NCBI RefSeq assembly: GCF_009905375.1
Contig: NW_027417172.1
Span: 62,001-126,000, forward strand
Direction: 5' to 3'
DNA: 64,000 nucleotides
Source of the DNA: Apium graveolens
Lineage: Eukaryota > Streptophyta > Magnoliopsida > Apiales > Apiaceae
Both the position numbers and the translations under genes were made by a program. Positions 1-64,000 of the stretch are shown piece after piece. The stretch's first letter is position 1. Each line of letters opens with the position of its first letter. A model generated the notes under the pieces. It ran no database searches. It saw nothing but the letters and a program-made list of their open reading frames with translations, and was not told where the DNA came from.

Positions 1-57
1 TTTGATTGTATTCTACACTGTATTCAACCCCCTTCTACAGTGTTGTGTGACCTAACA
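1..57 (+). repeat. Terminal end of a SIRE-like copia LTR cut by the window edge
   Basis: The first bases match the end region of the SIRE-like LTRs at 18158-19164 and 58238-59262, which have a landmark where 'acagaagggg..gttgaatg' lies close to the LTR terminus. Here the landmark reads in the opposite direction (ttcaacccccttctacag, 23-40), so this LTR is on the plus strand and ends with CCTAACA at 51-57. No tRNA-Met primer site follows, so it is a 3' LTR or a solo LTR. Assignment is by similarity to the other two elements only. Confidence 0.5.
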
Positions 58-976
58 AACTGCCTTCCCGGAACTTCCTGGCCATTTGGGCCTAATAAAT
101 AGTGTTGGACCGGCGCTACTCGGCCACTCACGCCAATTCCTAGTTCGAATAAAATTCATGACCCTGAAACGTAAAGCTCGCCTCCCTTTTCCCCAAGTAG
201 AGACTTGTTGATAGGACTCCACCAAGAAGTCGTATCTAGTTGGAAAGGGGAATCTCACCAATATTTCCCAAGCGATGAGTGTTAAAGGATTAAACTTATT
301 TTATGGCTTACTTCCCGAATATTGGGTAAGTAATCAAAAACTCTTTTTCTTTATATATTCAGCAACTTTGTTGCGAATATAAAATACACCAATGAGCACG
401 ACCCCCATATTTTGAGTGAGTATTAAATCCCCTTCGTAAAGAAAGATTCAAATTTAAAAATGGGGTTTGGGATCCTCTCATTACTTTTAAGACTATCTGA
501 TAAAGTTCGAAAATATTTTTTGACAATATTTAAGGTAAACAAGTGATTAAATAACCAAGTGATTAAATCTTAACAAATAAACAAATATGATTATGATCTA
601 GCTCAAAAGCAATCCTATAAGACTTGTGAATAAATTTTTGTTTCTGGGAATACAAATCAATTCATTAGGACTTAAACAACCCTCTATTCGACATCACAAC
701 ACTCAAATTAACATCAAATTATCAATCAGAAATAACTCAACCTAAGGGATCATGTTATATGTATGCACATGCAACTATATGAACTCACATAAAAATACAA
801 AAAAATATGTCCTATATGAACAATCGTGCAAAAATATGAATGAAATACAACTAAACATGCAACATGACTCTATATGAATCTATACGGACACACACAAACT
901 AATCCTTACATTATCACCCCAAACTTAAAATTTTCAATGTCCTCATTGAAGGTAATAATAAGGATTTCAGGCATAC
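58..976 (-). other. Athila 3' noncoding tail and probable 3' LTR sequence, borders not resolved
   Basis: No gene is supported here. Around 915-950 the minus strand reads TTTTAAGTTTGGGGTGATAA, a motif I associate with the region 3' of the last Athila ORF. Left of it the DNA is AT-rich, with a G-rich stretch near 460-490. A 69-codon open frame at 52-261 on the minus strand has no recognisable similarity and is probably chance. The LTR start could not be located because no second copy is in the window to compare. Confidence 0.4.
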
Positions 977-2193
977 CTAGTCCTTAGAAAGATCACCCTC
1001 CTCGAGTGGAGTATCAGGTGGCGGATACACAGAATCAACACCAAATACCGGCCAATCAACCTCAACACCAGTGGTTCGGAAAGCAGTGTCCAAAGCCTAT
1101 GTCAAGTCTCCCGCAAAATGATGGTGCATGTCGTGTATCGCATCCATGCGTCTGGCCAATATTCTGAACTGTGCATCATCAAGCCCAGATTCATCCCCCG
1201 CCTCTTGCTGAACACGCGGAGAACTAGCCTCTCCATGAGCGGCTCCCCAAGTTGCACGCCTAGCCGGAGAAGAACCACCAAAATAAGTATGATCGGCTAG
1301 CTGGCCTCCTGGAAGATGGTCATAAGTGTAACCCAAACCCTTCTCATCGGCTTTTTCACGATACCATTCCTGCATGACTGAGATCGTCGAGCTATCAATA
1401 GGAGCGCTCAGCATCTGCAACTGCTCTAACTTGGACCAACGAACACCAAGCGAAACACAAAGCTTCATTGCAATAAAGGCATGAGGAATCGCCCCCAATG
1501 TCTTGCTTTACAGAAACCGCAGCATATTCTGATATATCACCTGGCCGAGATCCACATACTCCTCATTCAAGATCCCCCAAAGTAGAATAACACGATCAAC
1601 AATAACATCATGCTAATACGAAGAAGGCATAATATTGGCACACACAAAAGCATTCCAAGCCCACGCATACCTATTCATACATGCAGCCGGAAAAGTGAGC
1701 GGCTCATTCGTGCCCTTCTTGCACTTCTACTGTGTTCCGGGAACACACAACTCAGCCACATTCTAATCAAGATCCAATTCATCCCTAGACTTGTTCACCA
1801 AGTCCTCTTGCGTCGGCTTTCTCGCGGGTTGATTAATGACCCGACGAATAGCCACGGGATGATAATCCACCGTCAACCCACGAATCACAGAAAACCCATT
1901 ACTGTCCGCTTTAGCATTCGCGTAAAACTTCCAAACAATGCTCATTGGGACAACAGCAGGTACCTCACAGAAAGTCTGCCAACCCATCTCCGTAATCATC
2001 TCCAAGAGCTTTCTATCCTTCGTCGTGGGTAATAAACCCTCTCCTTCACAATTGATTTGGACATCAATCTCGCAAACTCAGCCTGGGCCTCCGGAGAAGA
2101 AAATCTAGCCACCACGCCACCAACACTTGAATCCTCGGTAGACGAGGGACTAGAGCTGCTACTCATCACGACTCTCGATCTTTTGGGTACCAT
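977..2193 (-). pseudogene. Athila post-pol ORF, 'putative plant transposon protein' (Transposase_32-like), broken
   Basis: Function is unknown; proteins of this family occur downstream of pol in Athila-type elements and are often filed as putative plant transposon proteins (Pfam Transposase_32). The frame starts at ATG 2193 with an S-rich leader, then FSSPEAQAEFARLMSKSIVK. After a frameshift near 2000 it continues with the conserved blocks W-K-F-Y-A-N, IRGLTVDYHPVAIRRVI, VILLWGILNEEYVDLGQVIY and LGAIPHAFIAMKLCV, ending in an acidic tail with stop at 977. At least one frameshift and several in-frame stops (for example near 1750, 1620 and 1510) make it a pseudogene. A TATA-like run lies about 100 bp upstream, so it may once have had its own promoter. 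Family assignment is from remembered motifs, not a search. Confidence 0.7.
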
Positions 2194-2287
2194 TGCAAGA
2201 GTAATAGAAATTTTGTGTGTATGTAGTGTATAAGAGAAGCTAGGGTTTTGAAATTGAAAGATATGTGATAGAGATGCATGTAGGATG

Positions 2288-2298
2288 TATATATATAC
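2288..2298 (-). promoter_or_regulatory. TATA-like run upstream of the Athila post-pol ORF
   Basis: The minus strand reads GTATATATATA here, about 95-105 bp before the ATG at 2193, with a short AT-rich leader and an ATG context of TTGCAATGG. This spacing fits a plant core promoter. A TA run of this length can also occur by chance. Confidence 0.35.
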
Positions 2299-2419
2299 GG
2301 TAGAGATGGGGTGGGGTTGGGAGTGTTTAGGAATATGAATTAGGGTATAAAAAGGGTTAAAAATGGATTGGGTTTGTTTTTATTTTGAATTTTCTATTTT
2401 TTTCCTTCTTTTTTTTCTT

Positions 2420-2510
2420 CTGGACATGTCGCACGGCCGCCCCGCTCTCCCGCGCGGGGGCACCGTGTTTCTGCCATTTCCGCGCGGGCGCGCTGGGCTT
2501 CTGGAAAATT
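2420..2510. other. GC-rich palindromic island between Athila integrase and post-pol ORF
   Basis: In otherwise AT-rich DNA this stretch holds near-palindromic CG-rich words: ctcccgcgcggggg (about 2447-2460) and ttccgcgcgggcgcgc (about 2478-2493). They could form hairpins and are dense in CpG. The 74-76 codon open frames crossing it on both strands are low-complexity and not supported as genes. The rest of 2194-2624 shows nothing else recognisable. Confidence 0.5.
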
Positions 2511-2624
2511 GATTTTTTTTTCTGCTTGCATTTTTTTTCTTTATCGATGCTACTATACAATAAATATGGGTTTCCTCCCATGAAGCGCTTAGTTTACGTC
2601 ACTAGCTTGACGTGAAACTTCGAA

Positions 2625-3821
2625 TCAAGTTGTCGAAAGAACGACGCTCACCACCTCGCGGTTCGCCGTATCTCCATAGTAATGCTTCAATCTCTTCCCA
2701 TTCACCTTGAACGCTTGATCCAGATGCGTATCAAAAATCTCCACAACTCCATGTGGAAACACAGTTCTGACCGTGAATGGCCCTGACCACCTCGACTTAA
2801 GTTTTCCCGGAAACAGTCGGAGATGAGAGTTGTATTATAGAAATTTCTAAATTGGCACAAAAGATTTGCAAACTAATCTCTTATCATGCCATATCTTGAC
2901 TTTCTCCTTGTTCACTTTGTTATTCTCCTAAGCCTGTAGTCGAAACTCCTCGAGTTCATTTGGTTGAAGCATTTTTTTCTCTCCAGCAGCTTCCATGTCA
3001 AGATTTAGCTTCTTCAAAGCCCAATATGCTTTATGCTCTATCTCCGTAGGCAAATGACACGCCTTCCCATATACCAACTGGAAAGGAGACATACCCAGAG
3101 GAGTCTTGAATGCTATTTTATATGCTTAAACCGCTTTATCTAGCTTCAAGGACCAGTATTTTCTTGATAGACTCACCACCTTCTCCAAGATACGTTTAAT
3201 CTCCCGATTAGACACTTCAGCTTGCCCATTAGTTTGAGGATGGTAAGCTGTGTCAATACGATGATTCACGTGATACTTTTCCATCAATGCAGTGAACTTG
3301 CGATTGCAGAAATGCAATCCCGCATCACTGATTATGACTCTTGGAGTACCGAACCGCGTGAATATCTGCTTATGAAGGAAGTTAATCACCACCTTAGCAT
3401 CATTGGTTGGTAACGCTTTAACCTCGACCTATTTGGACACATAATTAACCGCCAACAGAATAAACTGATTGTTGCAGGATGAGACAAATGGCCCCATGAA
3501 GTCGATTCCCCAAACATCGAAAATCTCAACTCCGAGCATCACATTAAGAGGCATCTCGTCTCTCTTGGATATATTACCAACTCATTGGCAGCGATGACAT
3601 CCCGAAACGAACTGATGAGAATCCTTAAACAAAGTAGGCCAGAAGAATCCTGCTTGAAGAATACGAGCAATTGTCTTCTCTCCACCATAATGTCCACCAT
3701 ACACAGTAGAATGGCAATCGCGCAAGATTCCCTCTGTCTCACTATACAAAATGCATCGTCTGATAATCTGGTCAGCTCCCTGGCTAAATAAGAAAGGTTC
3801 ATCCCATCGATACCACTTCAC
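2625..3821 (-). pseudogene. Athila integrase domain, broken
   Basis: This part of pol would insert the cDNA into the genome. The N-terminal zinc-binding segment (H-x-H...C-H-R-C, ending FVSGCHRCQ) is at 3821-3582. The core follows at 3413-3126 with a catalytic-Asp-type segment IISDAGLHF and the NGQAEVSNREIK block holding the last acidic residue. The C-terminal part ([14 protein letters not shown] ... SRWSGPFTV) runs to a stop at 2625. Several in-frame stops, for example before 3126 and near 2925 and 2850, interrupt it. The order RT, RNase H, integrase confirms Ty3/gypsy. Confidence 0.85.
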
Positions 3822-4021
3822 CTCATGTAGAAACTTCTTCCTTTGAGCATAAGAGAGTTATGGGGGAATAACATTACTCATAAGATAGTTCACAATATTT
3901 GCAAACCATGGTTCTTCTTCTTGCACCCAAAAAGTTGCTCATCCGGAAAAGATTCATTGATCAATGTCTTATCCTCCGAAGTTTTACCTTGATCTTCTAA
4001 GCGTGATAGATGACCCGCTAC

Positions 4022-5436
4022 TTAATTTTCTGTACCTTTTATGTCCTTGATTCCCAGCTCGAATTCCTGAAGTAAGAGAATCCATTGAATCAACCGAGGT
4101 TTTGAATATTTCTTCAAGACCAAATATCGAATAGCCGCATGATCAGTGTAGACTGTCACCATTGTCCCAAGCAAATAAGATCGAAATTTCTCAAAACCAT
4201 AGACAATTGCCAGCAACTCCTTCTCTGTAGTAGTGTAATTCAGATGAGCACCATTAAGAGTTTTACTAGCATAGTAAACCACATGGAAAATGTTCTGCTT
4301 CCTCTGGTCAAGAACTGCTCCAACTACATAGTCACTGGCATCACATATCATCTCGAAGGGCTCATTCCAATCAGGTGCAGTAATCACAGGCGCCGTAGTC
4401 AAACTCTTTTTCAAGCTTTCAAAAGCAGCTAGACATTCTTCATCAAATTTGAAGGGAATATGCTTTCCCAGCAAATTGCACAAAGGCTTAGAGATTTTGG
4501 AGAAATCTTTGATGAATCGCCGATAAAAACCAGCATGACCAAGAAAACTGCGGACTCCTTTAACTGGATTGGCGGAGGAAGATTTTCAATGACCCCTACC
4601 TTGGCCTTATCCACTTCAAGACCCTTACTAGATACCCTGTGCCCAAGAATGATACCGTGTTGCACCATGAAGTGACATGTTTCCCAATTGAGCACCAGGT
4701 TGGTCTCAATACTTCTTTTCAGCACCAACCCAAGATTGTGCAAACATTCATCATAAGAAGTACCGAACACGGAAAAGTCATCCATGAACACCTCCACATT
4801 AGTGCCAATAATATCTGAGAAAATGGCCATCATGCATCTCTAAAAAGTAGCAGGCGCACCACAAAGTCCGAAAGAGACTCGACGGAAAGTGAACGTGCCA
4901 AATAGACAAGTAAATATGGTCTTCTCTTGATCTTATGGAGCAATGCAAATCTGATTATATCCTGAATATCCATCTAGAAGATAATAATACTCATGACCAG
5001 CCAACCTGTCAAGCATCTGATCAATGAATGAAAGTGGGAAGTGATCTTTTCTTGTGGCTTTATTCAGCTTTTGATAATCCATGCATACTCTCCATCTTGT
5101 AATTGTCCGAGTAGGGATGAGCTCATTCTTCTCATTAGCTATAACGGTAATGCTTCCTTTTTTAGGCACACACTGCACCGGGCTCATGATTCATGCATCT
5201 AGCCATTTAAGAATTTATTTCTTCACAACCTCCTTCATCATAGGATTTAGCCTCATTTGTTGCTCCACAGTTGGCTTGCTTCCTTCCTCAAGCAGAATTT
5301 TATGCATGCAGTAAGAAGGGCCGATTCCCTTAATATCTGCTATAGTCCATCCAATTGCTGATTTAAACTCTCTCAGAATTCTCAAGAGCTTGTCTTCATC
5401 ACTTACTGAAAGGTCAGATGCAATAATAACAGGCAA
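4022..5436 (-). pseudogene. Athila reverse transcriptase and RNase H, broken
   Basis: Reverse transcriptase blocks are readable in order on the minus strand: MSPVQCVPKKG, WRVCMDYQKLNKATRKDHFP (about 5187-5030), YYLLDGYSGYNQI (about 4990), and the catalytic motif as VFMDDFSVFG (about 4780), a Y-to-F variant of YxDD that is common in Ty3/gypsy. RNase H follows with [31 protein letters not shown] and [11 protein letters not shown] (4483-4022). Stops near 5190, 4935 and 4835 and a frame change near 4560-4480 disable it. Stretches 3822-4021 and 5437-5979 are the poorly conserved joining parts of the same polyprotein. Confidence 0.88.
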
Positions 5437-5979
5437 AGTAGATGCATCACCAAAAATGCATACCTCAAGTGATCAGGCAGTGGTTTGAGCTCAAGTGTAG
5501 GAGCTTCTTCAATAGATGGTTTGAGACGCTTTGGAGAATTTTTTAGCTCTTCCAATCCAAGAGATTCGAACGGAAAGTCCAACTTCCTCTTCTATGGGAA
5601 TGCATTCAAATACTGCATCTGCTCTTCCCCTTCTTCATCTTCACTATCAAAATCCCATATTAAGGCTATTTCTAAGGCGTCAGTCCTTAGCAAGTGATCA
5701 AGCTCCGAAGTCACTACGGAGTCGACCAGCTCTACTTTAAAGCACTCCTCTCCATCATTAGGGAATTTCATTACATTGAAGACATTGAACGTGGCATCCT
5801 GACCCTAAACTCTCATGGTTAGTTCACCCTTTTGCACATCGATTAGAGTTCGGCCCGTAGCTAAGAATGCTCTTCCCATGATAATGGGAATCTTCTTATC
5901 TTCCTCAAAGTCTAGAATGACAAAATCAGCAGGGAAGATGAGTTTATCCACCTTAACCCAATAAATCATCCACTACATA

Positions 5980-6348
5980 TCACGGATAAGTGATGGAATG
6001 GTTAGTTAGTTGTAAAGACATGTTCACAGGTTTTGGATCAGGTAGACCATGTTTCTTGAAAACGGACAAGGGCATCAGATTGATGCTTGCTCCAAAGTCA
6101 CACAAACACTTGTCGAACGACCTATTGCCAATGGTGTAAGGTATCGTGAAGCATCCTGGATCTTTAAGCTTAGGAGGTAGTTTCTGATGCAGCACAGCAC
6201 TGCACTCTTCCGTTAGAGCAACGGTTTCCAACTCCTTAAGTTTTAGCTTTCGAGATAAAATATCCTTCATGAACTTAGAATAGCTCGGCATCTGTTCTAG
6301 AGCTTCAGGAAAAGGTATGTTAATGTGCAACTTCTTGAAAACCTCCAA
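5980..6348 (-). pseudogene. Athila aspartic protease region
   Basis: This segment would process the Gag-Pol polyprotein. It holds FTIPYTIGNRSFDKCLCDFG followed by ASINLMPLSVFKKHGL, the retroviral-type aspartic protease site in its Athila form (D-x-G-A-S-x-N-L-M-P). The Asp is present. The upstream flank LELETVALTEECSAVL-type linker and the context between gag and RT fit. The frame closes at both ends, so it is only a fragment of the polyprotein. Confidence 0.75.
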
Positions 6349-6453
6349 AAATTTGGCAAATTGCTTATCAAACTTCTGCTTCTGAAGTCTTTTAAGATAT
6401 GGCGGAGGTGGGTAGACCTATTTATCCCCTGTATTACCCTTAGGAGGATTGCT

Positions 6454-7748
6454 TTAAATAGCTTTCTTCTTCGATTCCACCTCGATATCCTTCTGCATAA
6501 CTTTTTCAGCTATAATCTCATTTTCTGGAATTAGCAAAGGTGCAAATGCACATGCATTCTGAACATAATTTTCAGAATCTTCGTCTTGCTGAAATTGGGG
6601 GCTCGTGACCTTTCCAGACCTCAATGTGATTGCCTTCAACTGCTCCTTGACTTCCCTCTTGCCTAGATTAGCTTCGGTATCACTAGAAAGAGTTCTCAGT
6701 TGACGGTTCAACAAAGTATTGGCAATTTGCCCTATTTGATTCTCCAGAGTTTTGATAGAAACCGTTTGGCTTTTGCACATCAGTCTCAACTCCTCCAATT
6801 TAGATTTTTCATTAGTAGATTGATCGGCACTTTCATGCAGTTGTTGTTAAAGTTGGAGTTGTTGTCTTAGTGCATACTGTTGTTGAAAACCAGGAGGGTT
6901 GAATTGATTTGCTCCAAACTGCTGATAAGGCTGTTGCATACCCTGATTATTGCTCCAACTGAAGTTAGGATGGTTACGGTTGTTAGGATGATAAGTGGCA
7001 GGAACTGGTTGTTGCGACCTCTGAAAGTTGCTCACAAACTAAGTTGACTCACTAGAAATAGCACATTGCTCCATTTTGTGCGCACCTGCATAAAGCTCAC
7101 AAACACTTGTTATATGATTAACTCCATAGTTAGCTAAACAAACCACTTTCATCATTAACGCCTTTAGCTGAGCAGCTATAGTCCTAGTTGTATCCACCTC
7201 CAGAATTCCTGCTACTTTGCCTTGAGGTAGTCTCTGAGTGGGGTTCTGATATTCATTAGCAGCCATAAATTCAATTAGTTCATAAGCTTCATCATAGCTC
7301 TTAGCCCATAAGGCTTCACCTGATGTTACATCGAGCATGGGTCTGGACTGCGCTCCCAAACCATTATAAAAGCAATTGATGATCATCCAATCAGGCATGC
7401 CATGATGAGGACACTTCCTAAGCATCTCCTTGTAGCGCTCCCAAGCCTCACACAAAGATTCTCCCGATTGCTGGGCAAATTGAGTAAGAATGTTCCTGAT
7501 TGCAGCTGTCTTCGCCATAGGGAAGAATTTAGTAAGAAACTTCTGAGCAAGATCCTCCCAAGTAGTGATGGATGCTGGTAGAGAATGCAACCAGCACTTA
7601 GCTTTATCCCTTAGAGAGAATGGGAAAAGCCTCAGCTTCACAGCATCTTTAGAAACATTGTTGAACTTCAAAGTGTTGTAGATCTCGATGAAATCTCAAA
7701 TGTGCATGTTGGGATCTTCCGTTGAGAACCCCCAAACTAGACTGAATT
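6454..7748 (-). pseudogene. Athila gag, 5'-truncated
   Basis: Gag would form the virus-like particle. The retrotrans_gag-type block reads KLRLFPFSLRDKAKCWLHSL, then WEDLAQKFLTKFFP and ESLCEAWERYKEMLRKCPHHG (7671-7039). A Q/N-rich segment (7035-6847) follows, then a linker with KSQTVSIKTLENQIGQIA and VKEQLKAITLRSGKV. A stop replaces an Arg-type codon just before DFIEIYNTLKF (near 7695), and stops near 7037 and 6845 split the rest. Upstream the frame can be followed only to about 7748, where a chromovirus LTR begins. Positions 6438-7170 were copied into 9619-10346. Confidence 0.88.
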
Positions 7749-7749
7749 C

Positions 7750-8575
7750 TGCACTTCTAGGAATGGATTTTGAATCTTAAACTTCTAGGATAACAAATTT
7801 TGATCATCAATAAGCAATGAAGTTTATCTTGTAATTTATGATGGACTAGAGCTTGGAGTTTGAGTTTTCATTCTTTGTTTCTTAAAAAGGGGCCGAGAGC
7901 TTTGAGAGAAATGGGGTGGGAGAAGGTTTGTTTGCTTGGCTTGTCTTGGTAAGTGTGAGAGAAATGCTTGGTTGTTAATTAATCAAGTGGTTTTCTTGGC
8001 TAAATATCATGATTTTACTTTAATCAATTGCTTATGTCACCTTGCTTGCATCACTTCCTTGCCACATGTTACAATCTTATGGTGTGATGATGTCACCATG
8101 TTTTAATACACTTGGTTATTTCTAATTGCTTGGTTAATCTCTCTTGCCACTTGCCTAGGCTTGTTCCTTGATCGTTTATTTGTTTTACGGCTCGTTTAAC
8201 TCTCATTCTCGTTGATCGTTTGAGGGAACATATCTGTGATCTTATTGTTAGGGTTTCCCTAAAACCTGCTCAATATATTTTATTCCTTTACTCATCCTCC
8301 TTTAATACCGTTGGATTTAATTCCGTCAATCTTAATGCTTTATACTTAATTCCTTCGGTGTCTGGTGGATTTTTGGGAAAAATCAAAGTGTTCATTTTCG
8401 AAATCTGACGACCTTTACATACACTCAAATTCATTACACAATACTAATATGTACTCAGAATTTTCATAACATGACTTCTTCATATGGTCGCCTGATAATA
8501 TTTCATAATAAGCAAAATCAGCAAAATTTACTATTCATCAAGGTTCAAATAGTTACAAAAACTGGGGTTATTACA
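7750..8575 (-). repeat. Chromovirus LTR 'a', 3' LTR truncated at its distal end
   Basis: On the minus strand it starts TGTAATAACCCC at 8575, right after a purine tract and the end of a chromodomain coding region, as expected for a 3' LTR of a chromovirus. The same sequence, same orientation, occurs at 42332-43280 (for example the shared 'aatggattttgaa' and 'gagagctttgagagaaatgggg' stretches). Similarity to that copy ends at about 7750, where Athila gag begins, so the distal part is lost. Confidence 0.75.
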
Positions 8576-8593
8576 GTCTTACCTCCTTAAAAG
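8576..8593 (-). other. Polypurine tract of the chromovirus
   Basis: The minus strand reads CTTTTAAGGAGGTAAGAC directly before the LTR start TGTAATAACCCC. Position, purine content and the upstream pol end fit a plus-strand primer. A related tract GGTAAGAGGT precedes the second LTR copy at 43280. Confidence 0.65.
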
Positions 8594-8607
8594 AATTCGC
8601 CCCAGGA

Positions 8608-8724
8608 TCAGATAGAAAACAAATGGGGATACTTTTCTAGCATTGCCCTTTCTAGTTCCCAAATCGATTCTTCCACATTATGTTTCTTCCACAAGACTCT
8701 GACTAGCTTAATAACCTTCAAATT
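8608..8724 (-). pseudogene. Chromodomain end of a chromovirus integrase, about 38-codon remnant
   Basis: The minus strand encodes KVIKLVRVLWKKHNVEESIW then ELERAMLEKYPHLFSI and a TGA stop at 8608-8610. This is the standard end of a plant chromovirus integrase: VLW.....EEATWE..D.M...YPHLF. The chromodomain targets integration to histone-marked chromatin. Upstream (beyond 8724) the frame meets a stop and unrelated sequence, so only the tail of pol survives. It is too short to appear as an ordinary long open frame. Confidence 0.82.
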
Positions 8725-9018
8725 TTACAAACAAACAGGGGTAGTGTAAAATCGGGCATTACGACAGCTATAAACGAATGATTTCCAATTTACGAAACAT
8801 CACCAAATCAATCCAACCACAACCCAATCATCAACCACAATCAAAACAACATACTTAACTATACTAACATGTTGAAATTTGTCCAAAAACTCATCACAAT
8901 CTTGACCACCAACCAACCAATCAATATCTCATTTTGGTCATCTAAAACATACAAACTACAATATCCATTCCAAACTTTCAAAACAACACAAGTTCATACA
9001 ATAAAATCAAAGAGTTGA
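8725..9018 (-). repeat. Possible distal part of chromovirus LTR a' (other half at 42332-43280)
   Basis: No gene. The sequence is LTR-like: the minus strand carries 'gtcgtaatgcccgattttac' near 8740-8765, and its downstream part resembles the analogous region of LTR b. It abuts the terminus TGTAACGCC of LTR b at 9019 and ends with GTTGA, close to GTGGA on the other side of LTR b at 42327-42331. I infer that LTR b inserted into one LTR, separating 42332-43280 from this piece. Alignment is needed to prove it. Confidence 0.4.
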
Positions 9019-9618
9019 TGTAACGCCCCCAAATCCGGGGTCAGGAATCTGGGTTGTCACGCAATCCTTCAATCATTTATAACCTCTATTGACTCAATAA
9101 TCCAATACTTCCATATTACAGACCCCAATCTCACACACACAAGTTATAGCCTTAGAAATGATGTACAAAATGTAACATATGTTATTATAACTCAAATGTA
9201 CTTTAAAAGATCTCGAACTATTATTCGTAACCTCTACATGAAGTTACAATAATCTTATAATTATCTAAAACCTATCTAAATGATCTGGCTTTCCTGAAGC
9301 AATGCTGCCAGGACTTCTTCTCACAGTTGTCGATGACTAAGTCTCACATCGGCATGCCGATTATCTGTTGTGTTGTGATATTTAAAAGAAAGCAAGAGTG
9401 AGCAATAACGCTCAACCATAATGTATAAAATAGTGTAAAAGTAATTGTTAAAATAATAATTTATCGTATAATAGGACGATTTAAAAACTTGGTAGGTATA
9501 CACCTTTTTCTCTTTAAATCAAATCAAATATTATATATATATATATTAAAATATCTTAACAAATACTCTCAATAGTATTATATACTCAAGAGAATTACTT
9601 TCTTGGTGTTATACACCT

Positions 9619-10346
9619 CTTAGGAGGATTGCTTTAAACAGCTTTCTTCTTCGATTCCACCTCGACATCCTTTGGCATAACTTTTTCAGCTACAATCTCA
9701 TTTTCTGAAATTAGCAAAGGTGCAGATGCACCTGCATTCTGAACATAATTTTCAGAATCTTCGTCTTGCTGAAATTGGGGGCTCGTGACCTTTCCAGACC
9801 TCAATGTGATTGCCTTCAACTGCTCCTTGACTTCCCTCTTGCCTAGATTAGCTTCGGTATCACTAGAAGGAGTTCTCGGTTGACGGTTCAACAAAGTATT
9901 GGCAATTTGCCCTATTTGATTCTCCAGAGTTTTGATAGAAATTGCTTGGCATTTGCACATCAGTCTCAACTCCTCCAATTTAGATTTTTCATTAGTAGAT
10001 TGACCGGCACTTCCATGCAGTTGTTGTTGAAGTTGGAGTTGTTGTCTTAGTGCATACTGTTGTTGAAAACCAGGAGGGTTGAATTGATTTGCTCCAAACT
10101 GCTGATAAGGCTGTTGCATACCCTGATTATTGCTCCAGCTGAAGTTAGGATGGTTGCGGTTGTTAGGATGATAAGTGGCAGGAACTGGTTGCTGCGACTT
10201 CTGAAAGTTACAAACTAAGCTGACTCACTAGAAATAGCACACTGCTCCATTTTGTGTGCACCTGCATAAAGCTCACAAAGACTTGTTATATGATTAACTC
10301 CATAGTTAGCTAAACAAACCACTTTCATCATTAATGCCTTTAGCTA
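9619..10346 (-). pseudogene. Captured fragment of Athila gag
   Basis: This is a near copy of 6438-7170 in the same orientation, covering the Q-rich part and the linker with ISIKTLENQIGQIANTLLNR. An open frame of 161 codons (10119-9634) survives, whereas the source copy has stops (for example near 6845). There is no neighbouring Athila sequence on either side, so a piece of about 730 bp was inserted into LTR b, not a whole element. The right end carries three direct repeats of agctaaacaaaccactttca, two of them extra (see separate entry). Confidence 0.85.
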
Positions 10347-10392
10347 AACAAACCACTTTCATCATAAATTAGCTAAACAAACCACTTTCATA
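10308..10392. repeat. Three direct repeats of a 20-bp word at the capture junction
   Basis: The word agctaaacaaaccactttca occurs at about 10308, 10341 and 10371. The first is in its native place in the captured gag; the other two follow where the homology to gag stops. This looks like templated filler from end-joining repair. Confidence 0.8.
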
Positions 10393-11432
10393 ATTATTGA
10401 ATAATTAAACCTCGGATAATTTGATTTTAAAAGAATATTTGGAATAATATTCCTCAACTAATTTATGTTTAAGAAATTTAATTAATCTTTAATAAATAAT
10501 AAATAATTAAATTTAAAATAAAATAATCATCGGAGAATACTTCTCCTTTTTAAATTAATATTTGAAATAATATTCATTGCTCGAGTAATTAAATATAGTT
10601 GAGGGAATATGATTTTTGGAAATCTTTTTAAATAAATTCGAGGTATTTAATACTTCGCAAGAGGACATTGAGTCCCTTGGAATAGAACAATTACGGACAT
10701 TAATCGTCCAAAATATCTCCGTAATGTTTTCCGGGTTTTTAATTATTACAAGCTGACCGACTCTCGGTCTATAAATTATCATCACACTACTCACTAGCGT
10801 TAACATATAGTACGATATGTACATTGTATTTCCAATCAATATCGATATGTAGAACTTGTAATTTGCAATCATGGAAAATATGGCATTTATACATAATGCA
10901 ATAAATCAATTTCCTCAACACAACAGTATACTGAGTAGGGTTTGTAAACTTGCCTGAAATCCAAGATACGTTCTCCGAATTTCACTCGTTCCGGGTTTTC
11001 TAATCAACAATTCTTAATAAGATAAGCAAACGAGTATTTCACAGAGAACCGACAAGGAATTCCATTTGTAGTGAATGAACAAGATATTGAGGAAAATATC
11101 CCTATCCATGGTGAATTAAATTTCTTGGTGAAGTAGAAAAAAAAAGCAACAAAGAAGAGCAGTGCAGCTAAGGAATCTCAATCAGTATTACTAATCCCAT
11201 CAATGACTTATATTTCTAATAAGTATAATACTTTACAATTTTCGATATTCGGCCTACTCGAAATAACTATCAACCCTTGGTCGTAATGGACGGTCAAAGT
11301 GGCCTCCTAGAGTTGACTTTACCGAATATTACTAATACGTGACTCGTATTCTAAAATTTTTAATAAATCAAAAAATTAATAATTAAATACCAAACCACCT
11401 CATGGAGCTTCTTGAATGTTTTTAATATTTAT

Positions 11433-14400
11433 TGTAACGACTAGGATTTTAGCGATGTATATAAATAAAATATAGTTTTGTGATCTAATTATGGATTATT
11501 TGGATTTATGTGTGAATAAATATAAAGTTATACAATTTGGTGGCTTAGATGTAATTTTTTTGTAATAGTAAAAGGGAACGTAAAATGTCTCGTTCCAGTT
11601 TGATGAGTCAGCAAAAGACATAAGTTATGTTTTGTCGGGCCGTCAGGAAAAACGGGACCCATTATTCGAAAGAATGATTTAATGAAGAAGGATTAAGGAT
11701 AAAATAATTTATGGATTGTGTTGAGTTATGGTAATAATGTGTATTTCATGTACCTATGATTATTTGGATTCGTAACTGAGAAGAGTTATATCGTTATTTA
11801 AATTATCAAGTAATTATTACTCGCGTAATCAGCTATTAAAAAAGGGAATGATGTGCTGAGGTGTACAAATATAGAATGTGTTTGATGTTATTGTATGAAT
11901 ATATATTATTTTAAATTTATTAGCGTGACTCTATGATTTACGAGTTTTTAAAAAAAATTCAAAATGATTTATCTGGTAAAAATAAGGATTAATTGATCCT
12001 TATATATTTTTTATAAAATTATTAAAATATGATGAATGTATGATATTTATTTTATTATCTCTGGAATAGTCCTAGAGTCTTTCTAAAAATAATAGTCGGA
12101 ATTATTTTGATCTTTTGATATTTTAAAATGGTTTTTAAAAGCTTATTCATGTTTTGTAAATTACTTGTAAAAATATTATAAAATAATCTACTTATTCAAA
12201 AATTATTTTAAAAATACGAGGTAGAAGCTTATTTTCTTATTCCTTAAATAAAAATATTATCCTTATCATTTTTATACTTTTCGGAATTTATTTGAATTAT
12301 TGAATTATATTTTGCTCAAAAACAAAAGAAAAAGAAAGAAGTGGGATTTGCTAATTACCATTTTGCCCTTAAAATCATACATATACTCCCTCCCATACCT
12401 TCTTTTTCCCCGGTCTCTCGCTCTCTTCTCTTTCACTCTCTCTCTCTCACCCCTCGGTAATCTCTCTCTCTCTCTCTCTCCTCTCCATTCACCTCCGTTT
12501 GTGGGTGATTTTCGATCTTGAGACCATCTTTGTGATGGGCTCTACTTCCTTTATATATATATATGGATGTATGTGAGTAGTTTTTCGGTTTCTTGAAACC
12601 CTCCTTCGGGTTTTGGTTCGGTTCTTGATTATCATCAATTGAATGGTAATTTTGTTGATGTCTTTGTGATAACATGAGTGTTTGATTAGTAAAAATAAGT
12701 TTATAGGTAGAGTTTCAGTTGGAAACCCCGAAAGGGGCACCACCGCGCTTTGCCGCCGTCAGCGGTGAACCTCCGGTGAGCCGACGGGGATGATGATGCT
12801 CTTTGAGTCCGATAATTACACAACTACTTCCTTTTAAACTCATATTTTTACATGCATGTGTGTGTTTATTGATTTTTTTAAAAGTTTTAGGGTTTAATTT
12901 CTTGAGATTGGTTCGAATTTGGTATATAGTTCGTGCTTAAGTAATCCATTACTAAAAATGTTGTTACATATTTTTTTTAGAAAACCCGAATGAAACCTTC
13001 GGTTTTTAAAAAGATTAGTTCGAATTATATGATAAATTCGATTGATATGATTTTAGTTCATGAGTTTTAGTTCAAAATTATGAATAATTCGGTTATAGAT
13101 ATTTGGTTAAAGTCAAAAATGTGAGATCATGCTATATAAGTTAGGCTCGGTTGATTTTGAAATGATATATGTGTCTTTGCATGTATAGTTTTAATTTGGT
13201 GTGTTAATTCATTAAAGTTGTTAATCGTATAAGGTAGATTGCATGTCATACATTTTTAAGTATAAGCGACTAGAGATTTTGGTTGGGTATTATTGATTGT
13301 TATGGTTGGTTGATATGATAAGGGTAAGCGTAGTTACAAGTACTTCATGCCCGATTTTTAAAAGAAACTATATAGTTGTATAAGGATTATAGTCGATATT
13401 ATTAGTCATAATTGCAGTGTGTCGAATTATGTGAATATGTGATTATTTGCTATATACAATGTGTCGAGTTATTCGGTATAATAAAGGGTATAAGGTATTA
13501 GCCTATTATATGTTACGCATGATACATGTATGTATAAGATAAATGAATATCACGTTTGGGGTAGGAAGTCAGACGTTCTGAGAAATGTCAGAAATTTGAT
13601 AAGTTTCTATTAGGGTTCGTTTTGTATTGTAGATTTGGGAAGCGAAGCCATTCAGGCTAGAAAAGGAAAAGAGGTCTTAGGTGGCAGTAGCTCAAGTTCC
13701 GTGAAAAAGGAAAGCTTCCCGAGGCAAGTAAATATGCCTTATACCGTGAATTGACTATAGAGAGAATATTGATGTTATGCACTGATAGAGTAAATAATAT
13801 TTGTTCTACTGTTATCGAACTTTGTGTTGAACCCTAATAGTAGCCCTTTGTTTCAAGTACTTATACCCTGATTTCTTATATTGTTGTTATCCTTGTGATC
13901 CTTGACCTAATTGACATAATGAATCTTTCCTATGCAATACCTTGTTAACCTAGATCCCTACGATAGTAAGCTTGTGCCATGTTCCTGTGCAGTTCTTTGA
14001 AACTATCCTGATAATAGCCTTGCTAATACCTTATTTGACAATCGATCATTCCTTTACTTACGATACCTTTATTTCCAATTTACTTATTTCCCTTGAATTC
14101 TTAAATTGAACCTAAGAATGTCTTTCGACTTGAATGAGTCCAAACGATTTCACCTATTGGTAATGTTGAAATGAATCTAGCTAAAACTTCTGTGCCTTCC
14201 AATAAAAAGGTTTTCCAAAATGAATTCCTAAAGATTGTATAAAGACGTAAGAGGCTAGTGGGACTAGTCCAGTCACGTAAGAGACTAGCGGGGCTAGTCC
14301 AATGTAAAGGCTAAAATAATGCCATAAGTACCTTAATGTCCGGATGGAGGTCAGTACGGGCTGATCACCCATATTATATTTAAAAGATGGATATTCCAAT

Positions 14401-15215
14401 CTATGGTTATTTGTTGTTCAATAACAAAAATAAAAGTTTTATAAATTTTTCAACAAGCGTTATGCTTTTCTTTTGATTTGAAATTGAATAGTTTGAATTG
14501 AATCTCTTTTTAGAATTCTAAGAAACTTATTCGAGAACCCTATCACTCTACTTTTATAGTGATGCTCAAATCTTGGAGCGATTTTATCTTAAAGTGTAAA
14601 ACTCTCTGAGAACCCTATCGATTGATCTTGAGAAATGTTGATTATACAAACTTGAATCTTGAAAGCTTTGAAACCCTCTTTTGAAACCATTTCCTAGAAA
14701 TTGACAGAACGCTGCCACCAAGTTTACCAGTAATAGAATGCCTCATTTATTGTTGTTTTGCTGATATTTAGAATTATTTATATAGTTGCTTGTTGATTTT
14801 TTTGCTCATTTATTTGTGTTGATCTAACAATGGCAGTTAAGCAAGAAGATGGACAGACTTAGGCGCACCACTCGCAAGAGCGTTCCTGGAGGTCCCTATC
14901 GTACCGTGGGATTTCAGTTGCCAGATGAGGTAGATGTCGTGTGAGGAAGCGACAATAAGTTGGTGGGAAGTCTAATAGCTGAATCAGATACTTTTGGGTT
15001 ATCTGTCGATTCTAAGTCAGAATTGAATAATTTGGTTTTATTTACAAAAAGGGTTGTAATAATAATATTACGGTTGGTAGTTGTAATCTTGTCTCATACT
15101 TTATCCTGTTTAGATCCTGTTAGTTTCAGGGTTTATTATATATTTCAGCTACTAGTATATTAATTTATTGGTGTTTCAGGTCCTCATTCCTAACCCCGAG
15201 TTTGAGGGCGTCACA
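11433..15215 (+). repeat. 5' LTR of the gypsy element (about 3.8 kb)
   Basis: It starts TGTAACGACTAGG and ends gagggcgtcaca, just before the primer site. The start and the block gccgccgtcagcggtgaac (near 12750) match the solo LTR at 45433-48621 (ccgccgtcagcgatgaac near 46750), so the two belong to one family. A CT microsatellite (about 12418-12485) followed by ttatatatatatatgg (about 12550) may be part of the promoter. Open frames inside (12300-12743, 14181-14399, 14960-15163) are short, unlike any known protein and overlap LTR landmarks; I do not call them genes. Confidence 0.8.
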
Positions 15216-15218
15216 TGT

Positions 15219-15230
15219 TGGTATCAGTGC
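15219..15230 (+). other. Primer binding site, initiator tRNA-Met type
   Basis: TGGTATCAGTGC lies 3 bases after the LTR end. The plant tRNA-iMet primer site is TGGTATCAGAGC, so one base differs. It marks the start of minus-strand DNA synthesis and fixes the plus orientation of the element. Confidence 0.75.
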
Positions 15231-15451
15231 TACATGATTTAGTCCCTGAGACAAGTTAGGATAAAAGGGTATTATGGGTGACTGAATAGTACGAGAGTGT
15301 TCGATTCATCTAGAGTTGAGTTAGAATATTAGGTATAGTTTAAGTAAGTAGATATGTCAAGATAGTAATTAGAATTAGGGCATCGAGTCAGTTGGAGGTT
15401 TAATATAACCCTAATTTTGTTTCTTGGCTGTTGTTTTATGTTTTGTCTCAG

Positions 15452-16878
15452 GACCCTGATAGTAGTTCGGATGATAGTGGTTTTGATTCGACTCCTCCTG
15501 CTAGCCCTCTTGATTCTACCAAGGATAATTTATTACCGGGATCAGTGGAGCCCTAGTACATTAGTTCAGACTCTGAGGAGGATCCATCGGAGGATAGTGT
15601 TTCCCATATGCATGTTTCTCCCCTAATACCAGTACCTAATTCTCCAGTAGTTAGGGTAAATTCTCCAGCTCCTATTCCTGAGTCCCCGGCCCCTAATAGA
15701 GTGCCTGTTGTTCCTGTACTTATCCATGTTAGTGATAATTTGGCTGGGGACCGTAATTTTGTGTTTGCTCGTATACCGGAACTGAGATCTTTGGTAGATA
15801 GGTTGTCCTGAGAGTCTAGGCTGCAGATGTTGGTGCCAGAGCCCGAGTGGTGTGTTCCTATTGAGATGGTAGAGCAGGTTGCCCGTAGACGGTTGGATGA
15901 GGGCAGAGCCGTGTCTGAAATTTTAAGTGCCCTGTTCAAAATCTAAAAAAGTGCCCTACTAAATTTTTTTAAAAAAATTTACATAAAATAATAAAAAACT
16001 AAAGTCTATAAACAAAATATAATAATTAAAGTACAAAAAGTAATTTTATTACATAACAAAATTGACTAAAAAACAATTATACATGTAATTTTTAATATGT
16101 TATACTATATTTTAGAAGTTAAATATTTATCTTAAAGAGATAAGTTATACATGTGACTTATGATATATTATTTTTATAAAAAAGTAAGATATAATATTGA
16201 TAAACAAAAAAGATAGTCAAATAAAACTAATTTAAACATTAACTTGTAATTTAGATCTTCTAAACCCATTTAATTTATTTGATATAAAATTGACTTGTTT
16301 CATATAATATATACATTAAATATGGATATATTTAAGATGAATAATATACCTGAAATTTGAATCATTATTTGAATGACATATTAATGTATATATTGTCACC
16401 AATAGAAAATAAGTATATATAATTATATTAGTTAACTATAATTTTTCATTAAAAGTAGTAGTTTACCTCATCATACTAGAGAATTAATGGTGATTTACAA
16501 TGCAATTTTCAATTTTAAATGATTTTTATATTAGTATTTTTAGAAGTAATATGATTTATTCAAGATAATAATTTAAAATTGTTTAAATGTATAATATTTT
16601 CCAATTATTTTTCATTTACAAATTTTTAATATTAAAAAAAAATTACTACACATTCTTAATCATATTTTAGTATACATATGTATACACACCTGTATATAGA
16701 AAAATGTGTCCTGTCATATTTTAGGGCCCTGTGCGGTGACACCACTGGCACACCCTCAGGCACAGCTCTGGATGAGGGTCCTTCTTGTAGTGATGTTGAT
16801 GCCGAGGTGCGAAGAGTTCATAAGATAGTACGATGGATGCGTTTTGTGTTGAGAGAGGTTCCTGATCGCCATGTTTAA
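15452..16878 (+). pseudogene. Pre-gag leader ORF of the gypsy element, interrupted by a hAT
   Basis: Coding-like sequence lies between the primer site and gag. It begins after a pyrimidine-rich stretch and TCTCAG (a possible splice acceptor) with DPDSSSDDSGFDSTPPASPL, continues through a P/S-rich segment (SPVVRVNSPAPIPESPAPN) and a basic part (MVEQVARRRLDEG). After the hAT insertion it resumes as PSCSDVDAEVRRVHKIVRWM and ends REVPDRHV with stop at 16876. Stops at about 15553 and 15808 break it. I do not recognise a function; the composition suggests a disordered N-terminal region plus a helical tail, perhaps an accessory or N-terminal Gag exon. The rejoining of the frame across the hAT supports its being real. 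Confidence 0.55.
15904..16770. mobile_element. Non-autonomous hAT-type element, 867 bp, TSD GATGAGGG
   Basis: The ends are inverted: CAGAGCCGTGTCTGA at the left and, reverse complemented, CAGAGCTGTGCCTGA at the right, differing at 2 of 15 positions. The 8-bp duplication GATGAGGG (15896-15903 and 16771-16778) fits the hAT superfamily. Subterminal words gtgccctg / gggccctgtgcggt are also hAT-like. The interior is very AT-rich with no long open frame. It split the leader ORF exactly at the duplicated bases. Confidence 0.85.
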
Positions 16879-17401
16879 TTTGGGTTGTGAGTTCAAATGG
16901 GACATCTGGTAGAGCCCGTAGTAGTTATTGTTGTTGTTTCTTTTTAGCGCCGGTAGGCTTTGGGATACTTGGTCAGATGCCAGGTTCCCTTCATGATGTA
17001 TTATTATCTATTTAGTATCAGTTGTGTTGGTAGAAGTTAGGGGTAGATAGGGGAATTTTCAAGTTTTTCCTCTGTTTAACCCTGCTATGTTATTGTACTT
17101 TGTTTTCGGAACTATGTTGTACTCGAACTATCTATCTATGTACCCTTATTACCTTATCATTGTTCTTTGAATTTATCAGCTATTTGCATAACATGTTTAC
17201 CAAGCAATCATATTTAACACCTTTGGAATAACAAATCTTAAGTCATGTGAGAACCCTGACCGGTGAGCGAATTATGTAGTAATTGGATTGCATGTGCAAA
17301 TGGGTAAAACTTAAAAATTGTAAAGCTATTTCTAAAGAATCATTTTTGTTATATATGTCATGTTATCATATTTCTAAATAATTGCTCATCAGGTTTACAA
17401 A
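16879..17401 (+). other. Gypsy leader between leader ORF and gag
   Basis: No gene is visible. The stretch has the character of a transcribed leader; 'ttgctcatcaggtttacaaaatggcc' ends in the gag ATG, with CAG at about 17390-17392 as a possible splice acceptor. Confidence 0.4.
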
Positions 17402-17689
17402 ATGGCCACTTCACCAAATCACCCTGAAGAAGGAACGCAAACCTAAAGCCAAGATCAAAACGAAGACACCCCTGTGATGAACTGACTTCTTCAACTTCTA
17501 CAACAACCCCCAGCCTCGAGAGTCGAAAAATTCAAACACTTTCAATCCGTTCATTCCCCAGAATTTTTAGGTTTGCGAAATCCGATTAAAGCTCAGTCAT
17601 GGTTAAGAGAAATGGAGAAAGCCTTTGAGTTAGCAGAAGTTAAAAACGAGAAAAACACGAAGTATGCAAGTTATTATCTTAAAGTTTAA
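17402..17689 (+). pseudogene. Gypsy gag, N-terminal fragment fused to LTR sequence
   Basis: From ATG 17402 the frame gives MATSPNHPEEGTQT, two stops (17444, 17489), then FKHFQSVHSPEFLGLRNPIK and SWLREMEKAFELAEV, ending YASYYLK. This is the start of the retrotrans_gag domain of chromoviruses (F......P..F.G..DP..A..W....EK.F). At about 17674-17684 gag changes to LTR sequence; the word ttatcttaaag is shared with the 5' LTR at 14584, so the join is at a microhomology. Everything downstream of gag, including pol, was lost. Confidence 0.82.
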
Positions 17690-18157
17690 AACTCTTTGAG
17701 AACCTTATTGATTGATCTTGAGAAACGTTGATTATACAAACTTGAATCTTGAAAGCTTTGGAACCCTCTTTTGAAACCCTTTCCTAGAAATTGACAGAAC
17801 GCTGCCACCTAATTTACCGGTAAGAGAATGCCTCAGTTATTGTTGTTATGCTGATTTTTAGAATTATTTATATAGTTGATTGATGAGCTTCTTTGCTCAT
17901 TTATTTGTGTTGATCTAATAATAGCAGTTAAGCAAGAAGATGGTCAGACTTAGGCGCACCTCCCGCAAGAGCATTCCTGGCGGTCCCTATCGTACTGTGG
18001 GATTTCAGTTTCCAGATCAGGAAGATGATGTGTGAGGAAGCGGCAATAAGTTGGTGGGAAGTGTAATAACTAAATCAGATACTTTTGGGTTATCTATCGA
18101 TTCCAAGTCGGAATCGAATAATTTGGTTTTATTTATAATAAGGGTTGGAATAATAAT
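17674..18157 (+). repeat. 3' LTR remnant of the gypsy element, left part
   Basis: It matches 14584-15060 of the 5' LTR (for example the shared gattgatcttgagaaa and agcaagaagatgg words) with scattered differences. It stops at ATAAT (18153-18157), the target duplication of copia A, and continues at 40320. Confidence 0.88.
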
Positions 18158-19164
18158 TGTTACTCCCTAACAATACAACAAGAATTACAGAAGGGGAGGT
18201 TGAATGTAATTCTGGCTCCTTTTTAAGATTTTAAAATAGTTCTAACTTGATAAATATAATAGTGTTTGATTAGCAATGGTGCGGAATAAAAGAGTGATAG
18301 AAATCAAAACACTAAGTAATAAAACACAAGCTTTTAAAACTTTCTGGTGGATTTGAAAGTATCCACCATATATATATATATATATATATAAATTGAGAAC
18401 CCTGTGAAGCTTTGAATAGCTTACAGTTGCTTTACAAGTTTGAACAAACAAATCTACAGAGAAATGCTTACAGAATATAACTTGATATGTTTTTCTGAAA
18501 ATAAGCTTGTTTAGTTAATTGTTCTACTTGCTACACTTATTTTATATATCACCAAGTTACATGACAATAAGACAAGACAATAAATAAAATTTATCTAGTC
18601 TAAAATCATGCTGCTTCATTACTCTTTCCAATATCTTTGACTGTCTTCACAATTGTATGGAAATGGTAATGATTCTTTGTTCTCTAACACTGGAATTGGG
18701 CTGCCACATTCCATTTGCAAACACCCAACGCATGTCTGTGTTGTCACTGTCAACAGCTATTTGAATTAGATCATCCGCCGAGACATTGTTGTTCATCCGC
18801 CGGAACTTTTGCTGACCATCCGTCGGGAGCCTTTTCTGTCACTTGACTCTATTTCATTTATACTGAATTATAAGACATCTTATATTTATAATTAGTCATC
18901 CTATTCTATATATCAACTAGAAGTCAACATGACTTATATACTCCTACAGAATCTACACATTGTTGTTTGCAGAAATGTGCTACAATCTTATTGTTACATA
19001 AGCTACACTCACGATAGATGTCAAATTGTCATCCGTCGGGACTATAAAATTCATCCGTCGGGACTATATTAGATCATTCATCGAGAGCTACAAAATTTTA
19101 CTAAGTTAAATCTACTAAGGTGTTTTGTTTAACTTATCATCAAGTTCACAACATATTTCTAACA
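18158..19164 (-). repeat. 3' LTR of copia A
   Basis: Minus-strand start TGTTAGAAATATGTTG at 19164, end GGGAGTAACA at 18158. A TATA box (TATATAAA, 18541-18548) separates U3 from R/U5. A long TA run lies at 18366-18391. U3 holds six or more copies of a CATCCGTCGGGA-like motif (18772, 18794, 18817, 19030, 19052, degenerate 19075). Confidence 0.93.
18541..18548 (-). promoter_or_regulatory. TATA box of the copia A 3' LTR
   Basis: Minus-strand TATATAAA within GTGATATATAAA. The same box is at 39696-39703 in the 5' LTR and at 58592-58599 in copia B, in a shared context CTTGGTGATATATAAAcCAAG-like, so it is conserved between the elements. Confidence 0.7.
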
Positions 19165-19173
19165 ATCTCCCCC
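19165..19173 (-). other. Polypurine tract of copia A
   Basis: Minus-strand GGGGGAGAT directly before the LTR start TGTTAG. The identical tract occurs in copia B at 59263-59271. It primes plus-strand DNA synthesis. Confidence 0.88.
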
Positions 19174-19403
19174 AATTTATGTCTACTGGAATTGTAGCCA
19201 TAAATTAAGAGAAACTTGATGATAACAAAACACCCTAAAAAATACAGATTAAAAAGTAGTAGATAAAACTGATAAGTGCTACAATACTTATTTGAAAATC
19301 CCTGAGAGAGGGCGGGAAGGAATAGCGGTCAGACTCAAAATTTAAAAGTGTACAAAGAGTTCTCACAATCATTTTCAAGGTGCTCCTCTAGTCTGAGCAG
19401 ATG

Positions 19404-22400
19404 ATTCTATTTCCCTGATTGTCTGGATTTCTTCCCAAGCTTCCTGTTGTTTTCTTCTATTTGATTCTGGAGTTGTCTGTGGAATTCAAGTTCATCAGCT
19501 TCAGATAGATCCAAATTTTCTTGCATTTCCAATGGAGTCCCATTGCTAGAGATACTCAATTGGTCATCCAGTCTGAGGAATCTTCTAACTCCCTTATCAT
19601 CCATGAATTCCATCAACCAATAAGGCCTCAAATGCACTCTATTTCCTGTGAAGGGAATTGATAGAGTTTTTGGTAGTGCATCTTTGGCTTTATTACTCCT
19701 TAGCTCTTTAATCTTCTTTAGAACTAATCTCCTTGCAGTCACATTAAATCCAAAGTTCTTCTTGAAGGATGAGTAGATCTTTATTAGTACATATTGGCTT
19801 TCTTAAAGAATCATGTGAAGTGGCCATGTGATTTCTTTCCCTTCCTTGTACTTAAAACCAGCCTTTCAGGAAGATGTCTGTGAGCATCAATCCCTCTTAC
19901 CTCTTCCAGTTCATCCAAGTTGAGGTTTAAATCTGAAAACTCCTTGATATCACAGATATACAAAAGATCTCCCTTGTTGACTGTAGGTTTAGATTTGGTT
20001 AGGGTCTTGGTTCCGAGAGTCACAGGCTTGACCTTCTTGGTTGCTCTTATCTTTGTTTTCTTTGGCTTGTTGAAGATAGATAAATTGAACTCAGAAATTG
20101 GCAAACTTTCCCAGTCTATTGGCTCATCCTTAGAAATTATAGGCTCACCATGAAAATTCTTAGTTGGGTCCACCTTGAATTCTTCATGTACCACTGAGGG
20201 CTTGGATGTCTGAGTTGAAGTTGTAGACTTTTTAGGAATGTAGTCCTCCATTTCCTCATCATTAAAGTCCAATTTTCTTTTGGAGTGAATCTTGTACCTG
20301 AATTTCTTTTCTGTGGAGGTTCATTTTGCATTTGTTGATCTTGAGCTTCAGTAATCACAGGTGGTTTTTCAGAAATCTCAGTTGTAGATTTGACAACTTG
20401 AAGTTTGGCCAAGATAACAGCTTGCTCCTTCTTTTGTTTGAGCTTCTTAGCATCTAAAGCAGCCTGCTTCTTTTCTGGCTTGATCCTTTCTTTTTCTTCC
20501 TTCTTAGCTTCTACAAACAGAGGGTTTCCAGCCACCACACAGATTTATTTTCCATTCCGGTAAATTTTGGCAATTCTCTTCTTTTGAGCTAAATTAGATG
20601 GATCTTTATAAAATGCAATTGACCTTGCCAACAACTTCTTTTCATCTGGCCTAGGTGTCTCAAACATAAGATCCACAGGATTTTTGTCTGAGAACTTTGA
20701 ATAGTTCCTTTTAGGCTTTAAAATCATATTAGCTTTTGGAGATTTGATACATGAAGTTTGGCCTTTTTCCAAGTTGCCTAGACTCATTTCATGCATTGAG
20801 ATATGTTTGACTTGAGAATGGTGATGAAAAGTCTTGTCTGATTTCTGTAGATGACCAAACTTCTTCTGAATGTTTGCATCAATCTTTTTCCATTTCTCAT
20901 CTAGTTCCTTCTCAACAGCTGCAACATCAAGCATTTTTGGATTTGTCTTTGAATCAAGTTTAGCAGCTGCTATTTGGATCAGATCAATGTTGTCCAATAT
21001 TGGTGGCTTTGGCAGAGTAATTTCTGGAACAATACTTGACTGATTTGAACATTTACCACATGTCCCCCTCACTGGTTGGCTCTGCTTGATTGACTTGGAT
21101 TGTTGAATCTTTTCCCCCTTTTTGTTATCATCAAGTAGAGTGGAGGTAGAAGTTTGTGCAGCCACCAGCTTTTGCAGCAACTGAGTTTGCTGTGTTTGAT
21201 ATTAGTTGGATACCTGTGATAGATGCTTCTATTGTAGTTGTCCTTGCATCCAGGGAATCCACTTTAGTGACAAGATCAGAATTCTTCCTTAGCTATCTTT
21301 TAATGTCAAGCATTGTTGCATTTGGAAGTTTAGCATCCAATCTTTCAGAGACATCCTTCTTTACTTGATCAATCTCAGTTTTGATAGAAGTGACATCTTG
21401 ATTGTTTTGAAGAGCTTGGATTTGATGTAATTGTAGAGAGTTGAGATGTGCCTGTAAGAGCTTCCTTGTGCTAGCATTTGTAGTGGATTGAAGAGCATTT
21501 TGTGTGTCTTGAATTTGATGGATGAGAGAAGTCTTGAAGTGTTGAACATCATATTCCTTGGAAAATGCCCAGGATGGCATGCCAGATCTGGAACTAGGGC
21601 CTTGTTCTCCCCCTATGTCCATTGATTTTTCATCATCATCGCCATCAACCCCAAAGAGATCTTCAGACTCACCAGTACCATAGTCAATATCATCATCAGC
21701 TCTAAATGGCATGACAGTGATGGCATCTTTTGCTCTTTGCATTGATTCAGTTGTATGCACCAAGTTAAGCATCTTTTCAGCCTTCTCATTGCCCTATCTA
21801 GCTAGAGTTTGATAAGCTGTAACATGATGAGTAAATGTCTCAGCATTCAGGGAGATAGAATATATGACAGCTTGATACTCTTGCTAAAATAGTCTCTCCC
21901 TTTCTGCATCACTGACATTCATTGACTCATTAGAAATGGTGTACACCCTTATCACTCTTGTACCTTCATTTCTCTCATGATCTCTCTTTTCTTGCATCAA
22001 GGGCTCCCCTTGGCTTCCCACCCTTACACCCTCACCTTCACCATCTAAGGTGGGACTCCTCTCACTCTCTTTTTCCAGACTGGAAGAAATAGCCTGCATG
22101 TTTTCTCTCTTTTCCTCTCCTTTTTCCTGGGAGCAACCCAGCCTCTCACTCATTTCACTCCCTTCCCTCAGTCCTAAGAGTGATTGAACAACTACTAACT
22201 CATCTACACTTGTAACAATAGTTGAAATTTCTGTGTGTGTAGAGAGTACTGACATATGAGGAACATCCATCGGGATAGTAGTTAGGTTAGCCAACGGATG
22301 ACTGTTGTTAGACACATTCGTGGGGATACAATCGCTAGCCGATGGATGAACAATATCCACCGGAATAGAAGAAATGAATGAGTTTGGAGTGGAGACTATT

Positions 22401-23988
22401 GTAGACTCTGTGCAGATTGATGAAAATTTGGGCACAGGTGCCTCAATAGATCCTGAAAGAATTGGCAAGTGAGCCAACAAATTATCTAAAAGATGATGCT
22501 CACTTGCACTAGATTTTGACTTCCCCAACAGAATTAAAGAAGGGGAATCAGGAATTGATGTGTTTATCATATCCACATCCATAAAAATTATGGGAGAGTT
22601 TGGTGTTTGAGCTGCTTCTATCACTAAAGATTTTGGCTGTGACTCCACAATTATTGGAGCCACATCAAGCTGAGTTTGAGATGGTGCAGTGACTAAGTCT
22701 TTTGCTGTCTTTTGCTCCAGTTTGCACTGTGTGTGTTCCCTGTGCCTCCCCAATGGTTTTAGATCTCTTCTTTCTGGAATAGGTTTGAGGTGAACTTGTG
22801 TCCCTTGCCCTCTTGTCCTGTGCTCCTGGTTGGGAGCTTGTTTCAATAGTGACATCCTTTTCGGAGGATGAAACTAGAGTTGTGCTAATTTCCTTATTAA
22901 TCACCACAATTTGTTGGAAAACTGTGGTGTGACTAGGCTTGGGTGCACTCAACTCTCCAACCTTATCCTTAGGGTGTCTTTGATTTTCACCCTGTCCCTC
23001 ACCCAACTCACTACCCTGCACACTCCCCTCTTTAGGTTTGGTAGATTTTGCAACTGGTTTCTTTCGAGAGAAACCAGAGGGGGCTTTATTTGTTTTAGAT
23101 TTTGAAGATTTTGTTTTGGTAGCTTGGGTAGACATCTGTTGGGTTATTGACATAGATGCCACGGCTACACTTAGAGGCAAAGAAATTTATGAGGTTGGAA
23201 GAGTATAGACAATGGTGTTTACCTCACTTACCTGAGGGCCCTCCATGATTGGAAAGTAGAAGAGGGACACCTCTTTTTGGTGACTTGCTCTGTTGAGATC
23301 TGCAATGATTCTCCTTTCTTGTACCCAACAATTCAGTTTGTTGGTTGGGTTCTCAATAGCAATGTTCTCAATAAGATGGTTAGCAAGCATCATAAAGAAT
23401 ATAGCATAATAGACACTTTTACCTCTCAAACATGATCATGTCACTGAAATTAAAGTACTTATCAGTAACTAGCATATAAAGCATGTTAAGCATGACAATA
23501 TTAACAGAATCAAAATTACTCACTTTACTAGAAAACACTTTGGTAACTACATCACACAAATAACTCCACTCTTTTCTAAGACCTAGCCTCCTAATCTAAC
23601 TTAACTTAGAGTTAGGGATAACATAGCCAATAGAATTAAGCATGGTAACTAAATTAGCATCTGTGTGTGGAACAGTAGTAGTGTTATCTGGAATTTTAAA
23701 GCATGCTTTGATAGTATCACTATTAATGCAGAACTGCTTACCTTTAAGAGTGAAAGTTATGGTCTTGTCAGTAGAATGGTACACAGTTGTTGTCCATATC
23801 TCCTCCACAACTTCACAGTAGATTGTGGGTGATTCCAGCATAGCATAAGTGAGTTTGCATTCCTTCACAAAATTCATCATTTTGTGAAAATCTGCAGACT
23901 GTGGAATCTCCTTGTTCGCAAGAGCAATGAAGTTGTTCTTTTCATATATGAATCCAGACTGAGACATGATTTTGACGACTGGTGCCAT
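19404..23988 (-). pseudogene. Giant post-pol ORF of copia A, decayed
   Basis: This is a homologue, piece by piece, of the ORF at 59451-63995 in copia B. The start is MAPVVKIMSQSGFIYEKNNF at 23988. Blocks follow at 23596-23988, 23187-23429, 22665-23180, 21884-22855, 21293-21772, 20545-21180, 20137-20538, 19811-20272 and 19407-19742, the last holding WLMEFMDDKGVRRFLRLDDQ. Frame changes and stops separate them. The span (about 4.58 kb) equals that of the copia B copy. It has S/T-rich linkers, predicted coiled-coil-like charged segments and K-rich parts, with no obvious membrane segment, so I do not call it an envelope gene. Function unknown. A cluster of the element-specific motif lies at 22264-22370, codons about 540-575. 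Confidence 0.85.
22264..22370. repeat. Element-specific motif cluster inside the copia A post-pol ORF
   Basis: Five copies, alternating in strand, in about 105 bp: CATCCATCGGGA (22264), CCAACGGATG (22291), CATTCGTGGGGA (22315), GCCGATGGATGA (22338) and TATCCACCGGAA (22354). They coincide in position with six copies of the copia B variant at 62229-62344. Confidence 0.8.
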
Positions 23989-24097
23989 TGTTAAGGTAGA
24001 GAAATTTGCAGAGAGAGAGAGTATTTGCTTTGGAGAAGAAGAGAGTTAGAGCAATTGATTTGAGAATGATAAAAGAAAAGAATGAAAATGAATTTTG

Positions 24098-24105
24098 CTT
24101 TTATA
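24098..24105 (-). promoter_or_regulatory. TATA box of a probable internal promoter for the copia A post-pol ORF
   Basis: Minus strand GATAGTATAAAAGC; TATAAAAG lies about 110 bp before the ATG at 23988. Between them is a pyrimidine-rich run (CTCTCTCTCTC, about 24015-24025) and an ATG context AACAATGGC close to the plant consensus. This is a complete-looking plant core promoter in the gap between RNase H and the extra ORF. Confidence 0.65.
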
Positions 24106-24212
24106 CTATCTCAGAAATAAACTGTCAAAATTAATAAAGTGAAATAAAGTAACCAATCAAAATAGCCTAAAATAACCGTTAAAATAAATAAACTGTCAAA
24201 ATTCTGTTAATT

Positions 24213-24419
24213 ATTCGTCGTGTTATACTTACAGACTGTAAGTATATCTGATGGATAATGTTCAGAGTTCCAACGGCTAAGATTGAGAAAATTCGACGGA
24301 TGAGAATAAAACAATTATCCGTCGGGCATAAAATAATCCAGAAAAGTAATTAATTTTTATTAAGAAATTCTATTCCGACGGATGATCAAACTCGATGGAT
24401 AATGAGCATCCGTCGGGAT
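24213..24419. repeat. Element-specific motif cluster upstream of the internal promoter
   Basis: Copies on both strands: ATTCGTCGTG (24213), TGATGGATAA (24249), CCAACGGCTA (24270), CGACGGATGA (24294), ATCCGTCGGG (24317), CGACGGATGA (24376), CGATGGATAA (24393) and CATCCGTCGGGA (24408). They lie about 110-315 bp upstream of the TATA box at 24098-24105, just as the LTR copies lie upstream of the LTR TATA box. Confidence 0.85.
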
Positions 24420-24513
24420 GTAAATTTGGACTTAGCCAAAATTTCATCTAATCAGAAAAAAACAATTAAGTTTTTGGCTGCATCAAAACTTGCAAGAAAA
24501 TATCTGAAATGAT

Positions 24514-27203
24514 TTAAGAATAATTGAGCATACCTAACTCACTTACCAACCTAGAAAAGGTGGATTCATCAAGTGGTTTTTTAAAGATATCTGCAAGCTG
24601 CTTTTCACTTGGAACAAAATGAAGTTCCACAAAACCATTCATCACATGTTCCCTAATGAAGTGGTACTTGATGTCTATGTGCTTTGTTCTTGAATGCTGA
24701 ACTGAATTTTTAGTGATGGCAATTGCACTTGTGTTATCACAGAAAATAGGAATTCTGTCCACTTGTAGACCATAGTCCAACAATTATTTTTTCATCCAAA
24801 AAATTTGTGCACATCAACTACCGGCAGCAATATATTCAGCTTTAGCTATAGAAGTAGAAACTGAATTTTGATTTTTACTGAACCAGGACACAAGCTTGTT
24901 CCCTAAAAATTTGCAGGTTCCTGTTATACTTTTTCTATCAATTATACAACCTGCATAATCTACGTCTGAATAACCAGTTAGGTCAAAACCAGAATCTCTA
25001 AGGTACCAAATGCCAAGTTTTGGTGTTCCCTTGAGATATCTGAAAATTCTCTTAATAGCTACTAGATGAGATTCTCTAGGATCTGCCTGAAATCTAGCAA
25101 AAAGACAGGTAGCAAATATTATATTTGGCCTACTAGCTGTTAAGTACAGAAGTGATCCAATCATGCCTCTATAACTTGAAATATCCCCAGACTTTTCAGT
25201 AGTGTTTAATTCAAGTTTAGTAGCATGGGAGTTTTTGCAGATGTGCAATCTATTAGTTTAAACTTATTTAAAAGATCATAAATGTATTTGATTTGACTAA
25301 TGAATATTCCATCAGTAACTTTCTTAACTTATAAACCAAGAAAGTAAGTTAGTTCTCCCATCATGCTCATTTCATACTTACTTTGCATTAATTTGGCAAA
25401 CTTTTTGCAAAGTTTTTCATCTGTAGAGCCAAATATAATATCATCTACATAAATTTGAACAAGTATACTAGAGCCATTAACATTTCTAAAGAATAAAGTT
25501 TTATCAACAGTACCTCTTGTGAAGTGATTTTCCAAAAGAAACTTTGATAAGGTGTCATACCAGGCTCTAGGTGCTTGCTTCAATCCATAAAGTGCTTTCA
25601 AAAGATAGTAGACATATTATGGAAAATTTGGGTCTTCAAAACCAGGAGGCTGACTGACATAGACTTCCTCCTCCAAATCTCCATTTAGAAAGGCACTTTT
25701 GACATCCATTTGATAGACCTTGAAATTGACATGGGCTGTATAGGCTAAGAAAATTCTAATGGCTTCAAGTCTTGTAACAGGAGTAAAAGTTTCATCAAAA
25801 TCTATTCCTTCTTATTGATGGTAGCCTTTATCAACCAATCTAGCTTTGTTCTTGACCACTATGCCCTTTTCATCCATCTTGTTTTTGAATACCCACTTGG
25901 TGTCAATTGGATTCTTTTCTTTAGGTCTGGGTACCAGCTTCCATACCTTGTTCCTTTCAAATTGGTTTAGCTCCTCCTGCATAGCTAAAACCTAATCAGG
26001 ATCTAACAAAGCTTCTTCTACCTTCTTTGGCTCTTCCTTAGAAAGAAAGGTGCTATATAGACATTCTTCTTGAGTTGCTTTCCTTATTTGAACTCTAGAA
26101 GATACATCACCAATGATGAGCTCAAAAGGGCGATCTCTAGTCCATTTTCTTTGTTGAGGTAGATTAGCTCTAGATGAAGAGACCTCATTGTTGTCTTGAT
26201 GTGTGAATGAGTTTTGATTGTGAGAAACTCATTCTGAGTTTGTGAATCTTTGATTTGAGATAGGGGTACTGTCTGTAGGTGATCTATTCTGACTTTTAGC
26301 TTCTCTTATTGTCCCGACGGATGATGCACTTTGTATCTCGACGGATGAAGCTGATTGTCTTCCGATGGATGAGGCAGTTTGTCTACTGACGGATGAAGCA
26401 TTTTATAACTCGATAGATGTTAAATTATGTGCCTCATTAGTTGTAGATTTTTCTGTATTATCCTTAGCCAATGTCTCTTGATCACTTTCATCATCACTGT
26501 CATCACTAACCATCTCCATATTATCAAACTTGAGGCTTTCATGGAAATCTCCATCTTGCAGTCCTTCAATCTTTTTATCATCAAACATAACATGTATGGA
26601 TTCCATAACAATGTTGGTTCTTAGATTGTAGACTCTATATGCTTTTCCAACAGCGTATTCAACAAAGATTCCTTCATCTGCTTTAGCATCAAACTTTCCA
26701 TGATGAGCAGATTGATTCCTTAAGATATAACATTTGCAGCCAAAGACATATTCTGGCTTCCTATTCTTGAATAATTGGTAGGGTGTCATGCACTTTTCTT
26801 GATTAACCAAAGATATATTCTGAGTGTAGCAGGCAGTATTCACAGCTTCTGCCCAAAAATATGTTGGTAGCTTTGATTCTTCAAGCATTGTCCTTGCAGC
26901 TTCAATAAGAGATTTGTTCTTCCTTTACACAACTCCATTTTATTGTGGAGTTCTTGTTGCAGAAAATTCATGCATAATCCCAATCTCTTCACAAAATGAT
27001 CTCATCACAGAATTCTTGAACTCAGTTCCATTGTCACTCCTGATTCTTCTTACTTTAAAGTCAGGATGATTTTTGACTTGCCTTATGTGATTGATGATGA
27101 TTTCACTAGCTTCATCTTTGGACTTTAGAAAATATGTCCAAGAGAACTTTGAGAAATCATCCACAATTACTAAGCAAAATCTTTTTCTTGAGATGGACAA
27201 CAC
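24514..27203 (-). pseudogene. Copia A pol: integrase core, reverse transcriptase and RNase H, broken
   Basis: Integrase: FCLVIVDDFSKFSWTYFLKS and RRIRSDNGTEFKNSVM (27203-26940) hold two catalytic Asp, then ARTMLEESKLPTYFWAEAVN (26888 on). After a poorly conserved linker with the 24-bp array come RT blocks: [11 protein letters not shown] near 25700, KALYGLKQAPRAWY (25601) and the catalytic IYVDDIIFGS. RNase H shows SRPNIIFATCLFARFQ, SISTAKAEYIAA-type sequence and PIFCDNTSAIAITKN, LHFVPSEKQLADIFKKPL, ending NYS at 24514. Stops near 26936, 25990, 25610, 25325, 25250 and 24790 disable it. The N-terminal part of integrase is beyond the CACTA insertion at 36984. Confidence 0.92.
26315..26420 (-). 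repeat. Exact 24-bp tandem array in the integrase-RT linker of copia A
   Basis: CGACGGATGA-like cores begin at 26315, 26339, 26363, 26387 and 26411, each exactly 24 bp after the last (CGACGGATGA, CGACGGATGA, CGATGGATGA, TGACGGATGA, CGATAGATGT). Read on the minus strand this is an 8-residue repeat of the form (S/T)ASS(V/I)xxQ. The core is the same motif as in the LTR and upstream of the internal promoter. Confidence 0.92.
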
Positions 27204-27230
27204 ATTGACTGCACTACAAGAAAAAAGCTA

Positions 27231-28020
27231 ATAGACATCGGTTTTTGGGCGATGTCTTTGTATTTTTTGATCGATGTCTTAGTCGCCGATGTCTATTCTA
27301 GACATCGGCCAGAAACCGATGTCTGTACTAACATAAACATCAGTTTTTAGCAATTTTCTGATGTCTGAGATCCTATTTTTTACAAAATGTGTTAAACTAT
27401 ATTATTTTTATGTGATAATTACATCAAGTATAAGCCATTGAACAATTGCTAACACAACAAAAAAAGGTTTAGACATCAGTTTTTAAATCAGTTTTGATGT
27501 CTAAGAATACCTTAAACATCGCCTAAAAATGATGTCTTTAAGCTGTTAGCCGTCGGTTTTTTTAAAAAAAAAACTGATGTCCAAAGATATATTAGACATC
27601 GGTTTCGGGCGATGTCTATTGACTTAAAGACATCATTTTTTTAAAAAACAAAACTGATATGTTATTGCATCTTAGACATCACTTTTAGGCGATGTCTTTT
27701 TATATATAGACATCGGTTTTATTTATAAAAAAGCGATATCTTGATTAAGATGTTAGACATCGGTTTTGGACGATGTCTATGTGTATAAAGACATCAATTT
27801 TATTATTTTAAAACTGATTTATATGTATTGTTTAGACATCGTTTTTGCCTGATGTCTAGACATGTTTTTAACATCATCTTTTTATTTATAGAAGTGATGT
27901 ATATTATATATGTAGACATCACTTTTGCAATGAAAAAATTGATGTTAATAAAAGTTTTAGACATCATTTTTGCAAAAAATATGATGTGGATGTTACCAAT
28001 AGACATTACTTTTCAAGGCA
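27231..28020. repeat. CACTA subterminal repeats, left end
   Basis: Dozens of copies of agacatcggtttt and its inverse cgatgtct alternate at short intervals, e.g. 27234, 27303, 27595, 27705, 27753. In En/Spm such subterminal motifs bind the TNPA-type protein and are needed for transposition. Adjacent inverse copies make the region prone to fold back. Confidence 0.85.
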
Positions 28021-28318
28021 TCATAAATAAAACTAATGTTTATATACACAAACATAAAATTTTAAAATTGCACGCGCATTTGCAATACCCGTAATCCGGC
28101 CATAAATACCATTCACAACATACATACAACAAATATCAATCCGCAAAATCGACATCATCAATCCGGATAACCAGCATCTACCAATCCGCAAAACAAACAT
28201 CTACCAATCCGCAAAACCAACTCCTAAATAACTACATGCACTAGCTAGTCCACAACCATAATATCAAATGTTCAGATCTACATAACCTGTCCAAAACCAA
28301 AGTAGCACTAGAAACTGT

Positions 28319-31300
28319 TCAGATGTGCTCTTGGATATATCCGAGAGCTTCAACACGTACTTCATCAAGCTGCTCCTCGGTGTAACACATGCGAGTCTTT
28401 TATAGCCACTGAAAAATTCAAACAAACTTTATTTTTATAAAATGAAAAGTGGACCTTTATATAATCCCAATGCCAAAACAAGGATGCACACCTTTGTAGT
28501 AAAAGTCAATCTAGTGTCGTTGATGATTTCTTTCATGTAGCGCATGACTACATAAGCGCATTCCGTGCCATCAGGTTGCTTAGGAGACCCCTGTTCCAAA
28601 GCAAAAAATTACAATTGAACTAAACTACTTATTAACCATAATTACGAAAGCACAAAAAAGTGCTTACACTTAGAAATTTTGCTTTGGATGGCTTGTGATT
28701 GCCCCTACCAGTTTCAGAATTAAAACTTTTCAATGCCCTGCATCATTTAAATATACTGATATAAGACCACAGATTATCAAAAGTTCTCATCAAATGTTGC
28801 AGGAAAAACAAAATTACCTCGATAATGCCTTTTCAAGATCTGGAAATTGTACTGGGTGAGGGAGAGGATTAAGAAAATATATTTCACCTTCCCAAATAAT
28901 GGCCAAAATCCAATACATACTGTTTTTATTAAAAAATATGTCAAAGACAAATTTCACACATTATATACTAGTTTACGTACTATTCAGCTTTTTAATATCA
29001 CAAAGTAAGAACTTACTTCTGATTGTGCGTCAAGAAGAATAGTCGATCCGGGTTACCCTCTTTCAACCGGTTTATGATGTAAGTTTCAAATTCTGCATTC
29101 AAGTAATAAGTGGATCCTGGATCAATGAAAGCAAACGTCTCCGCCAATTCTGGCCGTTCACTTATCTCAGAATGCAAGTACCTACCAAAATACATAATTA
29201 AACAAACCTGAACCGCAAAATTACAGAAATTGAAAAAAGGAAAAAAGAAAGAAACTTACGCCATGTAAGATGCAAGTACAGCTTGCCCTAGCATTTCAAA
29301 CTCTAACACCGCCTGAACATTCTCATGTAACAAGTAAATTACTTTCTCATGTCCAAACACTTCTTTTTCGTATTTAATTTGTATCGAAACCCCAGTAGTC
29401 TTCATCCATGTAACATCATGCTTATAGAGTAAGTTAAAGCCTTTTGGCACTTTTGCACTTGGCTTTGCTTCCAAAAAATCCGACTTCAAATTATTCAAAT
29501 CTAGACATGGCTTTGTACCTGGCCGCTTCCTTTCTTTTTTCTTAATCTGTAGATAATTAAACTACCAAAATTTGAAATCCAGACAAAAGCATTTTTTAAT
29601 TTTAAAATCCAGACAACAATTTAAATATCCTCATACCACTGGAGTTGTGTAGCTGATTAGTCCTTCAGGACATTCTAAAAAGGAGCCAAGTGCATCGCAG
29701 ACTGTCACTATTTTGCCACTTACCGGCACCGGAAGCAACACATCTGGTTTGAGTAGCCCATCGACAAATACACACTTATGTCCAAGTGGTATATCGATTC
29801 CATGCACTTTTTCTTTATCTTTGCCAGGGTACACCATACCAAAAGCAACCTTGTTGTCTATCGTGTTGACGGATAGCTCACACGATCTCTGCCCCTAATA
29901 AATACAAAAAAAAACAAACATAAATACGAAATATAAAGTACCAAGTTGAAAAGAAATCATTACTGCATAATAATAATTAAAAAAATACTAAGTTATTGAT
30001 GAATTACCAAAATTCCAGGAGGTGCAGGTGTTGGAACACATTCATTAACGTCGTTATCATCATCACTGTAGGCTACTATAAATGCTTTTTCTGGACGATG
30101 ACTTGCCTTTTCCGACATGATTGGGGAGTGAAGAGCGATCCCAGAAGCCATCATTGCCTTCAACTCAGCAATCTCTACCTCAAGAGCCTGCGTCTTTATA
30201 TCGACCTTTTCATCTCTTTCTCGATCACGAGCCCGCAACTCTTTCTTCGTGATTCGAATCTTTTTATCTCTAGGCAGCTTAAAGTATTGTTTTGGAGTTA
30301 CGTACCCTTCAACAGCCTGAACCCTTCCTGAATGTTCACGACTATCCAAAGATGTAGTCAGAACGTCTTCACCTCCAGAAAATTCTATTTCACCCTTCTC
30401 TCTTTTTTCCAACAGAGCATTCTATTGATATTGTAAGAAATTACAAAAGTATTAACAACCATGTCGATAATTAAAAATAATACTAAACATAACATGATGA
30501 TACAACAACCATGCAGATAATTAAAAACAATACTAAGTATGAAAATAATTAAAAAAATCCAACAGGATTAACATAATCATAAAACAACCATGCCGATAAT
30601 TTATTATAGCAAGTGCATTGTCATATTGCTGACAAGGAAAAAATAATAAACTCTGATATGCTAAACTCTGATATGCTATAAACTCTGATATGCTAAACTC
30701 TGATATGCTATAAACTCTGATATGCTAAACTCTGATTTGGGTTATGAATAAAAAATGTTAAAAATTTAGTCTCTCTTCTCATCTCTTTCTCTCTCTATCT
30801 CTCTCTGTTAATTCTTCTTCTTGATTTTCCGAATTGGTCATCTAGCTCGGCTAATCAGATTTTTCCTTCGATTGTAAAGATTGATAATTTTATCTTCAAT
30901 ATTTATCATAATTAAAAAACAATACTAAGTATGAAAAATAATTAAAAAAACCCAACAGGATTAACATAATCATACATGAACACTTACAATTTTTTCGCAT
31001 ACAACAGTCAGGTCTTCATCGACCTCTTCGACCTCTTCGCCATTTTTCCGCTTCCGAGATTTTTGCCAAAAAATTGCTCTATCGGGTTCTTTTTCCGGCT
31101 GCAACTTTCCTTTTCTGATCTATTCAAAATGTGCAGCAAAATATTAAAATTGTAATTTTTTAATAAGACAATAATGACTTTGTTCTTACTTCGTCTTCCT
31201 TTAGACCAATATAGCCCTTTCTAGACAAGCGATAATGATACTTTCTCTGCGAAACCCTTTCACTCTGCGCTTCATGAACTCCCTACAAACAAATTTATAG

Positions 31301-32095
31301 AATTACATAAACTGATATGCAAAATTAATAGGAAAGGGAAAAACAGTTGGAGAATTATAAAAGTCCAATAAAATAAAATATACCGTCCAACTAGGATCAG
31401 TCCTTTGCTTCACAAAATTCTTCCATGTTGACTTACTGACAAAAGCATATCTCTTAGGTGGCTTATTCAGTTTCTTCTTGTCTCCAACAAACGGAAGCAC
31501 AAACTTCCTCGTCAAATCGGTTTTAAATTGTTGCCATTTAGAGCCCGCAGACTTTAGGACAATGTCCTCACAGTGTGTACCAACTTTGAATGTTGACTGG
31601 AAAAAAACACAAGGAATAATAACAATTTTAAATTAAAAAATTAACAGAACAAGTGTAAAAAAATTTGAAGGGGTTGTGGAGTACCTGAATATCTATCCAA
31701 ATCTTTGATTTTAATTCAGGATCTACACTTTTCCAATTAGCAATATCAATTAGAATTGTAGTCCTGGCCAACATACCGATATAGGACCGCATTCGGGCCC
31801 TGGTTTCCCCGTTAGGAATTCCCCACTGATCACATGTGACTTTAAATTTTTTCCCACGCGCTTTCTTCACAATTACTTTGTGTATTGGGCATACCCCTCG
31901 AGTACCTCCAGAACTTCTTGCCACAGCACTAGTTGAGGTAACTGCGGGTTGCTCAGACTCCTTCAGTTGAGGTTCTGATGCCTCGGGTTCATGATTATCA
32001 CAAGTACCAGATGCTCTAACCTCGGGTTCTGATGAATTTTCTATTTTATTTTCTGAGCCTGCCTTTGCTGATTTCTTTTGCTTTTTCGGTGCCAT
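28319..32095 (-). CDS. CACTA second gene: PttA/En-Spm plant-transposase-like protein with Ulp1-type protease tail
   Basis: About ten exons can be followed by GT-AG borders on the minus strand. Exon 1 (32095-31685) encodes MAPKKQKKSAKAGSENK, a basic, then acidic leader, and RGKKFKVTCDQWGIPNGETR. Next exons give STFKVGTHCEDIVLKSAGSK (from about 31598), YHYRLSRKGYIGLKEDE (about 31284-31191), KSRKRKNGEEVEEVDEDL (about 31120-30989), a helical R/E-rich exon (30423-30006), GQRSCELSVNTIDNKVAFG (from about 29895), then 29551-29260 and 29181-29016. The last exons encode YWILAIIWEGEIYFLNPLPH (28919-28818), QPDGTECAYVVMRYMKEI (about 28590-28492) and the tail to TGA at 28319. The end resembles C48 (Ulp1) proteases: the Cys is present in TECAY, but the usual HW reads YW. 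The family is known in CACTA elements. No stop was found in the exons I traced; exon borders are approximate. Confidence 0.65.
30648..30738. repeat. Short tandem repeat in a CACTA intron
   Basis: About six copies of aactctgatatgct, spaced alternately 14-15 and 17 bp (with or without 'ata'). It lies in the intron between the exons at 31120-30989 and 30423-30006. Confidence 0.85.
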
Positions 32096-32483
32096 TTATC
32101 TCGTCTTCCTTCAATCTGGACAAGCTATTAAAATTAAAACAAGTACACAGTTATGCTATAATTCCACAATATTATGCAAAATTTAAGGCTAATTATTTTG
32201 AAAAATACCTAGAATTCTAACATAACTTCAAACAAAACCTAAAGAAAAAGCAAAATAATTATAACATTAAACTTAAAGCAAAATCAAAACATTATAATGA
32301 AACAAAGTGCAAGTACAAGTCATTATAATCAGGGAGCCAAAAAGGTGCAAATACACGTAATTCTATCACATAATACAATAATTATAACTACAAAGTGTAA
32401 TCAGGGAGCCAAAAAAGAGAGTTCATTGAAATTTCATTTTAATACAACTAATTAAACAAGTACAAGTCATAATAATTATAATT

Positions 32484-35400
32484 CTATGACTTTTTCACCC
32501 AAATACCCTCTACATTTTGTCTTTTATTGCTAACACTTACATCATCATCACAAGTAGTAGAATCACACATAGGGATATCATAACAGAATGGGGGAGGATT
32601 CCAGGAGGTCTCTTCTTCCGCATATTCATTGTACACATCATGATAATCTCGAGTTGTTGACGATAACACAACTGACCAATTCGCATCACATGGATCCTCG
32701 ACATAAAAGACTTGGATGACTTGGTCAACAGAGGCAAATTTGTCCTTTTTGTGGCCTGGTCGATTGAAGTTCACGAGCGTAAAACCAAGATCATCAGACT
32801 TGACTCCTCTATCCGTGGCTGCCCATGTACACAAAAATAAAGGGGCCTTGAATACGTGATAATCTAACTCCCAGATTTCTTGTACAATCCCATAGAATGT
32901 TAATTCACACTCTACGGGATTTACATCCTTAGCACTAGACACTTGGATTGTCCTAGCAACTAATAAAACACCACTATTTTGAACTACCCTAGAATTATCT
33001 CGCTCCTTTGTATGGTAACGGACCCCATCAAAAATATACCATTCGTACGTCAGCACTGAAAATGAAGACTTTCCAGCCAATCATCTAATTGTTTCAGACA
33101 CGGCTTCAGAATTTTCCCTCATTTCTATACTTACCTACAAGTAAAGTAAGGATGCATAAAAATTAATTTCAATTAAATGCACGACTTGCATATATTTTTA
33201 ATAAAATAAAAAAAGAATGTAAACTAACTTTTTGTTGAAACCAATTGGGAAATTATCGATTGTGCTCTCCCAAAAGCCACTGTACACTCTTCTTTTTTCC
33301 TTGGTAAATTCTTTCCAAGTGTTCCTTATGCAATCTGAAAATATTGCAAGTACATAGAATGAGCCACCTACTAAAAATAACTAATACACTTATAAATATA
33401 CTTATAAATATTTTACTTACCGAGCGTATGGTTCCACTTCAGGATTATTAAGAAGGACCACGAGATGTGCCTCATCTCGTTCTTTTTTGACAACAGACTT
33501 CATTATCACACGACTACTATACCGGAAAACTTGTCATCATCTTTCCGAAGACCTGCAGTTCTACTACTCTCGCTAAAGAACCCCATGCAAAACTCGGATA
33601 ATTCTTCCTTCAGATAGCCTTCAGCTATACAACCTTCCGGATAAAATCAGTTTCGGACATAGCTCTTTAATATTTTATTAAATCTTTCAAATGGAAATAT
33701 CCATCTATAAAAAACTGGTCAGCATAACCACAATTCCCTTACTAAATGGACTGTTAGATGTACCATAACATCGAAAAAGGATGGAGGGAATATTTTTTTC
33801 CACCTCGCATAAGGTCAAAATCAAATCTGCTTGGAGTTTACACAATTTTGACACATCTACGACTTTGTTGCACAAGGAGTTGAAAAAAAAACACAATCTT
33901 ATTATACTTACCCTAACATTTTTTGGAAGCACGAAATGAATACAAACCGGTAGTAACTGCTGGAGTAGGATATGACAGTCATGCGACTTCAGCCCATACA
34001 ACTTCATATCAATCAGTGATACACAGTTTCTGATATTTGATGCATGTCCATATGGAAGTTTCATATTGGACAATGATGTCAATATAATTTTTTTTCTTTT
34101 TTAGACAAAGTAAAAGGGGAAGGAGGCAAGTATGTCCTCTTTTCACCTATTTCAGGAGCTAAATCAGTCCTTACACCCATATCAATCATATCAAGATGAG
34201 AGGCAACACTGTCCTTAGTCTTGTATTTCATATTAAGTAGTGTCCCAATTATATTATCGTACACATTCTTCTCGATGTGCATAACATCTAAATAATGACG
34301 CACGTGGTGAAATTTCCAATATTCCAATTCAAAGAAAATTGATTTCTTTTTCAATACATACTCTACCTTTTTCGCCTTCCCCCCTTCCCAAAACTAAATT
34401 CAAGTTGCTGCTGTTGCATTAATACTTTTTCTCCGCTAAGTGGTTCAGGTGCGTAACCAAGTTCTTGTTGTCCATCAAATGCTATTCGCTGCCTCCAATA
34501 AGGATGATGCTCATCTAAATACCGACGATGGCCTAGATAACACATTTTCCTCTATGACTTAAATATCTAGCGACAGTGTTATCACCACATACTGGAAAAG
34601 CCTTATACCCATTATTTATGCAGCCTGGCATATTTTCGTATCCCGAGAAGTCGTTTATTGTCCACATCAGAACTGCCTTTAAAGTGAAGACAGATTTGCT
34701 ATGTGCATCATACACATTTAGTTCCCCTACCTCCCACAATTTTTTTAAATCATCGATCATTGGTTGTAGATATATGTCCATGTTATTTCCAGGCTCATAC
34801 GGGCCAGAAATCAATGTCGATAACATCATAAACTTCCTCTTCATGCATAACCATGGAGGAAGATTATACATTACTAACATGACCGGCCAACAGCTATACC
34901 GATTGTTTAATCCATTATTGTGTGGATTTATACCATCGACTGCTAATCCTAAGAGTATATTTCTAGCCTCGCTACCGAACTCGGGCCACCTACAATCTAA
35001 ATTTCGCCAAGCAGGAGAATCAGATGGATGACGCATATTTCCATCTTTAGATCGATTCTCCGCATGCCAACTCATTAATTTAGCAGTAGCAGCAGATTTA
35101 AACAATTGTTTAAATCTAGGGATTATCGGAAAATACCACATCACTTTGGTTGGAACATTAACCCTAACTTTACCATCTTTCCCAATTTTTCGGCGAGAAA
35201 GATGGCATTTGGGACACTCAGATAAAAACTCGGCAGCTGGTCCCCTGTATAACACGCAGTTATTTGGACAAGCGTGGATTTTGACATACTCAAGTCCTAA
35301 ACCAGTTAAGGTTTTCTTAGCTTCATACATACTACCCGGAAGCACATACTCTTTAGGAAGAAAAGAGCCAACGGATTCACGAAGATCGCTAAAGGCTTTA

Positions 35401-35872
35401 TCACTAACTCCAAACCTAGCCTTCTAATTATGTAATTTGAGGACTGACTCTAGTTTAGTGCACTCGCTTCCCTCAAAAAGAGGTTGTTCCGCATCAGCAA
35501 CATACCTCTTAAAGTCATCAGATTCATTATCCCAATCTTCATCATCATTATATATTACTTTACATACATTATATGTTTCTGAAGGGGGTGTAGGCTTTTT
35601 AGCAGGACAAGTACTACCAACTGATGACTTAGTACTACTAGCAACCCCTTCTCCATGCCAAATCCAATCCAAATATCCTAAACTAAAATCAGATTCATAA
35701 AGATGACCCCTGACTATCTTGACAGTAAATTTTTTGAAGTTAACACAGCGTGCACAAGGGCACGGTATTTTTTTGGGTTTTTAGCATTTTCCTCGGCAAA
35801 TATCAAGAAATTTTCGACACCAATCTCATATTGCAAAGAATCCCTATCGGCTTTTATCCAAGACTTATCCAT
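32484..35872 (-). pseudogene. tnpD/TNP2-like: TNP2-type CACTA transposase, broken
   Basis: The cut-and-paste transposase of CACTA elements. Start MDKSWIKADRDSLQYEIGVE at 35872 and C-P-C-x-x-C are the transposase-associated domain; it is split by a frameshift in a 7-base A run (35768-35774) and resumes at MDWIWHGEG (35672). The Transposase_21 core (35345-34533) has KCHLSRR, PAWRNLDCRWPEFGSEARNI, LGLAVDGINPHN, LVMYNLPPWLCMKRKFMM and LWTINDFSGYENMPG-like blocks. RKMCYLGHRRYL follows after another frameshift at an A run (about 34547). HYLDVMHIEKNVYDNIIGTL (34354-34079) and LKSHDCHILLQQLLPV (DUF4218-type, 34082-33705) come next. The last part (33080-32484, DUF4216-type) contains VNFNRPGHKKDKFASVDQV and a stop at 32484. 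A TAG at about 35426 and further breaks complete the damage; 33081-33704 is intron or decayed coding sequence. Confidence 0.88.
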
Positions 35873-36524
35873 ATAAAACCACCTGGTATATCACTAAAAT
35901 TTCAGTCTTATAACTTATATGATTAATATTATTTACTATATTCCTACTGTTTTTTGCACCACTGTCTAATTTTAAAATAAAACAAGTAAAACATAAATAT
36001 CAAACATAAATTAGGATAACAATTGACAAAATTGTTATCAATGTTATTATACCACTAAACTAATTCATTGCTAACAGAACAACACTGAAAAACAGAGAGA
36101 TACAACTAAAATACAATTATCCTATAAGTAATTACAGATGTCAAAACATAGAGATACAATTAAGCACAATTATAATCAAACAAATGTAAAATCAAAACCA
36201 AAATTTACAAGAAACAAGATAATTACAGAGCAACATCCACCTAGTATAAATTAGGGTTTCAATTTAAAAAAACCCCAATTTTCAAATCTAGGGTTTCAAT
36301 TTAAAAAATACACAAATTTCAAATCCAGGGTTTTCAAAAATTCTAAATTAATGGTTAACATGCAGGTTAATTCAAGTTTATAAAATGAAAAAGGAGGAGA
36401 AACAAACCTAATTTGAGTGCAAATGTGAGAGTAAAAAGAGTGAGCGCAGTTGCTTTGGTTGAGTAGATTGTAGCAGCGGCGAGAGGCCAGAGAGAGTAAG
36501 ACCGAGACCACGGCAAGACTCCGG

Positions 36525-36715
36525 TGAGAGTTTGAGAGAGAGAGAGAGAGTTTGTGTATTTTTAGAGAGAGGTTGAGACATACGAGAAAGAGATGGTGAA
36601 AGACAGGGAGATAGAGTTTGGGTGGGAGAGAACCGGTGACGGGAGAGGGTCTGAGAGTTTGAGAGAGATTGACGAGGGAGAGAGAGTTTGAGAGAGAGAG
36701 AGAGCAGTTTTTAGT
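36525..36715. repeat. GA-rich low-complexity stretch at the CACTA transposase 5' flank
   Basis: Runs of gagagagag alternate with gtttgagagagat words. Read on the minus strand it is a CT-rich tract about 650-850 bp upstream of the TNP2 start, where a promoter leader would be expected. No gene is seen in 35873-36837. Confidence 0.7.
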
Positions 36716-36837
36716 TTTTGGTTTAGATTTTTTTAATTAATTTGTCTGAAGAGAGGGAGAGTGAATTCGTTAAGAGGGGAAAAATTGGCTAAGGGGGAAA
36801 GAAAGGGGGGCTTTGCTGCGTATTTTTTTTTCAAAAT

Positions 36838-36960
36838 ATAGACATCAGTTCTAAATAAAGCGATGTCTATTAACAACATAGACATCATATTTTCACGGGA
36901 TGATGTCTATAACAGTTTAGAAATCGGTGGCACATTCGACCGATGTCTAACATATGATGT
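36838..36960. repeat. CACTA subterminal repeats, right end
   Basis: The same tagacatc / cgatgtct words as at the left end, at least six copies (e.g. 36838, 36861, 36879, 36901, 36940), close to the right terminus. Confidence 0.85.
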
Positions 36961-36983
36961 TTATTCACCTTTTTCTTGTAGTG

Positions 36984-37520
36984 GTGGTCCAAACAAATCC
37001 ATGTGCAATAATTGCAAAGGTTCCTCAATTATTGAATCAAGCTTCTTTCTGAATGATGTTTTGATCTGCTTTCCTTTGTGGCAGGCATCACACAATCCAT
37101 CCTTAGTAAACTCCATATGAGAAATACCTCTAACCAGTTCTTTCTTGAAAAGCTCATTCATGGTCTTGAAGTTTAGATGGGACAGTTTCTTGTGCCATAA
37201 CCAACTTTCATCTTGACTTGCTTTACTGAGAAGACAAGTTACTGATTCTGCATTTGATGAGTTGAAGTCAGCTAATTACACATTTCCTTTTCTCACTCCA
37301 GTGAGAACCACTTTGTTGCTCTTTTTGTTTGTCACAACACAGGCTTCTGATTTGAAAGTAACTGAGTTTCCCTTATCACAAAGCTGGTTGATACTCAACA
37401 AATTATGCTTGAGACCATCCACTAGGGCAACCTTTTCAATGATGACATTATCTTTTGAAATCAAGCCATATCCCACAGTATAACCTTTGCTGTCATCTCC
37501 AAAAGTAATACCAAAGCCAA
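36984..37520 (-). pseudogene. Copia A GAG-pre-integrase and integrase N-terminus; protease core missing
   Basis: Minus-strand blocks: GYGLISKDNVIIEKVALVDG, LKHNLLSINQLCDKG, then HMEFTKDGLCDACHKGKQIK and LLHMDLFGP, cut by the CACTA at 36983. The C-x-x-C of DACHKGK is the zinc-binding pair of the integrase N-terminus. Just upstream one expects the copia protease DSG site, but gag (FNFDVYRET) passes directly into RIFGFGITFGDDSKGYTVGY with no DSG; the active site appears deleted. A stop at 37527-37529 also separates them. Confidence 0.85.
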
Positions 37521-37527
37521 AGATTCT

Positions 37528-39235
37528 TTAAGTTTCCCTATACACATCAAAATTAAAGCAAGATGACTTTGGTACCCAAGTTTCCTTGGGTCCTGCCTTG
37601 TTAGCTTTCTTCTTTGGTTTCTTAGGTTTGATCTCATTTGACTTGGGAATTTCAGATTTATCCTTAGTCATTTGAGTTGGACCCTTGAAACCAGTCATTA
37701 AAACATAATTATCATGCACATTTTGATTAACAGGAAAATGCATGTTATTTGCAAACATGTTATTCCAGTCAGGCATGTTAAATGGCATTTGAGGCATACT
37801 AAATGCAATATAATAAGGATTAGGTGCAAATAGCATGTTAGCAAATTTTGCATTCATATTCTGAGTAGACATAACATTCATAGGCATGGTAGGCATGGAA
37901 GGCATGGCAGTCATTATTCCTTTCACTTAAAAACAAATTGTTTTCTTTAATTTTAGCATTTTCCTTAGTGAGGGACTTAAGTGTAACACACAGGTGATAT
38001 AATTCTGTGGACATGTCATTTATTGCATCATTACACTCAGCTTTAGATAAATGTGTTAGGTTAGTGGTGATTACCTGATTTCTTGAAGAACTTATTTTTG
38101 TTTAATCAGATTTGGCCATTAGGGCTAGATTGACATAGCTTGTTTCTTCATCTTCATCCAATCCATCTAAAGCCCAGTCATTCGCCTGTGTGATGAAAGC
38201 CCTTTCCTTCTATTTGAGCAACTCAAACTATTTTTGTTTATAATCAACAGGTTCAAACTTCTTTTTGATGGAATCAGGCTTTCTACATTCACTGGAAAAA
38301 TGACCCACCAAGCCACATTTGAAACACTTGAATTTTGACTTATCAACCATGTTTCTGTTTGGCTTAGTTGCTCCAAAATTCTTCTTAAATTTGAGCTTGG
38401 AAAACCTCATGGATAGGAATGCTAGATGTTCATCAATATCATCCATGTCATCTTGGCTCAACTGATCTTCATTTTCAGCTACCAGCCCTTAACCCTTTCT
38501 TTCACAGACCTTTGAAGTAGACTCAACAACTTCTACCTTCATCTCTTTCTCTTTATCTAACTCAGCAACCAGAGCTATGGACCCTCCTTTCTTTCTTCCT
38601 TTCTCCATCCTTTCATTTTGCTCTATTTCAAGCTCTTAGATTTTTAGGATGTCATACAGTCTCTCCAAGATGAACTCCTTGTAATCCTGTGAATTTTTCA
38701 ATGAGACTGTCATTGGCTTCCACTCATTTGGAAGAGATCTAAGGAACTTGAGGTTAGAATCTTTTGTTTGATAGACTCTTCCATGCAATTTTAGAGTATT
38801 TAGTAGCTTTTGAAATCTACTAAATATATCAGTGAGAGACTCACTATCTTCATAGTGGAAATGCTCATATTGCTGAATCAATAGCTACATCTTGTTCTCC
38901 CTTACTTGCTCAGTACCATCACAGATAATCTGTATTATGTACCAAACATCTTTAGTTGTTTTACATTTAATGATGTTGTCAAACATATCACCATCAACAC
39001 CATTGAACAAAATGTTCATGGCATTCTTATCCTTCCTGACTTGTTCAATATCAGGGTCTGACCATTCATGCCTAAGTTTTGGAACAGATGGCTCATATTC
39101 AGTTGCAGCTCTCATTGGTACATGAGGACCTCTCTCTATGCAATCCACATAGGCCTCATCTTGGGAAAGAAGATGTAGGTGCATCTTCACCTTCCATTGG
39201 TGATAATTGTCTTTGTCCAACAATGGGATCTTCAC
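37528..39235 (-). pseudogene. Copia A gag, broken
   Basis: The start reads MKIPLLDKDNYHQWKVKMHL only if a GTG at 39235 is taken; I see no good ATG, so the true start is lost or lies in another frame. Copia gag (UBN2-type) features follow: KDVWYIIQIICDGTEQVREN, LRSLPNEWKPMTVSL (38881-38636) and the CCHC knuckle CFKCGLVGHFSSEC (38461-38228). An N/M/P-rich tail (37926-37528) ends in a K-rich segment and PKETWVPKSSCFNF. Stops at about 38886, 38634, 38490 and 38226 and a frame change around 38100 break it. Confidence 0.88.
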
Positions 39236-39302
39236 ACCAGCATCCTTTTTGTTTATCTTGTTGTTTGTTGTGATCTTTATACTCTTTGTTCTTCAAGAGC
39301 TT

Positions 39303-39315
39303 GCTCTGATACCCA
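39303..39315 (-). other. Primer binding site of copia A
   Basis: Minus strand TGGGTATCAGAGC, one base after the LTR end. The standard tRNA-iMet site is TGGTATCAGAGC; here one extra G is present. It fixes the orientation. Confidence 0.8.
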
Positions 39316-39316
39316 T

Positions 39317-40319
39317 TGTTACTCCCTAAAAATACAACAAAAATTACAGAAGGGGGGGTTGAATGTAATTCTGGATCCTTTTTAAGATTTTAAAATAGTT
39401 CTAACTTGATAAATATAACAGTGTTTGATTAGCAATGGTGCGGAATAAAAGAGTGATAGAAATCAAAACACTAAGTAATAAAACACAAGCTTTTAAAACT
39501 TTCTGGTGGATTTGAAAGTATCCACCATATATATATATATATATCAATTGAGAACCCTGTGAAGCTTTGAATAGCTCACAGTTGCTTTACAAGTTTGAAC
39601 AAACAAAACTACAGAGAAATGCTTACAGAATACAGCTTGATATGTTTCTCTGAAAATAAGCTTGCTTAGTTAATTGTTCTACTTGCTACACTTGGTTTAT
39701 ATATCACCAAGTTACATGACAATAATACAAGACAATAAAATAAAATTTATCTAGTCTAAAATCATGTTGCTTCATTACTCTTTCCAATATCTTTGACTGT
39801 CTTCACAATTGTATGGAAATGGTAATGCTTTTTTGTTCTCTAATATCTGCAATTAGGCTGCCATATTCCATTTACAAACACCCAACAAATGTGATTGTGT
39901 TGGCACTGTCAACAACTATTTGAATTAGATCATCCATTGGGACATTGTTGATCATCCGTCGGGAGCTTTTGCTAACCATCCGTCGGGAGCCTTTTTTGTC
40001 ACTTGACTCTGTTTCATTTATACATAATTACAAGACATCTTATATTTACAATTAGTCATCCTATTCTATATATCAACTAGAAGTCAACATGACATATATA
40101 TTCCTACATAATCTACACATTGTTGTTTGCAGAAATGTGCTACAATCTTATTGTTACTTACACTCTCGATGGATGTCAAATTGTCATCCGTCGGGACTAT
40201 AAAGTTCATCCGTCGGGACTATGTTAGATCATTAATCGAGAGCTACAAAATTTTACTAAGTTAAATCTACTAAGGTGTTTTGTTTAACTTATCATCAAGT
40301 TCACAATATATTTCTAACA
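39317..40319 (-). repeat. 5' LTR of copia A
   Basis: Nearly the same as 18158-19164 over its length, with a shorter TA run (39525-39544) and a few small changes. The motif copies are also present (39931, 39953, 39977, 40164 inverse, 40184, 40207), with the first reading CATCCATTGGGA here against CATCCGCCGAGA in the other LTR. TATA box at 39696-39703. Flanked on the right by ATAAT. Confidence 0.93.
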
Positions 40320-40473
40320 ATAATATTATGGTTGGTAGTTGTAATCTTGTCTCATACTTTATCCTGTTTATATCCTGTTAGTTTCGGGGTTTATTATATA
40401 TTTCTACTGCTAGTATATTAGTTTATTGGTATTTTGGGTCCTCATTCCTAACCCCGAGTTTGAGGGCGTCACA
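40320..40473 (+). repeat. 3' LTR remnant of the gypsy element, right part
   Basis: It continues 17674-18157 and matches 15060-15215 (ggttggtagttgtaatcttg is shared), ending gagggcgtcaca at 40473. TTTAT follows, repeating the bases before 11433. Confidence 0.9.
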
Positions 40474-40478
40474 TTTAT

Positions 40479-42326
40479 CATACAGTTTTATTTTGAAAAT
40501 ATGAATTTAAATAGGTGAAAAACATTTTAAAAGTTCAGTCAACTTCAAAGTTTTACTATTCATAACGCTTTCACTAAAACGTTGACTTCTTTCAAACCGT
40601 TAACTCAATCAACGCACCGTTTTCGCTTCACGATCCAGACAATATTTAGAACCAATGACTCTAAACTCGTTTCCTGGGGAGAAGCTTAAATTTCCCGAAG
40701 TACCAGTTTTTAGCAGTGGGTTACTTTTGGCATTCTCAATCCGCACGACCTCGGCTCCGACATTTTTATAAAATCTAAAAAACCATAATTTCACTTGACC
40801 TTTTTATGGAAGATTTTATACTCCATTTCTTACTCTATATAAAATTTTCATAATTTTAAGTCGATTGTTTATACTTCCAAAGTTCGTAATTCGTAGCAAT
40901 TTTTGTCGCGTAAATCGGTTTAACTGAAATGGACTTAATCTTTAAAATCGTAAATCGAAATCAAGCGATTCAAGCGCTTAAACGATTCTTAACATAAGAT
41001 CTATCATTAGAAAGCCTTATTTTTTCAAGAAACACAGTTTATACATTTTGTAACTTTGCAGAAAACTTAGTGTCGCGATTCAGGTGTCATAACGGTGTTA
41101 CGTTAACCATCTGTATTTCGTTTTAACTCTAAATCACTAATCAATAACCAACAACAATCAATACAGCATCTTAACTACTTAATCAACTCAAGAACATCGA
41201 GTTCTTGAGGCTAGAATATCAACATTAACATCCAATATACTAATACTCCTAAAATCAACAAATCAACCATCAAAATTATACTTTTATCCAAGATCCATGA
41301 TTTTCTTGAAAGCTAAACTTAACCAAAGTTTGAAAGAAGGTTTATACCTTTCTTGGTTGCTTGGAAGGTTATCTTGTTGATGTATGATGCTTGGTGTGTC
41401 CTTGGTGTACTTAAGAAGCCTAAATCTTTCCAAGAAAAATCTTGAAGTTACTATTTGTCACTATTCATCATCACTTTCATCATTTTATTTAACCAAGTAA
41501 ACCTTAATGAAAATATATGAAAGATTTATATTACCTTAGTTTATGATGAGGAAGGTTGGGAATTAATTTTAGCATTTATCCATGGCTTGAAGTTGAAGAT
41601 TTGAATTCGGTTCTTGCTTTTAACGGAAAAGGTCGAATGAGGCTTTCAAGAGGGAGAGAATGCTTCTCTTGGTGTTTGCTTGCTTGGTGATGTTTTGATG
41701 AGTGTGGTTTGATTTTCGTGACATAATGAAGTGTGTATATCTTTTAATAATTAAGAAGCATGGATCATTTTCAACACCTACAAGCTAGGCTAATCACAAA
41801 GACCATCCTTGCTACTATTCACTCCATCAACTTACTATTTCATTTACTATTTGATTATTCTTCCCTAATTGCATCTTTTTCTAATTTCTTTGCATGGGAA
41901 GTTGCATAGGTTTAATTTGTTTATTCATTACTTACGTATTCACTTGGCCTCTTCTTCGCAATCGTGATAAATCCTTGTAATTGTGATGAATCCTCGTAAG
42001 TGATTCGTGGGGTAATACTTTTATATAAATCCTTTATATTTTGTAACCTTGTACTTGGGCTTTATTTGTATGATTCTAAATTCTTGACCGTAATGTGATT
42101 CTCGTATTCCTCGATAGTTCGTAAAATTAAGTCGTTTTACAATATTAGTTTTCTTCGAAAACTAACGACTTTTACATACACTCATTTGGTACGTATAATC
42201 ACAATATCGACTCGGAAACTTGATTTACATTTCTTAATATAGTGTGGGATAAAAGGTTTTTCCTCGATCCTCAGGATTACTATTCATTCATCATTTTACA
42301 AAGTCCCGAAAGTTCGGGTTATTACA
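40479..42326 (-). repeat. Chromovirus LTR 'b', proximal (5') half
   Basis: On the minus strand it begins TGTAATAACCCGAAC at 42326. It contains gagtgtatgtaaaagtcgt near 42170-42190, like gagtgtatgtaaaggtcgt of LTR a, so both belong to related chromoviruses. It was separated from 9019-11432 by the gypsy insertion. No gene is supported; a 61-codon frame at 40609-40794 is LTR sequence. Confidence 0.55.
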
Positions 42327-42331
42327 GTGGA

Positions 42332-43280
42332 AGCTTTGTTATACCTTCTTGAAGCTTCCTAACACAACATAAGAGCTTTGAATGCCTAAAAGAATCTTGA
42401 TATTTGCTTAAACAACCTTAAACTTCCATAAAATCAAGAAATCAAAGTTAGTTTACTATTTAATACTATTCATCATCATCTTTGGTGATTTATTTAAGCT
42501 AGCTAGAAATGGATTTTGAAACTTAAATTTCTAGGATAACTAAGTTTGATCATAGGAAGCCATGGAATTTACTTGTAATTTATGATAGAGTGGAGTTTGG
42601 AGTTTGAATTTTCATTCTTTGTTTCTTGAAAAGGGGCTGAGAGCTTTGAGAGAAATGGGGGGAGAGGATTTATTTTCTTGGCTTGTCTTGGTAAGTTTGA
42701 GAGAAATGCTTGGTTGTTAATTAATCAAGTGGTTTGCTTGGCTAAATATATTGATTTTACTTTAATCAATTACTTATGTCACCTTGCTTGCATTACTTCC
42801 TTGCCACATGTTACAATCTTATGATGTCACCTTGTTTTAATCCACTTGGTTATTGTTAATTGCTTGTTTAATCTCTCTTGACACTTGCCTAGGCTTGTTC
42901 CTTGATCGTTTATTTGTTTTACGCCTCGTTTAACTCTCATTCTCGTTATTGTTAGGGTTTCCCTAATACCTTCTCATTATTTTTTATTCCTTTACTCATA
43001 CTCCTTTAATATCCTTGGATTTAATTCCTTCAATCTTAATGATTTATACCTAATTCATTCGGTGTCTGGTGGATTTTCGGGAAAAATCAAAATGCTCATT
43101 TTCGAAATCTGATGACCTTTACATACACTCAAATTCATTACGAAACACTCATATGTACTCAGAATTTTCATAACAGGAGTTCTACATATGGTCGCCTGAT
43201 AATATTTCACAATCCATAAAATGAACAAAATTTACTATTCATCAGGGTTTCAAATATTTACAAAAATTAGGGTTATTATA
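42332..43280 (-). repeat. Second copy of chromovirus LTR 'a' (a')
   Basis: It is collinear with 7750-8575 from 43280 down to about 42505, and extends to 42332, where LTR b starts. The first base pair of the LTR has changed (TATAATAACC instead of TGTAATAACC), a change expected from loss of a methylated C. A purine tract GGTAAGAGGT precedes it at 43281-43290. The rest of this LTR may be 8725-9018. Confidence 0.7.
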
Positions 43281-43290
43281 ACCTCTTACC

Positions 43291-45432
43291 AAAATAATAT
43301 AACAATTTTAGATATTCACATTAAACATGTGTGATAATAATTATATAAAAATGTGATAACAGAACTTATCTCCTTTTTACTTTGTTTCCTTGGGCTGAGG
43401 TTCATGTACATCACTGAACCTCTATTCCAGAAGCTCCTCTTGCGAGACCATATGTATTCCATTAGGTATGATGTCTTTCTATACCCGTGTATCCTTGTTT
43501 TCCTTCGGTATTCATGCTCTTGTTTGATCCTCCAAAGTTAGTGGTCTACATACGTAGCTAATACACAGGTTGGGTAGCTCAAAATATAATAAAACACATA
43601 ACACGCTTAATAACCAGGAAAATAATAATATGCCATATTCCATATACATCACGCTAGGTATCAAAAATCAATGTACTTAAGCAATCACCTAGTACAAAAA
43701 AAGTATATTACAGCTAAGGTATTGGATATATGTACGTATAAGTTATCATCACACATACAGACATGTCCAACATTCAATTTATATGAGAGTTAAATAATCA
43801 TATTTCAAGGGAAAAATACTAATTCTCGTCATAAAGCAATTTAAGGAATTTTATCCAATCTATGATCTACTTGACCTTTATAACCATTTTTTATACTAAT
43901 GTCTTCATATATATTTAAACCTAAACCTCTAGGTATCTTAGCGTACCTGAACCCCTAAGTACCTTAGCATACCTGAACCTAGGGTACCCATCCTTAAGTT
44001 AGATTACGCAGTCTTTACCTTATACGTTATTCTGTTCATTAAGGAGTTCTAGCTACGTAACTAATTCTCCCTACAAATTTATACCTTAAGTTTCTTTAAT
44101 TGATACCGCACCCAGGGTACGTCTATCGTTCCCCATGGTAACCTTCATATTTAGCCATTTTATCAACTTATAATCTTAAGCACTTTTTAACTAATATTAT
44201 ACCTTGGGTACTCCTTCAGAAGCTAACTCCTATAACTTTCACCGCTTAGTTACTTTAGGTTCTAACCCCTAGCCGTTCTATAAATGTGCAACTAGGATAA
44301 CAAATCCTTGTCATAAACCTTAAGGTAACCTTGCCATTTTTTCTACTATCTTTACTTAACCTATTTCACCAAATTCTTTCCTTATGTAAATAATTTTGAC
44401 ATATATTTATTCTTCCAACTCCTAAGTCTGCACTTTATACCTTATGCCTTAGGATACCCCAAAGTATAAAACTTATAGGTGCGCTGCTCAAAAGTACCTT
44501 TTCCTAAAATGACACTCTTTTAATAAGAGTTATATCTTAGCCCTAAACCACAACTTGCAAGAACCTCTCTTACTTAGTAGCTTTCAGCAATTTTTATTAA
44601 TATATATCTAATACTTCCTTATTATAACTAACTTAAGCTAGATTAACCTACAACGAACTCAATAACTTGTTTCACCTTTTTACTTTCCCATTTTAAGAAT
44701 AGAAGGTTATTGTGGTTCCTTATCCTAAGCTAGAGTTCCACCCGGCGTACCAGCCTAAGCCCATACCCCTAGTAGTAAACACAAAGTATCCTATTATAAC
44801 ACGAAACCTAAGCCAGCTTACTCACCATCACTTGTAAATGTTATTTCTATTTATGAGCACTAATTATCATACTAACTCGTAAACTTACAAGCTACTTCTA
44901 CACATGCGTATCACAAATTTAAGGTACGAGTTACTTTTACCTTTACATACATCTAGCATATTAAAAATTAACACAAAGTCATGCTGGTGATAAGGGTAGT
45001 TGGACCTTCGTAGCTTGTCTCTATGCTCCTAGGCTTACTTGTACTAGCCAATCCCGGGGTTCACACCCCAACCAGAACCCATGTTTCTATAGGTTTATCC
45101 CGGAGTTCATACCCCAACTAGAACCCATGTTTCCATAGGTTATTTTCAGGGTTCATGCCCCATCCTGGGGTCCATGCCCCATCCTGGGGTCCATGCCCCA
45201 TCCTGAACCCATATTTTTATAGGTTCATCCTTCCTTTCCTTGTGCAAGGTCCTTGCACTCCATTCCAATTCGTACTTATACAAGACTTCACAGAATCTAC
45301 ACTCAATCAGCTTCCTTGAGGTCAACATGCACCCATGAAGAAGGGATTTCTTCCTATTCAGAGATTCATACTTTCGTATAAACCTATCCAAAGGGGGTTC
45401 ATATACCAAATAAACCCCTTCCAGGAGTTGTG
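43291..45432. other. Unclassified repeat DNA left of the solo LTR
   Basis: No gene. AT-rich, many short related words (cctaagtacctt, gaacctaggg, ggtacccat). At 45050-45225 there are four to five degenerate copies of a unit like ggggttcataccccaactagaacccatgttt-ataggtt. Short open frames (43353-43541, 45146-45466) are not recognisable; the second is built from the repeats. Confidence 0.4.
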
Positions 45433-48400
45433 TGTATAACGACTCGTATATTATTGTATTATTCAAAGATGTAATTGTTAAATAATTAAATAAATAAAAT
45501 ATGTGTATCGATTCGGTTAGCTGTGTGATGCTTTATTATTAATTAAGTGTGGTCTAGTGATATTCGAGGATTATTTGTATAATTAATTATTGAGCTGTAT
45601 TGTTTTGTTTCACTTTTAAAAGTGATTATTGAAGATTTATTTTCATAAATGTTTGAATTGTCTCTAAAATTATTTTGATGTTCTTGTAAATTTCAATATT
45701 TACTTTTTGGATTTTATAAAATTTAGAAATCAATATTTCATTAATTATTTAGCCCTAAATGATTTTCTGATTTCATTTAGGTGTAAATTCTATATTAAAT
45801 TCCAGAATACTTTCAAAATTACAAAACTCACATTTTATTAAGTTTGAAATATTTAGAGAATCTTAAAATTGTTTCGGGAATTTTTCCGATTAAAATTACC
45901 CGCAAGATTGTTCGTTAAATCATTAAATGCGGGTATGTCGTGCGCTTCAGAGATATTTTTAAAAAATATGAAATTTATATTTTATTAGTATCTAATTATT
46001 ATGAGAATTTTAAAATTAGTTTTATATTCTTTCAGGTTTTATTTAACCGCGCATTTATATTATTAAATAGCAAAATACGGATCGGAATCGGGCTTCTAGG
46101 AGGGTTAACACACGTGTCTAATTCTCAAATATTTAATTGATACGTGGCCTGTTTTTACAAACTGTAATATAAAATTTTTATTATTTTTACTAAAATATTA
46201 ATCTCTCTTCCTCCCTCATCTCAATCCCTCTTTTTCTCTCTCTCAACAGTCTCTCTCCCGTTTTTTTCTCTCCCTCCTCCCTAATCTTCTTCTGATTTCT
46301 CTATGTTCTGCTCTCATCGCGTCGTTGTTGTCTCTGTACTCGGTAATGGATGTGCCGCCTGTTTTTCCCTCTTTTGTCGGTCGTCGCCGGAATCTTTTCC
46401 GGCGAGGTGGCCTGGGGGATGTTGTGTTTGTGCGTTGTGTGTGCATCTGCGTATGTGTAGTTGTGTGTGTGCGTGAGTGGTATGTGTATGTGATGGGTTG
46501 TTGCCCTGTGTTTCCGACCAATTGTGGTCGTATTCTGTTTTCCTCTCCTTTTCCGATTCCGCGCGTGGGCGCGTGTTATTGTCTCTTACTCTGATTTGAT
46601 TATTTCTGATGTTATCATTTTTATTAATTCTGCAGTAATTATTGATTGGTTTCGTGAAATAAAATCATTGTTTTGTGCGGAAAATTATTGAATAATCGGT
46701 GGAATCGGTCTGGACACCTGAATTATTCGGGCACCGACATATTTCGCCGCCGTCAGCGATGAACGTCGGTGAGCTGATGGTGGACTGTGATGATGCGATT
46801 CTGAGTCCTAATATAACTAAATAAATAAATTTGTTTTAATGAATAGATAATTAATTTTAAAAATCGTAATTAGCTGAATGACTGTGAATTGTGATTTGTT
46901 GATTGTGGACGTCGATTATGTTTCGATGGGTAGGCCGATAAACAGAGGAGGCGCTGCCCGATTTTCGGGAAAATTAAATTAAAAAATGCGGGTATTTATC
47001 CTGTAATTATCGGGATTACCAGGCAAATGTATATAGTTATATAATTATAAATAAATATTGTACGAACCAACTTGCATATTGTGTTAAAACATTTTATAAA
47101 ATAGTTGACAACCCTACTTTACGAAATGACGGGTATGTAGGTTTTCCTAAAAAGATTATTGAATCGAGTTGTGAATGCTTGTACCCTAATTGTTATATAT
47201 ATTATGGTAATACGTATACTTACGAGTCGGAATTTGTTACCGTTCGGGTAGAATTGGTAGCAAGGATATGTCAAGCATAACTGGTTGTCTAACATAGGGT
47301 AGTTCGACTCTGTAGGTTCTAGTCTAAGGACTTGAGAATTGACGTCGAATTAAAGATAACCTAGTGATCAGTCGACAAGCTCAGCAAGGTTCCAATCGAA
47401 GGACATGAGTATTGAAGTTGAATCCAGGATAGTCTAATAGTTAGACGATAAAGCCGAGCGTCCAAATCGGTTCAAGATCAATTAGAGATAGTTGTAAATC
47501 TCTGCAAGGCAAGTACCCCTGACCATACTTTTATGGTTCAGTATATATGAATAAACTGTTGTATTATTCTCGAACAGGAACAGAAACGATTTAAGTTACG
47601 TATCCCCTGTAGTTATAATTATTTATTTAGAATCTATTTTGGGGAAAAGTAACTTCTGAAAATGCCTATCTTTAAACTATGAATTAAATTGGAAAGATTT
47701 TAAAGTGTATTATGAATAAATGGGTTAAAATGAGATAGGTATATGATACTCATGGCAACACGGATGACAGGGTGATTCCCGTGGGAACACGGATGACTTG
47801 GTATGTGATACCTGTGGCAACACGGATGACAGGGTGATTCCCGTGGCAACACGGATGACTTGGTATGTGATACCCGTGGCAACACAGATGACAGGGTGAT
47901 TCCCGTGGCAACACAGATGACTTGGTATGTGATACCCGTGGCAACACGAATGACAGGGTGATTCCCCTGGCAACACGGATGACTTGGTACGTGATACCCG
48001 TGGCAACACGGATGACAGGGTGATTCCCGTGGCAACATAGATAATTTTGGTGATTCCTGTCATGGAACAGACGAGTTAAAAATGAAAATAGCATGCTAAA
48101 GTTTAACTCTGGTATTTGCACAGTACACGACTGATGTTATTTTTTTGCAGAGCATGCTAGTTATTGATATCCAGTTTATGCATGTTTTACTTGGTTTGTA
48201 TCAAGTTATGATTATGTTCCTATAACTGTTTTATTATAATCTATTTTACTTGTTATTCATACAGTGGTACTGCTAAGCAATTGAATGCTCACCCTTGAAA
48301 AATGTTTTGTAAATATATTGCAGATACCTAGAAGACCCTTCCATCGTAGTCAGGGCAGAGTTCTAGATCCTTCCACACCAGGCTCCTTTGAGGTAGTTGT

Positions 48401-48621
48401 GTTAGACCAGATGTGGTCTGTTGAGTTGCTGTATTAAGTTAGCTGTGTCAGGATTGTTTGAAATAAATTGGTTGTAATAGTTGTGTAAAGGCATACTTAA
48501 ACCTGGAAGGGATCTTGGTAAAGGGGTCACGTTTATGTTGTATTAACAATGAGTTTGGTTGTATTATATTATGATTGTTGTTTGGTGACATCAACTCCTG
48601 ACCCCGGGGTTGAGGCCGTCA
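45433..48621 (+). mobile_element. Gypsy solo LTR, same family as the 11433 element
   Basis: It starts TGTATAACGACTCG and ends ggggttgaggccgtca, like the ends of 11433-15215. The central block ccgccgtcagcgatgaac matches too. TTGTG precedes and TAGTG follows, an imperfect 5-bp duplication. No primer site follows, and the flanks on both sides are of the same unclassified kind, so this is a solo LTR left by LTR-LTR recombination. It holds a 62-bp tandem array. The open frames at 46243-46594 come from CT/GT-rich LTR sequence and are not genes. Confidence 0.6.
47745..48054. repeat. 62-bp tandem array, five copies, in the solo LTR
   Basis: Copies start at 47745, 47807, 47869, 47931 and 47993. Each unit is itself two related halves of about 31 bp (gatacccgtggcaacac.gatgaca / gtgattcccgtggcaacac.gatgact). 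Since the minus strand of the unit has no stop codon in any frame, three overlapping open frames of over 110 codons appear; they are artefacts. Confidence 0.95.
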
Positions 48622-50459
48622 TAGTGTGCCCGCAAAAACCCATTCAATATTATAAATATTTTCTTGCATAAGTTCAAATTTACCACCCAAAGGGAATTAC
48701 ATAGGTTAAATAAGGACCTCACCACCTTAAAGGCCTCACATGGGTCAAAAATTGGGATATGTCCCAAACCCATGTACAATCCATACATGCTCGGTGTACT
48801 ATCCATACGCCGTACCATCCATGATGTTCACTCTCACGTACACCTCACACACAATATATGTGTGATTCCATATCCAAGTACACAATCCCTTGTGTACATC
48901 CATAAGGTATGTTCCTACGTACTCACCACATATAATCTATATGTGATCATAAATCCAGGTACGCAAGCCTCTGCGTACAACCATGAGGTACGTTCTCATG
49001 TAATTTTCACATATAATTAATATATATCTATAAATCCAGGTACGCAAGCCTTTGCATACATCCTGTGTCATCCATGTATTATATTTATTTTAAGGTGCGC
49101 AAGCCATTGCATATCTTTGATACAAAAATCATCCAGGGTACTGATTTCCACACGTACTTCCATATCATCTATATGTTTTGGGGTGCATACCCATATTAAC
49201 CCCTTGTTTTCCATATTAACCATAATAATAAATGTGTTCAAAAATTTATCCATTTTCGTTAATACCCCTAGTTCTTTATCATTAAGATGTTATGGTAAAG
49301 AACAAAAGCAATACCTCATATGTAAATATAATCATACATGCATACATTTCCAAGTCAAAATCAAGCCATATATATAAAACCAAACATGTGAAGTAAACTT
49401 CATTTTATTTATTTCAAATAAAAATACTATCAGTGAGGTGTGCATTCACTACCCCCCGAGTCTATGAGCATACTAGCTACGCATAAGAATCTGAACCTTA
49501 CGGGTAATAACATATCCATCATTCCTAAGATTTCTTTGAATGCACAAAAATCAACATCATAAATAGTATGTAAAAGCATGAAAGTATGACTTATCTTTTC
49601 TTTTATCGTTCTAGTTAAAGTTCATGTTCTGCTATCGAGATCCCAATGTTGAAGCTCTCTTTTGTTTGAGCTTCAGACAAGGACCTTCTTCCCATGACTC
49701 AAGCTCTTCCCTGACCGAGTATTGGGAAACCAAGTTTCCCTCCAAGCCATTCGACTTCCCTTTGATGGAATGTGTAAACTTTCTCTACCCCAAACCTTAA
49801 TGCATTGAGAAGCTCAAACATTGTTGACTGTTAGCTTCAGCTTCAGCTAAACATCAATGAACCTACAAACTTGAAGCTGCAAGATACCTCTGAATATAGA
49901 TTAACCTTGGGAGATATTATCTCCATATTAATAACCATAAACCTGCGAGTTGTGAGTTATATGCCAGTAATATGAAATTTTTTCAATAAGTATAACCATG
50001 AAACCTGTTAACGTTACGCTGACACTAAGGGACCTGTGGGATGTTAGTTACAGGCATATTTTACACTTCAAGTACAGATGTGGATGAATCTGCATCCATA
50101 ATTATACATCATTGAACCTGTTAAGCGCATGTGAGCTATTTCCAAATATGTGAAGCTCAGGTGAGCTTCGGCTATAAACCTGTGAAGCTCAGGTGCGCTT
50201 CGGCGGAACCTTTGAAGCTGGGGTGCGCTTTAGTTACATATATAAAGCTCGGGTGAGCTTCAGCTAAAACTGTGAAACTCGGGTAAGCTTTAGCTGAAAC
50301 CCTTGGTAACCGAGAGATTTATTGAACCTCTGAATTGCTTGTTACTCCCAATGATCTTGCTGTGATGAAGGTTCACATGCGCATCGGAACCTGTACATTT
50401 TTCTCTAATTGCTTTGGCATTCCTGCACAACTATTTAGATAGCATATAATAAAGAAAAT
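48622..50459. other. Unclassified repeat DNA between solo LTR and hAT
   Basis: No gene. Degenerate repeats such as 'tacgcaagcctttgcata-atcc' recur at about 48960, 49040 and 49095, and a hairpin-unit array lies at 50121-50305. The sequence resumes after the hAT at 54641 in the same style, so the hAT inserted into it. Confidence 0.45.
50121..50305. repeat. Tandem array of about 30-bp hairpin units
   Basis: Five to six copies at about 50151, 50183, 50213, 50243 and 50273. The unit core gaagctcaggtgagcttc has perfect 7-base inverted arms GAAGCTC / GAGCTTC in the best copy. Confidence 0.8.
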
Positions 50460-50467
50460 ATTAGGAT

Positions 50468-53400
50468 TAGGGCTGATCATTCGGTCGGTTCGGTCCAAAA
50501 CCGGACCGAACCGAATAGACCGAAAACTGAATTGCTTCTTTTTTGTGGAACCGAACCGGACCGGAGTAAGAATTTGGACCGGTCCAAAACCGAACCGAAT
50601 TAGTCCGGTTTATTCGGTCCGGTCCTTAAAAGAACCGAATTTCTAAATCAGCCAACCTGTAGTCCTGTATCATGATTTATCTAATTCAATTTATATATTA
50701 TAAATTCTTTAACCAATCACGAAAACATCAAAAAGAAATTAGACTCTAAAATTCAAATGAAAAACAGGGAGATTCTCGATTCTGGACAGTCAGGCCAATA
50801 TGCAATAGCCATTAACTAATTAGTTTACAATTTACATAATTTTAAAAGCAGCAGAGGTTCTCAGTACTAGTAGCCGTAGGCAGCAGCTCACAAAACAGAA
50901 TCATAGCCATTACATAAACAGAATCATAGCCATTACATAAACAGAATCTAAGTCTAAAACTTCAAAGACAGTGGAATATTAATTTTCAGGCTTCTGCTGA
51001 CTTGCTGCTTCTCTGACCTCTGCAATTCAGTATTACCAGTCCAGGTATCACACATCACACAGGACAGGCCTGATGTCTGAAATAAAAAAAATCACAGACT
51101 AAATATCAGCTAGCAAATAAATAAATTTAACTACCAAAGTCCAAAGCAACATCATTCATTGAATATCACAGATTCACAGTATCCAGATTGTAGTTCAATA
51201 CGGGGATAATTCAGCTACAGCTATAGTACAATTATCATTTACCAAATGAGTTCTGAGTAAAGTACATATAGGAAAGTTGTAATCCTAAGGCTCTGATCTA
51301 TTTGTTAGCTATTATTCACAAGGATCAGTTTCGATGATGACCTTATCAAAGTAGTGATTATCTGACTAAGCCTATCAATTATTACTGTTAACTATACCGT
51401 TTATAATTCAATTGCTTCCTTCTAGAACACAAATACGTGCAGACTCTAGGTAAAAAAGCAGGCAACTATCAAGAATATAGTCCAGACTCCAGAAGCAAGA
51501 GTATAGTCCAGACTCCAGAAGCAACAAATTATTAGAATCTACCAGACAACTATCAAAATTCAAAAGGAGCTATACTGAAAATTGTATTTACCAATCATCC
51601 AAGGGCATGGCAGTGGTATCCTTTTGTACATTCTCCTCCCTGACGAACATAGCAGAAAATGCTGCCAAAAACAAAATTTATGACATGTTAATTCAATTTC
51701 ATCACAAGCATTAATTAGTGACAAGCGGAATTTAAAAAAAACATAAATAAAATATACCTTCTTCAAACTTTTCAATATCATCAAGATCTTCTTCGATTGT
51801 TTTTGGCGTTTGGCCCCCCGTAACCAATCTTGAGCACAAATTAAACCTTCAACAACTTTAGCCGTCAAAGAACTCCTATATGGATCAAGGACTCTTCCAC
51901 CGTACTAAAAGAGGATTTCGATGCTACGGTGGAAATAGGAATTGCAGGTACATCACGGGCAAGTTGAGAGAGGATAGGAAACCTACTAGTATTGACTTTC
52001 CACCACTTTAAAATATCAAACTCATCATTATCTTTCGTAACAAAGACACTCTCTTTAAGATAAATATCCAATTCACACTTGGATTCCACCTCACCACTCT
52101 CCAATTTTTGTTTCATGAATCTAGCTCCTAATGCCGATTGTGTTCTTGAAGTTGAAGATGTGGTCGAATGCATGCTTGAGGAAGTGGTTGAAGATTGAGC
52201 TTGTTGATGAACTTGAGTAGTTCTAGGTTGACAAGTCTTTGTATACTCTTCAAATAACTCTCTTATCACTATACTTGTGTCACTTGCCAACTTCCAACCA
52301 ACATCTTTTCCATATTCCTCACAAAGTGCAAACTCAAGAAACTCTAATTTATACCTAGGATCAACAACAACCGCCACATAAATGAGTTTGTTCATTTTAT
52401 GTACATTACCCCAATACTTGTCGTATTTTTCTTTCATTTTTTCACCCATTGACTTCACCTCAAAATCATCACTCTTCATCCAATCTTTTAATAAATAGTT
52501 AACCGTGCTAATCTCATGATAAAATAGATTAGATGTGACATACAAAGAACCCGAAATTCTCAAAGTAAGCTCATAAAATGAACTAAGATATCCACCATCC
52601 TTCTAACGTTACCCCAATCCCAAGAAGAGGGCACCCCATCGGCCTCATTAAGCTCCTTTACAAAGTAAGGATCCATTGTTTCAAATAATTCAAATGCACT
52701 TTGAAACTTTTGAGCTACATCTAGCATCAAATAAGTAGAGTTCCATCTTGTACTTACATCCAAACACAACATAGATTTAGAATCAACATTCACTAATTCA
52801 ATGCACTCCTTAAATTTTGCTAGTCTAGCCGGAGATTGCCTTATGTACCTAACCGCCTTTCTTACTCTCACAACCGATGGATCTACTTCTTCAAGTCCAT
52901 CTTTCACAATTAAATTAGTTATGTGTGCAATACATCTCATGTGCATATATTTTCCTTTCAAGAAATCACACCCTCTTGAAGAAAATCTATCTTTTAAAAA
53001 TTGAATGCAAGTAGCATTTGAGCTTGCATTATCAACCGTAATTGCAAATACTTTGGAAATTCCCCAATCTTTCAAGCACATGTCAATGTCCCTAGCTAAG
53101 AGCTCACCCTTATGACCCTCTATAGGACAAAAGTTAATTATTTTCTTATGCAAGTTCCAATTGTGATCAATATAGTGAGCCGTGATGCACATATAATTAA
53201 TCCTTTGTATTGAAGTCCAAGTATCCGTTGTAATACTAACTCTTTGACCCGACATCTTAAAATATGTGGTTAACTTCCTCTTTTCATCTACAAAGATTTG
53301 GTAACAATCACGTGCCACGGTAAAACGAGATGGCATCTTAAAAAGTGGTTGAGTTAACTTATTTCTAGAAAGTTTTTGATCAAAGCGCCAATTTTTAAGA

Positions 53401-54632
53401 ATGCCATCATTCCCTCCCATGGATTGTAAGGACAACTGTGTTTGTTTTGATTCACCGCTAAGTGGCAATTTTTTGCAAGATCGGACATGCTTTAAAAGTG
53501 TGCTAGTGCCATTTTGACTACTATCGGAAAAATATTCCTTACCAAAATAGTTGCACTTAGCTTTTGTAAACCCTCCTGCATCCTTAAACTTGGTCATATG
53601 ATCCCACACTTCTGACCTCGCTTTCATAGCCTTTCTTTTTCCTTTCGTGGAGGTTGCAGTTTGACTTTGAGTAGTATTAGGATCATTAGAATCCCCCATC
53701 CCCGTGTCTCGCTGTGAATCCGCTTGTGACATTATTCCAACTGAATTAAAAGGGAAAATGAAGTCAGTTCGTAAGTAATAAAAAAATACAAAAATTAAGC
53801 AAATACAACAATACAGATTATACAGTAGTACTACACTATTGTGACTGCCAAAAATTTTCAACTCACGGGTGACAGGGCCAGTACTATACACCACAAAAAT
53901 AAACTACAAACAACTAAACAATTGTAAAACCTAAACGAAAACGAAATCAGGCATTAATTAAGAAATTAAGAAAATCAAATTAAGAAAAAAATTTAAAAGA
54001 TGACCAAGATAAATTGAATAAGCTAAATTACCTTTAGTAATGACTCTAAATCTAATGAATGAAATTGAACGAGGAAGTTAACAAATTGAGAAATAATAAC
54101 TAATAAGAGAAAATCTAAGAACGAACCTTGATAGAATCTTTGATATGAATCTTAGCCCTAATTTACAGATATGAATCTTTGATTCTCGATGATGATTGAT
54201 GAATCGATCGAACTCTGAACTGAATCTTTGATTCTTTGAATGAATACAGAATATGATAGATAGGGTTTATTGGTTTACTGTTTCAGTTTGTGGTGTGGCT
54301 TTGTGCGGACTGCGACGCGTGTAATAGATCGAAGTCTGAACTAGTGAACTCTGAAGTCTGAAGTGAACTGAATGAATATAAATATAATTATATAAATATA
54401 AAATATAAAAATTATCTTTAATATATAAAATAAAAATATATATTATAAATATTCGGTCTATTCGGTCCAGAACCGATTTTTTTATTAAAAACCGGACCGG
54501 GCCGAAATATATTTCGGTCCTAGACCGAATAGACCGAATACCCGAATTTGCTGAAAAAATTGGACCGAACCGAACCGAATTAGGAAATTTCGGATCGGTT
54601 TTTCGGTTTCGGTTCGGTTTTGCTCAGCCCTA
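50468..54632 (-). mobile_element. hAT DNA transposon, 4165 bp, TSD ATTAGGAT
   Basis: The ends are TAGGGCTGATCA (50468) and the inverse of TAGGGCTGAGCA (to 54632). ATTAGGAT stands on both sides (50460-50467, 54633-54640), an exact 8-bp duplication. One transposase gene fills the centre on the minus strand. Both subterminal regions (50480-50640 and 54450-54620) are packed with CCGAACCGAA/TTCGGTCCGG words. The intact duplication points to a fairly recent insertion. Confidence 0.96.
51588..53732 (-). pseudogene. hAT transposase with BED zinc finger and hATC domain; three frameshifts
   Basis: A ribonuclease-H-fold transposase that cuts and pastes the element. Start MSQADSQRDTGMGDSND at 53732; an AG acceptor lies just upstream (TTTTAATTCAG), so a 5' UTR intron is likely. 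The BED finger follows (SEVWDHMTKF ... CNYFGKEY ... LLKHVRSCKK), then KLTTYFKMSGQRVSITTDTW, FAITVDNASSN, CIAHITNLIVKDGL and DVSTRWNSTYLML. The DUF4413-type and hATC parts are in 52563-51868 (ending FPILSQLARDVPAIPIST). The reading is broken three times: near 52575-52578 (run of A), near 51899-51902 (C pair) and at 51814-51819 (run of C). A GT-AG intron (about 51757-51666) joins FEE to AFSAMFV and a stop at 51588. No premature stops otherwise. All three breaks look like single-base losses or gains in runs. Confidence 0.92.
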
Positions 54633-54640
54633 ATTAGGAT

Positions 54641-57285
54641 ATCCTTTTACACTTATCCTAGCAAGTATGCCATTAACAATAGGTACATGTATCCATCTGA
54701 AGCTAGTTAATATCCACGTTCATGTATAGATAAGCATTTTAATTTTGCAAATATTAACATGCCACATATTGAGTAGATCATGCAAGCAATTATGACCTTT
54801 TCCTATAGAACACCTCATAGCATAAGCGAAATCCATTATAATCAGAATATTAGGTTCATGTATAACCCAATTATAAAAAAATCTAAGCATACCCATTCAT
54901 TTTTATTTCAACTAAATTTCAAAGTTCCTTCAAAATTTAGATATTTTCAAGTTGTAAGTCTCTGTGATATGTACACATACTATCCTCGAGTTATTTAATA
55001 TAGTTTAAACTTATAGTAAAGAACTGGGTTCAAGCGCGCAACCATAACCCGTCATGTAAAACATATACCGACCACATATTTAACCTTAACCATATAGAGT
55101 ATACTAAGTAACAGATTATTCAGATTAGTTTTACGCATCTTATCTTTGTGAAGCCTAATCAAATGTTATGAGCATATTAAATATTCCTACGTATGCAAGT
55201 ATTACAAGTAGTTGAGCGCACCATTAAATCATCCAACATATTTTTTATATAAATGCAATTCATGTAATAGTTTAGAGAATAAAATATTCCATACATGTAC
55301 CATATTAAGGTGATGGGTGAGTTCAAGAATAAAAATCCATACCTCGAAACTTGCCTATTATGCCATGAATCTGGCAGAAGTGCTTCTTTATCTTGACCTT
55401 TCACGTAGCACGGGACCTGTCATTCTTAATGTCAATGAACCTTCAAATGGGGAGCTTGAACCTTGTTATCGAAGTACCTTCGAGTCAACTGTTCCTCCTC
55501 GTAATTGCATAGACCTCCTATCAACCAATTTCCGGGGTACTCGCATGTACCTGAACCTATGATGAGATTCCACCAGTGAACCTTCCGGTAGTAGGCTTTC
55601 TCCCTAATATGGTAAATGAATCTGAACTTTATGACTTTCGAAGGTTCACGAATATCAGCAAACCAGAATCTCATTCATATGCTTATTTGTTTGGGGATGA
55701 GGTGCTTGAAAAACCTATATAGGTGAAGTTGTTAACAACAGCTCCTCAGGGAAAGCTACCCCTTGAATACTCCTCTGGGGTATGCGGGAGTACCTGTACC
55801 TTACTAGCCTATTTAACTACCAAGGTACTTTTAGCACTTCTCATGCCCCTTTAGGGCTTCCATAACCATATTCACTACCAACTAGATCCCTACCAAGAAG
55901 CTCCATCTTCGTATAAGTACCCCAAGTCCCGAGATTCACACAACCAGTGGAACCCCACTTTATGGACCCCAGGTTCTCACCAGAACCTGAACATGTTCCA
56001 ATTACATATTCTTATAAGACCAAACATACCAGAACCTTATCCTCATTTAATGCTTCTAGTAGATGAAGCTTCTTGACCTAGGGGTTCTTCTCCATGAACC
56101 TTAAACTCCGAGAGGTCCACACTCTTATGTGTTTCTAGGTCCTTCGATGCCTCCTTTTTCAGGAGGTTCGCCTCTTCATATGAACCTTTTTACTAGAATC
56201 CAAGTTTACATGCTACTCATTAACAGGAGGTTCACATCCTCGACTTCAGCTGCATTTACTAGTTATAAAGTTCACATCCCCATATTTTTCCAGGTCCTCA
56301 TGTTTTTTATCACCTAGGAGGTTCAGATCCTTGGCTTTAGCTGCATTTACCAATCAGGGGGTTCATACATTCGGCTTCAACTTCATTTTACCAACCAGGG
56401 GGTTCGCACTCTCGGTTTCAGCCTCTTACTCCCTATATGAACTAAAGCATTGTGCGAACCAGATAATTGTTCCACAATTTCCACTACAAGAACTTTTGTA
56501 GTCCTTAACCTTTTATCAGTTGAACCTCCAAGATGAGATTCTCCCTTGGGTTTCGAGAACCTTCGACTATGGGGTACCCTTCGGATTGATGTTCCTTTTG
56601 TCACAGACTCCTGCACCTTTCTCCTGGAAACTATCCAAATGGCCTTTACTTTATCAGTAGCTTAAGGTTCAGCCTCGCAACTGAAGCTCATATGATCCTA
56701 TCCGGATGACCTTTACCTCCATCAGTTGCTTGGGGTTCAGCTTCACGTTTGAAGCCAATATTGACCTATCCAAATGGTCTTTACATCCATCAGTATATGA
56801 GTGTACGGCGTCGCACCTGAAGCACATACTGACCTATCCAGATGGCATTTTCTTCCCTCAGCAAGTGAGGGTACGGCTTCGCACCTGAAGCCCATATTGA
56901 CCTATTTAGATGGAATTTTCTTCAATCGGCAGGTGAGTGTACGGGTTCGCACCTGAAGCCCATATGGACCAATTTTTTGGTTGTTCCAGGTCGAAATTAA
57001 CATAAACAAACTTCATTTTCGGCCATTTTTGTTAGTCTTTGTTCACTAAGACCGTAACTCATGCACACCGAAGCCATGTCTTTAATTTTACACGTTCTTA
57101 CCTATTTTTTCCGATGAGCCATGATATCTCCTTTGATTCATCACCTTTTTGGGCATACTTTCTTGAGAGCTTGATTCTACCTCTCTTATGAAGGCTCGAT
57201 TCACAAAATCCTTGCTTGAGACATCGTTCTTCGGCTCATTTTCAAGATTACCACAATTGTTCTTTGTGGTATGAACATCGTCGGG
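54641..57285. other. Unclassified repeat DNA right of the hAT
   Basis: No gene. Many degenerate repeats with the word aggttc / gaacct: around 56150-56410 repeats like 'caggaggttcacatcctcgacttcagctgcattta', and a 68-bp array at 56630-56975. At 57088-57288 a 66-codon minus frame begins MPDDVHTTKNNCGNLENEPK, just after the end of the LTR at 57286; it could be the first codons of that element's gag, but nothing recognisable supports this. Confidence 0.4.
56630..56975. repeat. 68-bp tandem array, about five degenerate copies
   Basis: Unit: gacctatccaaatgg...catcagtatatgagtgtacgg..tcgcacctgaagcacat. Copies begin near 56630, 56696, 56763, 56832 and 56899. The last copies are the most alike. Confidence 0.8.
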
Positions 57286-58237
57286 CATCCTGAAGGGTTT
57301 TTAGCACATAAACGCAACGAAAACATAAATTTAAATCTTAAAAAAAAACTGAAACCCTCCGCAGGATCCATGCGAAAAATAATATTTAATTCGTAGTTCA
57401 GTATGTTTACCTTAAGAAGCTTTACGTTAATGGAAAGATGGAGGTCTTTAATATCGATCCAAGAACGATGAGCGGAGATCCCTTGCAGCTGCTCCTCAAG
57501 TGTGAAGCACTCCACCGGTATCCACCAAGTGATCAATGTAATGGAGGAGGAAGAGGTTGAGAGAATTAGTTGTCTCCCTCTATTTCTACTTTAGAATTAG
57601 GGTTTTTATTTGGGTTAAGGCAAATAGGGTTTATAATAGTATATTTATAGGCAAAATTTTCAGCTGAAAATTTTCCATAAAATATTATTATTATTAACCC
57701 TTTAATTGATTATTCTTATTAACCAATTAACTAATAATTAAAACACCTTTTAATCATTAATCCCTTTTCTAAACACTTTAGAAAAATAATTCTCTCACTT
57801 GATTTAATTTTCAAAATTAAATTCTTAATTAATAATATTAAGAACTTTTCTTACTAAATTTATAATTAATTAAATCTCATTTAATCAATTATTAAATTTG
57901 CTAATTAATTATTTATTTCACAAATAAATAATTATCAGCCATTATTAATTAATTCCTCCACCATTAAATCATTCTCTTTTATGGTGTGATCCTGTAGGTT
58001 CAATATTAAGCCGGTAGTAGAAATAAATAATAATAAAACTATTTTATCATTATTTATATAAATTCTCTAATTCATTAAATATGATTAATTAATCATATTT
58101 ATTCTACATCGTGAGGGATACTTCTCAGCATATCGCGACTATTCGAATAATACGAATTCACTACTTAGAATACCAAGAACCCATTCAGTGAATAGTTACC
58201 GTATAATCAATTCCTTCTACCCTGCAATGTCACGATT
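57286..58237 (-). repeat. Copia-type LTR fragment, 5' end cut by copia B
   Basis: On the minus strand it has LTR-promoter structure: AT-rich U3, a TATA box TATAAATA (57642-57649) preceded by GCC, then aaccctatttgccttaaccc, a leader with cttcctcctccattac, and an end tttcgttgcgtttatgtgctaaaaacccttca. The layout resembles copia LTRs. The start lies to the right of 58237 and is not visible because copia B inserted there. No primer site of the Met type follows the end. Class is inferred from layout only. Confidence 0.5.
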
Positions 58238-59262
58238 TGTTATTCCTAGTGGACTAACAATGAGATTTACAGAAGGGGGGTTGAATGTAAATCTCAAAAC
58301 TTTTTCAAGTTTTGAGCAGTTTTAAAGGCTTTGTGTTCAAGATAAACAAGTGTGTGAATTGCTTTAAGCTAATACAGACAGATATATATTTAAGCACTAA
58401 TGTAAAGAACACAACAGACCTTAAAAACTTTTCTGGTGGATTGTTGTTCCACCAGAGATGGTATTTCAGAAAATCTGTGATTCAAGATGTTGATCACAGC
58501 TGCATCCTAGTACAAACTAGATAATTTTTCTCTCAAGATTTTTCTAAACAGCACTGGAAAAATTCTCTTCTAATTACTAGCTGCTACTTGGTTTATATAT
58601 CACCAAGTGTACAAGTGAAGACAAAGATAAAAATACAATATTCAAATAAGTTCTCCACTTGTTTCTTCTCCATATTACTCAAGTACTTTGTTGACTATTG
58701 CCTCTTTGTACTAGAGTAGAACGGCTGCTTTTTCTGATGTTCCTGAAATTAGGCTTCCACATTTCAGTTATCTCTGTCAACCCATGTGCCTCTGTCTGCT
58801 GTTATAACTACCACTTATCAACTGCTATTTAACAGAACATCCGTTGAAGCCTTCATCCGTTGATGACTTTATCCGTTGATGTGTTAGCAGTTGAAGCTCT
58901 ATCCGTTGAAGCTTTAGAGACATCCGTTGAAGCTTTGTTTCTCATCCGTTGAAGGTCTTTAAGATATCCGTTGATACCACTTCATTTATACAAAATTACA
59001 AGGCATGAAATATTTACAATTGGCCTTCCTATTTGCATATCTTCTAGTAGTCAACATGACTTCTATTTTCTCTCAACTTCTAAGAATTATATCTTAAATA
59101 CAGAGATTGAAATGTGCTACAACACTAGACTTATTTCTAAGTAAAGCTGCACCATCAACGGATAGCCAAAGTGGTCTTATCCGTTGAGGCTACAAACACT
59201 AAACTTCTACTTAAGTGTTTTGTTAAACATATCATCAAACTAATGCACATATATTCCTAACA
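58238..59262 (-). repeat. 3' LTR of copia B
   Basis: Minus-strand start TGTTAGGAATATATGTG at 59262 and end CCTAGGAATAACA at 58238. The acagaagggggg..ttgaatg landmark and a TATA box (58592-58599) match copia A. U3 holds about ten motif copies: 58838, 58854, 58870, 58900, 58921, 58943, 58965, 59178, a degenerate one at 58886 and an inverse one at 59155. Confidence 0.9.
58592..58599 (-). promoter_or_regulatory. TATA box of the copia B LTR
   Basis: Minus-strand TATATAAA in CTTGGTGATATATAAACC, the same context as in copia A. The motif cluster begins about 240 bp upstream of it. Confidence 0.7.
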
Positions 59263-59271
59263 ATCTCCCCC
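59263..59271 (-). other. Polypurine tract of copia B
   Basis: GGGGGAGAT on the minus strand directly before the LTR start, identical to copia A. The 59272-59450 stretch before the ORF end is noncoding and similar in both elements. Confidence 0.88.
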
Positions 59272-59450
59272 TATTTATGTCTATAAGAATTGTAGACATA
59301 AATTTAGGGTTAACTTGATGATAACAAAACACTTAACAAATATATGAATTGAAACTATGTAGAAATTTAAAAGTGCTGCAAAAGTGTATGTACTAGGAGT
59401 TAATTGAAGATTTACAGAATTTCCAAGGGTGCTCCTCTAGTCTGAGCAAA

Positions 59451-62400
59451 TCATCTTTTTCTTCTTTGTTCCCTTGTTTTCTTTCCTAGCCCTTTGTCAT
59501 TTTCCTCAATTTGGAGTTGGAGTTGTCTGTAGAATTCAGCTTCATCTTCATCACTGATATCCAACTTAGATTGCATTTCCTTGAGAGTTTCATTGCTGGC
59601 AATCTTGAGTTGGTCTTCAAGTCTGAAAAATCTTCTGACTCCTTTATCATCTCTAAATTCCATCAACCAATGAGGTGATTTGTGGATTGTAATTCCCCTT
59701 TCTTGAATGAGTAAGGTTCTGGGCAAAGCATTGGGCTCCCTCCAAGTTTTCCTTATGTTGGCAATCTTGTTGAGAATTTCAGTCTTGGCAGTCCTGGTAA
59801 AGCCAGAATCCTTTTGTATGGCTGAAAAGACTCTGATCAAGGTAGAGTAGCCTTCATTCAGAATCCTGTAGAGAGGCCATGTTCTTTCCCCAGCTCCTTT
59901 GTATCTGAACACCAATCTCTCTGGTAGCTGTCTGTAGGCAGCTATTCCCTTTACATCCTCCAGCTCATCCAGATAGAGTTCAATGTCTGAAATTTCTTTT
60001 ATGTCACAGATGTGAACATAATCATCTTTAGAAATGGGTGGCTTAGGCTTAGGTTTTTGTTTTTGAGTGAATTTCTTAGAGGTTAGGGGAGGTGTAGATT
60101 TGGATTTTCTTTTCTGTTTCTTTGGTAGTGGAAGAGTGGTTAAAAAGGTAGGCAATTTGATGGTGTCCCAATCAATAGGTTCCTCTTTTGGGATGATTAG
60201 TTCACCATGGATGTTTATAGTGGGATCAGCAACACAAGGTTCAGGTATGGAAGGTAGTGGTTTAGATATTGATTTAGTTTCTTCAGTGTTATCTTCACTC
60301 CTTCTATGTGTCTTGGCCTTTCTTCTGTTTCCCTTCTGCCATTCCTCTCTTTCCTCCATACTCTCACCAAATATACTCCCAAAAACCTCATCTAGGTTTG
60401 CAATCTTGTCTTCACCCCTGACTTCAATTCCTTTCTCTCCTTCAACTTGACTTGACTTTAGCTGTTGTTCAAGCTTTGCTTGTGCTCTTTTGTCAGCCTT
60501 GAGTTTTTCAGCTTCTTTCTTCAACCTTTTGGTTTCTTCCCTCTTGGCCTTTGGAAATTTGGGATGTCCTTGCATCACACAGATACTCTTTCCCTCTCTA
60601 AAGATAATGGCCATGTTCATTCTTTCAACTATGTCCTTGGTCTCCTTGTGCTTTTTGATGTTAGCACCCATAACTTTGTCTTCATCAGGCTTTGGAAGAG
60701 GAAAGTCCACTTCTTTCATTTGAGCAAAGTCTAGGGGGTTCTTTATGGAGTCCTTGCTGGATCTAGTGTTGGGCTTGACAACTATAGGTTTTAGATTCTT
60801 GAAAGAAGTCTCTCCAACCTTATTCCTCCTTTCTGGCTTGTGCTCCATAATGATTGGTTCAACCTTTGTGCTATGTTTCACAGATATTGATTTATCTTGT
60901 GTTGAGCCAAACACTTGTTGCACCCTTTCATCAATTCTCCTCCTTTGCTCTTTCACTTGAATTTCAGCTGCTGCTAGCTGAATTAGGTCAATTCCATCAG
61001 GCTTTCCTTTGATTTGCATAATTGGAGAAGTAGTGATGGCATGAACTAGCACTTTAAATATCTGGATTTTTGTAGTTGGCTCTCCTTCCCCTTCCCTTTT
61101 TCTCTCCCCCTTTTTGTTATCATCAAAGAGAGGGGTCAAGCCTTGTGCCTTTGCCAGCTGCATAAGTAGACTTGTTTGAGATTGTTGGTTGTGAAGAATG
61201 ATGGCCACAGAATTTTCAATAACTTGGACTCTGTCTTCTAACTTAGCCAGCCTCTTTTCAGTATTTGAATCCTTTTTCAATCTCAACAATAAGTCCTTCA
61301 TTGTACCATAGGGCATGACTGAATCCAATTTTTCAGAATTGTAGGATTTCAAGTCAGCAATATCCTTCTTGAGTTCATCCACACTCAGATTATGTCTTAC
61401 TTGCTGCAACTTCATGAGATGCAGTGAGTCCAGGTGAGCTGTAAGGATTGCCTTGGTACCAGCATGTGAAGTTTTCTGAATGGCCTGTTGGATAGTACTG
61501 ATTTGTTTGACTAAAGAGACATTGAATTTCCGTGATGTAGACTCCTTTGTCAAGGCCCATTCAGGTAAATTTGGAATAGAACTAGGGCCTTCATCTCCCC
61601 CTAAGTTCATGCTTCCATCAAAAGAAACAGAGTCATCATCATCAGAATTTACTCCAAATTCCTCAGATGACTCACCAGCTGTAGAAGGCATCTTGTTAAT
61701 AGCAGCTTTATCCCTTTGAAGAGATTCTGTTGTATGTACTAGATGTAGTGTCTTTTCTGCCCCCTCATTGCTCTGAGCAGCTAACAACTGATAGGCTGAC
61801 ACAGGATGAGTAAAAGTGTCAGCATCCAAGGAAATGTTATCAATTACAGCTTTGTAATGTTGCTGAAATTGTCTTTCCTTTTCAGCATCATCCACAATCA
61901 TTGACTCACTAGCAATGGCTGGATCCACCCTTATATCTGCTGTACCTGCCTTTCTCTCTTTTTCTCTATATTCTTGCATCAGGGGCTCCCCCTGGCTCAC
62001 ACTCCTCACTTTCTCACCTTCACCTACTAAGGTGGTACTCCTCTCACTTACTTTTGCCATGCTGGAAGAAATAGCATGCATATTTGAGCTCTCAATCTCT
62101 CCTTTTTCCTGGGTGCAACCCAGCCTCTCACTCAAATTATCACTCCCTTCCCTCAGTCCTAAAAGTGATTGTACAGTAATCATGTCTTCTACACTTGGAA
62201 TTGTTTCAGTTGTGTGTGTAGAGACTATCAACGGATATGAAATAGCCGTTGAAGGTGACACTGATGGTATCAACGGATAACTGCTGTTAAGCTTATCCGT
62301 TGAAGAACAACCACTTGTCAACGGATGAGTGATATCCGTAGAAGAAGGAAAAGAAGTAGAAATTGAAAGTGATATAACTGTTGAATCTGTGTGGATTGAT

Positions 62401-63995
62401 TTGAGTTTTGGTGACACAGATCCTTCAATTACATCTGAAAGAATTTGTGGGTGATCCAACAAATCATCTAAAAGATGATGATCACCTGTATTTGAGTGGG
62501 GCTCCTCCCTGAGTTGTAAAGAGGGGGAATCAGGAATTGATGGGAATAACATATCCACATCCAGAGATGGTGATGAAGTGTGTGGTGATTGATGTGTGTT
62601 AATTGTGAGAGAATGGGGCTGTGACTCCACATTTGTTGGAGCCACATCAAACTGAGTTTGAGAAGGCATAGATACAGATGGATGTATCTGTGCAGTGTGT
62701 GCACCCTGTGTAGAAGATTGGGTTCTAGCCCTCTTTCTTCTAATAAAAGCTTTTGTTGGTGAGTGTTTGGCTTCTGTGTCCCTCCCTCGTTTGATCTGTG
62801 TTCCTGGTTGGGAACTATTTTCAATAGTTACATCCTTTTGGGAGAATGCAGCTAGGGATGTGTTAGTAACCTTTTCAACCACCACAGCTTTTTGAGAAAT
62901 TGTGGCTTGGCTAGCTTGGGAAACACTTATCTCTCCTTCCTTATCCTGGGGGTTTCTTTGATGTTCACCCCTCCCCTCACCACTCACACCCTGTTCACTC
63001 CCCTCAGGGTTAATGGTAGGTGTTACAACTATTGTCTTTTGAGAAACAACGGAGGTGGTTTTCTTTGTCTTTGATTTTGAAAGTTTAGTTTTGGTGACCT
63101 TGGTAGGAATCTGTTGGGGCATTGTCACAGATTCCATGGGCACACTAGAAGATAAAGAAATAGAGGGGTTGGAAGAAGTAGGAGTTGTAGAGACAATTAC
63201 CTCACTTACCTGAGGTGCATCCATGATTGGTAAATATACCAATGGTACACTGCTGTTGAGATCCATTCTCAATAAATCTGCAAGAACTCTTTTCTCTTGT
63301 GCCCAGCACTTGAGTTTGTTATTCTCATTGGTTATGACCAAACCTTCAGCAACATGGTTAGCCAATAACATAAAGAATCTAGCATAATAGATGTTATTAG
63401 GTCTATTAGCTTTGTTACCTAATCTAGTACCCAATTCTAGCATAATATAATTGCTAAAGTTAAAATACCTATCAGAAACAAGCATATAGAGCATATTAAC
63501 AAGAGATGAAGTTATGGCATCAAAATTACTAATTTTCCCAGAGAAAACCTTGATAAAGGCATCCCCAAGAAAACTTCATTCTTTCCTAAGGCCTTTTCTT
63601 TTAATACTCCCTAAACTAGCAGAGTTAAGAGAATAACCTATGGAATCTAACATGTTGGATATATCATTATCAGTGTGTGGTGTCATGGCATTGTTCTCAG
63701 GCAATTTAAAACATGCTAGTAAATCATCACAGTTAACATAGTGATTTTTACCTTTGAGAGTGAAAGAGATGGTCATATCTATGGAGTTGAACTCAACAGT
63801 TGTCCAAATCTCCTCAACTACTTCACAGTAAATCGTTGGGGCTTCCAGCATTGCATAGCTAAGTTTACAGTTTTTGATGAAGTCCATCATTTTGTGATAA
63901 TCTGAGTGGGCTTCATTCTTTGCTACCAAAGCTATGAAATTGTTCTTCTCATAGATGAACCCAGATTGAGACATAATTTTTACTACTGGTGCCAT
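59451..63995 (-). pseudogene. Giant post-pol ORF of copia B, about 1,514 codons, one internal stop
   Basis: Start MAPVVKIMSQSGFIYEKNNF at 63995 in context AACAATGGC, the same as in copia A. The N-terminal domain of about 200 residues has YCEVVEEIWTTVEFNS, KNHYVNCDDLLACFKLP and YARFFMLLANHV. A single TGA at 63573-63575 (KE*SF, where copia A has KEWS) splits codons 1-140 from the remaining frame; the longest uninterrupted part with its own ATG is 1,347 residues (63494-59451). Then come an S/T/P-rich linker (about residues 110-560) with SPTKAFIRRKRARTQ, acidic and helical segments likely to form coiled coils (about 650-850), K-rich segments, and a C-terminal domain with HWLMEFRDDKGVRRFFRLED and FYRQLQLQIEENDKG. 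No clear membrane span or signal peptide is seen. Function unknown. Called 'env-like' by position in SIRE literature, but the sequence does not show envelope features. Confidence 0.88.
62229..62344. repeat. Element-specific motif cluster inside the copia B post-pol ORF
   Basis: Six copies on both strands: CAACGGATA (62229), GCCGTTGAAG (62245), CAACGGATA (62271), TATCCGTTGAAG (62294), CAACGGATGA (62319) and TATCCGTAGAAG (62333). They lie at about codons 550-589, in an S/T-rich linker, and match in place the copia A cluster at 22264-22370. Confidence 0.88.
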
Positions 63996-64000
63996 TGTTG

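Follow-up and report, generated by a model that had tools for sequence, protein, structure and literature searches.

Sireviruses carry element-specific repeated motifs (RMs) in their LTRs and near or upstream of ENV (Bousios et al., 2010; PMC2829016). In the portions of that study devoted to their sequence, the 13 RMs are palindromes of 10-20 bp, 12 of which contain a CGG-CCG core, and an RM is an element-specific motif that occurs at least 8 times, mostly in the upper half of the LTR. According to the same source, the discoverers left the function of these motifs unanswered in 2010. Palindromes in the LTRs of maize Sireviruses (Bousios et al., 2016, via PMC5311732 and PMC10760457) are, in the passages of the two later papers that refer to them, small-RNA hotspots with a predicted structure. 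A literature search did not find a later answer to the question of RM function in Sireviruses. A further point of reference is provided by the VANDALs, which are DNA transposons. Their anti-silencing logic has been documented for VANC21 and VANC6 (PMC5735166, PMC10398659), and the VANC21 motifs, as described in the relevant part of PMC5735166, lie mainly in non-coding DNA and share the same orientation.

The window analyzed here, a stretch of 64,000 nucleotides from a 3.33-Gb Apiaceae genome, contains two elements, A and B (Table 1), which are envelope-class Sireviruses (Ty1/copia) of related families. An SH3_retrovirus match and tblastn maps place INT before RT, the copia gene order, and an env-like ORF after pol. 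The Sirevirus PBS, TATCAGAGC, follows the 5'LTR of A, the element in which this junction was read, and the Sirevirus PPT is present in B as an exact AGGGGGAG followed by AT/TG and in A, one base off, as TGGGGGAG-AT/TG. Of further PPT copies, which in Sireviruses form a cluster beside the 3'LTR, B has three more AGGGGGAG, but 1.8-2.7 kb inside the ORF, and A has one. The N-terminal part of the env-like ORF of B runs on to position 63995, with an interruption near 63573. In both LTRs, a presumed TATA box in a common sequence context lies downstream of the U3 arrays described below. The placement of the promoter is only presumed, because this box competes with the TATA-like string TATAAATGAA, which is common to A and B and located between the two U3 arrays (LTR position about 277-305), and with further TATA-like strings in both LTRs.

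Table 1. Landmarks of elements A and B and positions of the box arrays in the window
Feature	Positions	Strand	Remarks
A 3'LTR	18158..19164	(-)	93.5% identity to 39315-40321; TGGGGGAG-AT/TG junction
Presumed TATA box, A LTR	18542..18548	(-)	LTR position 619, GGTGATATATAAA context
C-type array 1, A U3	18772..18829		3 copies, 22-23-bp spacing
C-type array 2, A U3	19009..19086		1 inverted decayed copy, then direct copies
C-type array, env-like ORF linker of A	22249..22370		Alternating orientation, decayed
C-type array, pol-env gap of A	24214..24421 (about)		CpG o/e of whole gap 1.0
C-type array, INT-RT linker of A pol	26312..26420		24-bp period, in frame, SSVG-type peptide
A 5'LTR	39315..40321	(-)	Arrays 39932-39989 and 40164-40240; PBS TATCAGAGC adjoining
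B 3'LTR	58238..59262	(-)	AGGGGGAG-AT/TG junction; low end set by similarity to A LTR end
Presumed TATA box, B LTR	58593..58599	(-)	LTR position 668, GGTGATATATAAA context as in A
T-type array 1, B U3	58838..58977		8 copies, one being AGCAGTTGAAG
T-type inverted pair, B U3	59153..59190		Single strand folds as hairpin, z -4.16
Env-like post-pol ORF of B	59451..63572	(-)	Open for 1374 codons including stop
T-type array, env-like ORF of B	62226..62344		6 copies, alternating orientation; three hairpins, z -5.56

The repeated unit of both elements is a box of ~9 bp, ATCCGTYGR, which is non-palindromic as a unit and reads ATCCGTCGR in A (C-type) and ATCCGTTGA in B (T-type). Its arrays occupy four matching places in the two elements: the U3 region of the LTR, the INT-RT linker of pol, the pol-env gap and the env linker. 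As expected from A, the continuation of B past the window carries T-type arrays in the gap and the INT-RT linker, and a gag array was also present in all five T elements examined. A previous sequence-only reading had assigned a private word to each element in U3 and the env linker. These words indeed stand where it had placed them, and they exceed dinucleotide shuffles in the LTRs and env linkers, but its list of places omitted the gap and INT-RT arrays of A; similarly, family-specific words are real, but the contrast that it drew was off, the actual difference being ATCCGTCG[G/A] versus ATCCGTTGA. Counting 11-mers with up to two mismatches, we found 5 A-words in the 3'LTR of A (shuffled mean 0.02, maximum 1; 200 shuffles), 10 B-words in that of B (mean 0.20, maximum 2), 6 words in the env linker of B and 2 in the decayed env linker of A (mean 0.04 and maximum 1 in either case). 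The window outside the two elements held 2 A-words and 10 B-words, with 3.4 and 8.3 expected (20 shuffles). In a de novo ranking of 8-mers, the box came out on top in B and across the full length of A, behind a TA run in the 3'LTR of A, and not at the top in A env alone.

Genome-wide, the exact C-type 12-mer CATCCGTCGGGA occurs 43,297 times (reversed control, 11) and the T-type 12-mer CATCCGTTGAAG 69,103 times (reversed control, 95), a thousands-fold and hundreds-fold excess, respectively, to which element copy number contributes in both cases. A variant one base off the T word, CATCAGTTGAAG, yielded 1,600 matches versus 494 in its control, and those listed lie at scattered places. Exact pairs within 30 bp, searched in C-then-T order, number 3 in 3.33 Gb, and close pairs among the first 100 listed places per word comprise 17 C-C, 36 T-T and no mixed ones. 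To type individual copies, we counted ATCC[GA]T[CT]G[AG], leaving out more decayed copies, in elements that, for both types, lie within the initial 6 Mb of a single contig; LTR counts are selected by construction, and internal counts are unselected. The internal C:T ratio of the C elements was 102:4 (env 37:1, gap 45:2, pol 20:1), based on 20 stretches, 5 of which had no coding match and gave no counts, with varying region cover in the other 15 (env in 11). For the 8 T elements, it was 1:139 (env 1:45, gap 0:46, pol 0:28 and, in 5 of the 8, gag 0:20), including one element (E1) whose gap and pol pieces were off target and contribute 0:0. These rows are not independent, since T elements E2-E7 seem to resemble one another closely, as do the near-identical linkers of C stretches L088 and L092. 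One C element, L100, has a mixed LTR with 4 C and 4 T boxes. In the copies sampled, each family possesses one box version, which is nearly always the version in all arrays of an element, and, as also indicated by the scarcity of C-then-T pairs, each box is dense in its own family and rare in the sister family. The change in step across LTR and coding DNA that had been proposed from the two elements therefore extends to the sample, in which counts lie above shuffled level and the LTR and ORF types co-vary. As also proposed, the env-linker sites of A-like elements and B are collinear and homologous and yet differ in type, and they therefore changed in place. Since the C/T difference tracks two clades, there were one or very few independent switches.

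Our results further show that selection acts on the DNA of the boxes rather than on the peptide. In 1000 synonymous codon shuffles of the B ORF, none reached the 6 copies observed. All three ACG and all three CCG codons of this ORF lie inside motifs, and 6 of its 9 CpG dinucleotides fall within the T-type array. The opposite possibility, selection for peptides (STD/HPL versus PTD/HPS), could draw on the fact that env and INT-RT linker boxes are in frame and produce recurrent peptides, but it is disfavored by the codon test and the confinement of rare codons to boxes, and the same words recur in non-coding U3 and gap DNA and on both strands, so that we regard it as highly improbable. The earlier argument that peptide repeats do not explain the words thus holds at the level of DNA selection, with the qualification that the INT-RT linker copies are tandem and in frame, and a peptide repeat therefore coexists there.

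The boxes also stand out by their CpG content. Outside the motifs, the CpG o/e is 0.019 in B and 0.058 in A, and CpG is kept within them; the ratio is ~1 in the gap and INT-RT linker of A, compared with 0.01-0.08 in the coding parts of A and B. The RM boxes of PMC2829016 define CpG islands, but G+C in the gap and linker of A is only 0.30-0.40. We considered and rejected decay after insertion as the cause of CpG loss in A: only 3 of the 52 differences between its LTRs involve CpG, the nested stretch has an o/e of 0.69, and the desert is therefore taken to be older than the insertion of A. There was little or no CHG depletion in the elements relative to their flanks (CAG o/e 0.79-0.85 versus 0.77-0.98; CTG o/e 0.61-0.78 versus 0.76-0.77), which makes deamination at all methylated contexts an incomplete account. 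When the literature was searched for plant copia elements with CpG depletion, the titles listed concerned insects.

We favor the explanation, with a probability of roughly 0.55, that the boxes are RM-type candidate sites to which a nuclear factor with sequence specificity would bind, most likely a transcription factor of the host, and that the C/T difference represents a specificity switch. Binding of this putative factor to the U3 arrays, upstream of the presumed TATA box, would let them act as an enhancer, and the internal arrays (in pol, the pol-env gap, env and, in the T family, gag) could serve as auxiliary enhancers or as internal-promoter sites for env. The switch would then mark a move to a factor or paralogue of other specificity, with every site converted. 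This explanation is supported by the counts, the type lock, the selection on DNA, the kept CpG, the placement of the TATA box and the precedent of the RMs as reported in PMC2829016. It is weakened by the location of coding arrays kilobases from the LTR, the competing TATA-like strings, the small number of events implied by the two clades and the mixed LTR of L100. The B box contains the MYB-type CCGTTG, which the A box lacks, and the A box contains CCGAC, which is missing from the B box; we know of no single plant factor that fits both versions.

It is tempting to speculate that the element itself encodes a VANC-like recogniser, for instance the env-like ORF, which would bind its own boxes and lift silencing, with co-evolution keeping the families apart. 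Family-specific motifs altered in step, arrays along the element and a near-exclusive type lock are consistent with this idea, as is the precedent of VANC21 and VANC6 in the pertinent sections of PMC5735166 and PMC10398659. However, the element-encoded recogniser that the sequence-only reading had envisaged is unsupported so far: Pfam matches lie far below the cut-offs for the post-pol ORF and below threshold for its relatives, with no DNA-binding domain recognized in the ORF, the C-terminal model is of modest confidence (pLDDT 68) and matched neither PDB nor viral entries at E<=0.001, and the N-terminal model is poor (pLDDT 46). In addition, VANC21 motifs are mainly non-coding and in one orientation, as far as PMC5735166 describes them, whereas many of the present boxes are coding and alternate, and 14 Heracleum relatives, compared at the ORF level, retain the ORF despite eroded or shortened env-linker peptides. 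We therefore consider such a recogniser doubtful. We are equally hesitant about the broader notion that private 9-bp CpG box arrays address each family along its length, across LTR, pol, env and, for one family, gag, against an otherwise CpG-purged background, such that a trans-factor, perhaps element-encoded and methylation-sensitive, keeps its own family active and ignores its sister; if true, the factor and ~30 or more boxes per element would have shifted specificity together. Among more distant sequences, Daucus may have a third box type (ATCAGTTGA), judging from its env peptides (STD/HQL), and a 12-mer matching it formed no arrays among the matches listed in this genome. A search of IMG/VR by protein confirmed no relatives, and the single C-type and 78 T-type stretches that contained motif pairs there were taken as chance or unrelated from their G+C content and their motif and PPT counts.

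Two further explanations were considered. Ordinary descent, in which differing inherited words spread by tandem duplication and slippage with no recognising factor, would account for the 15-24-bp periods of some tandem arrays and for types that follow clades. It is nevertheless unlikely, given the change in place at homologous env-linker sites, the use of codons unused elsewhere, the CpG held by boxes in otherwise CpG-free DNA and the excess over controls, even though copy number contributes to the latter. Alternatively, alternating boxes could serve RNA or DNA stem-loops for packaging, translation control or small-RNA production, as proposed for the maize Sirevirus palindromes. Support comes from the small-RNA hotspots and predicted structure of those palindromes (in the parts of PMC5311732 and PMC10760457 that treat them) and from the hairpins in the env linker and LTR inverted pair of B (Table 1). 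However, folding is unremarkable in U3 array 1 of B (z -0.28) and in U3 array 2 (z -1.07), the env linker (z -1.18) and the INT-RT linker (z +0.74) of A, and a stem calls for complementarity, without any need for direct arrays to have a fixed word in common. We thus rate a role in folding as quite improbable.

The matching places of the boxes in genes and control region point to a DNA-binding factor that discriminates the families. With two related families in one genome and two box versions at homologous sites, a switch in factor specificity becomes directly testable, on a basis of more than 110,000 exact 12-mers of both types together. Moreover, the protein-coding arrays let DNA selection be told apart from protein selection, and the system offers a natural example in which a lineage of retrotransposons retained CpG-bearing sites and lost nearly all other CpG.

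The VANDAL motifs (PMC5735166, PMC10398659), which had been put forward as the closest known logic, are, in the portions of these papers that describe them, likewise short, accumulate along the element, differ between related families and change synchronously. However, they are mainly non-coding tandem repeats in the same orientation, whereas many boxes studied here are coding and occur in both orientations, and their recogniser is known and element-encoded, whereas only candidate factors are proposed here. The palindromes of maize Sireviruses also form highly variable, foldable cis-regulatory clusters in the LTR but differ in sequence (CACCGGACNNNGTCCGGTG), and the relevant passages of PMC5311732 and PMC10760457 do not mention internal coding arrays. 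A closer precedent, overlooked in the sequence-only reading, is provided by the Sirevirus RMs, which, in the corresponding sections of PMC2829016, are element-specific, CCG-bearing short motifs that occur 8 or more times in an element, across its LTR and env region, and make up its CpG-rich spots. In line with the copy number and placement of the RMs, B has its 10 words (up to two mismatches) in U3, at LTR positions of about 80-430, A has decayed words besides the 5 in its 3'LTR and more in internal arrays, and copies upstream of ENV exist in the pol-env gap of A, B and the sampled elements. Thus, the words are RM boxes of envelope-class Sireviruses, of a kind already known, in the form of a non-palindromic variant of ~9 bp, ATCCGTYGR. 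Unlike the 13 palindromic RMs, ATCCGTTGA is no palindrome, the A box is a near palindrome, and CGG...CCG arises from inverted pairs only. The RMs came from divergent elements of many species, whereas the present boxes occupy homologous sites in two related families of one genome, with additional arrays in the coding sequence of pol and gag and far inside the env ORF, and with a CpG desert beyond the motifs, for which the sections of PMC2829016 consulted contain no corresponding statement. Four features therefore appear to be new: a box that is not a palindrome, arrays within coding DNA, a switch of box type in place where the sites are homologous, and the CpG desert.

The two elements compared here, the related envelope-class Sireviruses (Ty1/copia) A and B, are both in minus-strand orientation. 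A includes a PBS (TATCAGAGC), a Sirevirus-type PPT/attachment junction, INT and RT, and a decayed env-like ORF, the giant ORF following pol. Approximately 9.6 kb within A (27300-36900), in which no match was found to the proteins of the six relatives tried, looks like a nested insertion. Of the two copies of an LTR-like repeat, one is located at 14584-15216 and the other (17674-18157, 40312-40474) appears to have been interrupted by the insertion of A. B is represented in the window by its 3'LTR and most of its env-like ORF, with the remainder lying beyond. Named relatives of this ORF come from Apium, Heracleum and Daucus; the record P0198, whose 1044-bp contig is labelled as Klebsiella pneumoniae, also encodes part of it, probably through contamination.

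Terminal repeats of elements A and B
Feature	Position	Strand	Remark
A LTRs	about 18158-19164 and 39315-40321	-	mutual identity 93.5%
B 3'LTR	58238-59262	-	

A-like copies contain a box of the form (C/T)ATCCGTCG(G/A) (C type) and B one of the form (T/C)ATCCGTTGA (T type); these forms were taken from 337 words (20 stretches) for the former and 27 for the latter, with the frame ATCC.T.G as the selection criterion throughout. Relative to dinucleotide shuffles, each word is enriched within the element to which it belongs but not in the rest of the window, and the box ranks first among de novo 8-mers in B and in A taken whole. Across the genome (3.33 Gb, 4849 contigs), the exact C 12-mer occurs 43,297 times (reversed control, 11) and the exact T 12-mer 69,103 times (reversed control, 95); a one-base variant of the T word is found 1,600 times (control, 494), at scattered positions among the places listed. 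Outside A and B, a CpG-rich stretch at positions 47738-48037 of the window has a tandem repeat with a 62-bp unit (4.8 copies with 93% matches) that contains ATCCGTGTTGCCACGG dyads.

In A, the boxes form arrays in four places: U3, the INT-RT linker, the pol-env gap and the env linker. The correspondence with B, originally claimed for U3 and the env linker, holds at these sites and extends to the other two, as seen in the 3 kb of contig that follow the window, where B has T-type arrays in both gap and INT-RT linker; the linker array repeats every 24 bp, as does its counterpart in A. Along the env linker, the boxes switch orientation from one site to the next, and the sites are collinear among A, 11 further A-like copies and B, with deletions in some copies. 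All five T-type copies examined (genomic stretches L112, L116, L120, L124 and L128) additionally have a gag array of T boxes, whose peptide (..LSTDVESTDDE.YPLK..HPLK..) gave no match when searched against A.

The internal arrays share the type of the LTR in the sampled copies of both kinds, in agreement with the proposal that LTR and ORF types co-vary. Of 20 stretches fetched from C-word places within the initial 6 Mb of a single contig, 15 had coding matches; their C:T word counts were 37:1 for env, 45:2 for the gap and 20:1 for the INT-RT linker, and 67:8 for the LTRs, which had been selected by the word. Pieces of eight elements from T-word places in the same 6 Mb, all close relatives, gave 1:45, 0:46 and 0:28 in the same internal arrays, 0:20 in gag (five elements) and 0:79 in the LTRs. 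One A-like copy, L100, has an evenly mixed LTR (505-900; four C and four T words) together with C-type env, gap and pol, and is a possible intermediate or recombinant. Genome-wide, an exact C 11-mer is followed within 30 bp, in this order, by an exact T 11-mer at three places. Close pairs among the first 100 listed places per word comprise 17 C-C, 36 T-T and no mixed cases, and an opposite-type word is present within 3 kb for one C word out of 93 and for two T words out of 100 from these places.

Gene models with pol and part of env agree with this type lock at the protein level. The env parts of P0240 and P0033, both with SVE/SVD repeats, score 80% and 65% to B vs 57% and 40% to A, and that of P0037, with SVG repeats, 64-69% to the C-like P0001, 51-63% to A and 45-52% to B; P0041 (pol) and P0008 (env), located on contigs of equal length, are both T-like. 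The 33 env relatives include seven that are C-like by their reverse sites, three T-like and one mixed, two STD/HQL proteins from Daucus, 14 eroded or shortened ones from Heracleum, and six in which this region is cut short or the linker is missing; some C-like relatives, such as P0001 and P0014, have mixed forward sites. The Daucus proteins (P0009, P0021) show HQL, not HPL, at all three reverse env-linker sites and STD at the forward sites, a pattern that would follow from a third box type, ATCAGTTGA.

Selection acts on the DNA rather than on the peptide repeats already discounted in the sequence-only reading: the six copies in the env linker of B were reached in 0 of 1000 synonymous-codon shuffles, and all three ACG codons (among 96 Thr codons) and all three CCG codons (among 76 Pro codons) of its open frame fall inside boxes. 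For the decayed env linker of A, the same test gave 1 or 2 of 1000. The CpG observed/expected ratio is 0.01-0.11 in coding parts of both families (59451-63572, 19380-23990, 24561-26250, 36985-39300; L088-L108), with 0.015-0.108 in coding pieces that were each taken from 8-13 other copies, and about 0.67-0.73 in DNA surrounding and nested within A, the nested stretch having 200 CpG vs 290 expected. The B ORF contains nine CpG vs 170 predicted from base content, six of them in boxes. Motif words account for 16 of 20 CpG in all of B and 43 of 66 in A's own DNA, with ratios elsewhere of 0.019 and 0.058, respectively; CHG trinucleotides are depleted little, if at all, in either element. With CpG present in the boxes and almost completely lost elsewhere, the boxes have thus been retained in the face of whatever process eliminated it from the remaining DNA.

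The U3 boxes plausibly act as enhancer sites for a nuclear factor, of which array spacings of 15-24 bp, dense direct arrays and the use of either strand would be expected. A TATA box whose context is the same in both families lies downstream of the U3 arrays, ~240-590 bp away in B and ~220-540 bp away in A, a placement that we infer, since the LTRs contain further TATA-like strings, one of them between the arrays. The latter, TATAAATGAA (LTR positions about 277-305; window ~18862 and ~58990), is common to A and B and falls within the sole well-aligned LTR block of the two. The internal arrays could contribute to env expression, a role that Bousios et al. (2010; PMC2829016) proposed for boxes located upstream of ENV. 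Hairpin formation would be at most a secondary property, because the env linker and the LTR pair of B fold strongly as single strands, whereas the four other arrays tested, in U3 of A and of B and in the env and INT-RT linkers of A, do not. Given that the C and T types represent two clades, that the T copies are close kin and that both samples stem from one contig, co-evolution of the boxes with a recognising factor is a conclusion that we infer from the type lock.

Arrays in the coding DNA of pol and gag, a change of box in place from one related family to the other and the CpG desert are not described in the sections of Bousios et al. (2010; PMC2829016) consulted, and none of the titles and abstract openings in the open-licence literature searched mentions coding arrays, in-place change or a CpG desert. 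According to these sections, each of 13 Sireviruses has a repeated motif of its own in the LTR, conforming to a single consensus, and nine env-bearing ones have it in the linker domain as well, upstream of ENV in nearly all cases. The boxes of A and B are the same kind of motif; however, the published motifs are palindromic and the B box is not, so that we refer to it as a variant. The VANC anti-silencing proteins of VANDAL transposons, invoked in the sequence-only reading, provide the best analogy for the logic of the boxes, but not a family in which to classify them.
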